A DNA stretch of 64,000 bases from Dokdonella fugitiva. Lineage in GTDB: Bacteria > Pseudomonadota > Gammaproteobacteria > Xanthomonadales > Rhodanobacteraceae. Numbering within the stretch: position 1 is the stretch's first letter; each line of letters opens with the position of its first letter. Below the pieces are notes generated by a model. The model was given only the letters and a program-made list of their open reading frames with translations. It was not told where the DNA came from and searched no databases. The translations under genes and the position numbers were made by a program. The stretch spans positions 62,001 through 126,000 of the forward strand of contig NZ_JACGXL010000002.1 of the NCBI RefSeq assembly GCF_014138265.1, in the 5' to 3' direction. This document shows positions 1 through 64,000 of this stretch, piece by piece.

Positions 1-657
1 TGGCGCAGTGGCCAGCGCCTGATCCTGCTGCTGACCCTGCCGTGCGCGGTGCTGCTGGTCGGGCTCGCCAAGCCGATCGTGGTCGTGCTGCTCGAACACG
101 GCCGCTTCGACGACCGCTCGACCGCGCTGACCGTGGAAGCGATGAGCATCCTCGCGATCGGCATGGTGTTCCGCTCGCAGGCGTACTTCAGCTACCGGGT
201 GCTGCACAGCATGATCCGGCCGTGGACACAGGTCTTCATCGGGCTCGCCGGCGTCGCGACCTGCGTCGGCCTCAACCTCGCCTGGGCGCAGCGCCTCGGC
301 CTGCGCGGCGTCGCGCTGTCCGCGGTGCTGTCGCAGTTGCAGTCGGCACTGATCGCCGCGCTCGTCGTGCGCCGCTTGCTGCGCGCGGACGCATCCGCGC
401 CGCGGGCGCTGTCGACGCCGGTGCTGCTGCCGGTCGGCGTGCTCGCCGCCGGCGTGCTGCTCGCGCGCCTGCTCGTGCCCGCCGGCCTCTACGAAGCAAG
501 CCATCGCCTGTGGGCGCTCGCCTGCGGGTTCGCCGCGGTGCCGGCCGGGCTTGCCGCGTTCGCGCTCGCCTGGCGCCTCGGCCTGCCCGAAGCGGTGGAC
601 CTCGTCGCGAAGCTGCGCAGCCGCCTCGCGCGCCCGCGGCGCCTGCGCGAACCGTGA
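1..657 (+). CDS. MurJ/MviN-like flippase, C-terminal part (5' truncated by window edge)
   Basis: The reading frame is open from the first base and gives the last 218 residues of an integral membrane protein. It has several hydrophobic helices and a stretch around residues 30-60 (GRFDDRSTALTVEAM, then IGMVFRSQAYFSYRVL) resembling the second half of MurJ/MviN flippases of the MOP superfamily. These proteins flip undecaprenyl-linked lipid II or polysaccharide units across the inner membrane. The tail is rich in arginine, as expected for a cytoplasmic end. It could be the housekeeping MurJ or a flippase of a polysaccharide locus; the missing N-terminus prevents a choice. No terminator hairpin follows directly. 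Confidence 0.7.
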   Translation, partial: WRSGQRLILLLTLPCAVLLVGLAKPIVVVLLEHGRFDDRSTALTVEAMSILAIGMVFRSQAYFSYRVLHSMIRPWTQVFIGLAGVATCVGLNLAWAQRLGLRGVALSAVLSQLQSALIAALVVRRLLRADASAPRALSTPVLLPVGVLAAGVLLARLLVPAGLYEASHRLWALACGFAAVPAGLAAFALAWRLGLPEAVDLVAKLRSRLARPRRLREP

Positions 658-696
658 CGGCCTTCACGAATCGCAGGCTCCCCGACAGCCGGGAAA

Positions 697-798
697 TCGA
701 TTTTCCGATAATCGAATCGGATTAATCGGCGGCATTTTCCGGGTGAATGCCGGATAACCGATTTCACCGTTTTACAACGTTGCTCACAAATTTTGAGC
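697..798. promoter_or_regulatory. AT-rich upstream region of the 900-2294 gene with imperfect palindromes
   Basis: Within otherwise GC-rich DNA this stretch is clearly richer in A and T. It contains a 25-nt partly self-complementary segment beginning CCGATAATCG and ending TTAATCGG (705-729). It also has a 17-nt near-palindrome GCTCACAAATTTTGAGC (782-798). The position, 100-200 bases before the start at 900, suits a promoter with operator sites. I cannot assign a -10 box with confidence. Confidence 0.35.
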
Positions 799-899
799 GA
801 ACCCGGGCAAGTCGTTGTCGCGGGTTGCGAATTTCATCGCAAACCGGGGCAGAAGCGGCCGGCAGAATTCTCGCCTCGCTTCCTCCCCTGGATTAATTC

Positions 900-2294
900 A
901 TGCCCGCCCCCCTGTTCCGGAATGTTTCGCTGCTTGCGCTCTCCCTCGTCGCGTCATCGGCGTTCGTGGCCGGCAATGCCCGTGCCGAATCCGTCGCCGA
1001 CGAAGTCTTCGGCAGCGGCTTCGAGGCACCGGCCGGCGGCGGGGTTGCCAATGCCTGCAGCACGTTCTACCCGAACGGCTTCACCCTGCTCGAAGGCAAG
1101 ATCAATCCACCGTCGGGCAGCTTCGCCAAGCCGGCCAAGGGCCAGGCGTTCGCCGACGCGGGCTTCGACACCTGCATGGTGCGCATGACCCAGCACGACG
1201 TCGAGCCGCCGCAGGAATTCGCGCGCAACGACTACTCGCGCCGCGAGCCGTTCAACGCCGACAACAGCCGCGTGCTCGTCTACGGTTCGGGCGGCTACTG
1301 GCATACCTACGACGCGAACACGCTGCAGTACTACAAGCAGCTCAACGGCCCGGCGGGCGACTCCGAAGTGCAGTGGCATCCGACCGATCCGAACAGCATC
1401 TACTACATGCCGACCAACGGCGGCCTGAAGATCTTCAAGCTCAACATCACGACCAACACCTCGCAGGTCGTCGCCGACTTCACCGGTCGCCTGCCGTGGT
1501 CGAGCGCCGCGCGCCTGTGGACGAAGAGCGAAGGTTCGCCGTCGCGCGACGGCCGCTACTGGGGCTTCCAGGCCGAAACGAGCAGCTTCGGCATCCTCGG
1601 TTACGTCGTCTACGACCTGCAGACCGACCAGATCGTCGGCACGCGCAGCGCGACCGTGCGCCCCGACCACACGAGCATGACGCCGTCCGGCCGCTGGTTC
1701 ACCTCGTCGGACGACACGCTCGGCACATGGGCATGGTCGCCCGACTTCACCCAGAAGAAGAAGCTGCTGCACAAGTCCGAGCATTCGGACATCGCGGTCG
1801 GCACGAACGGGCACGATCTCTACACGTCGATCGATTTCCAGAGCAACGACGGCGACGTGTTCTTCGTCGACATCGACGCCTGCCCGAGCGTGCCCGCCGA
1901 CGCCGACCCCGCGTCGACGCCGGAATGCCCGCGCACGGTGCTGTTCCCGACCTACGTCAACGGCTCCTCGACGTCGGTGCACATCTCCGGCAAGGCGTAC
2001 GCGAAGCCTGGCTGGGTGCTCATCTCGACCTACAACACGCACCAGGACCGCAGCGGCGCGTGGCCGTGGTTCACCAACAAGGAAATCGCGGTCGAACTCA
2101 AGGCCGACGGTCGCGTCTTCGGCCTCGGCTACCACCACGGTGGCGACGACGGCTACTGGACCGAGAACCAGGGCGCGGTCAACCGCGACTTCACGCGCGT
2201 CGCGTTCAATTCGAACTGGAGCACGGGCAGCCAGACCGACGTCGACGATTACCTGATCCAGCTCGAGCCCGGGATGATTCCCGCGGCGCAGTGA
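900..2294 (+). CDS. secreted beta-propeller protein carrying the F-x-x-GFE motif
   Basis: A 464-residue exported protein of unknown function. Residues 1-28 form a Sec signal peptide ending near NARA. The motif DEVFGSGFE follows at about residues 34-42. The rest is a series of repeats of the kind WTYDANTL / DLQTDQIVG / SPDGRYWGF, as in TolB-like or WD40-like beta-propellers. It has a full-length paralogue at 8066-9547 sharing long runs such as ARNDYSRR-PFNAD, the PTNGGLK block and the HKSEHSD-NGHDLY block. Some carbohydrate-active propellers have similar folds, but I see no defined catalytic set and do not assign a reaction. A strong terminator follows. The ATG at 900 is the first one leading directly into the signal peptide. 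Confidence 0.8.
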   Translation: MPAPLFRNVSLLALSLVASSAFVAGNARAESVADEVFGSGFEAPAGGGVANACSTFYPNGFTLLEGKINPPSGSFAKPAKGQAFADAGFDTCMVRMTQHDVEPPQEFARNDYSRREPFNADNSRVLVYGSGGYWHTYDANTLQYYKQLNGPAGDSEVQWHPTDPNSIYYMPTNGGLKIFKLNITTNTSQVVADFTGRLPWSSAARLWTKSEGSPSRDGRYWGFQAETSSFGILGYVVYDLQTDQIVGTRSATVRPDHTSMTPSGRWFTSSDDTLGTWAWSPDFTQKKKLLHKSEHSDIAVGTNGHDLYTSIDFQSNDGDVFFVDIDACPSVPADADPASTPECPRTVLFPTYVNGSSTSVHISGKAYAKPGWVLISTYNTHQDRSGAWPWFTNKEIAVELKADGRVFGLGYHHGGDDGYWTENQGAVNRDFTRVAFNSNWSTGSQTDVDDYLIQLEPGMIPAAQ

Positions 2295-2345
2295 CGACAC
2301 GCGGCGAGCGCCGCGTCGAACCACGAGGCGTCGCCTCGACGAAAG

Positions 2346-2374
2346 AAGGCCGGCGGTCATCCCGCCGGCCTTTT
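2346..2374 (+). terminator. Rho-independent terminator after the propeller gene
   Basis: An 11-bp perfect stem (AAGGCCGGCGG / CCGCCGGCCTT) with a 5-nt loop TCATC is followed by further T residues. It begins 51 bases after the stop codon at 2294. The T tail is on the + strand, so it terminates the 900-2294 transcript. It also lies between that gene and the convergent gene ending at 2421. Confidence 0.85.
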
Positions 2375-2420
2375 CGTTGTCACGCGGCGTGCGTCGCGCG
2401 CGGTCGCGTGGGTGCGGCGG

Positions 2421-5400
2421 TCACGGAATCGTGATCGCCGCGCCGCTGCGGTCGTAGGCCCAGTCGAGCACCTGCGCGGGGAACCCGCCGGGCGCCGTCG
2501 TGACCAGATGCAGGTAGCCGTAGTTCAACTGGCCGCTCGCTTCGTCGTAGAACGCGACGCCGAGATAGCCGTCCGTTCCGCCGACCCAGTTGCCGAGGCG
2601 GCGTGACGCGCCGGACACGGGCGAGCCCGGACCGATCGTGTCGCCCGCCTGCAGCACGGCGAAATCACCGTCGCCGTCGACGACGCCACCGACCGCGGTC
2701 TGGAACGCGGGCGGCACGACATCGCCGTACCAGTACACGTACATGCCGTCGCCATCCGGGCCGCCGACGAGGTCGTACAGGTTGACGTCGTCGCCGGTGA
2801 TGCCCGCGTCGTAGCCGTGGTAGTCGGCGGTCGCGAAATCGAACGCGCTGCCGTCCGCGCTGTCGGCGACCGCGGCGCCGATCGTGCCGCCGACGAGGTT
2901 CGGGTTCGCGCTCGACTCGAAGCCGTCGCAGAACACCGTGTCCGCACCGCCACTGCACGCGGCCGCGGGTGGATGGCCGACGACGAGGTCGACCGGGATC
3001 GCGAGCACGGCCTGCTGCGGATCGTTCGTGACGAGGCAGATCTGCGCGTGGTATTCGCCTTCGCCGAGCGCGCCGACGGCGGAGTCGGCGATGACCTGGA
3101 TCGTCGTGCTCGCGCCGCCGTCGATGCTCGTCGCCGCGGCACTCGCGCTCAACCACGGCACCACCGGACCCGAGCACATAGCGCCGCTGCCGCCGCCGGT
3201 GGCGACCGCGCGGATCATGAAGTTGCCGTCGAGCGAACCCTGCTCGACTTCGCCGACCGTACCGGTGATGTCGTTGTTGCCGAGATTGGACAGGTCGACC
3301 GGCGGCGTCGACGCCGACGAGATGTACGAGCGTCCCTGCGATCCCGATTCGTCGAGCGCCGCCGGGAACAGCCGCGGCATGAAGTTGCCCGCCAGCGCCC
3401 ACTGGTCGACGAAGCCGAGGTAGACGTCGCCGGCCGCGGGCACCTCGAAGTCGACCGCGTAGGTTTCGAAGTTGCCGGTGATCGCGATCGGCACGAGCGC
3501 GTCGACACCGAGGCGCACCGCGTTGCGCGGATCGCCGTCGGCGTCCGCGTCGAAGTACGCGACGAGGTTCGCCTGCAGTCCGCCGAGGTCGCCGTCGCCG
3601 GACGGCCAGTACACGGCGATCGAATGGATCGTCATCGCATCACTCGCGACGTAGCGGTTGAGGTACACCGCCGCCTGTTCGCCCGACGCGCTGCCCGCGC
3701 CGAGCGCGGTTTCCGCGCTGCCGTCGTCGAGCTGCAGCGTGAACGAGCCGGCGGGCGTCCACGGCGATGCCGCGATCGGCGCGCGCGCGAGTGCGCGTGA
3801 CCCGATCGTCGCGGGCATGCGCGGCGTGATCGCCTTGCCTGCGCCCGCCTTCGCACGTGCGTACGGCACGAGTGTCGCGTGCGCGGCGCTGCGCGTTTCG
3901 ATCGAGAACGCGAGCGGTGCGCTGCCGGCCGCATTCGACAGCACGACCGAGCCGTTCGCGCTCGCGCCGGCATCGACCTGGAACGCGAGCGACGCGGGTG
4001 CGACCGACGCGCTCGGCGGCACCGCATCGACGCCGAGCGCGACCGTGTCGATCCACCAGCCGTTGTCGCCGTCGGCGCTGAACGAGGCGTCGTCGGCGGT
4101 GCGGAAACGCAGGCGCGTCGCGTGCCCGGCGGCGGCGGCGGGCAAGGTCGCGACCGTGCTCATCCAGCCGTGGCTGTCGCCGGTCCATGCAGCGCGCCCG
4201 CCGATCGGATTGTTGCTGCCGTCGTTGAGCGTGGCGCCGTAGCCGCCGGTGACGAAGCGTCCGCCGGCGTCGACGATGTCGACGTACGGCGCACCGTCGA
4301 TCGAGATCTCGAGCACGGCGCCGTCGAAGCGGCGTTCGAGGTTGTAGCGATGGCGGAACGCCACGTGCTGGCGCGCGACCGGCGTGAACACCGGTGTTTG
4401 GAGCGTGAAGTCGGCGACTGTCGCGCGCTCGGGTGCGTGCGCGGAGATCGGCGCGGAGTCGGCGACGTCGCTGACCGTGCGCCAGTCCGCACCGGCGCCT
4501 GCGGCGGACGAGATCCAACCCGATGGCAGCGCCGGCGGCACGCTGCCGTCGAAGTCCTCGGCCGGAGGGAATGCACCGCCCGCCGCGCTCGTCACGAGCA
4601 GCGTCGCGCCGACCCCCCCCGCATTCGCGCCGAGATCGGTCTGCAGTGCGCCGGGCGCGAGCGTGTTCGTGTAGTTGCCGGGCGTCGTGCCGCTCACCGC
4701 GACGCTGACGCTGCACGCAGCCGCGGCGGGGATCTGCGCACCCGCGGGGAGGATCACGTGCGTGCCGCTCGCGGTCGGTGTCGCACCGGTGCACGTGCTG
4801 CTCGCGGGGCCGGCGACGACGAGGCCGGCCGGCAACACGTCGTCGAGGTCGGCGGTCAGCGTCGCCACGCCCGGTTGCGACTGGTTGCCGAGGGTGATCG
4901 TGAGCGTCGACGGACTGCCGGCCGGCACCGCGGCGGGCACGAACGCGAGCGCGAGGCCCGGCGGCGCGAGCACGCCGGTGGCGCGGAAGCGCAGGTCGTC
5001 GATGAGCTCGCCACCATCATTCTGCGCGCGGAACACGACCTTGCCGATCGGTGCCGCGCTGGTGACGCCGAAGAACACGGCGTTGTCGCGCGTGCCGACC
5101 GGCGTGACCGTGGTCATGCCGAGCGAGGCGCCGCCGGTGTCGAACACCTCGACGTCGATCGCGGTACCGCCGCTGAGTCCGCCGTAGACGTTCGCGGCGA
5201 CCGCGTCGGCGGCCGGATCGAGCGTGACGATCGTCGAGTCGACGAACGTCGTCGCGCCGACCGCGCGCGTGGCCTGGTTCGGACCCAGGAACGCGGGCGG
5301 GAACTCGATGATGCCGTTGCCCGAGGTCGAGGTGATCGCGAAGCCGCTCGCGAGCTGGCCCGGCGCGAAGCAGACGTCGTTCGACGTGCTGCCCATCGGT

Positions 5401-5705
5401 TCGCCGCACAGCGTCGGGAACGGCCCGACCGGGCTGCCGCCGTCGAACGTCTCGGTCGTGAGGTTCGGCGGCACGCCGACCGCGGCCTCGAACGACGCTT
5501 CGTCGGCGTGGAACTGCACGCCGCCGCGCACGTCGGCGCTCGCGCCGAAGGCGGATGATGCGGCGAACGCCGCGCCGAACAGCACGGCGACGAACGCGGA
5601 CAGCGCGGCACCGCGGCGCGCCGCGTGATCGCACCCTCCAGCGGCGCGCGGAGGGTGCGGGAATCGGGGGTTCTGCGCGCGACGCGCAGCCGTCGACATC
5701 TTCAT
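2421..5705 (-). CDS. large secreted multidomain protein (DUF11-like, MAM/ConA-like, choice-of-anchor type)
   Basis: A 1094-residue exported protein. After a long basic N-region a hydrophobic segment (about residues 33-52) acts as signal peptide. Visible modules: an N-terminal beta-sandwich around residues 65-250 of the kind seen in PEP-CTERM anchored proteins; a DUF11/conserved-repeat domain at about 255-370; a jellyroll/ConA-like module at about 385-560 (ADWRTVSDVADSAP, GDNGWWIDTVALG); an Ig-like region; and the motif ADTVFCDGFE at about residue 927. A separate C-terminal domain of about 160 residues follows. There is no PEP-CTERM or LPXTG tail. An uninterrupted run of eight G lies in the coding strand (plus 4613-4620). 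The start at 5705 has GGAACG upstream; a second ATG two codons later is possible. Function is probably adhesive or structural at the surface. Confidence 0.75.
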   Translation of the reverse strand: MKMSTAARRAQNPRFPHPPRAAGGCDHAARRGAALSAFVAVLFGAAFAASSAFGASADVRGGVQFHADEASFEAAVGVPPNLTTETFDGGSPVGPFPTLCGEPMGSTSNDVCFAPGQLASGFAITSTSGNGIIEFPPAFLGPNQATRAVGATTFVDSTIVTLDPAADAVAANVYGGLSGGTAIDVEVFDTGGASLGMTTVTPVGTRDNAVFFGVTSAAPIGKVVFRAQNDGGELIDDLRFRATGVLAPPGLALAFVPAAVPAGSPSTLTITLGNQSQPGVATLTADLDDVLPAGLVVAGPASSTCTGATPTASGTHVILPAGAQIPAAAACSVSVAVSGTTPGNYTNTLAPGALQTDLGANAGGVGATLLVTSAAGGAFPPAEDFDGSVPPALPSGWISSAAGAGADWRTVSDVADSAPISAHAPERATVADFTLQTPVFTPVARQHVAFRHRYNLERRFDGAVLEISIDGAPYVDIVDAGGRFVTGGYGATLNDGSNNPIGGRAAWTGDSHGWMSTVATLPAAAAGHATRLRFRTADDASFSADGDNGWWIDTVALGVDAVPPSASVAPASLAFQVDAGASANGSVVLSNAAGSAPLAFSIETRSAAHATLVPYARAKAGAGKAITPRMPATIGSRALARAPIAASPWTPAGSFTLQLDDGSAETALGAGSASGEQAAVYLNRYVASDAMTIHSIAVYWPSGDGDLGGLQANLVAYFDADADGDPRNAVRLGVDALVPIAITGNFETYAVDFEVPAAGDVYLGFVDQWALAGNFMPRLFPAALDESGSQGRSYISSASTPPVDLSNLGNNDITGTVGEVEQGSLDGNFMIRAVATGGGSGAMCSGPVVPWLSASAAATSIDGGASTTIQVIADSAVGALGEGEYHAQICLVTNDPQQAVLAIPVDLVVGHPPAAACSGGADTVFCDGFESSANPNLVGGTIGAAVADSADGSAFDFATADYHGYDAGITGDDVNLYDLVGGPDGDGMYVYWYGDVVPPAFQTAVGGVVDGDGDFAVLQAGDTIGPGSPVSGASRRLGNWVGGTDGYLGVAFYDEASGQLNYGYLHLVTTAPGGFPAQVLDWAYDRSGAAITIP
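4613..4620. repeat. homopolymeric C8 tract inside the large secreted protein
   Basis: Eight consecutive C on the + strand (G8 in the coding strand) encode part of an Ala-Gly-Gly-Val stretch between the DUF11-like and jellyroll modules. The reading frame is intact on both sides as sequenced. G tracts of this length can slip during replication, so this is a possible switch site or a likely place for sequencing error. Confidence 0.6.
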
Positions 5706-6050
5706 GGCTCGTTCCGGATTGCAGGGGCCGTGCGCGAGCGCATCCGCGTCGGCACGACGCGAACGACGGCATCACGGCGGATCCGGCCTCACCGCGCTCC
5801 CTACGCGGCGGCCGTGGGCATCGCGCGCCGACGGGGGCGCGCTCGTCTCGTCCGCCGGACGCGCGCGCGAGATCGCGCGTCCGTTCGCCGCGCGTCCGTC
5901 GCGGCCGGCTCGCCGCCGGCATGCCTGCAGCGCAGGCGCCCGCCGGCGACGGCGGAACCGGCACAGCCTAGGCGCGCCGTACGCGGCCCGGCAATGCCGA
6001 TTTGCGGCACGTTTGTGCCGTTGGCACAAATATGCCTAAAGGCGACGGGG
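5706..6050. other. 345-bp intergenic region between the large secreted protein and the upstream regulator
   Basis: No convincing ORF lies here: all candidate frames are Arg/Ala-rich shadows. It is the upstream region of the minus-strand gene starting at 5705 and lies just past the 3' end of the regulator at 6051. Its only notable content is the pair of overlapping inverted repeats at 6005-6030. Confidence 0.6.
6005..6030. promoter_or_regulatory. overlapping inverted repeats GGCAC/GTGCC, candidate operator
   Basis: Two perfect inverted repeats share an arm: CGGCAC-GTTT-GTGCCG (6005-6020) and TTTGTGCC-GTT-GGCACAAA (6012-6030). They give three regularly placed GGCAC/GTGCC half sites in 26 bases. 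There is no T run typical of a terminator on either strand. The site is 22 bp past the stop of the TrmB/LuxR-type regulator and about 300 bp upstream of the large secreted protein gene, so it could bind that regulator. It could also be part of a weak terminator. Confidence 0.4.
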
Positions 6051-7046
6051 TCAGCGCACTGCGGAGCGCTGCGCGGCGAGGAAGCCGAGCTGGCAGCGCG
6101 TCGCCGCACCGAGCTCCTTCATGAGGCCGCTGATCCGCCGCGCGAGCGTGCGGTGCGAGATGCCCAGTTCGAGCTGGATCGCCTTGTCGTTGAGGCCCGA
6201 CGTGAGCAGCGAGAGCAGCGCGTCGCGCGTGCCGGCGTCCTCGTCGTGCGCGACCGTGTACGGCGTCGCCGCGCGCCACAGCATGTCGAAGATCTCGCAC
6301 AGCGCGTCGAGCAGCGACGACGGCCGCACCAGCAGCACCGGCCCGTCCGGACGCTCGAGGTCGAGCGGGATGATCGCCATGCGCCGATCGGCGATGACGA
6401 GCTTGAACGGCAGCGACGCCGCGATGCGGCATTCCTCGCCGCGCGCGGCGTTGTCGCGCATGTGCTCGGTCCAGCCCGGCATCGACAACAGGTCGCTGTC
6501 GATCAGCGCGCGGCAGCGCACGCCGCGCGAGAGCGCGTCGAACAGCAGGTGGTCGGGCTCGGCGATGTTGGAGATGAGCATCGGCCGGCGCGTGAGGCTG
6601 AGCAGTTCCTCGCGCACCGTGCGATGCATGTGCACGAACAGTTGCGCGGTCGCGCTCGGGCCGAGGATCTCGACGAGGCGCTCGTCGCGCACGACCGCGC
6701 CGACGCCGGCCGCGCCGAGCGTCGCGATCGCCGCGCGCGCGCGCTGCTGGCGCCGCTCCTCGTCGCGCTGGCTCGCCGCGATCAGCGCCTCGACGGCGAC
6801 GTCGGGCGGCGCGGCGAAGTAGCGCGGCGGGCGATCGGGCGTGTGCGAGACCATGCCGCGCTCACCGAGCGCGCGCAGCACGGCCGCTGCGCGGCGCGGC
6901 GTGAGATCGAGCCGGCGTGCGATCTCCGCGGGCGGCAGGCCGTCGTGGCGCAGCAGCAGGCGGTATGCGCGCTCTTCGAGCGGCGTCACGCCCATGGCGT
7001 CGAGCGTCTGCCGCGGGGCGGGCGCCGAGGGTCGCGTCGTTGGCAT
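6051..7046 (-). CDS. transcriptional regulator: TrmB-like N-terminal winged helix plus LuxR-type C-terminal HTH
   Basis: 331 residues. Residues about 15-90 form a winged helix of TrmB/MarR type (LEERAYRLLLRHDGLPPAEI, then LRALGERGMVSH). A middle region of about 150 residues resembles sensor parts of TrmB-like regulators. The last 60 residues are a GerE/LuxR-type helix-turn-helix (SGLNDKAIQLELGISHRTL, then ISGLMKELGAATR). It therefore has two putative DNA-binding ends. It lies upstream of and on the same strand as the large secreted protein gene, a possible target. The start at 7046 is the first ATG of the frame with the whole winged helix; an internal ATG at the MGVTPLEER segment is an alternative. 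Confidence 0.75.
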   Translation of the reverse strand: MPTTRPSAPAPRQTLDAMGVTPLEERAYRLLLRHDGLPPAEIARRLDLTPRRAAAVLRALGERGMVSHTPDRPPRYFAAPPDVAVEALIAASQRDEERRQQRARAAIATLGAAGVGAVVRDERLVEILGPSATAQLFVHMHRTVREELLSLTRRPMLISNIAEPDHLLFDALSRGVRCRALIDSDLLSMPGWTEHMRDNAARGEECRIAASLPFKLVIADRRMAIIPLDLERPDGPVLLVRPSSLLDALCEIFDMLWRAATPYTVAHDEDAGTRDALLSLLTSGLNDKAIQLELGISHRTLARRISGLMKELGAATRCQLGFLAAQRSAVR

Positions 7047-7105
7047 GCAGGTATCCGTGCGGCGGCAACGCTGCTAGGTAGCACGCCCGCGCGGGCGCGA
7101 CAACG

Positions 7106-7843
7106 TCAGCCGCGCGCGGACCGCCAAGCGCGCAGGCGGTAGGCGAGCTCGCCGACGAGTTCGTGCAGCGCGTCTTCCGCTTTCATCGTCGCGCTGCCGG
7201 TCGGCAGCAGGTAACCCGGGTTGTCGGGCGCGTGGTAGCGCGGCTGCACCGGGTACGAGCAGGCGTCGAACCCGGCGGCGCGGAACGCGACGAGCGCGCG
7301 CGCCATGTGCAGGCTCGAAGTCACCAGCCAGATCCGTCGCGGCAATGCCGGCGCGAGCCGCGCGCTCGCCTGCGCGTTCTGCCATGTGTTGAGCGAGGCG
7401 GCCTCGACCTGCAGGCTCGCCGCATCGGTGCCGAGATCGCGCGCGAGGTTCGCGAGGACCAGGCTGTCCGCGACACCGCGGTCGCTCGTGCCGATGATCG
7501 CGAGCGGCACCTTGCCGAGCGAACGCTGCAGCGCGACCGCACCGAGCAGCCGCTGGATGCTCGCGAGGCCGAGCGAGGCGTAGTCGTGCTCGTCGTGCGG
7601 GCGCGCGACGAGGCCCCCCGACAGCACGACGACCGCCTGCGGCGGCGCGCCGCTGCATGCCTCCGGCGCAGGCGCGCGCGCTTCCTGCAGTCGCACGAGC
7701 GCGTTCGCGCCGAGCGGCGTCGTCAATACGACGAGCACGGCGGCGGCGGCGACGCACAGTCCGCGCGCACGGCGCCAGCCGCGTCGATCCGCGATCCACC
7801 AGGCGACTCCGACGAGCAACAGCAGGCGCAGCGGCGACAGCAT
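7106..7843 (-). CDS. YdcF/ElyC-family (DUF218) membrane-anchored protein
   Basis: 245 residues. Two hydrophobic segments near the N-terminus (about 3-20 and 28-45) are followed by a DUF218 domain: AVVVLSGG at about residue 70, LVLANLARDLGTDAA, then NTWQNAQ and IWLVTSSLHMARA. ElyC and relatives are involved in cell-envelope polysaccharide metabolism; the biochemical reaction is not settled for most members. The start is chosen at 7843 because GGGAGG lies 6 nt upstream; the open frame continues further but with non-coding character. It ends only 60 bp before the regulator start at 7046 on the same strand, so the two may be cotranscribed. Confidence 0.8.
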   Translation of the reverse strand: MLSPLRLLLLVGVAWWIADRRGWRRARGLCVAAAAVLVVLTTPLGANALVRLQEARAPAPEACSGAPPQAVVVLSGGLVARPHDEHDYASLGLASIQRLLGAVALQRSLGKVPLAIIGTSDRGVADSLVLANLARDLGTDAASLQVEAASLNTWQNAQASARLAPALPRRIWLVTSSLHMARALVAFRAAGFDACSYPVQPRYHAPDNPGYLLPTGSATMKAEDALHELVGELAYRLRAWRSARG

Positions 7844-8004
7844 CCGAAACCTCCCGGCGACGGCGGCCAGTGTCGCACGTCCGGCGCGCACGCCCGCAGC
7901 CCGGCGGCAGCACGCGGCGCAGCTGTCGCGAAGCATGCACGGTGAGCCGCATCGGACGCATCGCACATCCGTCGCATGAACGACGCGTGCATCACGAGGT
8001 GCAC

Positions 8005-8010
8005 TACAAT
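8005..8010 (+). promoter_or_regulatory. -10 box (TACAAT) for the second propeller gene
   Basis: TACAAT lies 55 bp before the start at 8066 in a stretch otherwise lacking such hexamers. The region 17 bp upstream has no good TTGACA match, so the promoter is weak or needs an activator. Confidence 0.4.
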
Positions 8011-8065
8011 CGACCATGCGCACGGGCCGCGCGCATGGGCGCCCCCCAGGCACGGAGGCGACACG

Positions 8066-9547
8066 ATGGCCAACGACAGCAGCGCCGCACATCCCCCGCT
8101 CCGCGCACGCCTCCGGCGCGCGCTCGTCGCCGCCGCGTTGGTCGGCCTGTCGACCGCAGGCGCGCAGCCCGACGACCACTCGCAGCATGCGCGGCCGCCC
8201 TTCACGCCGGGCCAGGGCTCGAGCACGCCGCTGCAAAGGGTCGCCGCGGCGTGCGAAGCGAACGTCTACGCGGGCCAGCCGCTCGCGTTGCGCACCCTGC
8301 TGCCGCAGGGCAACGACGCGCCGCAGGCGGCACCGCCGAAGCCGCCGAAGGGCACCGTGTTCCGCGATCGCGCAGGCACCTGCGTCGTGCGCGCGACCGC
8401 GCACGACGTCGAACCGCCGCCGACCTTCGCGCGCAACGACTACTCGCGGCGGCAGCCATTCAATGCGGATTCGAGCCTGATCCTCGTCTACTCGAGCGGC
8501 GGCTACTGGCATCTCTACGATGCGAACACGCTGCGCTACCTCAAGCGCCTCGACGGCCCCGCCGGCGACGCCGAGCCGCAGTGGCATGCGACCGATCCGA
8601 ACACGCTCTACTACCTGCCGACCAATGGCGGCCTCAAGCTGTACGCACTCGACATCCGCGACAACCAGTCGCGCGTCGCCGCCGATTTCAGTGGCCGCCT
8701 GCCGTGGCCCGACGCGACGCACGTGTGGACGAAGGACGAAGGCTCTCCGTCGGCGGACGGCCGCTACTGGGGCTTCCAGGCCGAGGCGGGCAACGAGTTC
8801 GCGATCCGCGGCTATGTCGTCTACGACCTCGAGGCGGATCGCATCGTCGGCACGCGCGCGACGTCGGTGCGCCCCGACCACGTGAGCATGAGTCCATCCG
8901 GGCGCTGGTTCACCAGCTCGGGCGACGACGAGGGCACCTGGGCGTGGTCGCCCGATTTCCGCACGAAGAAGAAGCTGCACCACAAGTCGGAGCACTCCGA
9001 TCTCGCGATCGGCGCGAACGGCCACGACCTCTACGTCTCGGTCGATTTCCAGAGCGCGCGCGGCGACGTCTTCTTCGTCGATATCGACGCCTGCCCGTCC
9101 GTGCCCGCCTCGGCGCCCGCGGCGGGCGTGGCCGAGTGCCCGCGCACGCTGCTGTTCCCGACCTACATCGACGGCGCGCACGCGTCGCTGCACTTCTCCG
9201 GCAAGGCGTTCGCCAACCCGGGCTGGGTCGTCGTGTCGAGCTACGACACGCAGCGCACGCGCAGCGGCACCTGGCCGTGGTACACGAACAAGATCTTCGC
9301 GGTCGAACTCGCGCCGCGCCCGCGCATGGTCACGCTCGGCTACCACGAGGTGACCCGTTACGCCGGCTACTGGACCGAGCCGCACGCGGCACCGAACCGC
9401 ACGCTCGGCCGCGTCATGTTCAACTCGAACTGGGACACGACCAGTGCCGATGACGTCGACGACTACATGATCGTGCTGCGCGATCGCGCGATCCCGCTCG
9501 CTGCGCGCGCGGCGGCGCCCGCCGCGATCGCCGGGCGCGCGCGCTGA
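8066..9547 (+). CDS. secreted beta-propeller protein, paralogue of the 900-2294 gene
   Basis: 493 residues starting at the ATG preceded by GGAGG (8054-8058). The longer frame from 7976 adds 30 residues without signal character. Residues 1-34 are a twin-Arg-poor, Sec-like signal peptide ending near STAGA. The mature part aligns along its length with the 900-2294 product (FARNDYSRR, PTNGGLKLYALDI, DGRYWGFQAEAG, HHKSEHSDLAIG), pointing to a TolB-like propeller produced by duplication. Unlike the paralogue it has no F-x-x-GFE motif after the signal peptide. It instead has a His/Gln/Pro-rich spacer of about 50 residues. It ends 3 bp before the stop codon of convergent galE, with no terminator between them. 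Confidence 0.8.
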   Translation: MANDSSAAHPPLRARLRRALVAAALVGLSTAGAQPDDHSQHARPPFTPGQGSSTPLQRVAAACEANVYAGQPLALRTLLPQGNDAPQAAPPKPPKGTVFRDRAGTCVVRATAHDVEPPPTFARNDYSRRQPFNADSSLILVYSSGGYWHLYDANTLRYLKRLDGPAGDAEPQWHATDPNTLYYLPTNGGLKLYALDIRDNQSRVAADFSGRLPWPDATHVWTKDEGSPSADGRYWGFQAEAGNEFAIRGYVVYDLEADRIVGTRATSVRPDHVSMSPSGRWFTSSGDDEGTWAWSPDFRTKKKLHHKSEHSDLAIGANGHDLYVSVDFQSARGDVFFVDIDACPSVPASAPAAGVAECPRTLLFPTYIDGAHASLHFSGKAFANPGWVVVSSYDTQRTRSGTWPWYTNKIFAVELAPRPRMVTLGYHEVTRYAGYWTEPHAAPNRTLGRVMFNSNWDTTSADDVDDYMIVLRDRAIPLAARAAAPAAIAGRAR

Positions 9548-9550
9548 CCG

Positions 9551-10543
9551 TCACGCCGCGCGTGCGGCGAGCGTGCGTTCCCACGCGAGCGCGGTGCGCG
9601 CGATGAGGTCGAGGTCGTCGTGGCGCGGCGCCCAGCCGAGCACGTCGCGGATGCGCCGCGCGTCGGCGACGAGCGCGGGAATGTCGCCGTCGCGCCGCGG
9701 CTGCTCGACCACGCGCAACGGCGCGCCGCTCGCGCGCTCGACCGCGGCGATCACCTCGCGCACCGAGTAGCCGTGGCCGTAGCCGCAGTTGAGCGTCGTC
9801 GACGCGCCGCCGTCGCCGAGGTAATCGAGCGCACGCAGGTGCGCGTCGGCGAGGTCCTCGACGTGGATGAAATCGCGGATGCCGGTGCCGTCCGGCGTCG
9901 CGTAGTCGGTGCCGAAGATCGCGAGCGCGTCGCGCCGACCGGTGGCGACTTCGCAGGCGACCTTGAACAGCAGCGTCGAGCCGCGCGTCGACAGCCCGAT
10001 GCGACCGAGCGGGTCGCAGCCGGCGACGTTGAAGTAGCGCAGGATCACGTGGCGCATGCTGCCGTTCGCGTCGAGGTCGCGCAGCATCCATTCGCTCATG
10101 AGCTTGGAACTGCCGTACGGGCTGATCGGCCGGGTCGGCGTGTCCTCGCCCGCGCGACCGTCGGCGGTCGGTCCGTACACGGCGGCGGTCGAGGAGAACA
10201 CGACGCGACGCACGCCGCGGCGCACGCAGGCCTCGAGCAGGTTGCGCGTCGCGCAGGTGTTGTTCGCGTAGTAGCGCAGCGGGTCGGCGACCGATTCCGG
10301 CACGATCGTGCGCGCGGCGAAGTGCAGCACCGCGCCGACGTCGTGTTCGCGCAAGAGCGCATCGACGAGCGCCGCGTCGGCGGTGTTGCCGACGACGAGT
10401 GGCGCATCGAGCACGGCCTCGCGGAAACCCGTGCTGAGGTCGTCGAGCACGACCACCGGCGTGCCGGCCTCGCGCAACTGGCGCACGACGTGGCTGCCGA
10501 TGTAGCCGGCGCCGCCGGTCACGAGGACGGTATTCGCACTCAC
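9551..10543 (-). CDS. galE: UDP-glucose 4-epimerase
   Basis: 330 residues, the usual GalE length. The N-terminal Rossmann motif VLVTGGAGYIGSHV is present, with FSSTAAVYG containing the catalytic Ser/Thr region, and YGSSKLMSEWMLRD giving the YxxxK pair. RDFIHVEDLADAHLRAL and the C-terminal sugar-binding part are present. The enzyme interconverts UDP-glucose and UDP-galactose in the cytoplasm. The start is a GTG at 10543 preceded by GAGGAG and overlapping the stop of the upstream gene as GTGA. It is the last gene of the minus-strand biosynthetic operon, so it may supply a UDP-sugar to that pathway rather than serve general metabolism. Confidence 0.93.
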   Translation of the reverse strand: MSANTVLVTGGAGYIGSHVVRQLREAGTPVVVLDDLSTGFREAVLDAPLVVGNTADAALVDALLREHDVGAVLHFAARTIVPESVADPLRYYANNTCATRNLLEACVRRGVRRVVFSSTAAVYGPTADGRAGEDTPTRPISPYGSSKLMSEWMLRDLDANGSMRHVILRYFNVAGCDPLGRIGLSTRGSTLLFKVACEVATGRRDALAIFGTDYATPDGTGIRDFIHVEDLADAHLRALDYLGDGGASTTLNCGYGHGYSVREVIAAVERASGAPLRVVEQPRRDGDIPALVADARRIRDVLGWAPRHDDLDLIARTALAWERTLAARAA

Positions 10544-12228
10544 GATGGCTCCTCGGTTCGGGTGGCGCGCATGCGCCGGCGCGGCACGAGCCGCTTGCCG
10601 TCGACGATCTCGATGCCGGTGCCGCGGCTGTAGGTGTGGCAGCCGCGCAGGCCGCGCCGCCAGTCCGGATCGATGCGGCCGAGCGGCCGTTCTTCGTAGC
10701 GCCCGGGCTCGAGCACGACGACTTCGTTGAAGACGACCGCGTAGCCATAGTCGACGCTGCAGTCCTGCGCGGGGCGGATCAGGCGGCCGTCGTGCACGAA
10801 CAGCTTGCCGGCCGGTCGCGCGCGGCGCACGTCGCTGAGCAATGGATTGGCCGGATGCGCGCGCCACGGCCCGAGCGGCGAATCGGCGACGAACAGGAAC
10901 AGGTCGGTCCATACGCGCCGGTCGACGTCGAGCGGACTTTCGCTGATGCAGGCGAACAGGTACCAGTGCGTGCCGTCGTGGTGCAGCGTGCCGTCGACCG
11001 CGTTGCGGCCGCGCAGCAGCTCGGCCGCGAATGCCCAGCGCGCGGGGAACTCGACCGCGCGATGCAGCGCGAACGTGTGCGCGGCCGACGACTCGACCGT
11101 GAGCCAGAGTTCGCCCTGCCACTCGTACACGAGCGGGTACGACAGGTGCCAGGGCTCGTCGAACACGGTGCGCACGTCGACCGGCGCGAGCGCGGCGTCG
11201 AGTTCGGCGACTGCGATGCGGCCACGCCGCGTCGCGTACGGATACTCCTCGACGAACAACCAGTCACGACCGTCGCGATGCACGAGCGAAGGATCGGCCC
11301 AGAAGCGCCCGGGCGGCGTGTCGAGCACGCGCAGGTCGTGCGCCCGCGGCCGGGCGGGGTCGAGGGGCACGTCGCTGCGGCGCGCGGCGAGCACCCAGTC
11401 TTCGCCGCGGCCGAGGCGCGGCACGTGCCGACGCAACGCGCGCGCGGCGAGGCGCAGCGCGAACGCGCCGAGCGCGAACGGCCCCGGTGGCGTGAACGCG
11501 GACGTCGCTTCGCCGACCGGCGTTTCGCCCGCGGCGAGCCGGCGCAGCAGGCGCACGAGCGTCGCCGGCACGCGCAACAACTGGTAGGCGCGGTTGCGTG
11601 CGAACGAGAGCTGCGCGGTCGCGCTCCAGTCGGCGCCGAGCAATCGCACGTCGCGACCGTCGTGGACGACGATGCCGCCGCGACTGACCGCCTCGCCGCG
11701 CCACAGCGGCGCGAGGTGGCGCAGGCCGTGGCGCCGCGCGTCGGTCGCGTCGCGCTCGAGGAACCAGGCGCCGCGCGTCGCGAGCGCGGCGATTCCGGCC
11801 GACGGCGGCGGGAGGCCGAAGCCGAGCAGCAGGTCGGCGCCGTACGCACGCAGCTGCAACGCGCCGCGTTCATCGAGCTCGAGGCGGCCGTCGTGCTCGC
11901 GCGCGCCGATCTCGAGCAGTGGCACGTCGACGAGGCGGTCGCGTAGTTCGACCGGCGCGGTCGCCTTGCGCGCGCCGCCGGCGAGCGCCGCGTCGACGCT
12001 TACGAACGCGTCGACCGCGCGAGGGCGCGACGGCGGCGACGGCAGCGGCGCGTGCAGCACCGCGAGCAGCTCGCAGCCGTCGTCGGCGACGAGCGCGGCG
12101 AGCGACTCGGCGATCCACGCCGGCACGACCACCCGATCGACGAAGGCGAGCACGCGCAGCGCGCGGCATCCGGGCGGCAACGGCGCATACAGCGGCGTCG
12201 GCGCGACGGCGTCGGCGCGCTGCGTCAT
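10540..12228 (-). CDS. GINT1-like / formyltransferase-like protein with five-bladed propeller
   Basis: 562 residues. Residues about 15-190 look like a degenerate formyl-transferase/Rossmann domain (GADLLLGFGLPPPSAGIAAL, then RHGLRHLAPLWRGE). The C-terminal 300 residues resemble the GH43/GH68-like five-bladed propeller found in glucosamine inositolphosphorylceramide transferase family proteins: PPGRFWADPSLV, WLFVEEYPY, EPWHLSYPLVYEWQGELWL and DGTLHHDGTHWYLFA. Bacterial members lie in polysaccharide and natural-product loci; their reaction is generally unknown. The start at 12228 overlaps the preceding stop as ATGA, and its own stop overlaps galE. Sugar transfer or N-acyl modification of the operon product is a guess from context. 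Confidence 0.7.
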   Translation of the reverse strand: MTQRADAVAPTPLYAPLPPGCRALRVLAFVDRVVVPAWIAESLAALVADDGCELLAVLHAPLPSPPSRPRAVDAFVSVDAALAGGARKATAPVELRDRLVDVPLLEIGAREHDGRLELDERGALQLRAYGADLLLGFGLPPPSAGIAALATRGAWFLERDATDARRHGLRHLAPLWRGEAVSRGGIVVHDGRDVRLLGADWSATAQLSFARNRAYQLLRVPATLVRLLRRLAAGETPVGEATSAFTPPGPFALGAFALRLAARALRRHVPRLGRGEDWVLAARRSDVPLDPARPRAHDLRVLDTPPGRFWADPSLVHRDGRDWLFVEEYPYATRRGRIAVAELDAALAPVDVRTVFDEPWHLSYPLVYEWQGELWLTVESSAAHTFALHRAVEFPARWAFAAELLRGRNAVDGTLHHDGTHWYLFACISESPLDVDRRVWTDLFLFVADSPLGPWRAHPANPLLSDVRRARPAGKLFVHDGRLIRPAQDCSVDYGYAVVFNEVVVLEPGRYEERPLGRIDPDWRRGLRGCHTYSRGTGIEIVDGKRLVPRRRMRATRTEEPS

Positions 12229-13007
12229 GCGAAGGCCCGACCCCAGTCGCCGATCGCCTGCAGCAACCGCGCACGATCCTGCACGCGCATGAACATGTGG
12301 TCGCAATCGGGCCAGTACTCGAAACGCACGCACGCGGCGGCGGTGGGTGCACCGAATGTCGCCGCGAACTGCGCGCGATGCGTGAAGTACGCGGCCGCGC
12401 CGCCGGTGTAGAGCGCGAACACGCCGACTTCGCGCGCGACGAGGCGGCCGAGTTCGACGCGCGCGGCGGCGAGCGCAGGCCAGTCGCGCATGTTGCCGTC
12501 GCCGATCGCGGGCGCGCGCTTGCGACGCGTGAAGCGACCGAGCAGCGTCTTCAGCGCCGACGCGCCACGGCCGAGCAGGAGCTGCAGCTGGCCGACGCGG
12601 AACCACGCGCCACGGTGCGCGTACGGGTCGAGCAGGAGCAGTCCGCACACGCGCTCGTCGGCGAGTGCGATCTTCCAGCCCTGGTCGGCGGCGCTGCACA
12701 GGCCACCGATGACGAAGCGGTCCGCGCCGACCAGCGCACCGAGCCGGTCGAAGCCGCGCATGATCACCGCGACATCGTCGCCACGCTTGGGCGGCGCGTC
12801 GCCGACGCCGGGCTGGTCGACGCGCAGCACGGCGAAGCCCTGCGCGGCGAGCGCGCGCGCGAGGTCGACGTGCATGCGGAACGGACCCGAGCGCGGGATG
12901 AAGCCTGCGTTGAGCAGCACCCACAGCGGCCGCCGCGTCGGTTGCGCGGGACGCGTGAGCACGCCGGTGAGGCCGTGGCCGAGGTCGAGCGGGGCTTCCT
13001 CGATCAT
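12225..13007 (-). CDS. alpha/beta-hydrolase with Cys at the nucleophile elbow (hydrolase-1 like)
   Basis: 260 residues with a full alpha/beta-hydrolase outline: LLNAGFIPRSGPFRM near the N-terminus (oxyanion region), VLRVDQPGVGD, the nucleophile elbow FVIGGLCSAADQGW with Cys instead of Ser, and a C-terminal WPDCDHMFMR supplying the likely catalytic His. The pattern resembles the hydrolase called exosortase A system-associated hydrolase 1, also with a GLC elbow, but no exosortase is visible here. RBS GAGGAA precedes the ATG at 13007. Overlaps with both neighbours are 4 nt. Possible roles are release of the chain from the last PCP or removal of misprimed acyl groups. Confidence 0.75.
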   Translation of the reverse strand: MIEEAPLDLGHGLTGVLTRPAQPTRRPLWVLLNAGFIPRSGPFRMHVDLARALAAQGFAVLRVDQPGVGDAPPKRGDDVAVIMRGFDRLGALVGADRFVIGGLCSAADQGWKIALADERVCGLLLLDPYAHRGAWFRVGQLQLLLGRGASALKTLLGRFTRRKRAPAIGDGNMRDWPALAAARVELGRLVAREVGVFALYTGGAAAYFTHRAQFAATFGAPTAAACVRFEYWPDCDHMFMRVQDRARLLQAIGDWGRAFA

Positions 13008-13846
13008 TTCGCTTCCTCGCCCGGTGCCGCCTGCGCGAGCGCATCGATGCAGGCCGCGACCGGCGGCGTGATGAAGGTCGCGCGCAGGTCGATGCGCGCA
13101 TGCCAGCCGGCCGCCGCAGCCGGCAGGGCGACGTGCTGGCGCGCCTGCGGCAGCGGCGCGGCGCGCTCGTCGTCGACGACGCGCAGGTCGAGCGCGGCAT
13201 CGGCCGAGCGCGCCTCCGCGAGCAGTCCGTCGAGGCTCTGCGCGGCGATCTGCGCGCGCAACGACGCGGGACAGTACGACGCGAGCAGGCGATCCGCCTC
13301 GGCCGGTTTCGGCTGCGTGCCGATGAACGGGTAGCGCAGGCGCGAGGCGCGCTCGCGCGCATCCATCGCGACGAGTTCGTCGAGCCACGCACGGCCGTCG
13401 GTGAGCGGCTGCCACAGCCACAGCGGCAGGCGATGGCGTTGCGCGAGCCGTGCCGCGGGCCACGCGCCCGCGCGCGCGCCGAATGCGATCAGCGGCACCC
13501 CCGGCACGCGGCGCGCGAGTTCGTCGAGCGCGGTCCCGGCATCGGCGAACACGCCGTCGAGGGTGAACGCCGTCTCGTCGCCCCACGAATCGCCGCTGCC
13601 GTAGTAGTCGAAGCGCAGGCTCGCGATGCCGCGTTCGGCCAGGCGCGCCGCGACCAGCGACAGCAGGCGGTAACTGAGGAACTGTTCGTGGAAGAACGGC
13701 GGACAGAGCACGAACGCCGCGCGCGCCGGGCCGCGCGCGGCACGGAACACCGTGAACAGGCGCCGATCCGGCGCGCCCGCGAACGCGAATTCGTGCAAGG
13801 CTTCGCCGGCGCGCTCCGGCGCCGGCGGCGCGATCGTCGCCGTCAT
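13004..13846 (-). CDS. alpha/beta-hydrolase-like protein lacking the Ser nucleophile (hydrolase-2 like)
   Basis: 280 residues. Conserved early blocks FVLCPPFFHEQFLSYRLLS and SLRFDYYGSGDSWGD match alpha/beta-hydrolases near polysaccharide and PEP-CTERM/exosortase A loci (hydrolase-2 type). At the elbow the sequence reads AFGARAGAW, with Arg where Ser or Cys is expected. No clear C-terminal catalytic His is seen. It may therefore be non-catalytic or act as a partner of the adjacent Cys-type hydrolase. The start at 13846 is fixed by the ATGA overlap with the synthase stop, and its end overlaps the next gene in the same way. Confidence 0.7.
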   Translation of the reverse strand: MTATIAPPAPERAGEALHEFAFAGAPDRRLFTVFRAARGPARAAFVLCPPFFHEQFLSYRLLSLVAARLAERGIASLRFDYYGSGDSWGDETAFTLDGVFADAGTALDELARRVPGVPLIAFGARAGAWPAARLAQRHRLPLWLWQPLTDGRAWLDELVAMDARERASRLRYPFIGTQPKPAEADRLLASYCPASLRAQIAAQSLDGLLAEARSADAALDLRVVDDERAAPLPQARQHVALPAAAAGWHARIDLRATFITPPVAACIDALAQAAPGEEAK

Positions 13847-16800
13847 CCGCCGCGCCCGCCGAACAGTCCGCGCAGGCGCGACATCCAGCCGCCCTGCTTC
13901 GCCGTGCGTTCGCGCGGCAACATCTCGGCGACGCTGCCGAGCGTGCCGGTGGCGATCGCGAGCACGTTGAGGCGCACGCCGGCTTCGCGCTCGACGCGCG
14001 CCATCATGTCGACCGCGAGCAGCGAATCGCCGCCGAGGTCGAAGAAGTTGTCGTCGGCGCGTGCCTCGGCGACGCCGATGAGCTCGCACCAGAGCGCGGC
14101 GAGATAGGTGATGCGCGCGTCGGCCGGCGCGGCCACGGCGTCGTCCACGTGGCCACCCTGCTCGGGCGGCATCGGCAGCGCCTTGCGATCGGTCTTGCCG
14201 TTCGGCGTGGTCGGCATCGTCTCGAGCACGACGATGTGGTTCGGCCGCATGTACGGCGGCAGCGATTCGCGCAGGCGCTCGCGCACGCGGCCGGCGAGGT
14301 CGCCGTAGCGATCGCGCGAGGTCACGTAGAGCACGAGGCGCTGGTCGCGCGGGCCGAACTCGCGCACCGCCGCCGCGGCCTCGCGCACGAGCGGATCCTC
14401 GTGCGCGGCCGCCTCGATGTCGCCGAGTTCGATGCGGAAGCCGCGCAGCTTGACCTGGTCGTCGGCGCGGCCGTGGAAGTACAGCACGCCGTCCTGCAGG
14501 CTGCCGACGTCGCCGGTGCGGTACATGCGGCTGCCGTCGCCGGCGAACGCGTCGACGCGGAAGCGCTCGGCGGTGAGGTCGGGGCGATGCAGGTAGCCGT
14601 CGGCGACGCCGTCGCCGCCGATCCAGATCTCGCCCTGCTCGCCGGCGGCGAGCACGCGTCCCGATTCGTCGAGCACGTGGATGCGCGTGTTGGCGATCGG
14701 CCGGCCGAGCGGCACCGGCCCGTCGCCGGCCTCGACGCGGTGGATCGTCGACCAGATCGTCGTCTCGGTCGGCCCGTACATGTTCCACAGCTCGCCGCAG
14801 TGGCGCACGACTTCGTTGGCGAGGTCGCGCGGCATCGCTTCACCGCCGACGAGCAGCTTGAGGCCGGCGAGGCCTTCGACGCGGCCGCCGTCGCAGAGCA
14901 GGCGCAGCAGGGTCGGCGTCGTCTGCAGCACGGTCGCGCCGCAGTCCTTCACCAGCGCCATCGTCTTCTGCGGATCGCGCACTTGCGCCTCGGTCGCGAT
15001 GTGCACGCGTGCGCCGCTCACGAGCGGCAGGTACAGCTCCAGGCCGGCGATGTCGAACGACAGCGTGGTCACCGCGCAGATCACGTCGTCCGCGGCGAAG
15101 CCGGGTTCCTCGCGCATCGAGCGCAGGAAGTTGACGAGGTTGCGGTGCAGGATGCGCACGCCCTTCGGCTCGCCGGTCGAGCCGGAGGTGAACAGCACGT
15201 ATGCGAGGTCGGCGCCGCCGACCGCGGGCAACGACGCGACGTCGTCGTCGCCGACCGCGGGCAACGGCGCGACGTCGGCGTCGTCGACCGCGATCAGCGC
15301 GGCGTCGTGTTCGGTCACCGCTGCCGGAAGCTCGTGGCCGGCGAGCACCACCGTGTGGCGCAACGCCGAGCGCTCGATCATCGTGCGCAGGCGCTTGTCC
15401 GGGAAGCTCGCGTCGAGCGGCACGTAGGCGGCGCCCGCGCGCAGCACGCCGAGCGCCGCGGCGACCATCTCGCTGCGCCTGGGCATGCAGATGCCTACGA
15501 GGTCGCCGCACGAGACGCCGGCGGCGAGCAGGCGCGAGGCGACGCGCCCGCTCGCGCGCCACAGGTCGGTGTAGCGGTACTGCTGCGTTTCGCAGCTGAC
15601 CGCGATGCGGCCGGGTGTCGCGTGCACCTGCTCCTCGACGAGGTCGAGCAGCGAGGGACCGGATGCGACGGCGTGGAGCGGCGGCGTCATCGGCGGGGCC
15701 GTGGCGGCCGCGGTCGCGGCCGTGCGTGACGATGCAGCGGCCGCATGATCGGAAGTTTGCATGCCGATGTCCTCGAGCATTCGTTCGTACGCGGCGATCC
15801 AGCGCCGTATCGTCGCCGCGTCGTACAGCGCGGTGCGGTAGTGCAGGTCGAGCGAGAGCTGGCGCCCGTCGTCGTTGAGGTTGAAGAACAGGTCCCACAG
15901 CAGCGCGACGTGGCGGCAGTCGCGCCATTCGGTCACGACGCCGTCGAACTGCGGCGCGCGCACGCGCGGGTTGAGGTTGAAGATGACCTCGCCGAGCGCC
16001 CCGCGCACGCTGCGCCGGCGCAGCGAGCGCGCGCGCAGGATCGTCATGAGCGTGAGGTCCTGGTGGTCGGCCGCGTCGAGCAGCGCGGCCTGCGCGGTCG
16101 ACACCGCGGCGTCGACGCCCGCGCGCGGATCGATGCGCAGGCGCAGCGGCAGCGTGTTGACGCCGTCGCCGATCAGCGCGCCGCTGCCGGCGAGCGCCTG
16201 GCCCGCGAACGGTATCGCGATCGCGAAATCGCGCTGCGCCGCCAGCCGCGCGACGAACAGGCCGAACGCGCCGAGCAGCAGGCCGTAGAGCGTCGCGCCG
16301 CGACGGCGTGCTTCGGCACGCAGCGCGGCGGCGAGCGGCGCCGGGAACACGTGCCGCTCGGTGTCGGCGTCGAAGTCGGCGCCTTCCACGTGCGGGCGGT
16401 CGCCCGGGAGTTCGAGCGGCGCCGGGATGTCGGCGTAGACGCGGTTCCAGTAGGCCAGCTGCGCGGCACCGTTGGCGTCGCGGCGCGCACGCTCGGCGAG
16501 CGCGTACGCGCGGAAGCTTTGCGGCGGCGGCAGGCGCGGCTCGCGACCGCCCGCGTACGCGTTGTAGCAGGCCTGCAGTTCGTCGCAGAACACCGCGAGC
16601 GACCAGCCGTCCATGATCAGGTGGTGCGCGACCAGGTGCAGCGCATGGCGATGCTCGCCGAGTCGCAGCAGGGCGAACCGCGCCAGCGGCGCCCGCGCGA
16701 GGTCGAACGGCGTGCGCATCTGCCGATCGCACCAGGCCTCGAGCCGCTCGTCCGCGTCGGCGCCGGACAGGTCGACCTGCTGCAGCGGCAACGACGGCAG

Positions 16801-19800
16801 CGGCTGCAGCGCGAGCGTGCGGCCGTCGGCGGCGATGCCGAAGCGGAACGCCTCGTGGCGGTGCCAGACCGTGTCGAGCGCGCGCTGCAGCGCGGCGACG
16901 TCGAGCGCGCCGTCGAACGTGAGCACGACCGCTTCGTTGCAGGCGAGCGCGGCGCTCGAGCCGTACTGGCAGCCGAGCCACTTCTCGAGCTGGCCGTCGG
17001 TCAGCGCGACCGCGTCGGGCAATGCCGCCTCGTCGTTCGTGTTCGTCGCGGCCACGCTCGCGCGTGCGCCCGCGCGCGGCACCAGCAGACCCGCACCGAG
17101 CAGGCCGTCGAGCGCCGCGCGCACCGCGCCGACGATGCGTTCGACTTCCGCGGCGCCGTGCGCCTCGGTGAGGAAGCAGTTGAACTGCTCGTACACGTGC
17201 AGGCCGTTCGCGCGCAGCATGTACCAGAACAGGCTCGCGTACGGCTGGTCCTCGTCGGCGACGATGCGCCAGAGCGAGCTGAAGCCGACCGCCTTGAGCG
17301 GCGCCGCGCGTTCGCCGAACAGCGCATCGAGGCGCCCGACGAGGTCGTGCGTGCGCGCATTGAGTTCGTCCTGCAGCGCCGGGCCGCGCTGGCGCAGGTG
17401 CATCAACGCGGCCTTCGCCGCGGCGAGCGCGAGCGGGTGGCGCACGAACGTGCCGGCGAAGTACGTGACGCCCGCCTCCGGACGCGAATCGTCGCCGAAG
17501 CGCCAGTCGCCGCCGTCGAGCGCGTCGAGCCAGCGCGCGCCGCCGGCGATCGCGGCGAACGGCAGGCCGCCGCCGATGATCTTGCCGTAGGTCGCGATGT
17601 CGGCGCGCACGCCGTAGTACGCCTGCGCACCGCCTTGCGCGATGCGGAAGCCGGTGATGACTTCGTCGAAGATCAGCGCACAGCCGGCCTCGTCGCAGAT
17701 CGTGCGCAGCACCTGCACGAACGCGCGCGGCTGCAACGACGGGTTCTTGCCCTGCACCGGCTCGATCATGATCGCGGCGAGTTCGTGCGCGCGCTCGCGC
17801 AGCACGCGCAGTGCGTCCTCGCTGCCGTAGTCGAGCACGAGCACGTTCTCGACCGCGCTGGCGAGGATGCCCGGTGCCGCGGCGATCGAACGCAGGCTGC
17901 GCGTGCCGCGCACGATCACTTCGTCGAAGATGCCGTGGTAGGAGTTGGTGAAGATCGCGATCGTGCGGCGGCCGGTCACCGTGCGCGCGATGCGCATCGC
18001 GCCCATCACGGCCTCGGAGCCGGTGTTGCAGAACGCGACGCGCGGCATGCCGGTCATGCCGGCGATAAGTTCGGCGACCTCGGCGGTCAACGGATGCTGC
18101 GGGCCGACTTCGAAGCCGGCGTCGACCTGCTGCTTGATCGCCGTGGCGACGTAGTCGGGCTGGTGGCCGAGGAAGTTCGCGCCGAACGAATTGAGGCAAT
18201 CGACGTACTCGTTGCCGTCGACGTCGTGCAGCAGCGCACCCTTCGAGCGCTCGACGACGATCGGGTAGACGAGTTCCTTCCACAGCGGATGGAAGCCGGT
18301 GACGACGCGCGGATCGGCCATGCGCGCGCGGTGCTGCTGCGCGAACGCCTTCGAGCGCGCGGTGCGCGCGTTGTAGCGACGCGTGAAGTCGTCGACCCAG
18401 GCGCGCTGCGCGGGCGTCATCGCGTGATCGGGCTCGAGCGTGATGCGTGCGGACGCGCCGAACGGCCGCTCGACGAGGTTCGCCGCGGGCGCTTCTTCCG
18501 CGCGCGGCGCGGCGGCGGGCGGCGCTGCCGGCGGCCCGGCGACCGGCGCGGCGCCGCCGGCGAGGCTCGCGAGCAGTTGCATCTGCTGCTGCATGAGCGC
18601 CTGCTGGCTCTGGATCAGCGCGAGCAGCGGTGATGCCGAGGCCGCGGTCGCCGGCATGGCGACTGCAGATGCTGCCGGCGCGGGGATCGGCGGCGCCGAC
18701 GACGCGGGCAGCGTCGGTTCGAGCAGGGTTGCAAGCTTGGCGATGCTGTCGACGTCCTCCATGAGGCGCCGGAACTTCAGCTTGAGCCCGTAGCGGCGCT
18801 CGAGTTCGAGCGCGGCCTGCGTCAGCGACAGCGAATCGAGTCCGAGCTCGAGGAAGCTCGCCTCGTCGTGCGTCGCGCCGAGGTGCTCGCCGGTCAGCGA
18901 CTCGACCAGTTCGCGCAACTCGGCACGCAGGCGCGACGACGGCGGCGGAACGGCCGGCGTGGCGGCGATCGCGGGATGGGCTTCCTTCATGCTCGCTTCC
19001 CCAGGGACGCCGGCGGCCGGCGTCGGTGCATCGATCCAGTGGCGCTCGCCGCGGAACGGATAGCCCGGCAGCGCGACGCGGCGGCGCGCCTGCCCGGCGT
19101 AGTACGCATTCCAGTCGGGCTCGCGGCCGGCGACCCAGCACGCGCCGAGCGCGGCGGCGAGATGTTCCGCGTCGCTGCCCGGCTTCGCCGCCGGGCCGAG
19201 TGAAGCGACCGCGCGGCCACCCTCGCCGAGCTGGCTGCGCGCGAACGTCGTCAGCGCCTGCGACGGCCCGACTTCGACGAACAACGTCGCGCCGTCGGCG
19301 ACCGCGTGCGCGACCGCGTCGGCGAAACGCACCGGTTCGCGCAGCTGGCGGCACCAGTAGGCCGGTTCCGCCGCGGCGAGCGCGTCGATCGGCGCGCCGC
19401 TCACGCACGAATAGAACGGTCGCGACGATGGCGCGAGGCGCAGGTTCGCGAACGCACGCTCGAACGGCGGCAGCGCGCCGTCCATGAGCGCCGAATGGAA
19501 CGCGTGGCTCACCTTGAGCCGCGTGCTCGCGATGCGCTCGGCCTCGAGCGTGTCGGCGAACGCACCGATCTCGGTGTCGGTGCCGGCCACGACGCACAGC
19601 TCCGGCGCGTTGACCGCGGCGAGGCTGACGCCGCCGTTGAGGCGCGGCGCGATCGCATTGGCGACCGCGCGCACCGCGAGCATCGCGCCCGGCGGCTGCG
19701 CCTGCATCGCCGCGCCACGCGCGCAGACCAGTGCGATCGCGTCGTCGAGGCCGAACACGCCGGCAAGCGTCGCGGCGACGTACTCGCCGATGCTGTGGCC

Positions 19801-21656
19801 GATCATCGTGTCGGCGACGATGCCCCAGCTCTCCCACAGGCGCGCGAGCGCGTACTCGACGACGAACAGCGCCGGCTGCGTGAAGCGCGTTTGGGCGAGT
19901 TCGGCCGCGGCCGCTTCCGCGGCGTCGGCGGACGGCAGGATCAGTGCGCGCAGGTCGCGCCCGAGCCACGCGCTCGCGAGCGCGCAACCGCGGTCGAAGT
20001 GCTCGGCGAACACGGCTTCGGTCTCGACGAGCTCGCGCGCCATGTTCGCGTGCTGCGAGCCTTGTCCGGGAAACAGGAACACGAGCTTCGGCCGCGCCGC
20101 GCGTCGGGCCACGACCTGGGCGAGCGCGTCGCGCGCTTGCGCCGTCGTGCGCGCGACGACCGTCGCGCGCGAGGCCATCGCCTTGCGGCCGAGCGCGAGC
20201 GTCGCCGCGACGTCGGGCAACTCCTCGTCGCGCGCGTGCTCGAGCCGCGCGGCGAGTTCCGCCGCGCGGCGCTGCAACGCGTCGTCGTCGCGCGCCGACA
20301 GCACGAGCACGCTCGCGCGACGACCGACTGCTGACGGCGGAGCGAGCGGCGCCTCCTCGAGCACGACGTGCGCATTGGTGCCGCCGACGCCGAACGAACT
20401 CACGCCTGCGCGCCGCGGCGTCGCGCCGCGCGGCCACTCGACCGGCTCGCGCGCGAGCTTGAAGGGCGAATGCGCGAAGTCGATCTCGGGATTCGGCGCA
20501 CGCAGGTTGATGCTCGGTGGAATGCGCCCGTGCCGCAGCGCGAGGGTCGCCTTGATCAGGCCGGCGACGCCCGACGCGGCGACGAGGTGGCCGAGGTTGC
20601 CCTTGATCGAGCCGAGCCAGCACGCCTGCGTCGCGCTGCCGTCGACGCGGAACGCGCGCGTGAGCGCCTCGACCTCGATCGGATCGCCGAGCGGCGTGCC
20701 AGTGCCGTGCGCCTCGACGTAACCGATCGAACCGGCGTCGACGTTCGCGCTGGCGAGCGCGAGGCGGATCGCGGCGGCCTGGCCGCGCACGCTCGGCGCG
20801 CCGAAGCTCGCCTTGTCGGCGCCGTCGTTGTTGACGCCGACGCCGCGGATCACCGCGTGGATCGTGTCGCCCTGCTCGATCGCATCGGCGAGGCGCTTGA
20901 GCACGACCACGCCGGCGCCGGACGAGAACACGGTCCCGCTCGCGTCGGCGTCGAACGGCCGGCAGTGGCCGTCGGCGGATTCGATCGCGCCTTCGGCGGG
21001 CAGGTAGCCCGATTCCTGCGGCACGACCACGTTGACGCCACCGGCGAGCGCGACGTCGCACTGCCAGCTCATGAGCGCGTACCACGCCTGCGCCACCGCG
21101 ACGAGCGAGGTCGAGCACGCGGTGTACAGGCTGATCGCGGGGCCGGTCAGGCCGAGCCGGTGCGCGACGCGCGTCGCGAGGTAGTCCTTCTCGTTGGCGA
21201 GCATCGCGGCGAACTCGCCGCTCGCCGCGACGACGTCGGGGCGCGCGTCCACGAGCTTGCGGTAGCCGTTGTTCGACGTGCCGGCGAATACACCGATGGA
21301 GGCAGCGTCGCTGCCGCCGGCACAGCGCGACGGATCGATGCCGGCGTGCTCGAGCGCGTTCCAGCACAGTTCGAGGAACACGCGCTGCTGCGGGTCGATC
21401 AGCTGCGCCTCGCGTGCGGGGATGCCGAAGAACGCGGCGTCGAACCGGTCGGCGTCGGCGAGCGTGCCGCGCGCGCGCACGTAACGCGGGTGCTCGCGCA
21501 GTTCGCGCGGCACCAGCGGCGAGAGTTCTTCCGGGGCGAAGCGGGTGATCGATTCGCGCCCGGCGAGCAGGTTCGCCCACAGCTCGTCGATCGAGGCTGC
21601 ACCAGGGAACCGCCCCGCCATGCCGACGATCGCGATGCCGTCGTGCGCGACCTCGC

Positions 21657-21660
<4 letters not shown>
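13843..21660 (-). CDS. hybrid PKS-NRPS: KS-AT-ACP-aminotransferase-C-A-PCP
   Basis: 2605 residues. In order: KS (about 6-430; TACSTS near 181, VEAHGTGTPLGD, IKGNLGHL); AT (about 520-830; GHSIGEY near 622, HAFH near 718 pointing to malonyl-CoA); ACP (about 905-980; LGLDSLSL near 942); Ala/Pro/Gln linker; class III PLP aminotransferase (about 1080-1530; YGKIIGGG Lys near 1358); condensation domain (about 1550-1965; HHLIMDG near 1682); adenylation domain (about 2000-2500; FTSGSTGEPKG near 2161); PCP (about 2515-2580; GGDSLL near 2545). There is no KR, DH, ER or TE. Residues lining the A pocket read by alignment to PheA are D-I-L-Q-L-G-M-I-W, close to the glycine code. The KS-AT-ACP-AMT-C-A-PCP order resembles the beta-amino-acid section of mycosubtilin/iturin synthases. 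The start at 21660 overlaps the A-PCP gene stop (ATGA). Confidence 0.92.
15217..15282. repeat. 33-bp tandem duplication inside the adenylation domain
   Basis: Two adjacent 33-bp units (15217-15249 and 15250-15282) differ at only 2 positions. They encode two successive copies of a D-D-V-A-(P/S)-L-P-A-V-G type segment just before the A3 core. The copy number could vary without breaking frame. The segment lies in a surface loop that is variable among adenylation domains. Confidence 0.8.
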
Positions 21661-23500
<1,840 letters not shown>

Positions 23501-23504
<4 letters not shown>

Positions 23505-24442
23505 CGCGCGCCCCAGGCGGTGTCGCGGTTCGCGCCGCCGAGTTCCTGCAGCGCGATCAGCGGCCCGACCGCGCGCAGCCAGAGGCCGAGCGCGAGCGCC
23601 TTGAGCGGCTTGCCGTTGCGCCGGCGCTCGTCGACGGCGTCGCCGATGAACGCGCTCCAGTTGTCCGGTCCGAGCGAGTCGAACGCGACCGAGATCGTCA
23701 TGTTGAGGCTGCGCGCGGTGTGCCACCAGCCGCACGGCAGGAACAAGGTCTCGCCCGCGTGCACCACGACCTTCTGGCACTTCGCCTCGCGGAACAGCGG
23801 GTAGCGTTCGTAGTCGGGATGGTGGTGGTCGCGGATGCTCGACTGCCACGGCATGTCCGGATTGACGTAGAGCAGCTGTTCCTGCCCCGGCGCGTACAGG
23901 GTGAATTCCTTGTCGCCGTGGAGCTGGGTGATCCACGCGTGCAGGCGCAGCACGTCGTAGTGCAGGTACGGGAACTCGCCGCCGGGACCGCCGAAGAAGA
24001 TCTCGAGGTTGTTGACGCCGGAGAACAGCCGCTGCGGCACGAGCGGATTCGCCTGCCGGTCGGGCAGGCTGTAGCCGAAGCGCGGCGTGACCTCGGGCAG
24101 CAGCTCGCGGAACGTCTTGGCGATCTCGAACTTGCACGGATACGGGCCGGGCTTGTCGATCGTCGACGCCTCGAGCAGGTCGATGAGTTCGGCGAGGCGG
24201 TAGTCGTGGCCGCGCACGCGCACGACGTGCGTGCCGTAGGCGCGCCGGAAGTAGTCCGGATCCGCGCGACCGTACAGCGGCCACGCGCGCGCGGCGTCGC
24301 CGAGCACGACCGGCTTGCGCGGATCGCGGTATTCGGCGATGAAATCGTCGACGCTGAGCCCACTGCGGCGATCGACCCAGCTGCTGCTGCCGGCGTTGCC
24401 GGCGGTTACGACGCCGGCAACGCCGGCTTGCGTCGTGTTCAT
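23501..24442 (-). CDS. JmjC/cupin_8-type Fe(II)/2-oxoglutarate oxygenase (copy 2)
   Basis: 313 residues. The double-stranded beta-helix carries the facial triad: His-Tyr-Asp in FPYLHYDVLRLHAW near residue 159 and His in PCGWWHTARS near 240. A Lys in GDKEFTLYAPG may bind 2-oxoglutarate. Family members hydroxylate proteins or PCP-bound and free amino acids, so beta- or ring-hydroxylation of a pathway intermediate is plausible. It is a tandem paralogue of the upstream gene (shared WVDR, FPYLHYD, GDKEFTLY and ANRR/ANRD-WG end). The start at 24442 is preceded by GGGAGGGG; a start five codons earlier is less likely. The stop overlaps the A-PCP start as ATGA. Confidence 0.82.
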
Positions 24443-24487
24443 GCTCGCCCCTCCCATGCTGCGGCCGGCGCTGCGCCGGCGATTCGA

Positions 24488-25420
24488 TCAGTGCAGGCGC
24501 GCCATACCCCAGTCCGCGCGGCGATTCGCGCCGCAGCGTTCGGCGAGCGTCAGCATCGGCCCGAGCAGGCCGAGATACAAGCCCAGCCAGCGTGCGCGCG
24601 CGGCGTGGCCCTTGCGGTGTTCCTCGGCGACGACGTCGCGCACGAACTCGCGCCAGTTGCTCGATTCGAGCTGGTCGAACGCGACCGTGATGTTCATCGT
24701 GAGGCAGCGCGCGGTGTGCCAGGTGCCGCACGGGATGAACAGCGCGTCGCCGGCGCGCAGCACGACGCGGTGCCGGCGCGCCTGCTGCAGCAGTGGCCAG
24801 CGTCGCGCGTCGTGCAGGTCGTCGACGCGCGACATCCACGGCATCTCCGGGTGCACGTACAGCAGGTGCTCCTGGCCACGCTCGTACAACGTGAATTCCT
24901 TGTCGCCGTGCACCTGCGCGATCCACGCGTGCATGCGCAGCATGTCGTAGTGCAGGTACGGGAATTCGCCGCCCGGCCCGCCGAAGAAGATCTCAAGGTG
25001 GTTGACGAGGTCGAACACCGACTTCGGCATGAACGGGCTCGTGTGCCGGTTCGGCAGGCTGCACGGGAACCGCGGGGTGACGTCGGCCATGAGATCGGCG
25101 CAGTCGGCGAACGTGCACGGGTACGGCGCGGGTTGCGCCTCGCTCGACGCCTGTTGCAGCGCGATCACCTCGCCGAGGCGGTAGTGCCGGCCGCGAATGC
25201 GCACCGGACGGTCGGCATAGCGTTCGAGGAAGAACGCCGGCGTGAACCGGTCCGGCGCGCTCCATTGCTCGAGCGCGCTGCGCAGCACGACCGGGCGGCG
25301 CGGCTCGAGGTAGCGCGCGCGGAAATCGGCGGGGTCGAGCGTGTCGACCCGGTCGACCCACGTCGCGGCATCGACCTTCGCCGGCGCGTCCACCGCCACT
25401 GACCCTGCCCCGATCGTCAT
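24488..25420 (-). CDS. JmjC/cupin_8-type Fe(II)/2-oxoglutarate oxygenase (copy 1)
   Basis: 310 residues; first gene of the biosynthetic operon. The metal-binding set is His-Tyr-Asp in FPYLHYDMLRMHAW near residue 156 and His in PCGTWHTARC near 234. The order WVDR ... YPCTF ... NHLEIFFGGPGGEFPYLHYD ... GDKEFTLYERG is shared with the paralogue downstream, 45 bp away. Expected reaction: Fe(II)- and 2-oxoglutarate-dependent hydroxylation, substrate unknown. The start at 25420 gives an N-terminus equal in length to the paralogue; a GTG at 25501 would add 27 residues of low-complexity character. The long leader (about 110 nt from the predicted start point) could carry regulation. Confidence 0.8.
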   Translation of the reverse strand: MTIGAGSVAVDAPAKVDAATWVDRVDTLDPADFRARYLEPRRPVVLRSALEQWSAPDRFTPAFFLERYADRPVRIRGRHYRLGEVIALQQASSEAQPAPYPCTFADCADLMADVTPRFPCSLPNRHTSPFMPKSVFDLVNHLEIFFGGPGGEFPYLHYDMLRMHAWIAQVHGDKEFTLYERGQEHLLYVHPEMPWMSRVDDLHDARRWPLLQQARRHRVVLRAGDALFIPCGTWHTARCLTMNITVAFDQLESSNWREFVRDVVAEEHRKGHAARARWLGLYLGLLGPMLTLAERCGANRRADWGMARLH

Positions 25421-25523
25421 GAATCCGTCCCTTGCGATGCGCGTGTCGGGCCAGCCGGGTGCCGTTCGTCCGGCCCGGCGGCTGGCCTGCGCGCCGGTCA
25501 CGCCACTCTTTCGACCCCGGAAA

Positions 25524-25539
25524 GGTGACGCAGTTCACA
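25524..25539. promoter_or_regulatory. near-consensus CRP/Clp palindrome at the operon promoter
   Basis: The sequence GGTGA-CGCAGT-TCACA matches the CRP-type consensus TGTGA-N6-TCACA at 9 of 10 defined positions. It abuts a TAAAAT hexamer on the minus strand (25544-25539), a good -10 for the biosynthetic operon. The site would thus sit at the transcription start and fit repression. The divergent J-domain gene has TAGAAT at 25619-25624, about 90-100 bp away, a distance at which CRP-type activators can also act. Confidence 0.5.
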
Positions 25540-25544
25540 TTTTA
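25539..25544 (-). promoter_or_regulatory. -10 box (TAAAAT) of the biosynthetic operon
   Basis: TAAAAT read on the minus strand is the only good -10 hexamer in the 283-bp divergent gap 25421-25703. It implies a leader of about 110 nt before the start codon at 25420. No good -35 hexamer is found at the usual spacing. The CRP-like palindrome overlaps its downstream edge. Confidence 0.4.
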
Positions 25545-25703
25545 GCGCCGGACCGCCAATCTAAGCGAGGCACGCCCTGGTGCGCCAGTGGGGGCCGGTC
25601 GGCCCGCGCGGCAACAGGTAGAATCGCGCTGCGCCCGTTCGGGGAACGGGGTCCGCGCCCCGTGTCGGCCGGACCGGACCGGGCAGACCGTTCGGGGGCA
25701 AGC

Positions 25704-26372
25704 GTGCTCGACAAGGCCGATTTCTTCGCGCTCTACCAGCAGTTGGGGCTCAAGCCCGGCTGCACGCTGGACGAGCTCAAGGCCGCCTACCGGCGCCGCG
25801 TCGCCGAACTCCACCCGGATCGCCGTGGCGCGGACGCCGACCCTGCCGATGCCGCGCGCCTGCAGGAACTCACCGCGGCCTACAACGCCGCGAGCACGTT
25901 CCATCGCCGTTACGGCCGCCTGCCCGGCGGCACGCATTCGGCGCCGCGTGCGCCGATGCCGCGCGCCGGCCGCGTCGCGCAACCGCTGAACGAGGAGGCG
26001 CGTCCCGCGCGCGGATCGCGCCGCTGGCTCTGGCTCGCCCTCGTCGGTGGCCTGCTCTGGGCCGCGTGGAGCAGCGGCGTGTTCGACGGCACCGTCGACG
26101 TGGACGGCAGCGCCGCACCCGGGCGCCCCGTCGGTGCGACTGCGACCGCGCCCACGGCCAACCTGGCCGGACTCATCATCCTCGGCACCGACGCGGCGAC
26201 CGTGCGCGCGCTCGAGGGTCGCCCGGTCATGGAAAGCCCGCAGCGCTGGGACTACGGCCCGTCGTGGATCGCCTTCAACGACGGCAAGGTCAGCGACTGG
26301 TACAGCTCGAAGCTGCGCCCGCTGCGCGTCGCGAGCGCGCATCCACCGGCGCCCGAGCCGGCCGCGCACTGA
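25704..26372 (+). CDS. J-domain membrane protein with BamE/SmpA-like C-terminus
   Basis: 222 residues. Residues 1-65 are a J-domain with the HPD triad in AELHPDRRG, so it should stimulate a DnaK-type ATPase. A Pro/Arg-rich linker is followed by one transmembrane helix (about 112-130) with the J-domain predicted cytoplasmic. The C-terminal 80 residues (GTDAATVRALEGRPVM, then WDYGPSWIAFNDGKVSDW) recall SmpA/BamE-type small envelope domains. A GTG start at 25704 is preceded by GGGGG and a TAGAAT -10 at 25619. It is divergent from the biosynthetic operon. The exact partner chaperone is unknown. Confidence 0.75.
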   Translation: MLDKADFFALYQQLGLKPGCTLDELKAAYRRRVAELHPDRRGADADPADAARLQELTAAYNAASTFHRRYGRLPGGTHSAPRAPMPRAGRVAQPLNEEARPARGSRRWLWLALVGGLLWAAWSSGVFDGTVDVDGSAAPGRPVGATATAPTANLAGLIILGTDAATVRALEGRPVMESPQRWDYGPSWIAFNDGKVSDWYSSKLRPLRVASAHPPAPEPAAH

Positions 26373-26380
26373 GTCGCCGG

Positions 26381-27781
26381 TCAGCGCGCGCCGCGGCCGA
26401 ACAGCACGACCTCGACCGTCTGCACGAGGATCGTGAGGTCGAACAGCAGGTCGTGGTTCTTCACGTAGAACAGGTCGTACTTGAGCTTCTCGACCGCGTC
26501 GTCGACCGAAGCGCCGTACGGGTAGCGCAGCTGCGCCCAGCCGGCGAGGCCGGGTTTCACGCAGTGGCGCAGGTTGTAGTAGCGGATCTGCCGCGCGAGG
26601 TCGGCGACGATCTGCGGGCGCTCGGGCCGCGGCCCGATCACGCTCATGTCGCCACGCAGGATGTTCCACAGCTGCGGCAGTTCGTCCAGGCGCGTGCGGC
26701 GGATGAAGCGGCCGACGCGCGTGACGCGATCGTCGTCGCGCGTCGCCCAGCGGGCGACGCCGTCGCGCTCGGCGTCGGTGCGCATGCTGCGGAATTTCGC
26801 CAGTGCGAACACATGGCCGTGCTCGCCGACGCGTTCCTGCCGGTACAGGATCGGCTGGCCGGCGCCGGATTCGAGCCGGATCGCGAGCGCGACGAGCAGC
26901 ATGAACGGCCACGCGAACACGAGCACGACCAGCGCGATCGACACGTCGAACACGCGCTTGATCGCGTGGCGCAGCGGCGAATTGTCGAAGCCGTGCGAGA
27001 ACACGAGCCACGACGGCTCGACCAGCGACAGCTTGACGATGCCCAGTTCGCGCTCGAAGAACGAGGCGAGGTTGCTGACCGCGATGCCGGCCTGCTTGCA
27101 GTCGAGCAGCTCGTCCATCGGCAGCCCGCGGCGGCGATCGTCGGGGCCGACCACGATCTCGTTGACCTGCAGCTGCTCGGCGAACGCGCGCAGGCTGCCC
27201 TCGACCGCGAGCAGCCGCTCTTCCGGCACGCACACGGTTTCCTCGCCCATGCGCACGTAGCCGAGGATGATGAAGCCGCGCCGGTCGGTGCGCCGGCGCA
27301 TGCGCTGCGGGATCGTCGCCGCGTGGGTGCCCGCTCCGAGCACGAGCACGCGCCGCTTGAGCGATTCGATGTCGACGAGGCGCGCGATCAGCACGCGCCA
27401 GCCCTGCACCGCGGCGAACCCGAGCACGAGCGCGATCGCGAACACGCCGCGGCCGATCTCCGTCGCCGGGAACAGGTAGTAGATCGTGATGAGACCGACC
27501 ACGCCCAGAGCGAAACCGACCAGCTGGCGCGCGAACAGGCCGAACCAGCTCTCGCGCAGGTGCTGCTGGTAGAGCCCGAGCGCGGACATGCCGAGCACGA
27601 GCACGACCGCGAACAGCAGCGCGCGCGGCCACAGGTGCCCGGCGAAGCCGGCCAGTGCCGGCGCATCGGCGAAATAGCGCAGGTGCGCCGCGAGCTGCAC
27701 GCCGAGCGTGAGCGACGCGAGTTCGAGCAGCACCAGCAGGGTGAGCCAGCGTATCGACTGTCGCCGCAGCGCCCGCAACAT
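26381..27781 (-). CDS. undecaprenyl-phosphate glycosyl-1-phosphate transferase (WcaJ/EpsE type)
   Basis: 466 residues. Four to five transmembrane helices in the first 140 residues are followed by a Rossmann-like region (VLVLGAGTHAATI). A further helix leads into the bacterial sugar transferase domain (KRVFDVSIALVVL, KFRSMRTDAERDG, RRTRLDELPQLWNIL, MSVIGPRPERP). The enzyme transfers a sugar-1-phosphate to undecaprenyl phosphate at the inner membrane, the first step of an exopolysaccharide or O-unit. The arrangement resembles sugar transferases of PEP-CTERM/EpsH1-associated systems. RBS GGAGACGAG before the ATG at 27781 decides the start over the upstream frame. No other glycosyltransferases are adjacent, so the full polysaccharide locus must be elsewhere. 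Confidence 0.88.
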   Translation of the reverse strand: MLRALRRQSIRWLTLLVLLELASLTLGVQLAAHLRYFADAPALAGFAGHLWPRALLFAVVLVLGMSALGLYQQHLRESWFGLFARQLVGFALGVVGLITIYYLFPATEIGRGVFAIALVLGFAAVQGWRVLIARLVDIESLKRRVLVLGAGTHAATIPQRMRRRTDRRGFIILGYVRMGEETVCVPEERLLAVEGSLRAFAEQLQVNEIVVGPDDRRRGLPMDELLDCKQAGIAVSNLASFFERELGIVKLSLVEPSWLVFSHGFDNSPLRHAIKRVFDVSIALVVLVFAWPFMLLVALAIRLESGAGQPILYRQERVGEHGHVFALAKFRSMRTDAERDGVARWATRDDDRVTRVGRFIRRTRLDELPQLWNILRGDMSVIGPRPERPQIVADLARQIRYYNLRHCVKPGLAGWAQLRYPYGASVDDAVEKLKYDLFYVKNHDLLFDLTILVQTVEVVLFGRGAR

Positions 27782-27971
27782 CCGCTCGTCTCCGTCCAGG
27801 GAACCGCCGATCCGCCGGCACCGCGGCACCCCGAAGCGAGGCGCGCGCCATCGTCGCGCCATGCCTGCGCCATGCCCGTGCCACGACCGGTCGGTTTATC
27901 ATCTTGGCAGCGCGGGGCGACGCCGGCAAGGCGAGCCCGGCGACCCCGATCCCCAGCCGAGGAAGGCCCGC

Positions 27972-29804
27972 ATGTGTGGAATCGTCGCCGCGACCGCGGC
28001 CCGCGACGTGGTGCCGGTGCTGATCGCCGGTCTCAAGGCACTCGAGTATCGCGGCTACGACTCGGCCGGCATTTCCGTGCTGGAGGACGGCCGCCTCGCG
28101 CGCGTGCGTGCGGTCGGCAAGGTGCGTGAACTCGAAGCGCTGTACCAGGCTGCGCCGGTCGCCGGCGTCACCGGCATCGCGCACACGCGCTGGGCCACGC
28201 ACGGCGCGCCGAGCACGAGCAACGCGCACCCGCACGTGTCGAGCGAGCGCGTCGCGGTCGTGCACAACGGCATCATCGAGAACCACGCGGACCTGCGCGA
28301 GGAACTCAAGGCGAAGGGGTACCGCTTCGAGTCGGAGACCGACACCGAAGTGATCGCGCACCTGGTCGAGGACGCGATTGCCGGCGGCGCCGGCCTGCGC
28401 GAGGCGGTCATCGCGGCGACGCGGCGCCTGCACGGCGCCTACGCGATCGCGGTGATGAACCGCGACACGCCCGACCGCATCGTCGGCGCGCGCCGCGGCA
28501 GCCCGCTCGTCGCCGGCCTCGGCGACGGCGAGTATTTCCTCGGTTCGGACGTGCAGGCGCTGATCAAGCAGACCAACCGCTTCAAGTACCTCGAGGAAGG
28601 CGACGTCGCCGAGATCAGCCGCGGCGGCTGCGCGATCTACGACGCCGACGGCGCGCCGGTCGAGCGCGCCGAGCGCAAGAGCGAACTGTCCGCCGACGCG
28701 GTCGAGCGCGGCGAGTACCGCCACTACATGCTCAAGGAGATCTTCGAGCAGCCGCGCGCGATCGCCGACACGCTCGAAGGCCGCATCGCCGAAGGACGCG
28801 TGCTGCCGAACATCTTCGGCGTCGACGCCGACCGGCTGCTCCAGCGCGTCAGGCACGTGCAGATCGTCGCCTGCGGCACGAGCTATCACGCCGGCCTCGT
28901 CGCGCGTTACTGGCTCGAAGGCCTGGTCGGCCTGCCGTGCAGCGTCGAGGTCGCGAGCGAATACCGCTACCGGCGCGTGGTCGTGCCGGAAGGCACGCTG
29001 TTCCTCGCCGTGTCGCAGTCGGGCGAGACCGCCGACACGCTCGCCGCGCTGCGCGACGGGCGCAATCGCGGCTACCTCGGCTCGCTGGCGATCTGCAACG
29101 TGCCCGAGTCGAGCCTCGTGCGCGAGTCCGACCTCGTGCTGATGACGCGCGCGGGCCCGGAGATCGGCGTCGCCTCGACCAAGGCGTTCACGACCCAGCT
29201 CGCCGCGCTCGCCCTGCTCGCGATCGAACTCGCGCGCATCAACGGCATCGCCGCCGACAAGTACGCCAGGCTCGTCGCCGAACTCGCGACCCTGCCGCGC
29301 GTGATCGGCGAGGTGCTCAAGCTCGAACCGGAAATCGCGCGACTCGCCGAGCGCTTCGTGCCCAAGCACCACGCGCTGTTCCTCGGCCGCGGCGTGCACT
29401 ACCCGGTCGCGCTCGAAGGCGCGCTCAAGCTCAAGGAAATCTCCTACATCCACGCCGAGGCGTATCCGGCCGGCGAACTCAAGCACGGCCCGCTCGCTCT
29501 CGTCGACGAGGACATGCCGGTCATCACGGTCGCGCCGAACAACCAGCTGCTCGAGAAGCTCAAGTCCAACCTCGAGGAAGTGCGCGCGCGCGGCGGCGAA
29601 CTGTTCGTGTTCGCCGACACCGACGCGCCGGTGAAGCAGGACGGCGAGCGCGGGGCGGTGCTCAAGGTCGCATCGGGCGGCAATCTCATCGCGCCGGCGG
29701 TGTTCACGGTACCGCTGCAGCTGCTCGCGTACCACGTCGCTGTGCTGCGCGGCACCGACGTCGACCAGCCGCGCAACCTCGCCAAGAGCGTGACGGTGGA
29801 GTAA
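27972..29804 (+). CDS. glmS: glutamine-fructose-6-phosphate aminotransferase
   Basis: 610 residues, the normal GlmS length. The N-terminal glutaminase begins MCGIVAA with the nucleophilic Cys exposed after removal of Met. It is followed by RWATHGAPS and NGIIEN. Two SIS domains carry SQSGETADT and STKAFTTQ, and the C-terminal EAYPAGELKHGP loop is present. It makes glucosamine-6-phosphate from fructose-6-phosphate and glutamine, the entry to UDP-GlcNAc for peptidoglycan and polysaccharides. RBS GAGGAAGG lies 5 nt upstream. The leader shows no glmS ribozyme, as expected outside Firmicutes. Divergent from the sugar transferase and followed after 8 nt by a TfoX N-domain gene. Confidence 0.96.
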   Translation: MCGIVAATAARDVVPVLIAGLKALEYRGYDSAGISVLEDGRLARVRAVGKVRELEALYQAAPVAGVTGIAHTRWATHGAPSTSNAHPHVSSERVAVVHNGIIENHADLREELKAKGYRFESETDTEVIAHLVEDAIAGGAGLREAVIAATRRLHGAYAIAVMNRDTPDRIVGARRGSPLVAGLGDGEYFLGSDVQALIKQTNRFKYLEEGDVAEISRGGCAIYDADGAPVERAERKSELSADAVERGEYRHYMLKEIFEQPRAIADTLEGRIAEGRVLPNIFGVDADRLLQRVRHVQIVACGTSYHAGLVARYWLEGLVGLPCSVEVASEYRYRRVVVPEGTLFLAVSQSGETADTLAALRDGRNRGYLGSLAICNVPESSLVRESDLVLMTRAGPEIGVASTKAFTTQLAALALLAIELARINGIAADKYARLVAELATLPRVIGEVLKLEPEIARLAERFVPKHHALFLGRGVHYPVALEGALKLKEISYIHAEAYPAGELKHGPLALVDEDMPVITVAPNNQLLEKLKSNLEEVRARGGELFVFADTDAPVKQDGERGAVLKVASGGNLIAPAVFTVPLQLLAYHVAVLRGTDVDQPRNLAKSVTVE

Positions 29805-29812
29805 GCGCCGCC

Positions 29813-30157
29813 GTGGCGACCGACCGCGAGTTCGTCGATTACGTCGCCGAGCAGGCCGGCCTCGGAGAGCGGCTGGCGGTGCGGCGCATGTTCGGCGAGT
29901 ACGGCCTGTACGTCGACGGCACCATCGTCGCGTTCTGCGCCGACAACAGCCTGTTCCTCAAGCGCGTGGCGCAAACCGCCGCGCTGCTCGACGACCTGCC
30001 GCAGCAGCCGCTGTTCCCGGGCAGCAAGCCGTACGCGCTCGCCGACGAACTGCTCGACGAGCCCGGGCGGCTGCACGACCTGCTCCTCGCGCTGCAACGC
30101 CTGCTGCCCGCACCGAAGGCGAAACCACCGAAGGCGAAGGCGCGCGCGCGGCGCTGA
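29813..30157 (+). CDS. TfoX/Sxy N-terminal-domain protein
   Basis: 114 residues with a GTG start 8 nt after the glmS stop. The whole protein is a TfoX N-terminal domain (RRMFGEYGLYVDG, CADNSLFLK, LPQQPLFPGSKPYALADE) plus a Lys/Ala/Arg-rich basic tail. In enterics and Vibrio, TfoX/Sxy proteins join this domain to a C-terminal one and act in competence control. Here the C-domain is encoded alone at 35077-35517. The role in this organism is unknown. Confidence 0.85.
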   Translation: MATDREFVDYVAEQAGLGERLAVRRMFGEYGLYVDGTIVAFCADNSLFLKRVAQTAALLDDLPQQPLFPGSKPYALADELLDEPGRLHDLLLALQRLLPAPKAKPPKAKARARR

Positions 30158-30183
30158 CCCGACGCGCGTGCGGGTGCCGTGGC

Positions 30184-32037
30184 TCAGTTGCCGTCGAAGC
30201 CGTCCGTGAAGATGCCCGCGGGACCGGCGTCGACGTCCGCGGCCTGGTTGTCGCCCGGCTGGCTGTCGACGATGCCGCCGCTGAGCGTCGCCTGCGCCGA
30301 CGCGACCAACGGGACGCCGTCGAACTCGGGCGCGTGCGCGCTGATCGCGAACGCGGCGCTGCCCCCCGCCGGCAGCACGATCGATTCGTCCAGCGTGCCG
30401 CTGCCGCTCGGCGCGCACGTGGCGCCGCCGACGCCGATGCAGGTCCAGCTCACCGCGTCGAGCGCCGGCGCGCTACCGAAGGTGACGTGCACGGTGCCGG
30501 CGCCGAGCGTCGGGCTGTGGTTGCCCACCACCAGCTGGTAGACGAGCGCCTGCCCCGGCGTGACCGCGACGACGCCGTCGTCGAGCGAAACGCCGACGTC
30601 CACGTCGTCGTCGACGATGACGCCGTCGGCCTGGTCCGGATCGAGCATGACCTGCGGGTTCGAACTCGCCAGCGCATGCAGCGAGAACGTGCGATCACCC
30701 TGCGCGACGAGGTTGCCGATGATCGGCACGCTGACCTGCTGCACTTCGCCGGCCACGCCCGCGAACGTCACCGAACCGCTCGTCGCGACGTAGTCGGTAC
30801 CCGCGTGCGCGGTTCCATCGACCGTCCCGTACGTCACCGAAACGCCACCCGGTACCGGGTCGGCGAGGGTGAGGTCGAACGTGAACGCGCTCGAGCCGGC
30901 GTCGCCTTCCGGACCTGCCACGCCGGACACGGCGACCGTGGTGAAATCGTCGTCCGCGTTGCTGGCGCCGAGGTCGAACGAAAGCGCGCCGTAGCACGCG
31001 TCGGTGGCTTGCACCGCGAACGACACGTTATAGACGACCGGCCCGTCGATGACCGCATCGTCGACGCCGACGATCGACACGGCTTGCGGCACGTTCCACT
31101 GGTCGGCGGCGAAGGTCAGCGCAGCCGGCGTCGCGACGCCTTCGGCGGGATTGCTCGAGGTGATGCTCACGCTCACGTCGCCGGCCGGCGGCGCCGCGAG
31201 CACGACGGTGCCGGTGTAGCCCGAGCCGTCCTCGCCGGTCGACAGGATCGGCGGCAGCGGCGGATCGAACACCAGTGCCGGCGCCGTGCGCGTGACCGGC
31301 GATGCGATCCAGTTCGAGGTGCCGCCGGTCAACGCGAAATTCAGCAGGGTGCCGTCGTAGCCAGCGCCGCTGCCGTCGGGCAAGGTGGTCAGGCCCGTGT
31401 TGTCGCCGCCGGCGGTACCGACGTCGAAATCCCAGGACGCAACGAGCGGCGCGCCGGCGCCGCAGGTTGACAGGGCCTCGGCGCGTACCTGCGCCGGTGT
31501 CAGCGCCGTCGACCAGAGGCGGAATCCGTCGAGCGCGCCGTTGAGCGGCTGCGCGCCGTCGGTGCGACTGCCGAGCGTGAGCATGCCGTCGATCCCGGTC
31601 GACGAGCTGCCGCCGGCGGTCGTGGCGACCTCGCTGCCGCCGATGAACATCCGCGCCGTGGACGATGCCGCATCCCAGCTCACCGCCAGGTGCGACCACT
31701 GGCCGGTCGGCAGGGAACCAGCGGTGGTCACGCTCGCCTGGCCGCTCGTCGTGCGCACGTAGAAGAAGGGCACGTTGCCGCCGCTGAGCAGGATGGTGGC
31801 GAACTCGTTGACGTTCTTCTGCGCGAAGAACACGCGTTGCGTCGCGCTGCCATCCGGCCGCAGCCACAACGACGCGGAGAAGGAGTTCGCGGCCGGATTG
31901 CCGAAGATCGTCGGCAGTGCGACCTGCACGCGATCGTTGCTGCCGTCGAACTGCAGCGCGTTGTTCTGCGCGTCCGCCGTCGATGAAAGCAGCAGCAGCG
32001 TTGCCGGAATACCTGCGAACCGATTCAGGTAGTGCAT
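30184..32037 (-). CDS. secreted LamG / Calx-beta protein ending in the F-x-x-GFD motif
   Basis: 617 residues. Signal peptide 1-23 (LLLLSSTADA) is followed by a LamG/ConA-like lectin domain to about 210 (NALQFDGSNDRVQV, GMLTLGSRTDGA). Next comes a region with ENPAEG-like Calx-beta-type sequences, a clear Calx-beta module near 385-480 (GTAHAGTDYVATSGSVTF), and a DUF11-like beta-sandwich near 490-590. The protein ends GIFTDGFDGN, the same short motif seen in other exported proteins of the window. No transmembrane anchor follows the motif. RBS AAGGGG lies before the ATG at 32037. Probably a surface or secreted adhesin-like protein. Confidence 0.8.
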   Translation of the reverse strand: MHYLNRFAGIPATLLLLSSTADAQNNALQFDGSNDRVQVALPTIFGNPAANSFSASLWLRPDGSATQRVFFAQKNVNEFATILLSGGNVPFFYVRTTSGQASVTTAGSLPTGQWSHLAVSWDAASSTARMFIGGSEVATTAGGSSSTGIDGMLTLGSRTDGAQPLNGALDGFRLWSTALTPAQVRAEALSTCGAGAPLVASWDFDVGTAGGDNTGLTTLPDGSGAGYDGTLLNFALTGGTSNWIASPVTRTAPALVFDPPLPPILSTGEDGSGYTGTVVLAAPPAGDVSVSITSSNPAEGVATPAALTFAADQWNVPQAVSIVGVDDAVIDGPVVYNVSFAVQATDACYGALSFDLGASNADDDFTTVAVSGVAGPEGDAGSSAFTFDLTLADPVPGGVSVTYGTVDGTAHAGTDYVATSGSVTFAGVAGEVQQVSVPIIGNLVAQGDRTFSLHALASSNPQVMLDPDQADGVIVDDDVDVGVSLDDGVVAVTPGQALVYQLVVGNHSPTLGAGTVHVTFGSAPALDAVSWTCIGVGGATCAPSGSGTLDESIVLPAGGSAAFAISAHAPEFDGVPLVASAQATLSGGIVDSQPGDNQAADVDAGPAGIFTDGFDGN

Positions 32038-32267
32038 GATCGTCCCCTTCGACACTGCTCCGGACTTTGGCGCGAAGCGCGTCGGCGTGCAATGCCGGAA
32101 GGTGCTCTCGCGCCCGCGTACCGCGACGCGCCGGGCATCGGCGGCATGGCGGTCGGATCCCCGCGTTTCGTGACGCGGTTGGCGGTGCGTCTGCGCCGTG
32201 GATCGGCACATGCGCGGCCGCGGTGGCGCTATCGTCCCTTCACAGGGGAACGACGAGGGCTATCTCC

Positions 32268-34322
32268 ATGTCACATCATCATCGCCTGGCTGCGGCCGTG
32301 CTGTTCCTGCTGCCGGCCTTCGCCGCGGCGGCGACGCGCACCTGGCCGACCACCGCGCCGTGCAACGGCGGAACGCTGCAGGCGTGCATCGCGGGCGCCG
32401 CCGGCGGCGACACGGTCGAAGTCGCGATCGACGCGACGATCGACGAGGACCTCGGCTTCGGCGTGCCGTTGACCTTGCGCGCGGCGAACGGCTACGCGCC
32501 CGAGCTCGCGGCCGATCGCTCGATCTCGGTGACCGCGGCCGGCGACGGCGACTACGCGGTCGAAGGCCTGACGCTGCAGCGCGGCTTCGTCTACGTGACC
32601 CACAGCGGCGGTAACGTCGGCGTGCGCATCCGGCGCGTGCGCGTGCTCGCGCCGATCGCGATCGGCGCGGCGCAGATCTCGCTGTACAACTCGGCGACGA
32701 CGCCGCTCGAATACGACATCGGCGAGAACGAGCTCGCGTTCGCCTGGGGCACCTACGACGGCGCGATCCACGCGGCGCTGCAGGTGCTCGACACGCAGAG
32801 CGGCAGCAGCAGCGGCCGCATCCACGAGAACCACATCGACGCGGCGGGCCTGTGGGCGAGCGGCATCCTCGTGTTGAGCGCGAACCGCACGCACGTCGTG
32901 CGCGTCGACGGCAATTGGATCCGCGGCGGCTCGGCCTACGGCAGCATCGACCTGCGCCAGGGCTCGATCGGCGGCAGCGGCAGCGGCAGCCTGACCGCCT
33001 ACGTCGTCGACAACGTCGTCACGCCGCTGCACACGGTGGGCGACGCCCAAGGCATCCGCGCGGATGCCTACTTCGGCAGTCTCGTGCTGCAGGCGTTCAA
33101 CAACAGCGTGACCGGAGCCTACAGCGGCATCGACGTCTTCGGTGGCACGGGCGCGACGCTCGGCGGGCGCATCGCCAACAACCTGCTCGCCGGCAACATC
33201 CTCAACCTCGCCTACTCGAACAGCGGCGGCGGCAGCATCGGCAACGACCACAACCTGCTGCACGACGGCAGCACGAGCGGCATCACGCCGGGTGCGGGCA
33301 CGGTCAACGCCGATCCGCTGCTGCGCGGCGCGCCGGGCAACCCTTGGCTCAACGCCGGCTCGCCGGCGATCGACGCCGCCGACGGCACCGCGCTCGCGAA
33401 CCTGCTCGCCGCGGCCGGGCTCGCGCGCACCGACGGTGCCGGCCTGCGCCGCTTCAAGGGCAGCGGCAACCTCGCCGACATCGGCGCGCTCGAGTTCGGC
33501 GACGCGACGTTCCTGCATCGCGTCCACAATGCCTCGTCGAGCGCAGCGAGCGTGCTCGACGACGCGAGCGTCGATGCGCAGCCGGCGCGACGGCCGCAGC
33601 TGACCGCGAACTGGAATCCGCCTGGCGCCGTCGGCCTCTACTGGAACCATCCGGTCAGCGCGCTCTACAGCAGCGTCGCGTCGCACTGGTCGCTGCGCGA
33701 CGAGGACCTCGCGCCGTTCGCCGACGACGTGCGTTTCAACATATTCGCGCCGGCTGCGGGCGACGGCAATTTCGCCCACCTGGCGACCGCGGCGAACGTC
33801 AGCGGCGACACCACGCGCCTGTCCGCGAGCGGCCTCGACGACGAACCCGACCGCATCCTCCTCGTCACGCGCAACTCGCTCGACCCGGGCGGCAGTCTGT
33901 TCGACGACGTGCATCCGTTCGGCGTGTTCTATCTCTCTTTCGGCGGGCCCGGCAGCTGGTTCGTCTCGCACCTCGATTCGACCGCGATGGGCGAAGGCGG
34001 TGGCTACGACGTGTATTGGCAGCCGCCGAGTGCGAACGCGTACCGGCATCTCGCAGCGCCCGGCAACATCGCCGGCAACTACACGCTGCTCGACCATCCT
34101 CTGCTCAATGGCAACGCCTGCGCGCAGGTGCACGTCACGCAGAGCGCGGGACAGGGCGTGTTCAACGGCCACCAGATCGGCGTCTGGTACACCGGCAGCC
34201 GCTGGTCGGTGTTCAACCAGGACGGCGCCACGATGCCGGCCGACGCCGAATTCCACGTCGTGGTCGACGCGCGCCAGGCGTTCGAGTGCGCCGACCTGAT
34301 CTTCGCCGACGGCTTCGACTGA
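32268..34322 (+). CDS. secreted right-handed beta-helix protein ending in the F-x-x-GFD motif
   Basis: 684 residues starting at the ATG after GAGGG. The signal peptide is about 1-22 (LFLLPAFAAA). The region about 40-400 consists of short beta-helix turns (GGSAYGSIDLRQGS, NNLLAGNILNLAYS) typical of pectate-lyase-like parallel beta-helices. A choice-of-anchor-like segment ADIGALEFGD is present. The C-terminal 180 residues form a beta-rich domain (FNGHQIGVWYTGSRWSVFNQ), and the protein ends LIFADGFD. Catalytic residues of polysaccharide lyases are not recognisable, so an enzymatic role is not claimed. Divergent from the LamG gene across a 230-bp gap; both neighbours carry the same terminal motif. 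Confidence 0.8.
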   Translation: MSHHHRLAAAVLFLLPAFAAAATRTWPTTAPCNGGTLQACIAGAAGGDTVEVAIDATIDEDLGFGVPLTLRAANGYAPELAADRSISVTAAGDGDYAVEGLTLQRGFVYVTHSGGNVGVRIRRVRVLAPIAIGAAQISLYNSATTPLEYDIGENELAFAWGTYDGAIHAALQVLDTQSGSSSGRIHENHIDAAGLWASGILVLSANRTHVVRVDGNWIRGGSAYGSIDLRQGSIGGSGSGSLTAYVVDNVVTPLHTVGDAQGIRADAYFGSLVLQAFNNSVTGAYSGIDVFGGTGATLGGRIANNLLAGNILNLAYSNSGGGSIGNDHNLLHDGSTSGITPGAGTVNADPLLRGAPGNPWLNAGSPAIDAADGTALANLLAAAGLARTDGAGLRRFKGSGNLADIGALEFGDATFLHRVHNASSSAASVLDDASVDAQPARRPQLTANWNPPGAVGLYWNHPVSALYSSVASHWSLRDEDLAPFADDVRFNIFAPAAGDGNFAHLATAANVSGDTTRLSASGLDDEPDRILLVTRNSLDPGGSLFDDVHPFGVFYLSFGGPGSWFVSHLDSTAMGEGGGYDVYWQPPSANAYRHLAAPGNIAGNYTLLDHPLLNGNACAQVHVTQSAGQGVFNGHQIGVWYTGSRWSVFNQDGATMPADAEFHVVVDARQAFECADLIFADGFD

Positions 34323-34330
34323 CGCCGCGC

Positions 34331-34356
34331 GAGCGGCGCGCCCGCGCGCGCCGCTC
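34331..34356 (+). terminator. GC-rich hairpin after the beta-helix gene
   Basis: A perfect 11-bp stem GAGCGGCGCGC / GCGCGCCGCTC with a 4-nt loop starts 8 bases after the stop codon. There is no T run, so termination would be inefficient or Rho-assisted. The promoter of the next gene starts immediately after the hairpin. Confidence 0.45.
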
Positions 34357-34385
34357 GTGACCACGTCTCGGTCGCGCACTACACT
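34357..34385 (+). promoter_or_regulatory. sigma70-type promoter of the LOG gene
   Basis: GTGACC (34357-34362) and TACACT (34380-34385) are separated by 17 bp. They precede the start at 34411 by 25 bp, leaving a short leader containing GGGAGG. Confidence 0.5.
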
Positions 34386-34410
34386 GCGGCCCGCACGATC
34401 GGGAGGCCCC

Positions 34411-34989
34411 ATGCGCATCTGCGTCTACTGCGCGTCCAGCGAACACGTCGACCGCCGCTACCACGATGCCGCGTCCGCGCTCGGTCGGGCGATCGCCGAG
34501 GCGCGCTGCACGCTCGTCTACGGCGGCGGCGCGGCCGGCCTCATGGGTTCGCTGGCGAACGGCGCGCTCGCCTCGGGCGGCGAGGTGATCGGCATCATTC
34601 CGCGCTTCATGACCGAGGTGGAATGGCAGCATCCGGGCCTCGCCAACCTCGAAGTGGTCGAAGACATGCGCGAGCGCAAGCATCGCCTGCTCGCCGGTTC
34701 CGACGCGGTGGTCGCGCTGCCGGGCGGCTGCGGCACGCTCGAGGAACTGTTCGAGGCGATGACGCTGAAGCGCCTCGCGCTGTACCTGAAGCCGATCGTG
34801 TTGCTCGACGTCGACGGCTTCTACGCGCCGCTCGAGCGCTTCCTCGAACAGACGATCGAGCAACGCTTCATGAACCCGCAGCATCGCGCGTTGTGGACCA
34901 GCGTCGCGCGCGTCGAGGACGTGCTGCCGAGGATCCGCGCAACGCCGGACTGGGACGCGAACGCGCGCGACTACGCGGCGGTGCGCTGA
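34411..34989 (+). CDS. LOG-family protein (TIGR00730), probable cytokinin riboside 5'-monophosphate phosphoribohydrolase
   Basis: 192 residues, the standard length. Rossmann-like fold with YGGGAAGLMGSLANGAL near residues 33-50 and the catalytic signature DMRERKH followed by PGGCGTLEELFEAMT. LOG proteins hydrolyse N6-modified or plain nucleoside monophosphates to the base and ribose 5-phosphate. In bacteria the role is probably purine salvage or housekeeping. RBS GGGAGG lies 4 nt upstream of the ATG. It stands alone, with its own promoter. Confidence 0.9.
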   Translation: MRICVYCASSEHVDRRYHDAASALGRAIAEARCTLVYGGGAAGLMGSLANGALASGGEVIGIIPRFMTEVEWQHPGLANLEVVEDMRERKHRLLAGSDAVVALPGGCGTLEELFEAMTLKRLALYLKPIVLLDVDGFYAPLERFLEQTIEQRFMNPQHRALWTSVARVEDVLPRIRATPDWDANARDYAAVR

Positions 34990-35076
34990 GCGCACGCATG
35001 GCGTGCGCACGAAGCGCGCCGCCGGTCGATCGCGTCGCCGGACGCGGCGACACTCGCGTTTCCGCTCGCCCCGCCC

Positions 35077-35517
35077 CTACTCGAAGCGGCTGAGTTCGCG
35101 ATCCGCGTCGCCGCCGCCTGACGAGCGATCCTCGTCGTCGGGCTCGTCGAACAGGCTCGCCGGCGCGGATTCGCCAGCGGCATCGTCGGCGCCGCGCGGC
35201 GTGGCGCCCGGTTCGCTCGCGGCCTTCTGCTTCTCCCAGCGCGTCTTGATCGGGTTCGCCGATTCCGCCGCGTCGAGCGCGAGCAGCAGCTCCTGCTTCT
35301 GCTCCTCGGGCAGGTCCGCCCAGTGGCAGTCGGCGAGCGCGCCGGCCATCGAATAGAGCAGGTTCAAGCTCGGCCGGAAGCCGGCGCGCTTGACCTTGAG
35401 GAACGTCTCGACCGGACCGATGCGTGCGAGGTCTTCGGTCGTGCGCACGCCGACCTGGCGTAGCCACGCGGCCGACTTCGGCCCGACATTGCGGATCTTC
35501 ACATCGCGCGCGCTCAT
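35077..35517 (-). CDS. TfoX C-terminal-domain protein
   Basis: 146 residues. The first 85 are a TfoX C-terminal helix-hairpin-like domain (IRNVGPKSAAWLRQVGV, TTEDLARIGPVETF, NLLYSMAGALADCHWADLP). The rest is an acidic, low-complexity tail (SLFDEPDDEDRSSGGGDAD). It lacks the N-terminal TfoX domain, which occurs alone at 29813-30157. The two could form a split TfoX-like pair or be unrelated in function. Lies 30 bp downstream of fRMsr on the same strand. Confidence 0.85.
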   Translation of the reverse strand: MSARDVKIRNVGPKSAAWLRQVGVRTTEDLARIGPVETFLKVKRAGFRPSLNLLYSMAGALADCHWADLPEEQKQELLLALDAAESANPIKTRWEKQKAASEPGATPRGADDAAGESAPASLFDEPDDEDRSSGGGDADRELSRFE

Positions 35518-35547
35518 GCCGCGGCTCCCAGGTCCGAAGGTTGACGA

Positions 35548-36036
35548 TCAGCGCAGCGCGTCGAGGAACACGCTGCACAGTGTTTCCATGCCCGCGCGGT
35601 CCTCGTCGTCGAAGCGCGCGAGGTCCGGGCTGTCGACGTCCCACACGCCGACGAGCGTGCCGGCCGCATCGACCAGCGGCACGACGATCTCCGAACGCGA
35701 CGCACCGTCGCAGGCGATGTGGCCGGGGAACGCGTGCACGTCGCGCACGACCTGCGTTTCGCGCGTCGCCGCCGCGGTGCCGCAGACGCCCTTGCCGAGC
35801 GCGATGCGCACGCAGGCGGGCTTGCCCTGGAACGGACCGACGACGAGTTCGCGACCGTCGAAGAAGTAGAAGCCGCACCAGTTGATCCGCGGCAGCGCGT
35901 GCCAGGCGAGCGCGGCGAAATTGGCGGCGTTGGCGACGCGGTCGCGTTCGCCGTGCAGCAGGCCGCGCGCCTGCGCGGCCAGTTCGGCGTACAGTCCCGC
36001 CTTGTCGGCGGCTTCGATCGGAGCAGCGGCAAACAT
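35548..36036 (-). CDS. msrC: free methionine-(R)-sulfoxide reductase (GAF domain)
   Basis: 162 residues, one GAF domain. The family Cys residues are present: ACVRIALGKGVCG carries two, and HIACDGASRSEIVVP the third. This matches fRMsr (YebR/MsrC), which reduces free L-methionine-(R)-sulfoxide with thioredoxin. Start at 36036; TACAAT on the minus strand at 36068-36063 is a likely -10 with a leader of about 20 nt. Divergent from bioD across 156 bp. Confidence 0.9.
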   Translation of the reverse strand: MFAAAPIEAADKAGLYAELAAQARGLLHGERDRVANAANFAALAWHALPRINWCGFYFFDGRELVVGPFQGKPACVRIALGKGVCGTAAATRETQVVRDVHAFPGHIACDGASRSEIVVPLVDAAGTLVGVWDVDSPDLARFDDEDRAGMETLCSVFLDALR

Positions 36037-36192
36037 GCGCGATCCCACGAGGCGGAAGTCGCATTGTATCGCGCCGCGTCGCCGGCGTGACGCATACTGC
36101 GCGCCCGCACCGCCCGACAATCGCATGAGCGCATCCGACCCGATCGACCACGCAAGCCCGCGCCGCCTCGCCCGGCGCGCCGGACGCCGATC

Positions 36193-36858
36193 GTGAACGC
36201 CGCGCGCGACCTGTTCGTCACCGGCACCGACACCGGCATCGGCAAGACGCGCGCCGGCGTCGCCCTGCTGCGCGCGTTGCGCGCGCGCGGCGTGCGCGCC
36301 AGCGGCATGAAGCCGGTCGCGAGCGGCTGCGAGGCGACCGCCGACGGTCTGCGCAACGAGGACGCGCTCGCGCTGATCGCGGCGAGCGACCCCGCGCCCG
36401 CTTATTCGACCTGCAACCCGTACGCGTTCGCACCGCCGATCGCGCCGCACCTCGCGGCACGCGCGGTCGGCGACGAGATCGTGCTGGCGCCGATCCGCGT
36501 GGCGTTCGACATGCTGCGCGCGCGCGCCGACCGCGTCGTCGTCGAAGGCGTCGGCGGCTGGATGGCGCCGCTTTCCGACTCCCTCATGCAGGCCGACGTC
36601 GCACGCGCACTCGACCTCGACGTCGTGCTCGTCGTCGGCCTGCGCCTAGGCTGCATCAACCACGCGCTGCTGAGCGCGCGCGCGATCGAGGCCGACGGCT
36701 GCCGCCTCGCCGGCTGGATCGCCAACCGCGTCGACCCCGCGATGGCGGTCGCCGACGACAACATAGCGACGTTGCACGCGCGCATCGACGCACCGTTGCT
36801 CGGCGTGCTCGAGCACGGTGGCGCCGACCTCGCGCCGATCGATGCGCATGCGCGCTGA
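36193..36858 (+). CDS. bioD: ATP-dependent dethiobiotin synthetase
   Basis: 221 residues. P-loop VTGTDTGIGKT at the N-terminus, KPVASGCE, then VVVEGVGGWMAPLS with the Mg-binding Glu and LDVVLVVGLRLGCINHALL. It closes the ureido ring of dethiobiotin from 7,8-diaminopelargonate, CO2 and ATP. GTG start at 36193. Other bio genes are not in the window. Its 3' end overlaps the start of a decayed membrane-protein gene. Confidence 0.93.
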   Translation: MNAARDLFVTGTDTGIGKTRAGVALLRALRARGVRASGMKPVASGCEATADGLRNEDALALIAASDPAPAYSTCNPYAFAPPIAPHLAARAVGDEIVLAPIRVAFDMLRARADRVVVEGVGGWMAPLSDSLMQADVARALDLDVVLVVGLRLGCINHALLSARAIEADGCRLAGWIANRVDPAMAVADDNIATLHARIDAPLLGVLEHGGADLAPIDAHAR

Positions 36859-37707
36859 GCCGCGCGCGATCCCGCGCGACGTCGTCGCGTGGGGCTGGCT
36901 GCTCGCCGCCTGCGGCTTCGCCTTCGATCTCGCCGGCTGGTGGCCGGGACAGATGTCGTACGACTCCGCCTACGCGTGGTGGCAGGCGCGCGGCGGCGGC
37001 GGCAACGACATCGTGCCGCCCGCATTCACGCTCGCATGGCGTGTTTCGCAGCACCTCGCGGACGGTCCCCGCGCCGTCTTCGCGCTGCATGCGCTGGCGT
37101 TCCGCAGATCGGCGCCGCCTTCAGGCCGTGGAGTGCACTGCCGTTGCTCACGGGCGCGCGGCACGGCATCCGCCAGCCGTTCGAGCCGCCGCTCGACGAG
37201 GCGCAGCTGCGCGAACTGCGTCGTCGCTGCTTCGATGCGATCCGCGCGGAGCCGGTCGCCTGGCTCGCGCACCGGTTGCGCGTGTCGGCCGCGCTGTTCG
37301 GCGCGCACGGCGCGGACTGGCCGCGCGGCCTCATCTACGAGGACGGTGAGTACGCGTACGGCGACAACCCGCCCGTACCGGCGAACGCCGGTGCATTGCA
37401 TCGCACGCTGATGCATCTCGCCGGGCGACGCGCGTCGCTGGCGTGGCTCGCCGCGTGGCCGTGGCTGCTGCTCGGTCTCGTCGCGCTGCCGCGCGCGTGG
37501 CGGCAGCAACCCATCGGCGTCGCCGCGCTCGCGCTGGCCGCGAGCGCGTGGAGCTACGCATTGCCGATGTGCGTGCTCGCCGCGTCGGTGCAGCTGCGCT
37601 ACGTCGGACGGTCCTGCGCGGCGAGCCTGCTCGCCGCCGCGGCGGCGTTCGCGCCGCGTACAGTTCGCGCTGCTAGACTCGAACCGAACGACCTGCAAGG
37701 GATGCCC
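36848..37707 (+). pseudogene. decayed polytopic membrane protein (glycosyltransferase-like), frameshifted and internally deleted
   Basis: The N-terminal part is in one frame (ATG 36848, overlapping bioD) and reads DVVAWGWLLAACGFAFDLAG, then GQMSYDSAYAWWQARGG and HALAF. Around 37100 the coding character moves to another frame, which begins AFRPWSALPLLTGARHG and continues through EPVAWLAHRLRVSAALFG to a last hydrophobic stretch near 37640. Together they give far fewer residues and helices than a typical GT-C or GT39-like membrane protein. This suggests loss of the middle with a frame change. No stop separates the second piece from the next gene, which is in the same frame. A sequencing error alone would not explain the short length. 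Confidence 0.65.
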
Positions 37708-38058
37708 ATGGCCACCGTACAGCGCTACATCTTCACCATCGACGACCTGCCGAAGGCGCGCGGCGAATCGCACGAACTGTCTTTCCAGGGCGGCTCCGCG
37801 GAAAGCTTCGCCGCACTGTTGCAGCAGGCGCTGCGCGACCCCGTGTTGTGGCAGCGCTGGAAGGCGATGCAACCCGATCCCGACGCGGTCGACCCCGGCC
37901 TCGGCGCGAGCGATCCGACGGCGACGGTCGAGGCGCACCAGTCCGACGTGCACGTCAGCGTCGACGTGCGCAGCTCGCTGCCGCACGCGGTGATCAAGCA
38001 CCGCATGACCCTGCTGGTCGGCAAGCACTGGTCGCTGCGCGACGTCAGCGCGGCCTGA
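37708..38058 (+). CDS. conserved hypothetical protein
   Basis: 116 residues, not recognised. It is soluble and balanced in composition, with a beta-rich start (VQRYIFTIDDLPKARG) and an end LLVGKHWSLRDVSAA. There is no signal peptide or membrane helix. AAGGGA precedes the ATG at 37708, and TAGACT at 37674-37679 could be its -10. The upstream pseudogene is open into this frame, so a fused longer product is formally possible, but the RBS and change in composition favour a separate gene. Confidence 0.65.
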   Translation: MATVQRYIFTIDDLPKARGESHELSFQGGSAESFAALLQQALRDPVLWQRWKAMQPDPDAVDPGLGASDPTATVEAHQSDVHVSVDVRSSLPHAVIKHRMTLLVGKHWSLRDVSAA

Positions 38059-38069
38059 TCCGCGGGCGA

Positions 38070-38098
38070 TTGCCCGTATACGAGGATTGTCGTAGAGT
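38070..38098 (+). promoter_or_regulatory. sigma70-type promoter of the tonB-like gene
   Basis: TTGCCC (38070-38075) and TAGAGT (38093-38098) with a 17-bp spacer lie 28 bp before the start at 38127. Confidence 0.5.
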
Positions 38099-38126
38099 GG
38101 TGCCGGGCAATCCGGGGAGCACCGAC

Positions 38127-38987
38127 ATGGTCGTCGCCAGCCGCCTGCCGTACCGCCATTCGCGCCACCGTCCCGCCGCGTCGCGCACCGACTGGCGCGC
38201 GGTGATCATCACCGTGGCCGCGCACGTCGCGCTGCTGCTCGGCCTGCTCGCTTCGCCGTACGGCGCGCCGCTGCGCAGGGAAGTTGCGCAGATGATCCTG
38301 GTCGACCTGACCAGCTCGGACGTCGCCAGCGACCAGCAGCAAGCCGTCAAGGAAGCGCATGCCGCGGTGCGCGCACACGTTCCGACGACCGCTTCCGCGG
38401 CGCCCCGACGCGAAGCCGTCGCCGCGCCGACGCGCGCCGCGCGCGTCGTCGACGAAGGCCGCGAAACCATCGTCGCGAGCGGCGCGGCGAGCACGAGCGA
38501 AGCGAGCGCGACCGGCGCGGCGACCGCTGCGCCACTCGCCGGATCCGCGGTGGGCAGCGATGGTCGCGGCGAAGGCAGCGCGCGCGGCGCGCGTTTCCGC
38601 CCGCCGCGCGTGCTCAAGCGCGTGCTGCCGGCCTATCCCGACGAGGCGTACGCGCAAGGCCGGCAAGGCTCGGTCGACGTGATCGTGACGGTCGCGACCG
38701 ACGGCTCGCCGATCGACGCCAGCATCTACACTTCGAGCGGCACGCCGTCGCTCGATCGCGCCGCCGTCGCCGCGGTGCGCTCGTGGACCTACGCCGCGGC
38801 GACGAAGAACGGCGAAACGACGCAGGCGCAGGCGATCGTCACGATCGACTGGAGCATCGCGCGCGAGATGCGCCTGCGCGGCGCCCCGCGCGTGGCGCAG
38901 GCGCCGTCGGCGGAACAGCGCGGCAAGGCGACCGGCGTGCGCAACTGCCTCATCCGCGACGCGCAGCACGCCGACCTCTGTCGCTGA
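38127..38987 (+). CDS. TonB-family energy transducer
   Basis: 286 residues. One N-terminal transmembrane helix (about 26-45, VIITVAAHVALLLGLL) anchors it in the inner membrane. A periplasmic Ala/Ser/Thr-rich spacer is shorter in Pro than in classical TonB. The C-terminal TonB domain (about 155-240) contains VLPAYPDEAYAQGRQGSV and SSGTPSLDRAAVAAVRSW with the conserved YP. It would transmit proton-motive energy to outer membrane receptors such as the one at 46761-49637. No exbB/exbD is adjacent. The Cys pair near the C-terminus is unusual. Confidence 0.82.
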   Translation: MVVASRLPYRHSRHRPAASRTDWRAVIITVAAHVALLLGLLASPYGAPLRREVAQMILVDLTSSDVASDQQQAVKEAHAAVRAHVPTTASAAPRREAVAAPTRAARVVDEGRETIVASGAASTSEASATGAATAAPLAGSAVGSDGRGEGSARGARFRPPRVLKRVLPAYPDEAYAQGRQGSVDVIVTVATDGSPIDASIYTSSGTPSLDRAAVAAVRSWTYAAATKNGETTQAQAIVTIDWSIAREMRLRGAPRVAQAPSAEQRGKATGVRNCLIRDAQHADLCR

Positions 38988-38997
38988 GCGGCGACGC

Positions 38998-40374
38998 TCA
39001 GTAGGCGAACTCGCGGAACACGCGGTCGATGTCGCCGTTCCACTCGCCGTGGAACAGCTCGAGCTTGCGCTCGGCCGGCGTCTGGTTCGCGTCGACGATC
39101 TGCGCGAGGATGTCGAGGAACATCGATTCGTCGGCGCCGTGCCGATTCGTGCGCGCGCGCCGCGCGAGTCCCTGCGCGGAGATCTTCAACGCCTCGCCGG
39201 CGAGTTCGCGCACGGTCGCTCGCGTGCCACCGAGGCGCGCGGGCAGTTTCAGCGCATGCTTCGGCACGCCGTCGCGCAGCGCGTGGCGCTCCTCGCGCGT
39301 GAAATCCTTGACCAGGTCCCACGCGGCGTCGAGCGACGCCTGGTCGTAGAGCAGGCCGACCCAGAACGCAGGCAGCGCGCACAGGCGGTTCCACGGGCCG
39401 CCGTCGGCGCCGCGCATCTCGAGGTACTTCTTGAGGCGCACTTCAGGGAATGCGGTGGTCGTGTGGTCGGCCCAGTCGCGCAGGGTCGCGCGCGCGCCCG
39501 GCAGGTCGTCGAGTTCGCCGGCGAGGAACTTGCGGAAGCTCCGCCCGGAGAGATCGATGTAGCGACCTTCGCGATAGCTGAAATACATCGGCACGTCGAG
39601 CAGGTAGTCGACGTAGCGCTCGTAGCCGAAACCGTCCTCGAACACGAAGTCGAGCATGCCGGTGCGGTGGGGATCGGTGTCGGTCCAGATGTGCGAGCGG
39701 TAGCTCTGGTAGCCGTTCGGCTTGCCTTCGGTGAACGGCGAGTCGGCGAACAGCGCGGTCGCCACCGGCTGCAGCGCGAGCGCGACACGGAACTTCTTCA
39801 CCATGTCCGCTTCGCTCGAATAATCGAGGTTCACCTGCACGGTGCAGGTACGCGTCATCATGTCGAGGCCGAGGGAACCGACCTTCGGCATGTACTCGCG
39901 CATGATCTTGTAGCGGCCCTTCGGCATCCACGGCATGTCCTCGCGGCGCCACTTCGGCTGGAAACCCATGCCGAGGAAGCCGACCCGCAAGTCGTCGGCG
40001 ACGGTCTTCACTTCCTGCAGGTGGCAGGCGACCTCGCAGCAGGTGTCGTGGATCGTCTCGAGCGGCGCGCCCGACAGTTCGAGCTGGCCCGCGGGTTCGA
40101 GCGTGACCGAGGCGTTGTCGCGCACGAGCGCGATGAGCTTGCCGTCCTCCTCGACCCGCTGCCAGCCGAAGCGCGTCATGCCCTCGAGCAGCACGCCGAT
40201 GCCGCGCTCCCCTTCCCAGGTCGGCGGGCGCAGGTCGTCGAGGCGGAAACCGAACTTCTCGTGCTCGGTGCCGATGCGCCACGCGGCGGCGGGCTTCTCG
40301 CCCTCGGCGAGGTAGCCGACCAGCTGGTCGCGCCCGCGGATCGGTTCGTCCTTGACGCTGCTCGGGCCGGACAT
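38998..40374 (-). CDS. gshA: glutamate-cysteine ligase, GCS2 (plant/alphaproteobacterial) type
   Basis: 458 residues. Typical blocks: [68 protein letters not shown] and [19 protein letters not shown]. It joins L-glutamate and L-cysteine to gamma-glutamylcysteine, the first step of glutathione synthesis. This type differs from the enterobacterial GshA and is usual in xanthomonads. GAGGT 6 nt upstream sets the start at 40374. It converges with tonB, the stops being 10 bp apart. Confidence 0.93.
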
Positions 40375-40485
40375 CGGTCTACCTCGCTGGGGGTGGTCGG
40401 CGGAAATGGGGATGCGTGGTCCGAACAAAAGCCCTCGGACCCGCGAACGCGTCGGCTCGTGTCGACGGTGCGCCGGCGCGCTGCC

Positions 40486-41097
40486 TCAGAGGTCGAGCCA
40501 CCCCGCGACGAGCGAGCGCGCCTCGTCGAGGCCGGTCTTCGCCAGCGAGGAGAACAGCTGCGCGGTCGCCTCGGGCGCGAACGTCGCCAGTTCCTTGCGC
40601 ACCGCGGCGAGCGTGCGCAGGCCCTCGCTGCGCGACAGTTTGTCCGCCTTGGTCAGCAGGCAATGGCAGGCGCGGCCGCTCGCTGCGCCGAATTCGAGCA
40701 TGTGGCGGTCGAACTCCTTGAGCGGATGGCGCGCATCCATGACGAGCACGAGGCCCTTGAGCGAGGCGCGGTTGCGCAGGTAGGTGTCGATGACGCCACG
40801 CCAGTGCAGGCGCATCGCCTCGGGCACCTTCGCGTAGCCGTAGCCGGGCAGGTCGACCAGGCGGGCCGCGGGATCGCCGACCGGGAACACGTTGAGCAGC
40901 TGCGTGCGGCCGGGCGTCTTCGAGGTGCGCGCGAGGCCCTGCTGGTCGCAGATCGCATTGAGCGCGCTCGACTTGCCCGCGTTCGAGCGGCCGGCGAACG
41001 CGACTTCGGCGCCGTCGTCGGCGGGCAACTGCTCGAGGCGGTTCGCGCTGACCAGGAACTGCGCCTTGCGGAACGGATTTGCGGACTGGGCGGACAC
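40486..41097 (-). CDS. engB: ribosome-biogenesis GTP-binding protein YsxC/EngB
   Basis: 203 residues. G1 AGRSNAGKSSALN, G3 DLPGYGYAKVP, G4 LLTKADKLS and G5-like SSLAKTG are present. It is needed for assembly of the large ribosomal subunit. GTG start at 41097. Divergent from cytochrome c4, the order found in xanthomonads. Confidence 0.93.
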   Translation of the reverse strand: MSAQSANPFRKAQFLVSANRLEQLPADDGAEVAFAGRSNAGKSSALNAICDQQGLARTSKTPGRTQLLNVFPVGDPAARLVDLPGYGYAKVPEAMRLHWRGVIDTYLRNRASLKGLVLVMDARHPLKEFDRHMLEFGAASGRACHCLLTKADKLSRSEGLRTLAAVRKELATFAPEATAQLFSSLAKTGLDEARSLVAGWLDL

Positions 41098-41159
41098 GTC
41101 GGCCTTTGCGGATGGGGTCGGTGCGCGGCGTCGGCCACGCGTGCCGGCGTTGCGATGGT

Positions 41160-41188
41160 TTGACCGCCTTCGGAGTCGCGGGGATAAT
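41160..41188 (+). promoter_or_regulatory. sigma70-type promoter of cytochrome c4
   Basis: TTGACC (41160-41165) and GATAAT (41183-41188), spacer 17 bp, in the divergent gap engB/cytochrome c4. The leader to the start at 41270 is about 75 nt. Confidence 0.65.
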
Positions 41189-41269
41189 TCCGCGGTTTTC
41201 GCCCGCGTCGCCGAGCCGGCACGCGCAAGGCGGGTTCGCGGTCATCCCACGGGTTTGCGGAGTGAGTGT

Positions 41270-41989
41270 ATGAGCTTTCGGCGCGTCTTTGTTCAGTCCC
41301 TGCTCGCCCTGACGGCGCTGGCCGCCGGCGCGGCACAGGCGCAGACCGCGCCGAGCGAACCGGCGGCGCCGGCACACGCGGAAGCCGCTCCGGCACACGC
41401 CGGCCCGATCCTCGGTGACGCCAAGGCCGGCGAGTCGAAGTCGGCCGCGTGCGGTGCCTGCCACGGCATCGACGGCAACCCGACCGACAAGCAGTATCCG
41501 AAGCTGGCCGGCCAGAACGAAGCGTACATCGCGCGCCAGATCACGCTGTTCAAGAGCCAGAAGCGCCAGAATCCGATCATGATGGGCTTCGCCGCGACGT
41601 TGAGCGAGCAGGACATGCACGACATCGGCGCCTACTTCGCCGGCAAGACTTCGCTGCCGGGCGTCGCCGACGACAAGCTCGTCGAGCGCGGCCAGGCGCT
41701 GTACCGCGCCGGCGACGTCAAGCTCGGCGTGCCGGCCTGCATGGCCTGCCACGGACCCGACGGCCGCGGCATGGCCGGCGCGGGCTTCCCGCAGCTCGGC
41801 GGCCAGTGGACCGACTACGTCGCGACCAAGCTCAAGGACTGGAAGGCCGGCACGACCTGGGGCGACGACGCGAACGCGAAGGTGATGCCGGCGATCGCGC
41901 AGAAGCTCGGCGACGCCGACATCAACGCGATCGCGTCCTACGTCGAAGGCCTGCACACGGCTGCGGGAACCCAGACCGCCGCGAAGTGA
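41270..41989 (+). CDS. dihaem cytochrome c4
   Basis: 239 residues. Sec signal peptide (cleavage after AAQA, residue 24) and an Ala/His/Pro-rich linker, then two class I cytochrome c domains with CGACH (near 64) and CMACH (near 161). Each has a downstream Met-containing axial region (PIMMGF, KVMPAI). It carries electrons in the periplasm, commonly to terminal oxidases. GGAGTGAG precedes the ATG. First gene of a set with three DsbA-like genes, which could help oxidise or scavenge cysteines in the same compartment. Confidence 0.93.
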   Translation: MSFRRVFVQSLLALTALAAGAAQAQTAPSEPAAPAHAEAAPAHAGPILGDAKAGESKSAACGACHGIDGNPTDKQYPKLAGQNEAYIARQITLFKSQKRQNPIMMGFAATLSEQDMHDIGAYFAGKTSLPGVADDKLVERGQALYRAGDVKLGVPACMACHGPDGRGMAGAGFPQLGGQWTDYVATKLKDWKAGTTWGDDANAKVMPAIAQKLGDADINAIASYVEGLHTAAGTQTAAK

Positions 41990-42102
41990 TCCAAGCGGGG
42001 CGCGACGGATTGCAGTCGCGTTCAGCGGCCCGCATCGAGACTCGCGCCGCCGATCGTGCGGCGCCCGCGCCGTCCCCTGTTCCACGCTCCAGGAGATCCT
42101 CG

Positions 42103-42789
42103 ATGTTGAAGGGCCTGTTCCAGACCGCGTCCGCGCTGCTGCTCGGCGCCGCCTTCGCCACCGCCGCGCACGCCGCCGACACCTTCGAGGCGGGCACGCA
42201 CTACTTCGCGGTCGAGCCGCCGCAGCCGACTTCGACCGGCGACAAGGCCGAAGTGGTCGAGGTGTTCTCCTACGCCTGCCCCGCCTGCAACATGTTCCAG
42301 GCCACGATGCAGAAGCTCAAGGCGGCGCTGCCCGCGAACACCGAGCTCGTCTACCTGCCCGCGTCGTTCCGCCCGGACGAGGACTGGCCGGTGTTCCAGC
42401 GCGCGTTCTACACCGCGCAGGCGCTCGGCGTGCTCGACAAGACGCACGACGCGACGTTCGACCTCGTCTGGAAGGACGAAGGCACGCTGCGCATCAGCGA
42501 CGCCAAGACGCACAAGCCGGTGAGCCCGATGCCGACCATCGAGGACGTCGCCAAGGCCTACGCCAAGTTCGGCGTTAAGGCCGACGAGTTCACCGCGACC
42601 GCGGGTTCGTTCGCGATCAACACGAAGATGAAGCGCGCCGACGCGCTGCTGAAGGCGTACGGTGTCGATTCCACGCCGACGCTCGTCGTCAACGGCAAGT
42701 ACCGCCTGACCGCCGTCAGCGCCGGCGGCATCGACAAGATCGCCCCGCTGGTCAAGTTCCTGATCGAGAAGGACGCCGGCGCCAAGTAA
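42103..42789 (+). CDS. periplasmic thiol:disulfide interchange protein, DsbA-like 1 (CPAC)
   Basis: 228 residues. Signal peptide to about residue 24 (ATAAHA). Thioredoxin fold with inserted helical domain; active site CPAC in VFSYACPACNMF near residue 63 and cis-Pro loop DSTPTLVVNG. The Pro-Ala pair between the cysteines differs from the CPHC of the two following paralogues, so the redox potential or partner may differ. It also has an insert WKDEGTLRISDAKTHK in the helical domain. RBS AGGAG. First of three tandem copies. Confidence 0.9.
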   Translation: MLKGLFQTASALLLGAAFATAAHAADTFEAGTHYFAVEPPQPTSTGDKAEVVEVFSYACPACNMFQATMQKLKAALPANTELVYLPASFRPDEDWPVFQRAFYTAQALGVLDKTHDATFDLVWKDEGTLRISDAKTHKPVSPMPTIEDVAKAYAKFGVKADEFTATAGSFAINTKMKRADALLKAYGVDSTPTLVVNGKYRLTAVSAGGIDKIAPLVKFLIEKDAGAK

Positions 42790-42822
42790 GGCCCTTCGAT
42801 CGTCGCCCGCGAGGAGAACACG

Positions 42823-43473
42823 ATGTTCATGCGCAGTCTGATCCTGGTCACCGGCCTGTTCTGCGCGGTGTTCGCCCATGCGGCCGACGAACCCGCCACG
42901 AAGTGGGAGGCCGGCACGGCCTGGCAGCCGATCGATCCGCCGGTGCCGACGAGCACCGGCAGCAAGATCGAGGTGCTCGAGGTGTTCTCCTACGCGTGCC
43001 CGCACTGCGCACACTTCCAGCCGTACGCGGAGGCGCTCAAGGCGAAGCTGCCGAAGAACGCCGAGTTCGTGCTGATGCCGGCCGACTTCCAGCCGCGCTG
43101 GGTCGCGTTCGCGCGCGGCTTCTACGTCGCCAAGGACCTCGGCCTCGTCGACAAGACGCACCAGGCGCTGTTCGACGCGATCTACCGCGACCGCCGCCCG
43201 CTCAACTCGCTCGACGACATCGCCGGCTTCTACGCCGGCTACGGCGCGAACAAGGAGAGCTTCGTCTCGACGATGCAGTCGTTCGTGATCGACGGTCGCA
43301 TCGCGAAGATCCGCGAGATGGAAGCGAAGTACGGCGTCGACCAGACGCCGACGCTGGTCGTCAACGGCAAGTACCGCATCGTCGCGAACCCGGACAAGGG
43401 CATCGGCTTCGACCAGATGGTCGAGATCGCGCTGCAGCTCGTGAAACAGGAATCCGCGGCGAAGAAGCACTGA
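42823..43473 (+). CDS. periplasmic thiol:disulfide interchange protein, DsbA-like 2 (CPHC)
   Basis: 216 residues. Signal peptide about 1-21 (FCAVFAHA), a PIDPPVPTSTGSKIEVLEVF strand, active site CPHC near residue 58, cis-Pro loop DQTPTLVVNG. The CPHC pair is that of classical DsbA, the main oxidant of secreted proteins. RBS GAGGAG; 33 bp downstream of copy 1. Closest in sequence to copy 3. Confidence 0.92.
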   Translation: MFMRSLILVTGLFCAVFAHAADEPATKWEAGTAWQPIDPPVPTSTGSKIEVLEVFSYACPHCAHFQPYAEALKAKLPKNAEFVLMPADFQPRWVAFARGFYVAKDLGLVDKTHQALFDAIYRDRRPLNSLDDIAGFYAGYGANKESFVSTMQSFVIDGRIAKIREMEAKYGVDQTPTLVVNGKYRIVANPDKGIGFDQMVEIALQLVKQESAAKKH

Positions 43474-43516
43474 TCGCCGCGGCCCATCGAACGCGTTCCA
43501 TCCGAAGGACACCGTC

Positions 43517-44197
43517 ATGCTGAAACAACTGGGCTTCCTGCTCGCCGGCCTGCTGCTGGCATCGACCGCGACCGCGGACGAACCGGCCGCCGCGGCGCCG
43601 ACGACCTGGGAAGCGGGCAAGCACTATTTCGTGATCGATCCGCCGCAGCCGACCACCAGCGGCGACAAGGTCGAGGTGCTCGAAGTGTTCTCGTACGCGT
43701 GCCCGCACTGCGCGCACTTCCAGCCGTACGCCGAGCAGGTCAAGCAGTCGCTGCCCGACTACGCCGCGTTCAGCTACATGCCGGCGATCTTCAACGCGCA
43801 GTGGGAGCCGTACGCGCGCGCGTTCTACGCGGCGCAGTCGCTCGGCGTGCTGGAGCAGACCCACCAGGCGCTGTTCGACGCGCTGCACCGCGACCACCTG
43901 CCGCTGCGCACGATCGACGACCTCGCCGGTTTCTACGCGAGCCACGGCGTCGACAAGGCGAAGTTCCTGTCCTCGGCCGCCTCGTTCGAAGTCGAGAGCA
44001 AGCTGCAGCACGCAGCCGAGGTCGTGCGCGGCGCCGGCGTCGACGGCACGCCGAGCATCCTCGTCGCGGGCAAGTACCGCCTGTCGGGGCAGTCGGCGGG
44101 CGGCTATCCGCAGATGATCCAGCTGGTCGACTACCTCGTGAAGAAGGAACACGACGAGCATGCGAAGCCGGCCAAGGCCGCCGCGAAGAAGAAATAG
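43517..44197 (+). CDS. periplasmic thiol:disulfide interchange protein, DsbA-like 3 (CPHC)
   Basis: 226 residues. Signal peptide about 1-20 (LLLASTATA), active site CPHC near residue 66, cis-Pro loop DGTPSILVAG. A Lys/Ala-rich tail ends the protein. RBS GAAGGA. It shares VEVLEVFSYACPHCAHFQPY with copy 2, so these two probably arose by recent duplication. The partner DsbB is not in the window. Confidence 0.92.
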   Translation: MLKQLGFLLAGLLLASTATADEPAAAAPTTWEAGKHYFVIDPPQPTTSGDKVEVLEVFSYACPHCAHFQPYAEQVKQSLPDYAAFSYMPAIFNAQWEPYARAFYAAQSLGVLEQTHQALFDALHRDHLPLRTIDDLAGFYASHGVDKAKFLSSAASFEVESKLQHAAEVVRGAGVDGTPSILVAGKYRLSGQSAGGYPQMIQLVDYLVKKEHDEHAKPAKAAAKKK

Positions 44198-44219
44198 CGC
44201 CGTGCATCGGCGCAACGCC

Positions 44220-44265
44220 GCCGGCGCGCCCACGCGTGGCGCCGGCCATGCGCCGCATGCGGCGC
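44220..44265 (+). terminator. pair of GC hairpins after the dsbA cluster
   Basis: GCCGGCGC / GCGCCGGC (44220-44227 and 44239-44246) encloses a loop containing the palindrome CCACGCGTGG. It is followed by the 16-bp palindrome GCGCCGCATGCGGCGC (44250-44265). No T run is present, so this is a possible Rho-assisted end or pause rather than a classical terminator. Confidence 0.35.
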
Positions 44266-44300
44266 TTGCCGCTGCCGCGCACGCTGGTTAGCCTCGCGTC

Positions 44301-45104
44301 ATGACCCACCTCGCCGCCCGCACCGGGTCCGACGCGCGACGGCTGAATCTGCTCAGCTGCAACATCCTCGCCGGCGGCAGCGTCAAGCGCTATCGCGACT
44401 ACGTCACGCACAGCTGGAAACACGTGCTGCCGCACGGCAAGCGCGCGAACCTCGATGGCCTCGCGCGCGTGATCGGCGACTTCGATCTCGTCGGCCTGCA
44501 GGAAGCGGACGCGGGCAGCCTGCGTTCGGGTTTCCTCAACCAGACGCAATACCTCGCCGAAGCGGCGCGCTTCCCCTACTGGACGCACCAGCCGAACCGG
44601 CGCGTGTCGCGCCTCGCGACGTCGAGCAATGGCCTGCTCGCACGGTTGCATCCGGACGAAGTGCTCGACTACCCCCTGCCCGGGCGCATCCCCGGCCGCG
44701 GCGCGCTGTGGGTGCGCTTCGGCAACGGCGACGCCTCGCTCGTCGTCATCATCGCGCACCTCTCGCTCGGCCCGGCCGCGCGCGCGCGCCAGCTCGCGTT
44801 CCTCGCCGAACTCATCGGCCAGCATCCGCATGCGGTGCTGATGGGCGACCTCAACACGCCCGCGCAAGGCAAGGAACTCGACCTGCTGTACGCGCGCACC
44901 TCGCTCGTGCGTCCCGACCACGCGCCGGCGACGTTCCCGAGCTGGCGGCCGACGCGCGCGATCGACCACATCCTCGTCTCGCGCGACATCGAAGTGGAGA
45001 AGCGCTGGGCGCTGCCGCACCCGGTGTCCGACCACCTGCCGATCGCCGCGAGCATCCTCATGCCCGCGGCCGCGACGATGGAGCGTGCAGCGGGCGCGCC
45101 CTGA
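44301..45104 (+). CDS. endonuclease/exonuclease/phosphatase (EEP) family protein
   Basis: 267 residues. EEP fold markers: LLSCNILAG, DLVGLQEAD (metal-binding Glu), IAHLSLGPAARARQL, VLMGDLNTPAQGKEL and the terminal RAIDHILVS ... VSDHLPIAASI with Asp-His. No signal peptide is seen, so it is probably cytoplasmic. Substrate (DNA, RNA or phospholipid head group) cannot be told. Its place after the dsbA genes is conserved in xanthomonads. Confidence 0.85.
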   Translation: MTHLAARTGSDARRLNLLSCNILAGGSVKRYRDYVTHSWKHVLPHGKRANLDGLARVIGDFDLVGLQEADAGSLRSGFLNQTQYLAEAARFPYWTHQPNRRVSRLATSSNGLLARLHPDEVLDYPLPGRIPGRGALWVRFGNGDASLVVIIAHLSLGPAARARQLAFLAELIGQHPHAVLMGDLNTPAQGKELDLLYARTSLVRPDHAPATFPSWRPTRAIDHILVSRDIEVEKRWALPHPVSDHLPIAASILMPAAATMERAAGAP

Positions 45105-45123
45105 GGCGCGCCCGCCGTGATCG

Positions 45124-46602
45124 TCAGTTGCAGCTCGCGTTGCCGCTACCCCGGAATGCGCTGCAACCGACGCTGTTGCAGGCGCGCACCCGGAAATACA
45201 GCGGCGTACCCGAATTGAACTGGGCGTAGCCGTCGGCAAGGCTGCCGTCGGTGTACGTGCTTGATACGCTCGAGAATGTAGAGGTCGTGGAGCGCTGCAG
45301 TTCGTAGTAGGTCGCGGTATTGGACGCGTTGACCGCGCCACCTTGCCAGTCGACGAAATAGTTCGGCGCGAAACAGGCGTCGCGCACGAGCGCCGCCGGC
45401 TGGCTCGGCACCGCCGAATAGCCGAGCGGCAGCGTGTACAGCCAGCGATTCGGCGATCCGTACAAGTGCCAGCCATTGGTTTCGGTGAGCAGGTTCTTCG
45501 ACGATCGCCCGATGAGTTCCCACGACAGCTGGTTCGGCGTAAGGCTTGGATACTGCTGGAGCGCGAGCGCGGCCGCGCCGGCCGCATGCGGTGCCGAGTA
45601 GGAAGTCCCCGTGCCCGACTTGATCGCGGTGTCCGAGCCGGACGACGCGACGGGAATGGCCGAGCCCGGCGCGAACAGGTCGACGCAGGGACCGCGGAAC
45701 GAATAGATCGCCGCGTCGGCGACGGTGAACGCCTCCGGCACGCGCGACGGCGACATCGCGCACGCGTCGTCGAAGCCTTCGATCGTCGTCGAGGCGCGAT
45801 TGCCCGCGGACACCGAGGCGAAGAAGCCGCTCGCGATGACCGTCTTGAGCGCGTTGTCGAGCGCGGTCGACGGGCCGAACTGCAGGCTGAGGTTCACCAC
45901 GCCCGGATGCAGGCCGTTCGCGTTGACCCAGTTGAGCCCGGACACGACCTGGCTCGCCGTTCCCTGGCCGGCACTGTCGAACACGCGCACGGAGTGCAGG
46001 CGCGCCTGCTTGGCGACGCCGTAGGTGCTGCCGCCGATCACGCTCGCGACGCCCGTGCCGTGGTTGAACGGATCGTTGGCCGCATTGTCGTTGGCGAAGT
46101 TCGCATCGGCGGTCGCGCGGCCGCCGAAATCGGCGTGCGTCGTGCGGATGCCCGAGTCGATCACGTAGGCGTGCACGGCCGGCGCGGTGTAGTTGTACAC
46201 GTAGGTACCGTTCGTCGTCAGGCTGCGCTGGTCGACGAGGTCGAGGCCGCGTGGCGCGCCGGTCTGCGTCGCCTGTAGCTGCGCGACGTAGTCGGGCTCG
46301 ACCGTGAGCACGCCGGGCACCTTGGCGATGGCCATCGCGGTCTTTTCGCTCGTCGCGGTCATCACGAAACCGTTCAACGCCGAGTTCCATACGGTCGTCA
46401 CCGCGGCACGACGTTCGGTCAACGCGCGCGCCAGCGGCGCGCCGACCTTCTCCAGTGCCTTGCCGGGGTCGTGGTCCAGCACCACGATGTACTGGTGCGG
46501 TACCGCCGGCGCGCGCGCGGCGATGAACTCGCCCGCGTGTGCCGTTCCGCCGACGCAGAGGCCGGCGCATGCGATCGCCGTGGTGATCCTGTTCAGGGTC
46601 AT
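45124..46602 (-). CDS. secreted subtilisin-like serine protease (S8) with I9 propeptide
   Basis: 492 residues. Signal peptide 1-23, then an inhibitor I9-type propeptide (about 35-110; HQYIVVLDHDPGKALE ... VPGVLTVEPDYV). Catalytic domain: Asp in AYVIDSGIRTTH near 148, His in HGTGVASVIGG near 182, Asn in ASVSAGNRAS, Ser in GTSYSAPHAAGAAAL near 335. A C-terminal beta domain (about 430-492, fibronectin III-like; YTDGSLADGYAQF, LYFRVRACNSVGCSAF) follows. AAGGAGAG precedes the ATG. Probably an extracellular protease; it converges with the EEP gene. Confidence 0.93.
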   Translation of the reverse strand: MTLNRITTAIACAGLCVGGTAHAGEFIAARAPAVPHQYIVVLDHDPGKALEKVGAPLARALTERRAAVTTVWNSALNGFVMTATSEKTAMAIAKVPGVLTVEPDYVAQLQATQTGAPRGLDLVDQRSLTTNGTYVYNYTAPAVHAYVIDSGIRTTHADFGGRATADANFANDNAANDPFNHGTGVASVIGGSTYGVAKQARLHSVRVFDSAGQGTASQVVSGLNWVNANGLHPGVVNLSLQFGPSTALDNALKTVIASGFFASVSAGNRASTTIEGFDDACAMSPSRVPEAFTVADAAIYSFRGPCVDLFAPGSAIPVASSGSDTAIKSGTGTSYSAPHAAGAAALALQQYPSLTPNQLSWELIGRSSKNLLTETNGWHLYGSPNRWLYTLPLGYSAVPSQPAALVRDACFAPNYFVDWQGGAVNASNTATYYELQRSTTSTFSSVSSTYTDGSLADGYAQFNSGTPLYFRVRACNSVGCSAFRGSGNASCN

Positions 46603-46704
46603 CGATACTCTCCTTGGTGGTGACCTGCTCCGCGCCCATGCGGGAGCGCCCGTCGAGGGCAAGGCATCCTATCCGTCCATAGATGGCATTTTCCACTCGG
46701 CGCC

Positions 46705-46735
46705 AAAAAGAAAAGGGCCGCACGAGGCGGCCCTT
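46705..46735 (-). terminator. Rho-independent terminator after the TonB-dependent receptor
   Basis: Stem AAGGGCCGC (46713-46721) / GCGGCCCTT (46727-46735) with loop ACGAG. Read on the minus strand it is followed by TTCTTTTTGG, a proper U-rich tail. It lies 26 bp beyond the stop at 46761 and before the subtilase promoter region. Confidence 0.88.
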
Positions 46736-46760
46736 CCCTTTCCCCATCAAGCGGTGACGA

Positions 46761-49637
46761 TCAGAACTTCACGCTCGCCTCGATGTAGGTGAAGCGGCCC
46801 GGCAGGTCGTAGGTCGACGCGTCGTAGCCGTTGAGCGAGCACGACACGCAGACGGGCGGATCCTTGTCGAAGATGTTGTTGATGCCGCCGGAGATGCTCA
46901 TGTCGTAGCGCACCGGCAGCTTCCAGCTCACGCGCACATCATGATAGGTCGTCGCACCGAGGTGATTGGTGCCTCCCGACAGGTCCGGCAACGGGCTGCT
47001 GCACACCGCGCCGGCCCCAGTGAGATCCGGATTGCAACGCTCGGTCAGGTCCGAGATGTAGCGCATCGTCCAGCTCGCGCTCCAGTCGGCCAGGCCCCAG
47101 TTGAGGCTCAACGTCGAACGATACTTCGGGATGCCGCTGTCGGTGACTTCGATGCCGACCGCGCGCGGCTCCGCCGCACCGGTGTCGGTCGCGACCGCCT
47201 TGTAGTCCTGCGTGTAGGTGATCTGCCAGTTGGCACCGATGTGACCCCACGACCACTCGGGGCCGACCCAGTTGACGCCGAGGTCGTAGCCCTTGGTGTC
47301 GATGCGACCGAGGTTGCGCAACGTGTTGTTGAAACCGTCGATCGAACCGTTGCCGGCGCGCGTGATGCCGGTGCAGAACAGCGGGTCGAGCGTCGCGACG
47401 CAGCGGTCGAGCTGGGTCTGCGCGTCCGGCGCCTGGATCGCGTCGTCGACGTGCAGCTTGTAGAACGTGAGTTCGAAATCGAGCTTCTGCGACCAGCCCG
47501 TATTCTCGGCCCAGCCCGGGCTGTAGATACCGCCGAGCGTGAGGCTCGTCGACGTCTCCGGCTTGAGGTGCTGGTCGCCGCCGGTGATGATCGAGATCTG
47601 CGGGTTGTTCTGCGTGAACCCTGCCGGCACGCCGAGCGCGGAGCAATTCGCCGTCACGTTGCCGCTGCACGGATCGGACAACTGCGCGTCGAAGCGCGAG
47701 AACGTGCCGAACAGTTCACCGATCGACGGTGCACGGAAGCCTTCCGCCCACGTGCCGCGCAGGGTGAAGTCGTCGACGAGCTGCCAGCGCAAGCCGAACT
47801 TGTTGTTGGTCGTGTTGCCGAAGTTCGAATAGTCCGACCAGCGCGACGCGACCGACAGGTCGAGGTGCTTGGCGAACGCCATGTCGGCGAGCAGCGGCGC
47901 GTTGAGTTCGACGTAGAACTCGTCGACCGAGTAACCGCCGTTGGTCGGGCCGGACGGCACGCCGTTCGAGTCGCCCGCGACGACGACCGCGTCCGGCGTG
48001 TAGGAACCATCGAGCTTGCGATGCTCGTAACCGGCGGCGATGTCGAGCGAACCGGCGGGCAGCTGGAACAGGTTGCCCGAGATGTTCGCGGTCCAGACCT
48101 CGAGATCCTGCGTGCTGTGGTCGTTCTCGACGAACTGGATGTAGTTGAGCATCTCCGGCGTGATCGAGCCCGGGCCGCCGAACAGGTTGAGCGGCACGCA
48201 CGGCGCCGTGCACTGGTCGACAGGACCGAGCGCATTCATGATGTGGCGGATGTTGTACGTGCCGTTGACGGTCTGGCGCGCGTTGTTCGTGCTGTTGACG
48301 TAGTTCACGTCCCAGAAGAACTGATGGTCGGAGAAGCTGAAGTCGCCGTTGAAGCCGGCGGTGTAGTACTTCGTGTCGACCGTCTGCTTGAACACGCGCG
48401 GTCCGCCCTCGACCGCGCGGCGTCCGAGGCCGAAGTCGGGGCTGCTCGCGTCGAGCGAGAAACCGAACGGGTTGTACGGGTTGGTCGCGTCGACGCCGAC
48501 GTTGTAGCAGAGGTCGCGCGCGGCGCAGAACTGCTTGCCGAGGAAGATCGGCTCGGGCGCGGCCTGGTTGGTCGAGTCACGCGTGTTGTACAGGCCCTTC
48601 AGCGTGAAGTTGACGTGGTCGGTGATGTGGTACGTGCCCTGCGCGAAGATGCCCGTGCGCTCCTGCGGCGTGAGCAGCAGGTTGTACGGCGCGAAGTTGA
48701 AGCGGTCGGCATTGCTCCACTGGTGGAAACCCCCCGGGAACGGCTGCACGCCTCCCGGGGGTGCCACGCCATTCGCGGTGATGTTGCAGAAACCACCCGC
48801 GCACAGGCCGCCGAAGTCCTCGCCATTGGGCGTGTCGAAAAGGTAGCGCGTCGTCGGCGTCGCGGAACTGCCTCCGAACAGGCCGGCGCCAGGCACCGGG
48901 AAGCTCGACTGGTCCCAGGCGCCCGAGCTGATGCCGTTCTGCTTGAAACGGCTGATGTCCATGAAGAAGTCGAACTTGTCGGTGCTGCCGCCGAGCGAGA
49001 TGTTGCCCGACCAGGTCTTGCCGTCGCCGGTCGAGTAGTCGCCGCCGTAGACGTGGAAGCCGAGACCGTCCTGCTTCTTCTTCGTGATGATGTTGATCAC
49101 GCCGGCGATCGCGTCCGAGCCGTACAGCGACGATGCGCCGTCCTTGAGGATCTCGATGCGATCGACCACGCTGGCCGGGATCGTGTTGAGGTCGACCGCG
49201 GCGGAGACGCCCGACGCCGACGATTCGTTCACCCAGCGCAGGCCGTCGACGAGGATCAGCGTGCGCTTCGCGCCGAGGTTGCGCAGCGAGATCGTGGTCG
49301 AGCCCGAGCCGACACCGCCGCCGTCCGGCGGGAAACCGAAGTTGCCGGCCGAGTTGAACTTGGTGTTGAGCGACGAGCCGCTGACCGACAGGCGCTGGAT
49401 CACGTCACCGATCGAACCGAGGCCGGTCGCCTCGATGTCCTTCGACGTGATCGTGAGGACCGGCGTCTGGCCTTCGATCTCGGCCTTCTTGATGCGCGAG
49501 CCGGTGACTTCGATCGCCTGCAGCTTCTGGATGTCCTCGCCTGTCCTGTCCTGCGCCACCGCAGGCGCGACGTACAGCGCCGAAAGGATGGCGCCCGACA
49601 GGGCGTGGATCGCAACTCTGGCCAGACGTGAACGCAT
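46761..49637 (-). CDS. TonB-dependent outer membrane receptor
   Basis: 958 residues. Signal peptide about 1-29, a TonB-box-like LQAIEVTGSRI, plug domain about 50-170 (GDVIQRLSVSGSS, DGASSLYGSDAIAGVINIIT) and a 22-strand barrel rich in Asn, Tyr and Trp ending IEASVKF with a terminal Phe. It would import a scarce ligand (siderophore, oligosaccharide or peptide). The plug resembles receptors with an oligopeptide or sugar bias in xanthomonads, but the ligand is not predictable. TTGGAG precedes the ATG at 49637. Four pairs of Cys lie in predicted surface loops, substrates for the Dsb proteins encoded nearby. Confidence 0.93.
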   Translation of the reverse strand: MRSRLARVAIHALSGAILSALYVAPAVAQDRTGEDIQKLQAIEVTGSRIKKAEIEGQTPVLTITSKDIEATGLGSIGDVIQRLSVSGSSLNTKFNSAGNFGFPPDGGGVGSGSTTISLRNLGAKRTLILVDGLRWVNESSASGVSAAVDLNTIPASVVDRIEILKDGASSLYGSDAIAGVINIITKKKQDGLGFHVYGGDYSTGDGKTWSGNISLGGSTDKFDFFMDISRFKQNGISSGAWDQSSFPVPGAGLFGGSSATPTTRYLFDTPNGEDFGGLCAGGFCNITANGVAPPGGVQPFPGGFHQWSNADRFNFAPYNLLLTPQERTGIFAQGTYHITDHVNFTLKGLYNTRDSTNQAAPEPIFLGKQFCAARDLCYNVGVDATNPYNPFGFSLDASSPDFGLGRRAVEGGPRVFKQTVDTKYYTAGFNGDFSFSDHQFFWDVNYVNSTNNARQTVNGTYNIRHIMNALGPVDQCTAPCVPLNLFGGPGSITPEMLNYIQFVENDHSTQDLEVWTANISGNLFQLPAGSLDIAAGYEHRKLDGSYTPDAVVVAGDSNGVPSGPTNGGYSVDEFYVELNAPLLADMAFAKHLDLSVASRWSDYSNFGNTTNNKFGLRWQLVDDFTLRGTWAEGFRAPSIGELFGTFSRFDAQLSDPCSGNVTANCSALGVPAGFTQNNPQISIITGGDQHLKPETSTSLTLGGIYSPGWAENTGWSQKLDFELTFYKLHVDDAIQAPDAQTQLDRCVATLDPLFCTGITRAGNGSIDGFNNTLRNLGRIDTKGYDLGVNWVGPEWSWGHIGANWQITYTQDYKAVATDTGAAEPRAVGIEVTDSGIPKYRSTLSLNWGLADWSASWTMRYISDLTERCNPDLTGAGAVCSSPLPDLSGGTNHLGATTYHDVRVSWKLPVRYDMSISGGINNIFDKDPPVCVSCSLNGYDASTYDLPGRFTYIEASVKF

Positions 49638-49851
49638 GAGGATCTCCAAGGGTGGTCACGGATCGGTTCGATGGAGGCACACGCACGGTGGTCTTCCCTC
49701 CCCCGGGCGCAAGCGTCAAGAAAATGTAAAACAAATGTTTCGTCTTTGCTATGCCGAGGCGCCGAAACCGGTCTTTCGATGGCCCGAGGGTGCGCGATGC
49801 GGCGTCGCAGCAAGCTACACTCTGGCCTTGCGCCGAATTCGAGCCGTTCAG
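49638..49851. promoter_or_regulatory. divergent promoter region, receptor / lytic transglycosylase
   Basis: 214 bp between two divergent starts, with an AT-rich core near 49720-49745 (AAGAAAATGTAAAACAAATG) containing AAACA-AA-TGTTT as a short inverted repeat. TACACT at 49816-49821 is a possible -10 for the transglycosylase. Confidence 0.4.
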
Positions 49852-51972
49852 ATGCGTTCGACCCCTGTTCCCCGGCGATCACGACGTGCCCGCGCCGCCT
49901 GGCTCGCCGTCCTCGCCTTCACCGTGGCGTTGCCGCTCGCCGCCGCCGACCGCGCCAGCGAGCGGGCGCAGTTCCGCGTCGCCCTCGCGGCGGCGAAGAA
50001 ACCGCCCGAAGGCGCCTGGCGCAAGCTCGCAGCCGGCCTCGACACCGCGCACTACCCGCTTTATCCCTATATCGAACTCGCCGCGCTGCGGCCGCGCATC
50101 GCCAAGCTCGGGCGCGCCGAGGTCGAGCGCTTCCTCGAGCGCTGGCCGGGCACGCTGCCTGCGCAGGACCTGCGCGAGGCGTGGCTGCGCGAACTCGCGC
50201 GCCGCGGCGACTGGAAGGCGTACCTGGCGACGTACACGCCGAGCGAGGACCGCGACCTGCAGTGCAGCGCGCTGCTCGGTCGCCTCGCCAACGACGAGAA
50301 GCTCGACTACGCGAAGGACGTGCAACCGTTCTGGCAGGGCGAGCGCGCGCTGCCGGGCAGTTGCGACGCGGTGCTGCGCGGCCTGCGCGCGCAACGCGTC
50401 GTCTCCGACGCGCAGGTGTGGGAACACCTCGAGCGTGCCGCCGACGCCGGCAATGCGGAAGCCGCCGACGACGCCGCGGCGCTGCTCGGCGGCAGCGACC
50501 GCATCGCCGCCGACCGCATCGTCGCCGCGTTGCGCGAACCCGCGGCGACGCTCGCGAAGGCGAAGGGCTGGGCCGACGAGCCGCGCACGCGCGACGCGGT
50601 CTCCTACGCGCTCGCGCGCCACGCGCGTCGCAACAGCGACGGCGCGGAAACCGCGTGGGCCGATCTCGGCGCGCGCTTCCAGTGGAGCGACGCGCAGAAG
50701 AACCGCATCCTCAACGCGATCGCGCTGTATCGCTCGACGAGCTATTCGTCCGACGCGCTCGCGCGCCTGAAGGCATTGCCGGCCGCGGCCGACGACGACG
50801 CGACGCGCGAATGGCGCGTGCGCATCGCGCTCGCCGGCGCCGACTGGGCGGAGACGCTCGCCGCACTCGATCGCCTGTCCGACGTGCAGAAGGCCGACGC
50901 GCGCTGGCGCTACCTGCGCGCGCGCGTGCTCAGCAAGCTCGGTCGCGACACCGAAGCCACGCCGCTCTACGCCGACGTCGCGCGCGAAGCGAACTTCCAC
51001 GGCTTCCTCGCCGCCGACTGGAGCGGGCAGCCGTACTCGATCTGCCCGCTCACGCTCGCCGGCGACGCGAAGTCGGAAGCGGCGCTCGCGCAGCAGCCCG
51101 ATCTCGAGCGCGCCTTCGAATTCCGCGAACTCGGCATGCTCGCGGAGGCGCGGCGCGAGTGGAACTTCGCGCTCGGCAAGTTCGACGCGAACCAGCGCCG
51201 GCTCGCCGCCGACTACGCCTATCGCAAGGGCTGGTACGACCGCGCGGTGTTCGCGTTCTCGGCCGACCCGCAGACGCAGCGCCTGTACGAGCAGCGCTTC
51301 CCGCTCGGCCTCGAGGCGCTGATCAAGCGCGAGGCGGCCGGTGCGGGGATCGACCCGTCGTGGGCCTACGGCATCCTGCGCGCCGAGAGCGCGTGGATGA
51401 CCGACGCGCACTCGCACGCGGACGCCTACGGCCTCATGCAGCTGCTGCCGGGCGTCGCGAAGAAGCTCGCGAAGGCGGAGAAGCTGCCGTACTCGAGCGC
51501 GCAGGACCTGTTCGACCCGACCCTCAACGTGCAGCTCGGCACGCGCTTCCTCGGCCGAATGGCCGACGCCTACGACGGCAGCCCGTGGCTCGCGAGCGCC
51601 GCCTACAACGCGGGCGAGGCGCCGGTCGGGCGCTGGCTCGACGCCCGCGGCACGCTCGATCCGGACTTCTTCGTCGAAACGATCCCGTACAAGGAAACGC
51701 GCGAGTACGTCGCGCGCGTGCTCGCATTCAGCGTGATCTACGACTGGCGCATGAACGGCAAGGTACTCGCACTGTCGGCGCGCATGCCGAAGATCGGCCA
51801 GCCGTACCGCGCGCCCGACGATTCGACGCCGCGCAAGGCGGTCGCCTGCGCGACGACCGCGGTCGAGCAGAAGCCGCCCGCCGACGCGCCCGCGAGCGAA
51901 GTGCAGACACCGGATGCGGCCGTCGGCGCCTCTGCGGCGCCGCAGCCCTCACCGCCGTCGGCGGCGCAGTAG
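49852..51972 (+). CDS. slt: soluble lytic murein transglycosylase (Slt70 type)
   Basis: 706 residues. Signal peptide about 1-33. A long alpha-superhelical U-domain (about 35-470, repeats of TPR/HEAT character) is followed by the catalytic SLT domain from about 485: Glu near 509 in ILRAESAWM, then AYGLMQLLPGVAKKLA, GTRFLGRM and ASAAYNAGEAPVGRW. It cleaves glycan strands to 1,6-anhydromuramyl products in the periplasm. The C-terminal 60 residues are a Pro/Ala/Glu tail not needed for the fold. Start at 49852 chosen because it leads directly into the signal peptide; the frame is open upstream. Confidence 0.93.
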   Translation: MRSTPVPRRSRRARAAWLAVLAFTVALPLAAADRASERAQFRVALAAAKKPPEGAWRKLAAGLDTAHYPLYPYIELAALRPRIAKLGRAEVERFLERWPGTLPAQDLREAWLRELARRGDWKAYLATYTPSEDRDLQCSALLGRLANDEKLDYAKDVQPFWQGERALPGSCDAVLRGLRAQRVVSDAQVWEHLERAADAGNAEAADDAAALLGGSDRIAADRIVAALREPAATLAKAKGWADEPRTRDAVSYALARHARRNSDGAETAWADLGARFQWSDAQKNRILNAIALYRSTSYSSDALARLKALPAAADDDATREWRVRIALAGADWAETLAALDRLSDVQKADARWRYLRARVLSKLGRDTEATPLYADVAREANFHGFLAADWSGQPYSICPLTLAGDAKSEAALAQQPDLERAFEFRELGMLAEARREWNFALGKFDANQRRLAADYAYRKGWYDRAVFAFSADPQTQRLYEQRFPLGLEALIKREAAGAGIDPSWAYGILRAESAWMTDAHSHADAYGLMQLLPGVAKKLAKAEKLPYSSAQDLFDPTLNVQLGTRFLGRMADAYDGSPWLASAAYNAGEAPVGRWLDARGTLDPDFFVETIPYKETREYVARVLAFSVIYDWRMNGKVLALSARMPKIGQPYRAPDDSTPRKAVACATTAVEQKPPADAPASEVQTPDAAVGASAAPQPSPPSAAQ

Positions 51973-51986
51973 CATCAAAGCGGAAG

Positions 51987-52076
51987 CCTGAACACGTAGC
52001 GCACGGAACACACGGAGGAAGAGCGGTTCACTTCTCCTGCTTTCTCCGAGCGCTCCGTGTGCTCCATGTTTCAATC
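51987..52076. repeat. degenerate copy of the 9-bp-unit inverted-repeat element
   Basis: The left arm CTGAACACGTAGCGCACGG and following CACACGGAGG pair imperfectly with the right part CTCCGTGTGCTCCATGTTTC. Units resemble CACGGAGCA as in the intact element at 58243-58435. It lies between the slt stop and the start of the epimerase gene. The transcript could still fold into a long imperfect hairpin. Confidence 0.65.
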
Positions 52077-52165
52077 ATTCCACCCCGGCAAACGACATCC
52101 TTGCGGCGCGCGTTGCAAGCGCACGCGAAACGCGCTAAATGGAAGGCTCCTCGCAGGAGCCCGCG

Positions 52166-53101
52166 ATGAAGGCGCAGAAGATCGTCGTGCTCGGCGGCAC
52201 CGGTTTCGTCGGACGCCATCTCGTGCCGCGACTGCAGCGCGACGGCCACGCGATCCGCGTGCTCACGCGCAACCGCGACCTGCACCGCGAGCTCGGCGTG
52301 CTGCCGCGCGTCGCGCTCGTCAACGCCGACGTGCACGATCGCGCGGTGCTCGCGCGCGAACTCGCGGGCGCCGACGCGGTGGTCAACCTCGTCGGCATCC
52401 TCAACGAGCGCGGCAGTGACGGCGCCGGCTTCCGCAAGGCGCACGTCGAACTCACGCGCACCCTGCTCGACGCCTGCGCCGGCACCGGCGTGTCGCGCCT
52501 GCTGCAGATGAGCGCGCTGCGCGCGGGCGAAGGCACGAGCCACTACCTGCAGACGCGCGCGCAGGCGGAAGCGCTCGTGCAGTCGTCGCCGCTCGCATGG
52601 ACGATCTTCCGCCCGTCGGTGATCTTCGGCGACGGCGACGGCCTGTTCTCGCGCTTCGCCGCGCTGCTGCGCATCGCGCCGGTGCTGCCGCTCGCGCGGG
52701 CGCGCGCACGCTTCCAGCCCGTGTACGTCGGCGACGTCGCCGAAGCCTTCGCCCGCGCGCTCGCCCACCCGCACACGCACGGGCACACCTACGAGCTCGG
52801 CGGCCCGCGCGTGATCGAACTCGGCGAGATCGTGCGCTGGACCGCGCGCATGATCGGCAAGCGCCGCATCGTGCTGCCGCTGCCCGACGCGCTCGGCCGC
52901 GTGCAGGCGCTCGTCGGCGAGTGGCTGCCGGGCAAGCCGATCTCGCGCGACAACTTGCGCTCGCTGCAGCTCGACTCGGTCGTGCGCGACGATGGCCTCG
53001 CTGCACTCGGCATCGTCGCGACGCCGATGGAAGCCGTGGTGCCACGCCTGTTCGCGGGCGACGAACGCCAGCGCGACCTCGACAGCTACCGCCGCGGTTG
53101 A
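52166..53101 (+). CDS. NDUFA9-like NAD(P)-binding epimerase/dehydratase family protein
   Basis: 311 residues. Atypical SDR with VVLGGTGFVGRHLVPRL at the N-terminus, VVNLVGILNE, MSALRAG and YLQTRAQAEALVQ (Tyr-x-x-x-Arg rather than the full Tyr-x-x-x-Lys). FRPSVIFGDGDGLFSRF follows. This pattern is that of the complex I NDUFA9/ubiquinone-associated subgroup, many of which are not oxidoreductases. AGGAG precedes the ATG at 52166; the frame extends 9 codons upstream without an RBS. It lies between slt and cca, an order seen in xanthomonads. Confidence 0.85.
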   Translation: MKAQKIVVLGGTGFVGRHLVPRLQRDGHAIRVLTRNRDLHRELGVLPRVALVNADVHDRAVLARELAGADAVVNLVGILNERGSDGAGFRKAHVELTRTLLDACAGTGVSRLLQMSALRAGEGTSHYLQTRAQAEALVQSSPLAWTIFRPSVIFGDGDGLFSRFAALLRIAPVLPLARARARFQPVYVGDVAEAFARALAHPHTHGHTYELGGPRVIELGEIVRWTARMIGKRRIVLPLPDALGRVQALVGEWLPGKPISRDNLRSLQLDSVVRDDGLAALGIVATPMEAVVPRLFAGDERQRDLDSYRRG

Positions 53102-53218
53102 TCGACCTCATGGGGCGGTACGCGCGAAGCGCGCGCCGCCGCGACGTGCGCGACGGCGATCGCGGCCTCGGGCCTAAGCCGCGACCGGCGGACTCGCCGC
53201 CGCGCGGCTCGACCCGTC

Positions 53219-53689
53219 CTACTGGCCGACGATCTGCTTGCGCATCGGGCCGAACAGCGCGAGCAACTGCTGCTGCAGGTCCTTCGGCACCGCCGCCTCG
53301 TCGAACGCACGCACGAGGTCGGCGACGAAGCGGTCGAAATCGTCGTCGGTGAGATTGAGGCCGCCGTGTGCCTCTTCCATGCTGCGCCCGGTGTACTCGC
53401 ACGGGCCGCCGGTCGCGGCGCAGAACTGCTCGACGAGCAGGCGACGCAGGTCCGGCATGTCGGTGTTGGCGAAGAAGAGATTGATGTGCGGGTCGTTGTG
53501 GATCTCGACGAGCGCGGCGTCGACGACCTTCTCGATGCCCGCCTGCGCGCCGAGCGCGCGGTAGAGCGTGTCGTCGCGGGCGGCCGCGGGCGCGGACGGC
53601 GCCGTGGCGGGCGCGGGCTTCTTCGCGGTGGTCGAGCAGGCCGCGACGACGAGCAGGGCACAGGCGAGGACGGCGTGGCGTACGTGCAT
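53219..53689 (-). CDS. truncated haemoglobin (group 1) with lipoprotein signal
   Basis: 156 residues. An N-terminal lipobox LVVAAC at about residue 18 marks a lipoprotein. An Ala/Pro/Lys spacer leads to a trHb domain: [18 protein letters not shown], the [18 protein letters not shown] region, and [20 protein letters not shown] with the proximal His. Truncated globins bind O2, NO or peroxides; exposure on the periplasmic side of a membrane is less usual than the cytoplasmic location of most. Two Cys (in [13 protein letters not shown]) may be disulfide bonded. GGGGAG precedes the ATG. Divergent from cca. Confidence 0.85.
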
Positions 53690-53749
53690 GCGGCTCTCCC
53701 CGGGGTTCGCTGGCACAATGCCAGCCGGTTTCCACGGGCAAGTCAAGCG

Positions 53750-54985
53750 ATGCGCATCTATCTCGTCGGCGGCGCCGTGCGCGACCGCCTGCTCGGCCTC
53801 GACGTCGCCGATCGCGACTTCGTCGTCGTCGGCGCGACGCCGGAGGAGATGCGCGCGGCCGGCTATCGGCCGGTCGGCAAAGACTTCCCGGTGTTCCTGC
53901 ACCCGCGGACGCAGGAGGAGTACGCGCTCGCGCGCACCGAGCGCAAGACCGGCCGTGGCTACCACGGCTTCGCCGTCGATGCCGACCCCTCGGTCACGCT
54001 CGAGCAGGACCTCGAGCGGCGCGACCTCACGATCAACGCGATGGCGATCGACGAACGCGGCGACGTCGTCGATCCGTTCGGCGGCCGCCGCGACCTCGAG
54101 CAGCGCCTGCTGCGCCACGTGTCGCCCGCGTTCGTCGAGGACCCGGTGCGCGTGCTGCGCGTCGCGCGCTTCGCCGCGCGTTACGCGCCGCTCGGCTTCC
54201 GCATCGCCGACGAGACGCGCGCGCTGATGCGTCGCATGGTCGACGACGGCGAGGTCGACCATCTCGTCGCCGAACGCGTCTGGGCCGAGATGCGCAAGGC
54301 GCTCGCCGAGCCCGCGCCGTCGGCGTTCCTGCGCGCGCTGCGCGACTGCGGCGCACTGCGCGCGATCCTGCCCGAAGTCGACGCGCTGTACGGCGTGCCG
54401 CAGCGCGCCGAGTTCCATCCCGAGGTCGACACCGGCGTGCACGTCGAGCTCGTGCTCGACCAGGCCGCGCGCCTCGCGCCCGGCGATGACCTCGTCGGCT
54501 GGTGCGCGCTCGTGCACGACCTCGGCAAGGCGCTCACGCCCGCGGACGAACTGCCTCGCCACGTGATGCACGAACAGCGCGGCGTCGCACCGCTGCGCGC
54601 GCTCGCCGCGCGCCTGAAGGTGCCGGCCGAGCATGCCGCCCTCGGCGAGCTCGTCTGCCGCTTCCATCTCGACGCGCACCGCGCATTCGAGCTGCGGCCG
54701 GAAACCGTGCTCAAGCTGCTCGAGCGCCTCGACGCGTTCCGCCGCCCCGAACGCATCGCGCGCTTCCTGCTCGCCTGCGAGGCGGACAAGCGCGGCCGCC
54801 TCGGACGCGCCGACGACGCGTATCCGCAGGCCGCGTACCTGCGCGACGCGCACGCGGCCGCGCGCGCGATCGACGCCGCGCCGTTCGTCGCGCAGGGGCT
54901 CTCCGGCGAGAAGATCGGCGAAGCGGTGCGTGCGGCGCGGCGGCGCGCGATCGAGGCCGTGCCGCGACCCGCCGGCGGGGGCTGA
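53750..54985 (+). CDS. cca: multifunctional CCA tRNA nucleotidyltransferase
   Basis: 411 residues. N-terminal nucleotidyltransferase core [27 protein letters not shown] and [11 protein letters not shown]; the head region [32 protein letters not shown]; then an HD domain [14 protein letters not shown] near 256. The HD part marks the gammaproteobacterial form with phosphatase/phosphodiesterase activities. It adds CCA to tRNA 3' ends. Start at 53750; RBS weak (GGGCAAGTCAAGCG). Confidence 0.96.
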
Positions 54986-54997
54986 CGCGCCGCCTCG

Positions 54998-56116
54998 TCA
55001 GCCGGCTCTCTCGAAACCGCTCACGAAGATCGCGTCCGGTCGCACGAAGCGACCCATCGCGATCGGGCTCTGGTTCACGCCCACCGTGGCGACGATCGCA
55101 TCGGCGTCGCCGACGATGTCCACGACGTGCAGCTCGTCGTTGCCGGTGTCGGCGACCAGCAGATGCGGGCCGTCGGGTGAAATCGACAGGCCGTTGACCG
55201 CGAAGATCGCGGCGTCGTCGATGACGTCGATCACCGGGTCCGATGCGGCGTTCGGCACGCGTGCCAGATCGAGGACGATCACGCGACCGAGGCCCGTGCC
55301 GACATACGCGCGTCGACCCGACGCGCTGATGGCGATGCCGTTGGGCGACCCGTAGCCGAGCGGGAATGTGCGCGTGACGGCCAGCGTCGCCGTATCGACC
55401 ACCGACACCGTCGCTTCGCCGTGGTTGACGACGTAGGCACGCGTGCCGTCCGGGCTGACCGCCACCGCGTTCGGATTGGCGCCGTCGTCGTCCGCGGCAC
55501 CGACCACGACGCAATCGGCGTTCGCGACGCTCGTCGGCAGTGCGAGGAGGTTGATCCGGCACAGCCGATGGCCGACGGATGCGTCGGTGACGTACGCGCG
55601 CGTGCCCGCGAGGTTCAGCGCGATGCCGCTGGGGCTCGGGTTGGCCGAGCCCGACAGCGAACCGAAATCGACGCCGGTCACCGCGTGCGTCGTCGTGTCG
55701 ATGACCGACAGGCCCGCGCTCGCGAAGTCCGCGACGTAGACGTGCCGGCCGCCGGGGTCGACCGCGACGCCGCGTGGATTGGAGCCGACGAAGTACGCGT
55801 GCGTCGTGACGCCCGTCGTCGTGTCGATCTCGAACACGGTTTCGTTGACCTGGTCCGACACGTACAAGCGATCGCCCTTGTCCGACAGCGCGGCGCCGTA
55901 GAAGCCGGTCGTATTCTCGGTGCCGGTCACGGTGATCGTCGCCGGCACGGCTGCCGTGTTCGACAGCTCGACCGCGGATACCGTCGGATGGCTGCTCGAC
56001 GGCAGGTACGCGTACGGTCCGGCGGCGAACGCACTCGCGGTGTCGAGAATGCACGCGACGACGGCGGCGCGCACGCGCGCGCCGCGCACGTGCGACGGGA
56101 TTGATCGAACGGTCAT
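54998..56116 (-). CDS. secreted YVTN/NHL-type beta-propeller ending in the F-x-x-GFE motif
   Basis: 372 residues. A signal-like segment around residues 12-31 (VRAAVVACILDTASAFA) precedes about seven blades of the YVTN/SMP-30 type: GGRHVYVADFASAGLSVIDT, DGTRAYVVNHGEATVSVVDT, SGRRAYVGTGLGRVIVLDL. The protein ends DAIFVSGFERAG, the terminal motif shared with other exported proteins here. Such propellers bind ligands or partners rather than showing a fixed enzymatic activity. Start at 56116 is uncertain because no strong RBS is seen. Placed between cca and the MidA-like gene, where related genomes usually have none. Confidence 0.75.
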   Translation of the reverse strand: MTVRSIPSHVRGARVRAAVVACILDTASAFAAGPYAYLPSSSHPTVSAVELSNTAAVPATITVTGTENTTGFYGAALSDKGDRLYVSDQVNETVFEIDTTTGVTTHAYFVGSNPRGVAVDPGGRHVYVADFASAGLSVIDTTTHAVTGVDFGSLSGSANPSPSGIALNLAGTRAYVTDASVGHRLCRINLLALPTSVANADCVVVGAADDDGANPNAVAVSPDGTRAYVVNHGEATVSVVDTATLAVTRTFPLGYGSPNGIAISASGRRAYVGTGLGRVIVLDLARVPNAASDPVIDVIDDAAIFAVNGLSISPDGPHLLVADTGNDELHVVDIVGDADAIVATVGVNQSPIAMGRFVRPDAIFVSGFERAG

Positions 56117-56221
56117 GGCAGGGTTCCGTGCAGGTGAAGGCACGGACGGGGAACGGCGCGTGGCGCGCGAATGTGCCATCCGCGTCGCGAACGCGCGCGG
56201 CGGAACCCGGAGGCGCGCGGG

Positions 56222-57397
56222 CTAAAGGCGATGCGAGAGGTCGAACGCGCGCAGGCCAGGCAGCGCATCGACGCCGCCGCGCGCGAACGCGATCGCCTGG
56301 AACCGCTCGCCCATGTCGCCGGGCAGGGTCAGGCGCTTCACCTCGGCGACGCGCTGCACGCGTTCGCGCTCGGACAGGCCGTCGTCGACGAGATCGAGTA
56401 GTCCGCTCGCGAGCAGGAACTGGCCTTGCGGCGCGTAGCCGACGAAATCGAAGCCCGCGCCGACGCCGGCTTCGGCGAGTGCGGTGAAGTCGACGAACGC
56501 GGTGAGGTCGGTCAGCCCGGGCCAGTGCAGCGGATCGGCGTGCGCGCGGTGGCGATAGTGGCAGACGAGCGTACCGTCGCTGCGCGCGGGCAGGTAGTAC
56601 TCGGCGCGCGGATAGCCGTAGTCGACGAACAGCACGACGCCCGCTTCGAGCGACGCGCTCACCGCCTGCACCCAGTACGGCAACTGCGGCAGCACTTCGG
56701 AGCGGTAGCCGTCGGCGAACGCGGCGCCGAGCGCGCGCTCGAGATGGCGCACCGCATTCCCGACGAGCAGGTCGGCCGGGCGATCGACGCGCGCGAAACG
56801 GCCCGCCTCGTCGAGCGCGACGTGCTCCTCGTACACCTCGCCCTCGCGCAGCGTGAAGCGCGTGGTCGGCAGCGCGTCGACGACTTCGTTGGCGAACAGC
56901 ACTCCGCGCCAGCCGTGTTCCGGCGGCCGCGCGATCCACGCCGCACGCGCGGCGATCCCCGGCGGCAGCTCCGCGGCGACACGCGCGCGTTGGCGCGCGG
57001 CGAGGTCGGCGCTCGGTTCGAGGATGAGGAATCGGCGCGGCAACACATCCTGCACGGCGAGTTCGCGCAGCGCGGCGACCGCGAACGCGCCGCTGCCACC
57101 GCCGATTTCGAGCACGTCGGCGTCGGCACCGAGTGCGCGCAGGGTCGGCGCGAACGCGCGCGCGAGGCAGCGCGCATAGAGGTCGCCGAGTTCCGGCGCG
57201 GTCACGAAATCGCCGGCCGCGCCGAACTTGGTGCGGCCCGCGCTGTAGTAGCCGAGCGCGGGCGCGTACAGGCACAGCTCCATCCAGCGCGCGAACGGCA
57301 TCGAGCCGGTCGCGCGGATCTCGTTGCGCAGCAACGCCGCGAGCTGGTCGGAGTGTTCGCGTTCGTCGTCGTTCGGAGCGGGCAGTTGCGTGTTCAG
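56222..57397 (-). CDS. MidA/NDUFAF7-family SAM-dependent methyltransferase
   Basis: About 391 residues. HSDQLAALLRNEIRATGSMPFARWME near the N-terminus, YYSAGRTKFGAAGDFVTAPELG, the SAM-binding DVLEIGGGSGAFAVAAL, LFANEVVDALP and VLFVDYGYPRAEYY are all typical. The eukaryotic homologue methylates an Arg of a complex I subunit; the bacterial substrate is not established. No ATG, GTG or TTG falls where the family N-terminus should begin. The CTG at 57397 gives LNTQLPAPNDDERE, matching family N-termini; ATT upstream and a GTG inside the divergent gene region are alternatives. Confidence 0.82.
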   Translation of the reverse strand: MNTQLPAPNDDEREHSDQLAALLRNEIRATGSMPFARWMELCLYAPALGYYSAGRTKFGAAGDFVTAPELGDLYARCLARAFAPTLRALGADADVLEIGGGSGAFAVAALRELAVQDVLPRRFLILEPSADLAARQRARVAAELPPGIAARAAWIARPPEHGWRGVLFANEVVDALPTTRFTLREGEVYEEHVALDEAGRFARVDRPADLLVGNAVRHLERALGAAFADGYRSEVLPQLPYWVQAVSASLEAGVVLFVDYGYPRAEYYLPARSDGTLVCHYRHRAHADPLHWPGLTDLTAFVDFTALAEAGVGAGFDFVGYAPQGQFLLASGLLDLVDDGLSERERVQRVAEVKRLTLPGDMGERFQAIAFARGGVDALPGLRAFDLSHRL

Positions 57398-57473
57398 GGC
57401 TGGTCGGCCGCGGCGTTCTGCGGCACTCTCGACAATGGCATGCGGGAAGCATAACCCGAAGGAGAGCGCGACG

Positions 57474-58220
57474 ATGGCGAGCACGCAGCAACGGCCGGTG
57501 GCGCTCGTGACCGGCGCCGCGCGGCGTGTCGGCGCGACGATCGCGCGCACCCTGCACGCGGCCGGCTACGACGTCGCCCTGCATGCGCGCAACTCGTACG
57601 CGGAACTGGAAGCGCTCGCGCTCACGCTCGAAGCGCAACGCCCCGACAGCACGCTGACCTTGCAGGCCGAGCTCGCCGACGCCGACTGCCTGCCCGACCT
57701 CGTCGACGCCGTGCTCGCGCGCTTCGGCCGCATCGATGCGCTCGTCAACAACGCGTCGTCGTTCTTCCCGACGCCGCTCGCGACGGTCACGCCGTCGCAA
57801 TGGGACGAGCTGTTCGCGGCGAACGCGCGTGCGCCGCTGTTCCTCGCCCAGGCCGCCGCGCCGCACCTGGCCGGCCGCAACGGCGCGATCGTCAACCTCG
57901 TCGACATCTACGCCGAACGACCGCTGCCGCGTCACAGCGTCTACTGCATGGCGAAGGCCGCGCTCGCGATGCTCACGCGCGCGCTCGCGCAGGAACTCGC
58001 GCCGCTCGTGCGCGTGAACGGCGTCGCGCCCGGCGCGGTGCTGTGGCCCGAGGCGGGCAAGGACTACGCCGACCAGCAGGAACTCATCGCGCGCACGCCG
58101 CTCGCGCGCGCGGGCACGCCCGACGACGTCGCCGGCACCGTGCTCTGGCTGCTGCGCGACGCGCGCTACGTGACCGGCCAGATCATCCGCGTCGACGGCG
58201 GCCGCTCGCTATCGATGTGA
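57474..58220 (+). CDS. pteridine-reductase-like short-chain dehydrogenase
   Basis: 248 residues. SDR with the TGAARRVG cofactor motif (Arg favouring NADPH), LVNNASSFFPTP, and an active site DIYAERPLPRHSVYCMAKAAL with Tyr-x-x-x-Lys and Asp as in PTR1/FolM. It ends VTGQIIRVDGGRSL. Likely reduces dihydropteridines or dihydrofolate; convergent folK and folB support a pterin role. GGAGAG precedes the ATG. The MidA-like gene lies divergently upstream. Confidence 0.87.
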   Translation: MASTQQRPVALVTGAARRVGATIARTLHAAGYDVALHARNSYAELEALALTLEAQRPDSTLTLQAELADADCLPDLVDAVLARFGRIDALVNNASSFFPTPLATVTPSQWDELFAANARAPLFLAQAAAPHLAGRNGAIVNLVDIYAERPLPRHSVYCMAKAALAMLTRALAQELAPLVRVNGVAPGAVLWPEAGKDYADQQELIARTPLARAGTPDDVAGTVLWLLRDARYVTGQIIRVDGGRSLSM

Positions 58221-58242
58221 TGCCGGGGTGGAAGCGAAAGAT

Positions 58243-58435
58243 TGAAACACGAAGGACACGAAGAACACGAAGGAGAGCGAAAAGCAGGAAGAGATTGAAA
58301 CACGGAGCACACGGAGCACACGGAGAAAGCAAGAAATGAAGTGACGCTACCTCCGTGTGCTCCGTGTGCTCCGTGTTTCAACCTTTCCGTCTCTTGCTTG
58401 CTCTCCTTCGTATTCTTCGTGTCCTTCGTGTTTCA
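58243..58435. repeat. nested inverted-repeat element built of 9-bp units
   Basis: Outer arms of 36 bp (58243-58278 and 58400-58435) pair with one mismatch and consist of TGAAACACGAAGGACACGAA-type units (CACGAAGRA, period 9). Inner arms of 31 bp (58295-58325 and 58351-58381) pair perfectly and consist of CACGGAGCA units, period 9, around a 25-nt loop. Both arm pairs start with TGAAACAC. Any peptide read from it is a three-residue repeat (HGAHGAH, SVCSVCS) and not a real protein. It lies between convergent genes (SDR and folK), where a giant hairpin could end transcription from both sides. Confidence 0.9.
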
Positions 58436-58449
58436 GGCTTTGTAGCCGC

Positions 58450-58932
58450 CTACAGCGTGACCCGTTCGAAGCGAGTCGCGCGGTCGGGCGAGGCGGCCCA
58501 GAGTTCGGCGAGCGCGCGGCCATCGCCGGGGACGCGCAGGTCCGGCGCGATCTCGGCGAGCGGCTTGAGCACGAACGCCTCGCGCAGCTCGCGCCGCGGC
58601 ACCTGCAGGTGGCCGGGGCCGTCGATGATCGCGTCGTCGAACAGCACGATGTCGACGTCGAGCGTGCGGCTCGAATAACGCGGCACGTCGCGGCGGCGAC
58701 CATGGCGATCCTCGAGCGCGTGCAGCCAGTCGTTCAATGCGGCGGCGGCGAGATCGCTGTCGATGCCGGCCGCGAGGTTGACGAAGTCGGGGCCGTCGAA
58801 GCCGACCGCGGGAAAGCGGTAGGCCGGCGAGGCGACGATCGCGCCGAAGCGCGCGCGCAGCTCTTCGAGCGCCGCGCGCAGGTGGCGCTCGGCGTCGAGG
58901 TTGGAGCCGAGGCTGAGCCAGGCGCGATGCAC
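58450..58932 (-). CDS. folK: 2-amino-4-hydroxy-6-hydroxymethyldihydropteridine pyrophosphokinase
   Basis: 160 residues. WLSLGSNLDAERHL at the N-terminus, YRFPAVGFDGPDFVNLAAG, and the HPPK signature RTLDVDIVLFDD with the Mg-binding Asp pair, then VPRRELREAFVLKPLAEIAPD. It transfers pyrophosphate from ATP to 6-hydroxymethyl-dihydropterin in folate synthesis. Starts 11 bp after folB on the same strand; its 3' end abuts the inverted-repeat element. Confidence 0.94.
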   Translation of the reverse strand: MHRAWLSLGSNLDAERHLRAALEELRARFGAIVASPAYRFPAVGFDGPDFVNLAAGIDSDLAAAALNDWLHALEDRHGRRRDVPRYSSRTLDVDIVLFDDAIIDGPGHLQVPRRELREAFVLKPLAEIAPDLRVPGDGRALAELWAASPDRATRFERVTL

Positions 58933-58943
58933 GTCGCGCGTCG

Positions 58944-59309
58944 CTAGGCGCCGGGCGAGCGCTCGCCGCGCTCGATGATCACGCCGACCGCGCGCGAACC
59001 GGTCACCGCACCGGGCTTGGACAGCTTGAGACGCAGCCAGCGCACGCCGAACTCCGCGCGGATGATCTCGGCGCAGCGCTCGGCCAGCGTCTCGACGAGT
59101 TCGAAGCGCGATTCGCCGACGAACGCGATGAGCCGCTTCGACACCGCCTTGTAGTCGAGCGTGTCGCCGATGCGGTCGCTCGCCGCAGGACGGGTGTTGT
59201 CGAACGCCATCTCGATGTCGAGCGCGACGACCTGGCGCGTCGTGCGCTCCCAGTCGTAGATGCCGATGATCGTTTCGATGCGCAGGTCTTCGATGAAAAC
59301 GAGATCCAT
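58944..59309 (-). CDS. folB: dihydroneopterin aldolase
   Basis: 121 residues. IEDLRIETIIGIYDWERTTR, LDYKAVSKRLIAFV, SRFELVETLAERCAEII with the catalytic Glu and the C-terminal LKLSKPGAVTGSRAVGVIIER containing the conserved Lys. It converts dihydroneopterin to 6-hydroxymethyl-dihydropterin, feeding FolK directly downstream. Forms a two-gene operon with folK. Confidence 0.94.
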   Translation of the reverse strand: MDLVFIEDLRIETIIGIYDWERTTRQVVALDIEMAFDNTRPAASDRIGDTLDYKAVSKRLIAFVGESRFELVETLAERCAEIIRAEFGVRWLRLKLSKPGAVTGSRAVGVIIERGERSPGA

Positions 59310-59408
59310 GGAACGCCGCTGGCGGTGGAACGAACGTGCATGATCCCCGAACGCGCGGCGCAGCGGAACCCGCGCCGGGCGTCGATGCGCCGCCTGCGGC
59401 GACTTCGT

Positions 59409-60455
59409 TCAGGCGACCGGCGGCAGGCTTGCGAGGTCCCAGCGCGGACGCACGCGGATTTCCGGCGTTTCGTGCTGGCCGACGGCGAGGCGCAGCGCGC
59501 CCGCGAGCGCGATCATCGCGCCGTTGTCGGTGCAGAACTCGAGGCGCGGGAAGTGCACGCTGAAACCTTCCCGCGCGCCCGCCTCGGCGAGTTCAGCGCG
59601 CAGGCGACGGTTCGCGCCGACGCCACCCGCGATCACGAGACGGCGTGCGCCGGTCTGCGCGAGGGCGCGGCGGCACTTGATCGCGAGCGTCTCGACGATC
59701 GCTTCCTCGAACGCGCGCGCGACGTCGGCGCGGGTCTGTTCCGCACGGTCGGAGTGCTGCCAGGCGAGCAGGACCTGGGTCTTCAGGCCCGAGAAGCTGA
59801 AGTCGAGGCCTGGCCGGTCGGTCATCGGCCGCGCGAAGCGGAACACGCCGGGACGCCCCTGCTCGGCGAGGCGCGCGAGCGCAGGGCCGCCCGGGTACGG
59901 CAGGCCCATGAGCTTGGCGGTCTTGTCGAATGCTTCGCCGGCGGCATCGTCGAGGGTGTCGCCGAGCAAGGTGTAGCGGCCGATCCCGGCGACCTCGATG
60001 AGCATCGAATGACCGCCCGACACGAGCAAGGCGACGAACGGCGGCTCGGGCGGGTCAGCCTCGAGCAGCGGCGCGAGCAGGTGCCCTTCCATGTGGTGCA
60101 CGCCGATCGCGGGCAGGCCGAGCGACCAGGCCAGTGCGCGCGCCGCGGTCGCGCCGACGAGCAGGGCGCCGACGAGCCCCGGCCCGGCCGTGTAGGCGAC
60201 CCCGCCGAGGTCGGCGACGCCGAGGCCGGCGCGGGCCAGGGTTTCGCGCACGAGCGGCATCAGCTTGCGCACGTGGTCGCGCGAGGCGAGCTCGGGCACG
60301 ACCCCGCCGTAGTCCGCGTGCATGCGGATCTGGCTGTAGAGGGTGTGGGCGAGCAGGCCGCGGGCCGGGTCGAACACGGCCACCCCGGTCTCGTCGCAGG
60401 AGGTTTCGACCCCGAGCACGGGGCCGTGGCCCGCCTTTGCAATGGGCTGATTCAT
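59409..60455 (-). CDS. tsaD: tRNA N6-adenosine threonylcarbamoyltransferase
   Basis: 348 residues. [32 protein letters not shown], the metal-binding [17 protein letters not shown], and [13 protein letters not shown] with the terminal [12 protein letters not shown] block. Part of the complex making t6A37 in ANN-decoding tRNAs. A GTG five codons upstream (60470) is an alternative start; its region overlaps the rpsU promoter on the other strand. Confidence 0.95.
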
Positions 60456-60466
60456 CGGGATAGAAT
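60437..60466 (+). promoter_or_regulatory. sigma70-type promoter of rpsU
   Basis: TTGCAA (60437-60442) and TAGAAT (60461-60466) with an 18-bp spacer lie 45 bp before the rpsU start at 60512. The -35 box falls within the first codons of divergent tsaD. Confidence 0.65.
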
Positions 60467-60511
60467 ACACGGCTCGCCCGCCAGCCCCGGGCCTGTGTCA
60501 TTGGAGAATGT

Positions 60512-60727
60512 ATGCCCAGCGTCAAAGTTCGCGAAAACGAACCGTTCGAGTTTGCCCTGCGCCGTTTCAAGCGCACGTGCGAGAAGGCCGGCGTGCTGGC
60601 CGAAGTGCGCAAGCGCGAGTTCTACGAAAAGCCGACCCAGGAGCGCAAGCGCAAGCGCGCTGCCGCGGTCAAGCGTCACCTCCGCCGCGTTTCGCGCGAC
60701 GTGACCAAGCGCCAGCGCCTGTACTGA
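60512..60727 (+). CDS. rpsU: 30S ribosomal protein S21
   Basis: 71 residues, full length. Typical sequence [39 protein letters not shown] and the basic C-terminus ending RQRLY. TTGGAGAATGT precedes the ATG. In many gammaproteobacteria rpsU heads the rpsU-dnaG-rpoD operon; here a terminator and two other genes separate it from yqeY and dnaG. Confidence 0.97.
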
Positions 60728-60823
60728 TCCGCGGATCCGTCCGCGCGAGCGCGCACGCCTGCGTGCGGACCCGCAAGGGCCTCGCTCGCCACGCGACGGA
60801 TCGGATGAAAGGGCTGTTCATCG

Positions 60824-60852
60824 GCCGGCACCTGCGAAGGTGCCGGCTTTTT
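60824..60852 (+). terminator. Rho-independent terminator after rpsU
   Basis: Perfect 10-bp stem GCCGGCACCT / AGGTGCCGGC with loop GCGA followed by TTTTT. It lies 97 bp past the rpsU stop and 14 bp before the end of the convergent yceI-like gene, so rpsU is transcribed separately from dnaG. Confidence 0.9.
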
Positions 60853-60866
60853 GCGTTGCGGCGGCG

Positions 60867-61547
60867 TCAGTCCGTCGCCGCTTTCGCGGCGATCGCCTCG
60901 GCCTCAGCGGCCGCGGTTTCGTACTGTTTGCGGTCGGCGTCATTCGCCGCGTCGGCGGCCTGCCGGCGCAGGTATGCGGCGAACGGCTTCGCCTCTTCGC
61001 CCTGCAGCGTGACATGGATCTCGACCTCGTCGCCGACCTGCGGCACGAAGCGGCCGAGGCCGAAGTCCGAGCGCTTGAGCCGCGTGGTCGCCTCGAAGCC
61101 GATCGACGGTACGCCGTTGCGCGGGTTCGTGCCGATCTTGTTGAGCGTCGCCTCGAGCACGACATTGCGCGTCACGCCGTGCACGACGAGGTCGCCGCCG
61201 ACGCGGTAGCCGCCGTGCCCGCGCGCCTCGACGGTCCGGCTGGTGAACGTCGCCTCGGGGAATTTCGCGAGGTCGAAGAAGCTGTCCGAGCGCAGGTCCT
61301 CGTCGAGGTCGGGCACCCCGCTCGTCATCGCCGCGAGCGGGATCTTCACCTTCACCGACGCCTTCGCCGGCGCGGCCGGGTCGAACACGAGCACGCCCTC
61401 GACGCGCGCGAACTGCGCGGTCGGAAACGCGAAGCCGAGGTGGTCCCAGCGCACGACGCCTTGCGTGTGGCGGGACTCGACGAGGTAGGTCGCCGCCTGC
61501 GACGGCACGGCGGCGGCGAGCAGGAGGACGGGCAGGAAACGGCGCAT
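60867..61547 (-). CDS. YceI-family periplasmic lipocalin-like protein
   Basis: 226 residues. Signal peptide about 1-19 (LLLAAAVPSQA). YceI barrel: SRHTQGVVRWDHLGFAF, KIPLAAMTSGVPDLDEDL, KFPEATFTS, LVVHGVTRNVVLEATL and FEATTRLKRSDFGLG. Members bind amphiphilic isoprenoids. An extra helical Ala/Glu-rich tail of about 30 residues follows the barrel. Divergent from the CadC-like regulator, with the CCTGAA repeats between them. Confidence 0.9.
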   Translation of the reverse strand: MRRFLPVLLLAAAVPSQAATYLVESRHTQGVVRWDHLGFAFPTAQFARVEGVLVFDPAAPAKASVKVKIPLAAMTSGVPDLDEDLRSDSFFDLAKFPEATFTSRTVEARGHGGYRVGGDLVVHGVTRNVVLEATLNKIGTNPRNGVPSIGFEATTRLKRSDFGLGRFVPQVGDEVEIHVTLQGEEAKPFAAYLRRQAADAANDADRKQYETAAAEAEAIAAKAATD

Positions 61548-61601
61548 TTCGGTACTCCGTGGGGTGGAACCGCGAGGCTGCCGCGGACGACCACCGCGAG
61601 T

Positions 61602-61638
61602 CCTGACGAACGCCTGAAGAATCCTGAAACAGCCTGAA
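61602..61638. promoter_or_regulatory. four direct repeats CCTGA(A/C), period 10-11 bp
   Basis: CCTGAC at 61602 and CCTGAA at 61613, 61623 and 61633 are in one orientation with helical-turn spacing. This is how OmpR/PhoB-type winged-helix dimers bind DNA. They lie between yceI and the wHTH regulator gene at 61709, directly upstream of where the -35 box of that gene should be. They are candidates for autoregulation and for control of yceI. Confidence 0.6.
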
Positions 61639-61671
61639 ACACCGCGCCGGCGCGGCGCGCCGACGCCGAGC

Positions 61672-61677
61672 TACAAT
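61672..61677 (+). promoter_or_regulatory. -10 box (TACAAT) of the CadC-like regulator
   Basis: TACAAT lies 31 bp before the start at 61709. The region 17 bp upstream is GGCGCG-like with no TTGACA similarity. Dependence on an activator bound at the adjacent CCTGAA repeats would explain this. Confidence 0.5.
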
Positions 61678-61708
61678 CGAAGGTCACCCGCCACCCCGAA
61701 ACGGACGC

Positions 61709-62587
61709 ATGCCCGAGTCCATGGACAGCCCATTGCGCGTCGGCGACTGGCGCGTCGATCCGCTGCTCGGCGAGATCGCCCGCGACGGCCGCAGCGTGCG
61801 CCTCGAGGCGCGCAGCATGCGCCTGCTCGTGCACCTCGCCGCGCGCGCGGGCGAGGTCGTACGCATCGACGACCTGCTCGAACAGGTCTGGGCCGGCGTC
61901 GTCGTCACGCCCGACTCGGTCTACCAGGCGGTGACGTCGCTGCGACGCTCGCTCGGCGACGACGCGAAGAAGCCGGCCTACATCGCGACCGTGCCGCGAC
62001 TCGGCTACCGCATGGTCGCGCGCGTCGAACCGTGGCGCGACGCGCCCGCTCCGGCGTCGGTCGCGCGCGGCGGTGTTCGCTGGCGCCGCGTCGGCGCGGC
62101 GGCGGCGGTCGCGGTCGTGCTCGTGGGCGCGCTCGCGTGGGCGACGTTCCGTGCACACGCGACCGTGTCCGCGCCATTGTCGATCGCGGTGCTGCCGTTC
62201 CTCGACCTGACCTCGCAGGCGATGGACGAGGAGTACGTCGCCGACGGCATGACCGAGGAAGTCATCGACGACCTCGGCGTCCTGCCCGGCGTGCGCGTGC
62301 AGTGCGCAGCCGAAACGTTGCACGGCAAGGAAGCATCGTTGCCGGTCACCGACGTCGCGCGCGCGCTCCGCGTCGACTACGTGCTCGACGGCAGCGTGCG
62401 CCGGTCCGATGCGACCTACCGCGTCGCCGCGCGCCTGCTGCACGCCGGCGACGGCCACGTGGTCTGGACGCAGAGCTACGACCGTCCGCTCGGCGACGTC
62501 GTCGCCCTGCAGAAGGACCTCGCCGGCGAGATCACCCGCTCGCTGCAGGCGCGCCTCGCGCCTGCAGCCACCAACGACGCCCGCTGA
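61709..62587 (+). CDS. CadC-like membrane-bound wHTH regulator with TolB-like periplasmic domain
   Basis: 292 residues. Residues about 8-105 are an OmpR/PhoB winged helix (VDPLLGEIARDGRSVRLEAR, VWAGVVVTPDSVYQAVTSLR, ATVPRLGYRMVARV). One transmembrane helix (about 130-150) leads to a C-terminal domain starting LSIAVLPFLDLTSQAMDEEY and VADGMTEEVIDDL, like the TolB-related domain of adenylate cyclases and CadC-type regulators. It ends ELHLVW-like as HVVWTQSYDRPLGD. It would sense an envelope signal and bind DNA directly. It lacks the TPR tail common to larger relatives. Confidence 0.87.
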   Translation: MPESMDSPLRVGDWRVDPLLGEIARDGRSVRLEARSMRLLVHLAARAGEVVRIDDLLEQVWAGVVVTPDSVYQAVTSLRRSLGDDAKKPAYIATVPRLGYRMVARVEPWRDAPAPASVARGGVRWRRVGAAAAVAVVLVGALAWATFRAHATVSAPLSIAVLPFLDLTSQAMDEEYVADGMTEEVIDDLGVLPGVRVQCAAETLHGKEASLPVTDVARALRVDYVLDGSVRRSDATYRVAARLLHAGDGHVVWTQSYDRPLGDVVALQKDLAGEITRSLQARLAPAATNDAR

Positions 62588-62616
62588 CCCCCGCGGTCCG
62601 GGCCATGGAGTATCCG

Positions 62617-63063
62617 ATGTCACTCAAGCAGCAGCTCACCGACGACATGAAGGCCGCGATGAAGGGCGGCGAGAAGGACCGCCTCGGCGTGATCCGCCTC
62701 GTCAACGCGGCGATCAAGCAGCGCGAAGTCGACGAACGCATCGTGCTCGACGACGCGCAGGTGCTCGCCGTGCTCGAGAAGATGCTCAAGCAGCGCAAGG
62801 ACTCGGTCACGCAGTACGAGGGCGCGGGCCGCGAGGACCTCGCTGCGGTCGAGCGCTACGAAATGGGCGTGATCGAGGCCTACATGCCCGCGAAGATGTC
62901 CGCCGCCGAGATCGACGCGATCGTCGCCAAGGCGATCGCCGACGCGGGCGCGACGAGCGCGAAGGACATGGGCAAGGTCGTCGGCCTGGTCAAGCCGCAG
63001 GTCGCCGGACGCGCCGACATGGGCCAGGTCTCGGCGCTCGTCAAGCAGAAACTCGGCGGCTGA
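62617..63063 (+). CDS. GatB/YqeY-domain protein
   Basis: 148 residues. MSLKQQLTDDMKAAMKGGEK, IRLVNAAIKQREVDER, LKQRKDSVTQYEGAGREDL and the C-terminal helical part ending MGQVSALVKQKLGG. It resembles the tail domain of GatB amidotransferase subunits and is commonly coded between rpsU and dnaG. GGAG precedes the ATG at 62617; the ATG at 62605 is less suited. Confidence 0.92.
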   Translation: MSLKQQLTDDMKAAMKGGEKDRLGVIRLVNAAIKQREVDERIVLDDAQVLAVLEKMLKQRKDSVTQYEGAGREDLAAVERYEMGVIEAYMPAKMSAAEIDAIVAKAIADAGATSAKDMGKVVGLVKPQVAGRADMGQVSALVKQKLGG

Positions 63064-63080
63064 CGCGGAGGAACACGATC

Positions 63081-63278
63081 ATGACCGATGCACGGCCGCT
63101 GCGCCGTTCGCGCCGCAATCGCGTCGTCGCCGGCGTGATGGGCGGCATCGCCGAACATTTCGGACTCAACCCGACCGGGCTGCGCGTCGTCTACGTGGTC
63201 GGCTCGATCGTGTCCGCCGCATTCCCGGGACTGCTCGTCTACCTGATCCTGTGGCTGCTGATCCCGCAGGACGGCTGA
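63081..63278 (+). CDS. small PspC-domain membrane protein
   Basis: 65 residues. The PspC signature RRNRVVAGVMGGIAEHFGL is followed by two short hydrophobic segments ending LLVYLILWLLIPQDG. PspC proteins take part in phage-shock type envelope stress signalling; short stand-alone forms have unknown roles. GGAGG precedes the ATG. Inserted between yqeY and dnaG and probably cotranscribed with both. Confidence 0.88.
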   Translation: MTDARPLRRSRRNRVVAGVMGGIAEHFGLNPTGLRVVYVVGSIVSAAFPGLLVYLILWLLIPQDG

Positions 63279-63331
63279 CGCGCCGGCGATCGCCCGGCGG
63301 CCACCGTCCACGCGTGGCATGCTGAGCACCC

Positions 63332-64000
63332 ATGCCCGGCCGCATCCCCGAAAAATTCATCGACGACCTGCTCGCGCGCGTCGACATCGTCGACGTGATC
63401 CAGGAGCGCGTGCCGCTGAAGAAGGCCGGGCGCGACTGGTCGGCGCGCTGTCCGTTCCACGACGAGCGCTCGCCGTCGTTCACGGTGAGCCCGGCCAAGC
63501 AGTTCTACCACTGCTTCGGCTGCGGCGCGCACGGCAGCGCGATCGGCTTCCTCATGAACTACGACCGCCTCGAGTTTCCCGACGCGGTCGAGGAACTCGC
63601 GAACCGCATCGGCCTCAAGGTGCCGTACGAAGGCGGCCGCGAGGCGCCGCGCGAGGACAGCAGCGACCTCTACAACCTGCTCGACGCGGCCGCGGCGTTC
63701 TTCCGCCGCCAGCTCGACGCGAACGACCGCGCGCGCGCGTACTTCGACGGCCGCGGCCTCGACGCGACGACGCTCGCGCGCTTCAACCTCGGCTTCGCGC
63801 CCGATGCGTGGGACGCGCTGAAGAACGCGCTCGGCACGAGCGCGCAGCGCATCGCGCTGCTCGAGAAGGCGGGCATGCTCACGAGCGGCGAGCGCGGTTC
63901 GAAGTACGACCGCTTCCGCAACCGCGTGATGTTCCCGATCCTCGACCGGCGCGGACGCACGATCGCCTTCGGCGGCCGGATCATCCCGGAAGTGCGTGCT
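63332..64000 (+). CDS. dnaG: DNA primase, N-terminal part (3' truncated by window edge)
   Basis: The first 223 residues of DnaG. RIPEKFIDDLLARVDIVDVI, zinc-binding motif CPFH ... HCFGCG (residues about 41-65) and the start of the TOPRIM-containing core KYDRFRNRVMFPILDRRGR, then FGGR. It makes RNA primers at the replication fork. ATG at 63332. The frame is open to the last base. Confidence 0.95.
   Translation, partial: MPGRIPEKFIDDLLARVDIVDVIQERVPLKKAGRDWSARCPFHDERSPSFTVSPAKQFYHCFGCGAHGSAIGFLMNYDRLEFPDAVEELANRIGLKVPYEGGREAPREDSSDLYNLLDAAAAFFRRQLDANDRARAYFDGRGLDATTLARFNLGFAPDAWDALKNALGTSAQRIALLEKAGMLTSGERGSKYDRFRNRVMFPILDRRGRTIAFGGRIIPEVRA

What the first reader, a model, noticed from the sequence alone, without database searches (positions are those of the whole stretch)
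9551..25420. Possibly undescribed hybrid NRPS-PKS operon with seven consecutive 4-nt gene overlaps
Eight minus-strand genes run JmjC oxygenase, JmjC oxygenase, A-PCP, KS-AT-ACP-AMT-C-A-PCP, hydrolase, hydrolase, GINT1-like, galE. From the second oxygenase onward each stop overlaps the next start as ATGA (five times) or GTGA (galE), so translation is probably coupled and the products work together. I know of no characterised pathway with this gene set. Seen: gene order, overlaps, domains. Inferred: one pathway making a small modified aminoacyl-polyketide.
Basis: partly seen in the sequence, partly recalled or inferred. Interest (0 to 1): 0.85.

Follow-up and report, generated by a model that had tools for sequence, protein, structure and literature searches.

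The report
Peptide assembly line in exopolysaccharide locus
The eight genes are real: they encode enzymes predicted to build a small proline-malonate-glycine unit, they sit inside a gene locus for making a sticky outer polysaccharide in Dokdonella and relatives, and they probably make an unusual decoration for that polysaccharide rather than a free drug-like molecule.

Summary
The operon is real; its domains and order hold, but the 4-nt overlaps number six, not seven. The host is a Dokdonella. The motifs looked for are intact; A-domain codes read proline (g3) and glycine (g4), AT looks malonyl-type, an embedded aminotransferase would make a beta-amine, and g4 has no thioesterase.

Of 97 family genomes, all 41 with this PKS-aminotransferase region carry the XrtA chain-length protein, against 11 of the other 56; in 35 of 41 both lie on one contig, 11-91 kb apart, in 6 on different contigs. 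The hydrolase pair tracks the assembly line: 40 of 41 versus 2 of 56. The exception, G035, has built-in thioesterases. "Hydrolase 1" has an invariant Cys nucleophile, "hydrolase 2" Arg there.

Best reading: an NRPS-PKS builds an acyl-peptide that the hydrolase pair moves from carrier protein onto EPS. Linkage is shown; chemistry and attachment are inferred. No listing from ten paper searches pointed to such a system.

The parts
24488..25420 (-). g1: Cupin_8/JmjC-type oxygenase (310 aa), presumably Fe(II)/2-oxoglutarate dependent; HYD at residue 157, distal His at 235
23501..24442 (-). g2: second Cupin_8/JmjC-type oxygenase (313 aa), about 50% identical to g1; best solved relatives are JMJD5/KDM8
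21657..23504 (-). g3: A-PCP loading module (615 aa); specificity code DVQFVAHVVK (proline-like)
13843..21660 (-). g4: KS-AT-ACP-AMT-C-A-PCP (2605 aa); HAFH (malonyl-type) motif in AT, A code DILQLGMIWK (glycine-like), no thioesterase domain found
13004..13846 (-). g5: relative of exosortase-A-associated hydrolase 2 (TIGR03101, below cut-off); Arg125 where the nucleophile should be
12225..13007 (-). g6: relative of exosortase-A-associated hydrolase 1 (TIGR03100, below cut-off); alpha/beta-hydrolase model with Cys104 at the nucleophile elbow and conserved D236-H237
10540..12228 (-). g7: N-terminal alpha/beta domain plus C-terminal GH43-like beta-propeller (PF24793); relatives in two genomes are fused to a GT2 glycosyltransferase
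9551..10543 (-). g8: UDP-glucose 4-epimerase GalE (TIGR01179 over cut-off)
26381..27781 (-). EPS sugar transferase, TIGR03013 XrtA/PEP-CTERM type, over cut-off
1..657 (+). end of a gene whose D. fugitiva counterpart is a MurJ-like flippase (C2 62001-62657); the EPS set continues outside the window on contig C2 43494-62000: TIGR03027 and TIGR03007 and TviB over cut-off, TIGR03018- and TIGR03016-like below cut-off, deacetylase PF01522, GT2, GT4s, Asn-synthase-like protein, Wzy_C protein
25421..25703 (.). intergenic region between g1 and the divergent DnaJ-domain gene (25704-26372 +); likely place of the operon promoter, although no sigma-70-like site was found

Best explanation
The operon is the acyl-peptide branch of an exosortase-less XrtA-type EPS locus. 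g3 loads proline; one or both JmjC oxygenases (g1, g2) hydroxylate a carrier-bound intermediate; g4 adds one malonyl unit, its aminotransferase turns the beta-ketone into a beta-amine, and it condenses glycine, giving about 3-amino-3-(pyrrolidin-2-yl)propanoyl-glycyl-S-PCP with hydroxyl(s). With no thioesterase in g4, a pair formed by g6 (Cys nucleophile) and g5 (Arg in its place, presumably non-catalytic) takes the acyl group off the last PCP and transfers it to a sugar of the EPS repeat unit, plausibly an amine freed by the locus's deacetylase. g7 and galE act on the sugar side. Shown: genes, domains, motifs, linkage, co-occurrence. Inferred: substrates, hydroxylation, pairing and transferase role, the acceptor and covalent attachment.
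For: Linkage: 41 of 41 AMT-positive genomes have TIGR03007 against 11 of 56 AMT-negative; in 35 of the 41 both are on one contig, 10.9-91.3 kb apart, convergent in 34 of those 35; in 6 they are on different contigs; 0 of 20000 within-genus permutations reach the 41. The PKS stop overlaps an EPS GT2 gene start by 4 nt in Dyella lutea and Lysobacterales 15-68-25. hyd1 in 40 of 41 AMT-positive and 2 of 56 AMT-negative genomes; of those two, G025 has a KS-AT-ACP-C-A-PCP protein and G094 an 83-aa carrier protein near it. The only AMT-positive genome without hyd1, G035, has PF00975 thioesterases in its line. Cys in 14 of 14 and Arg in 14 of 14 aligned members; Cys in 8 of 8 and Arg in 6 of 6 detected relatives from other families; both in one open frame in two genomes. 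Elsewhere a carrier protein lies within 6 kb of the pair in 7 of 7 loci tested, one of the seven below Pfam's cut-off. Three EPS loci without the PKS (G037, G015, G041) also lack the pair and Cupin_8 genes. Proline-like code in 11 of 11 clusters of this gene order. A-PCP is fused to the PKS in two relatives. The own-genome locus has a polysaccharide deacetylase.
Against: No chemistry or EPS structure is at hand. g5 and g6 score far below the TIGR03101/TIGR03100 cut-offs. No dedicated sugar N-acyltransferase was identified; the pair could simply hydrolyse. In the window's own genome the EPS machinery is on the opposite strand, about 31 kb from the AMT region, so it is not one transcript. Assembly lines vary: several end in a C-PCP module in which no A domain was found, and three last A-domain codes are unreadable. 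G061 has a serine-like code in place of glycine. No Cupin_8 gene was found in 2 of 24 AMT-positive loci (G061, G044). The thioesterase exception is a single genome, and G094 has both an A-PCP-thioesterase protein and a hydrolase pair. Of 8 PKS-AMT loci outside the family, 3 showed neither polysaccharide markers nor the pair, one of them at a contig end.
Confidence: 0.55

Rival explanations
1. A free small molecule (signal, metallophore or antibiotic): the operon makes a diffusible aminoacyl-polyketide, released by hydrolysis, and only shares regulation or genome position with the EPS locus.
For: Hybrid NRPS-PKS lines usually make free metabolites (recalled). Proline carrying a malonate-derived extension and ring hydroxylation is known from detoxin/rimosamide-like compounds (PMC12828459, passages). 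G035 and G094 have ordinary thioesterase domains.
Against: 41 of 41 co-occurrence, same contig in 35 of 41, holding within genera; 4-nt overlap with an EPS glycosyltransferase gene in two relatives; none of the eight genes matches a transporter family; different lines next to the same neighbour genes in congeneric species.
Confidence: 0.25
2. g5/g6 are proofreading (type II thioesterase-like) enzymes and release happens otherwise, for example spontaneous cyclisation or an unlinked acyltransferase.
For: Stand-alone alpha/beta hydrolases often accompany NRPS/PKS lines as editors (recalled); the fold of g6 is a generic alpha/beta hydrolase; G094 has a pair as well as a thioesterase-bearing protein.
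Against: Invariant Cys/Arg arrangement, both in one open frame in two genomes, carrier proteins near the pair in loci of other families, and absence of hyd1 in the one AMT-positive genome with integral thioesterases. The last rests on one genome.
Confidence: 0.2
3. The product modifies a lipid carrier or a surface protein made with the EPS rather than the sugar chain itself.
For: The PEP-CTERM/EpsH system couples EPS with protein sorting (PMC1569441, abstract); the acceptor is unknown.
Against: No exosortase match in any of the 41 AMT-positive genomes; g8, the deacetylase and the GT2 fused to g7 relatives act on sugars by family.
Confidence: 0.1

Closest known systems
Mycosubtilin/iturin MycA beta-aminating module
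   Same: ACP followed by an embedded class-III aminotransferase; the solved chains that cover g4's AMT region in the list are MycA (6kfm, 6kfu). That MycA makes a beta-amino fatty acid is recalled.
   Different: Starter here is a proline-like A-PCP, not a fatty acid; no thioesterase; located in an EPS locus.
Detoxin/rimosamide-like NRPS-PKS (e.g. pseudotetraivprolide)
   Same: Proline with a malonate-derived extension in a hybrid line, and ring hydroxylation (PMC12828459, passages only).
   Different: That line is described there as trans-AT with a thioesterase in PipC and its chemical synthesis passes through a beta-hydroxy ester; here AT is in cis, an aminotransferase is present, and no thioesterase was found.
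XrtA/PEP-CTERM (EpsH) EPS system with hydrolases 1 and 2 (TIGR03100/TIGR03101)
   Same: TIGR03013, TIGR03007 and TIGR03027 proteins, and a hydrolase pair together with carrier-protein chemistry.
   Different: No exosortase; hydrolases below the family cut-offs; an NRPS-PKS where other families' loci show a TIGR03098-like ligase (5 of 8) and a carrier protein, with a PLP decarboxylase identified in the one locus tested.
D-alanylation of teichoic acids (DltA/DltC)
   Same: Works alike in principle: an adenylating enzyme and a carrier protein activate an amino acid that ends on a cell-surface polymer (recalled).
   Different: Dlt uses one ligase, one carrier and MBOAT-type transfer (recalled); here a multimodular line and alpha/beta-hydrolase-type proteins.

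Membership tests
Hybrid NRPS-PKS with beta-aminating module | KS, AT, ACP, C and PCP active-site motifs intact | tested here: met
   TACST 180, EAHGTGT 316, NLGH 355, GHSIG 621, GLDSL 940, HHLIMDG 1679, GGDSL 2543
Hybrid NRPS-PKS with beta-aminating module | embedded class-III aminotransferase | tested here: met
   PF00202; solved relatives over this region are MycA chains; YGK motif at 1358
Hybrid NRPS-PKS with beta-aminating module | terminal thioesterase or reductase domain | tested here: not met
   no such Pfam match in g4; its C-terminal 206 aa hold only AMP-binding_C and PP-binding
XrtA/PEP-CTERM EPS locus | TIGR03013, TIGR03007 and TIGR03027 over cut-off | tested here: met
   window 26381-27781; L065 4736-6289, 369 of 278.85 bits; L065 4096-4719, 208 of 180 bits
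XrtA/PEP-CTERM EPS locus | exosortase (TIGR02602) | tested here: not met
   0 matches in own genome; in 4 of 97 family genomes and in none of the 41 AMT-positive ones
Exosortase-A hydrolases TIGR03100/TIGR03101 | score over curated cut-off | tested here: not met
   g6 50.7 of 168.45 bits; g5 61.2 of 202.75 bits
Exosortase-A hydrolases TIGR03100/TIGR03101 | same elbow residues (Cys / Arg) as TIGR03100-type loci from other families | tested here: met
Detoxin/rimosamide-like | trans-AT KS module, integral thioesterase | tested here: not met
   AT present, thioesterase not found
Plant GINT1 | GT64 catalytic domain in addition to PF24793 | tested here: not met
   only PF24793 and a sub-threshold GH43 match; that GINT1 carries GT64 is recalled
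EPS N-acylation system | acyl unit found on the polysaccharide | not testable with these tools
   needs chemistry

The most novel reading that the evidence does not exclude
Many members of this Xanthomonadales family build peptide-polyketide substituents of their exopolysaccharide on exchangeable NRPS-PKS lines, unloaded by a two-part Cys/Arg alpha/beta-hydrolase acyltransferase. This gives a function to the orphan families exosortase-associated hydrolase 1 and 2 and makes the polysaccharide locus a hidden source of natural-product chemistry.
Probability: 0.5. Interest if true: 0.9.

Novelty: new variant of a known kind. Interest (0 to 1): 0.76.

Why it matters
NRPS-PKS clusters are routinely mined as sources of free metabolites. 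If these lines decorate a polysaccharide, their products would be missed by culture-extract metabolomics, and EPS chemistry in 41 of the 97 family genomes sampled would have to be read with assembly-line rules. It also gives a direct test for two families that NCBIfam labels only as hypothetical equivalogs, hydrolase 1 and 2.

Tried and rejected
Considered and rejected: (a) chance overlaps; (b) 'seven overlaps'; (c) a GINT1-type glycosyltransferase for g7 on its own, since the shared part is PF24793 and the model shows an alpha/beta domain plus a GH43-like propeller; (d) classical Ser hydrolases for g5/g6; (e) a genuine XrtA protein-sorting system, as no exosortase was found.

Led nowhere: promoter scan (no sigma-70-like site; 5 terminator-like sites, shuffle mean 5.0); an 803-aa protein next to the JmjC genes of Dyella (no match), a 577-aa and a 386-aa EPS-locus protein, window 8066-9547 and 900-2294: no family; fold search of g6 (generic alpha/beta hydrolases); a second PDB aligner was not available.

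Literature: ten paper searches. Searches returned 0 papers. For the others I read titles and abstract starts of the rows listed (20 of 28, 15 of 38, 6 of 23; all rows elsewhere); none pointed to an NRPS-PKS in an EPS locus, but the texts were not read, including PMC7293339, which holds all four terms. Opened: PMC9762135 (two passages), PMC12828459 (nine passages), PMC1569441 (term search without hits; abstract and outline). Subscription papers and preprints are not held. MIBiG and antiSMASH were not available.

Choices that affect counts: AMT-positive means at least 540 bits, set after seeing the gap to the next genome's best hit at 427 bits. Four genomes with only weaker hits (G051, G025, G039, G047) count as negative; counting them positive gives 42 of 45 with TIGR03007. 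Hydrolase alignments used 14 of 15 hyd1 hits (one left out by the length filter) and 14 of 14 hyd2 hits. Only hyd1, not hyd2, was surveyed over the 97 genomes. The seven AMT-negative loci include partial ones (G053 19.1 kb, G072 15.5 kb) and one with poor gene calls (G045). The carrier proteins were picked by me as small open frames near the pair in 7 of 8 loci (G234 not tested). Gene calls in fetched loci come from my own codon-usage script and some starts may be off; G061's PKS reading frame ends oddly.

Full report
WHAT IS THERE. Eight minus-strand genes run from 25420 to 9551. Boundaries read from the sequence give six consecutive 4-nt overlaps (g2/g3, g3/g4, g4/g5, g5/g6, g6/g7 as ATGA; g7/g8 as GTGA) and a 45-nt gap between g1 and g2. 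Pfam and NCBIfam give Cupin_8 (g1, g2), A-PCP (g3), KS-AT-ACP-AMT-C-A-PCP (g4), two alpha/beta hydrolases whose only NCBIfam matches are the exosortase-A-associated hydrolases 2 and 1, below cut-off (g5, g6), PF24793 (g7) and GalE (g8). Just upstream lie a divergent DnaJ-domain gene and, at 26381-27781, a TIGR03013 XrtA/PEP-CTERM sugar transferase over cut-off. The catalytic motifs looked for in g1-g4 are present, with HAFH (malonyl-type, recalled) in AT.

PREDICTED CHEMISTRY. Aligned to a GrsA ruler, g3 reads DVQFVAHVVK and the g4 A domain DILQLGMIWK. From recalled code tables these are proline- and glycine-like. The proline-like code recurs in 11 of 11 clusters with this gene order (window included), and the A domain after the aminotransferase is glycine-like in the same 11. 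Other A domains in the set read the recalled threonine code exactly. Solved chains covering the aminotransferase region are MycA of mycosubtilin synthase. A-PCP and PKS are one protein in Dyella lutea and Lysobacterales 15-68-25, which supports direct hand-over from g3 to the KS. The line should thus carry Pro-C2(beta-amino)-Gly; two oxygenases may hydroxylate it. These are predictions.

SETTING. A scan of genome contigs with g2 brought 12 loci, ten of them with g2 at 59-92% identity: Dokdonella, Rhodanobacter, Dyella and unnamed relatives. In these ten the g2, A-PCP, PKS order holds, and g1 is missing only in Dokdonella BIN16. A Silanimonas locus (g2 at 38%) has a variant line plus both hydrolases, one Cupin_8 gene and the g7-like gene. 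Wider stretches show that the core lies in an EPS locus. In Dyella lutea the order is TviB, epimerase, TIGR03013-like transferase, a lyase-looking protein (my reading, no family match), two JmjC proteins, the fused PKS, GT2, deacetylase, Wzy, Wzx-like, AMP ligase, GT4s, deacetylase; on the other strand the hydrolases, an outer-membrane barrel-looking protein (my reading), a TIGR03018-like kinase (below cut-off), TIGR03007 and TIGR03027. In Dyella lutea and Lysobacterales 15-68-25 the PKS stop overlaps the GT2 start by 4 nt. In the window's own genome the matching genes lie just past the window's low end, contig C2 43494-62000, on the opposite strand, and were scanned directly: TIGR03027, TIGR03007 and TviB over cut-off, TIGR03018- and TIGR03016-like below cut-off, a PF01522 deacetylase, GT2 and GT4 glycosyltransferases, a Wzy_C protein and an Asn-synthase-like protein. 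The operon is thus one arm of a locus of about 46 kb.

HOW GENERAL. In 97 genomes of the family (one per species), the AMT region of g4 matches at 540 bits or more in 41, and the XrtA chain-length protein TIGR03007 is over cut-off in 52; all 41 are among the 52. Fisher p is 1.8e-17; shuffling labels within genera never reached the observed overlap in 20000 trials. In six of the 41 the two genes lie on different contigs and their distance is unknown; in the other 35 they lie 10.9-91.3 kb apart and in 34 of 35 converge. Exosortase matches in 4 of 97, in none of the 41 and in 4 of the 11 EPS-positive genomes without the line. In 24 AMT-positive loci examined, window included, 22 have at least one Cupin_8 gene close by, against 0 of 7 AMT-negative EPS loci, some of them partial. 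Next to the same neighbours (TIGR03013 transferase, DnaJ-domain gene, GlmS-like gene; for the last) stands the proline-type line in three Dokdonella genomes (window, D. fugitiva, BIN16) and, in the opposite orientation relative to those neighbours, a valine-like line with two other Cupin_8 genes in a fourth, G096. This looks like exchange of cassettes, as in capsule loci.

THE HYDROLASE PAIR. A g6 search (E at most 1e-15) hits 40 of 41 AMT-positive and 2 of 56 AMT-negative genomes. The missing one, G035, is where thioesterase domains (PF00975) are built into the line; the C-termini of g4 and of four other lines tested have none. Of the two extra hits, G025 has a KS-AT-ACP-C-A-PCP protein in the same stretch as EPS genes, and G094 a carrier protein near the pair, though G094 also has an A-PCP-thioesterase protein. 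Residue 104 of g6 is Cys in 14 of 14 homologues, with D236-H237 also invariant; the same place in g5 homologues is Arg in 14 of 14. In 200 genomes across the phylum, 8 have a TIGR03100 match (6 over cut-off): Cys in 8 of 8, Arg in 6 of 6 detected partners, both in one open frame in 2 genomes, and a PP-binding protein within 6 kb in 7 of 7 loci tested, one below Pfam's cut-off. The g6 model (mean pLDDT 82) puts Cys104 at the classical nucleophile elbow. I infer a two-part enzyme that takes acyl groups off carrier proteins. Cys favours transfer over hydrolysis in some alpha/beta-hydrolase-fold transferases (recalled), hence the transferase reading.

g7 AND g8. g7 is found in 4 of the 11 related genomes searched and also near G061 and G096. 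Its model (pLDDT 88) has an alpha/beta N-domain and a propeller whose nearest solved folds are GH43 and related sugar enzymes; in two relatives it is fused to a GT2. With GalE it points to the sugar side. 'GINT1-like' should not be read as a glucosamine transferase.

OUTSIDE THE FAMILY. Of 398 phylum genomes, 8 from other families have the AMT region at E at most 1e-120. Within the stretch fetched, 4 (G440, G438, G472, G311) show polysaccharide-gene homologues, some of them weak; one (G351) has the hydrolase pair near the line but no EPS marker by these queries; 3 (G405, G164, G487) show neither, G487 over 19.6 kb only. The link may extend beyond the family but is not a rule for all such PKSs.

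VERDICT. The new point is that this is an EPS-locus assembly line with its own conserved unloading pair. Confidence: functional tie to EPS about 0.75; covalent decoration about 0.55; hydrolase pair as unloading enzyme about 0.6. Kinship inflates simple p-values, so the within-genus test is the better guide, and it too rests on one genome per species.

Noticed in passing
window 8066-9547 (+) and 900-2294 (+): Two paralogous secreted-looking proteins flank the operon region; no Pfam match; the family recurs beside the Dokdonella and Silanimonas EPS loci.
   Followed up: partly
window 6051-7046 (-): TrmB-type regulator (PF01978 over cut-off) downstream of the operon; a candidate regulator of the locus.
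   Followed up: no
window 25704-26372 (+): DnaJ-domain protein divergent from g1; a similar gene stands in several of the related EPS loci.
   Followed up: no
L007 2149-7847 and equivalents in L008, L009, L011: A second carrier-protein set (ACP, TIGR03098-like ligase, PrmC-like methyltransferase, NAD-synthase-like, Asn-synthase-like) beside the EPS loci of Rhodanobacter and others.
   Followed up: partly
L120 5777-11923: KS-AT-ACP-C-A-PCP without aminotransferase or thioesterase match in the EPS region of G025.
   Followed up: partly
L014 and its upstream stretch L050 (Silanimonas): Line begins with a bare carrier domain, no loading A domain found, and ends C-PCP.
   Followed up: no
L092-L093 (G044), L085-L086 (G096), L096-L097 (G103): Last A domains whose specificity code cannot be read; possibly degenerate or with another substrate.
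   Followed up: no
L010 6314-8725 and equivalents: An approximately 800-aa polysaccharide-lyase-looking protein (my reading, no Pfam or NCBIfam match) next to the JmjC genes or the sugar transferase in several loci.
   Followed up: partly
G045, G081, G088, G107: In the 97 genomes exosortase and the PKS-AMT line were never found together: 4 with exosortase, 41 with the line, 0 with both.
   Followed up: partly
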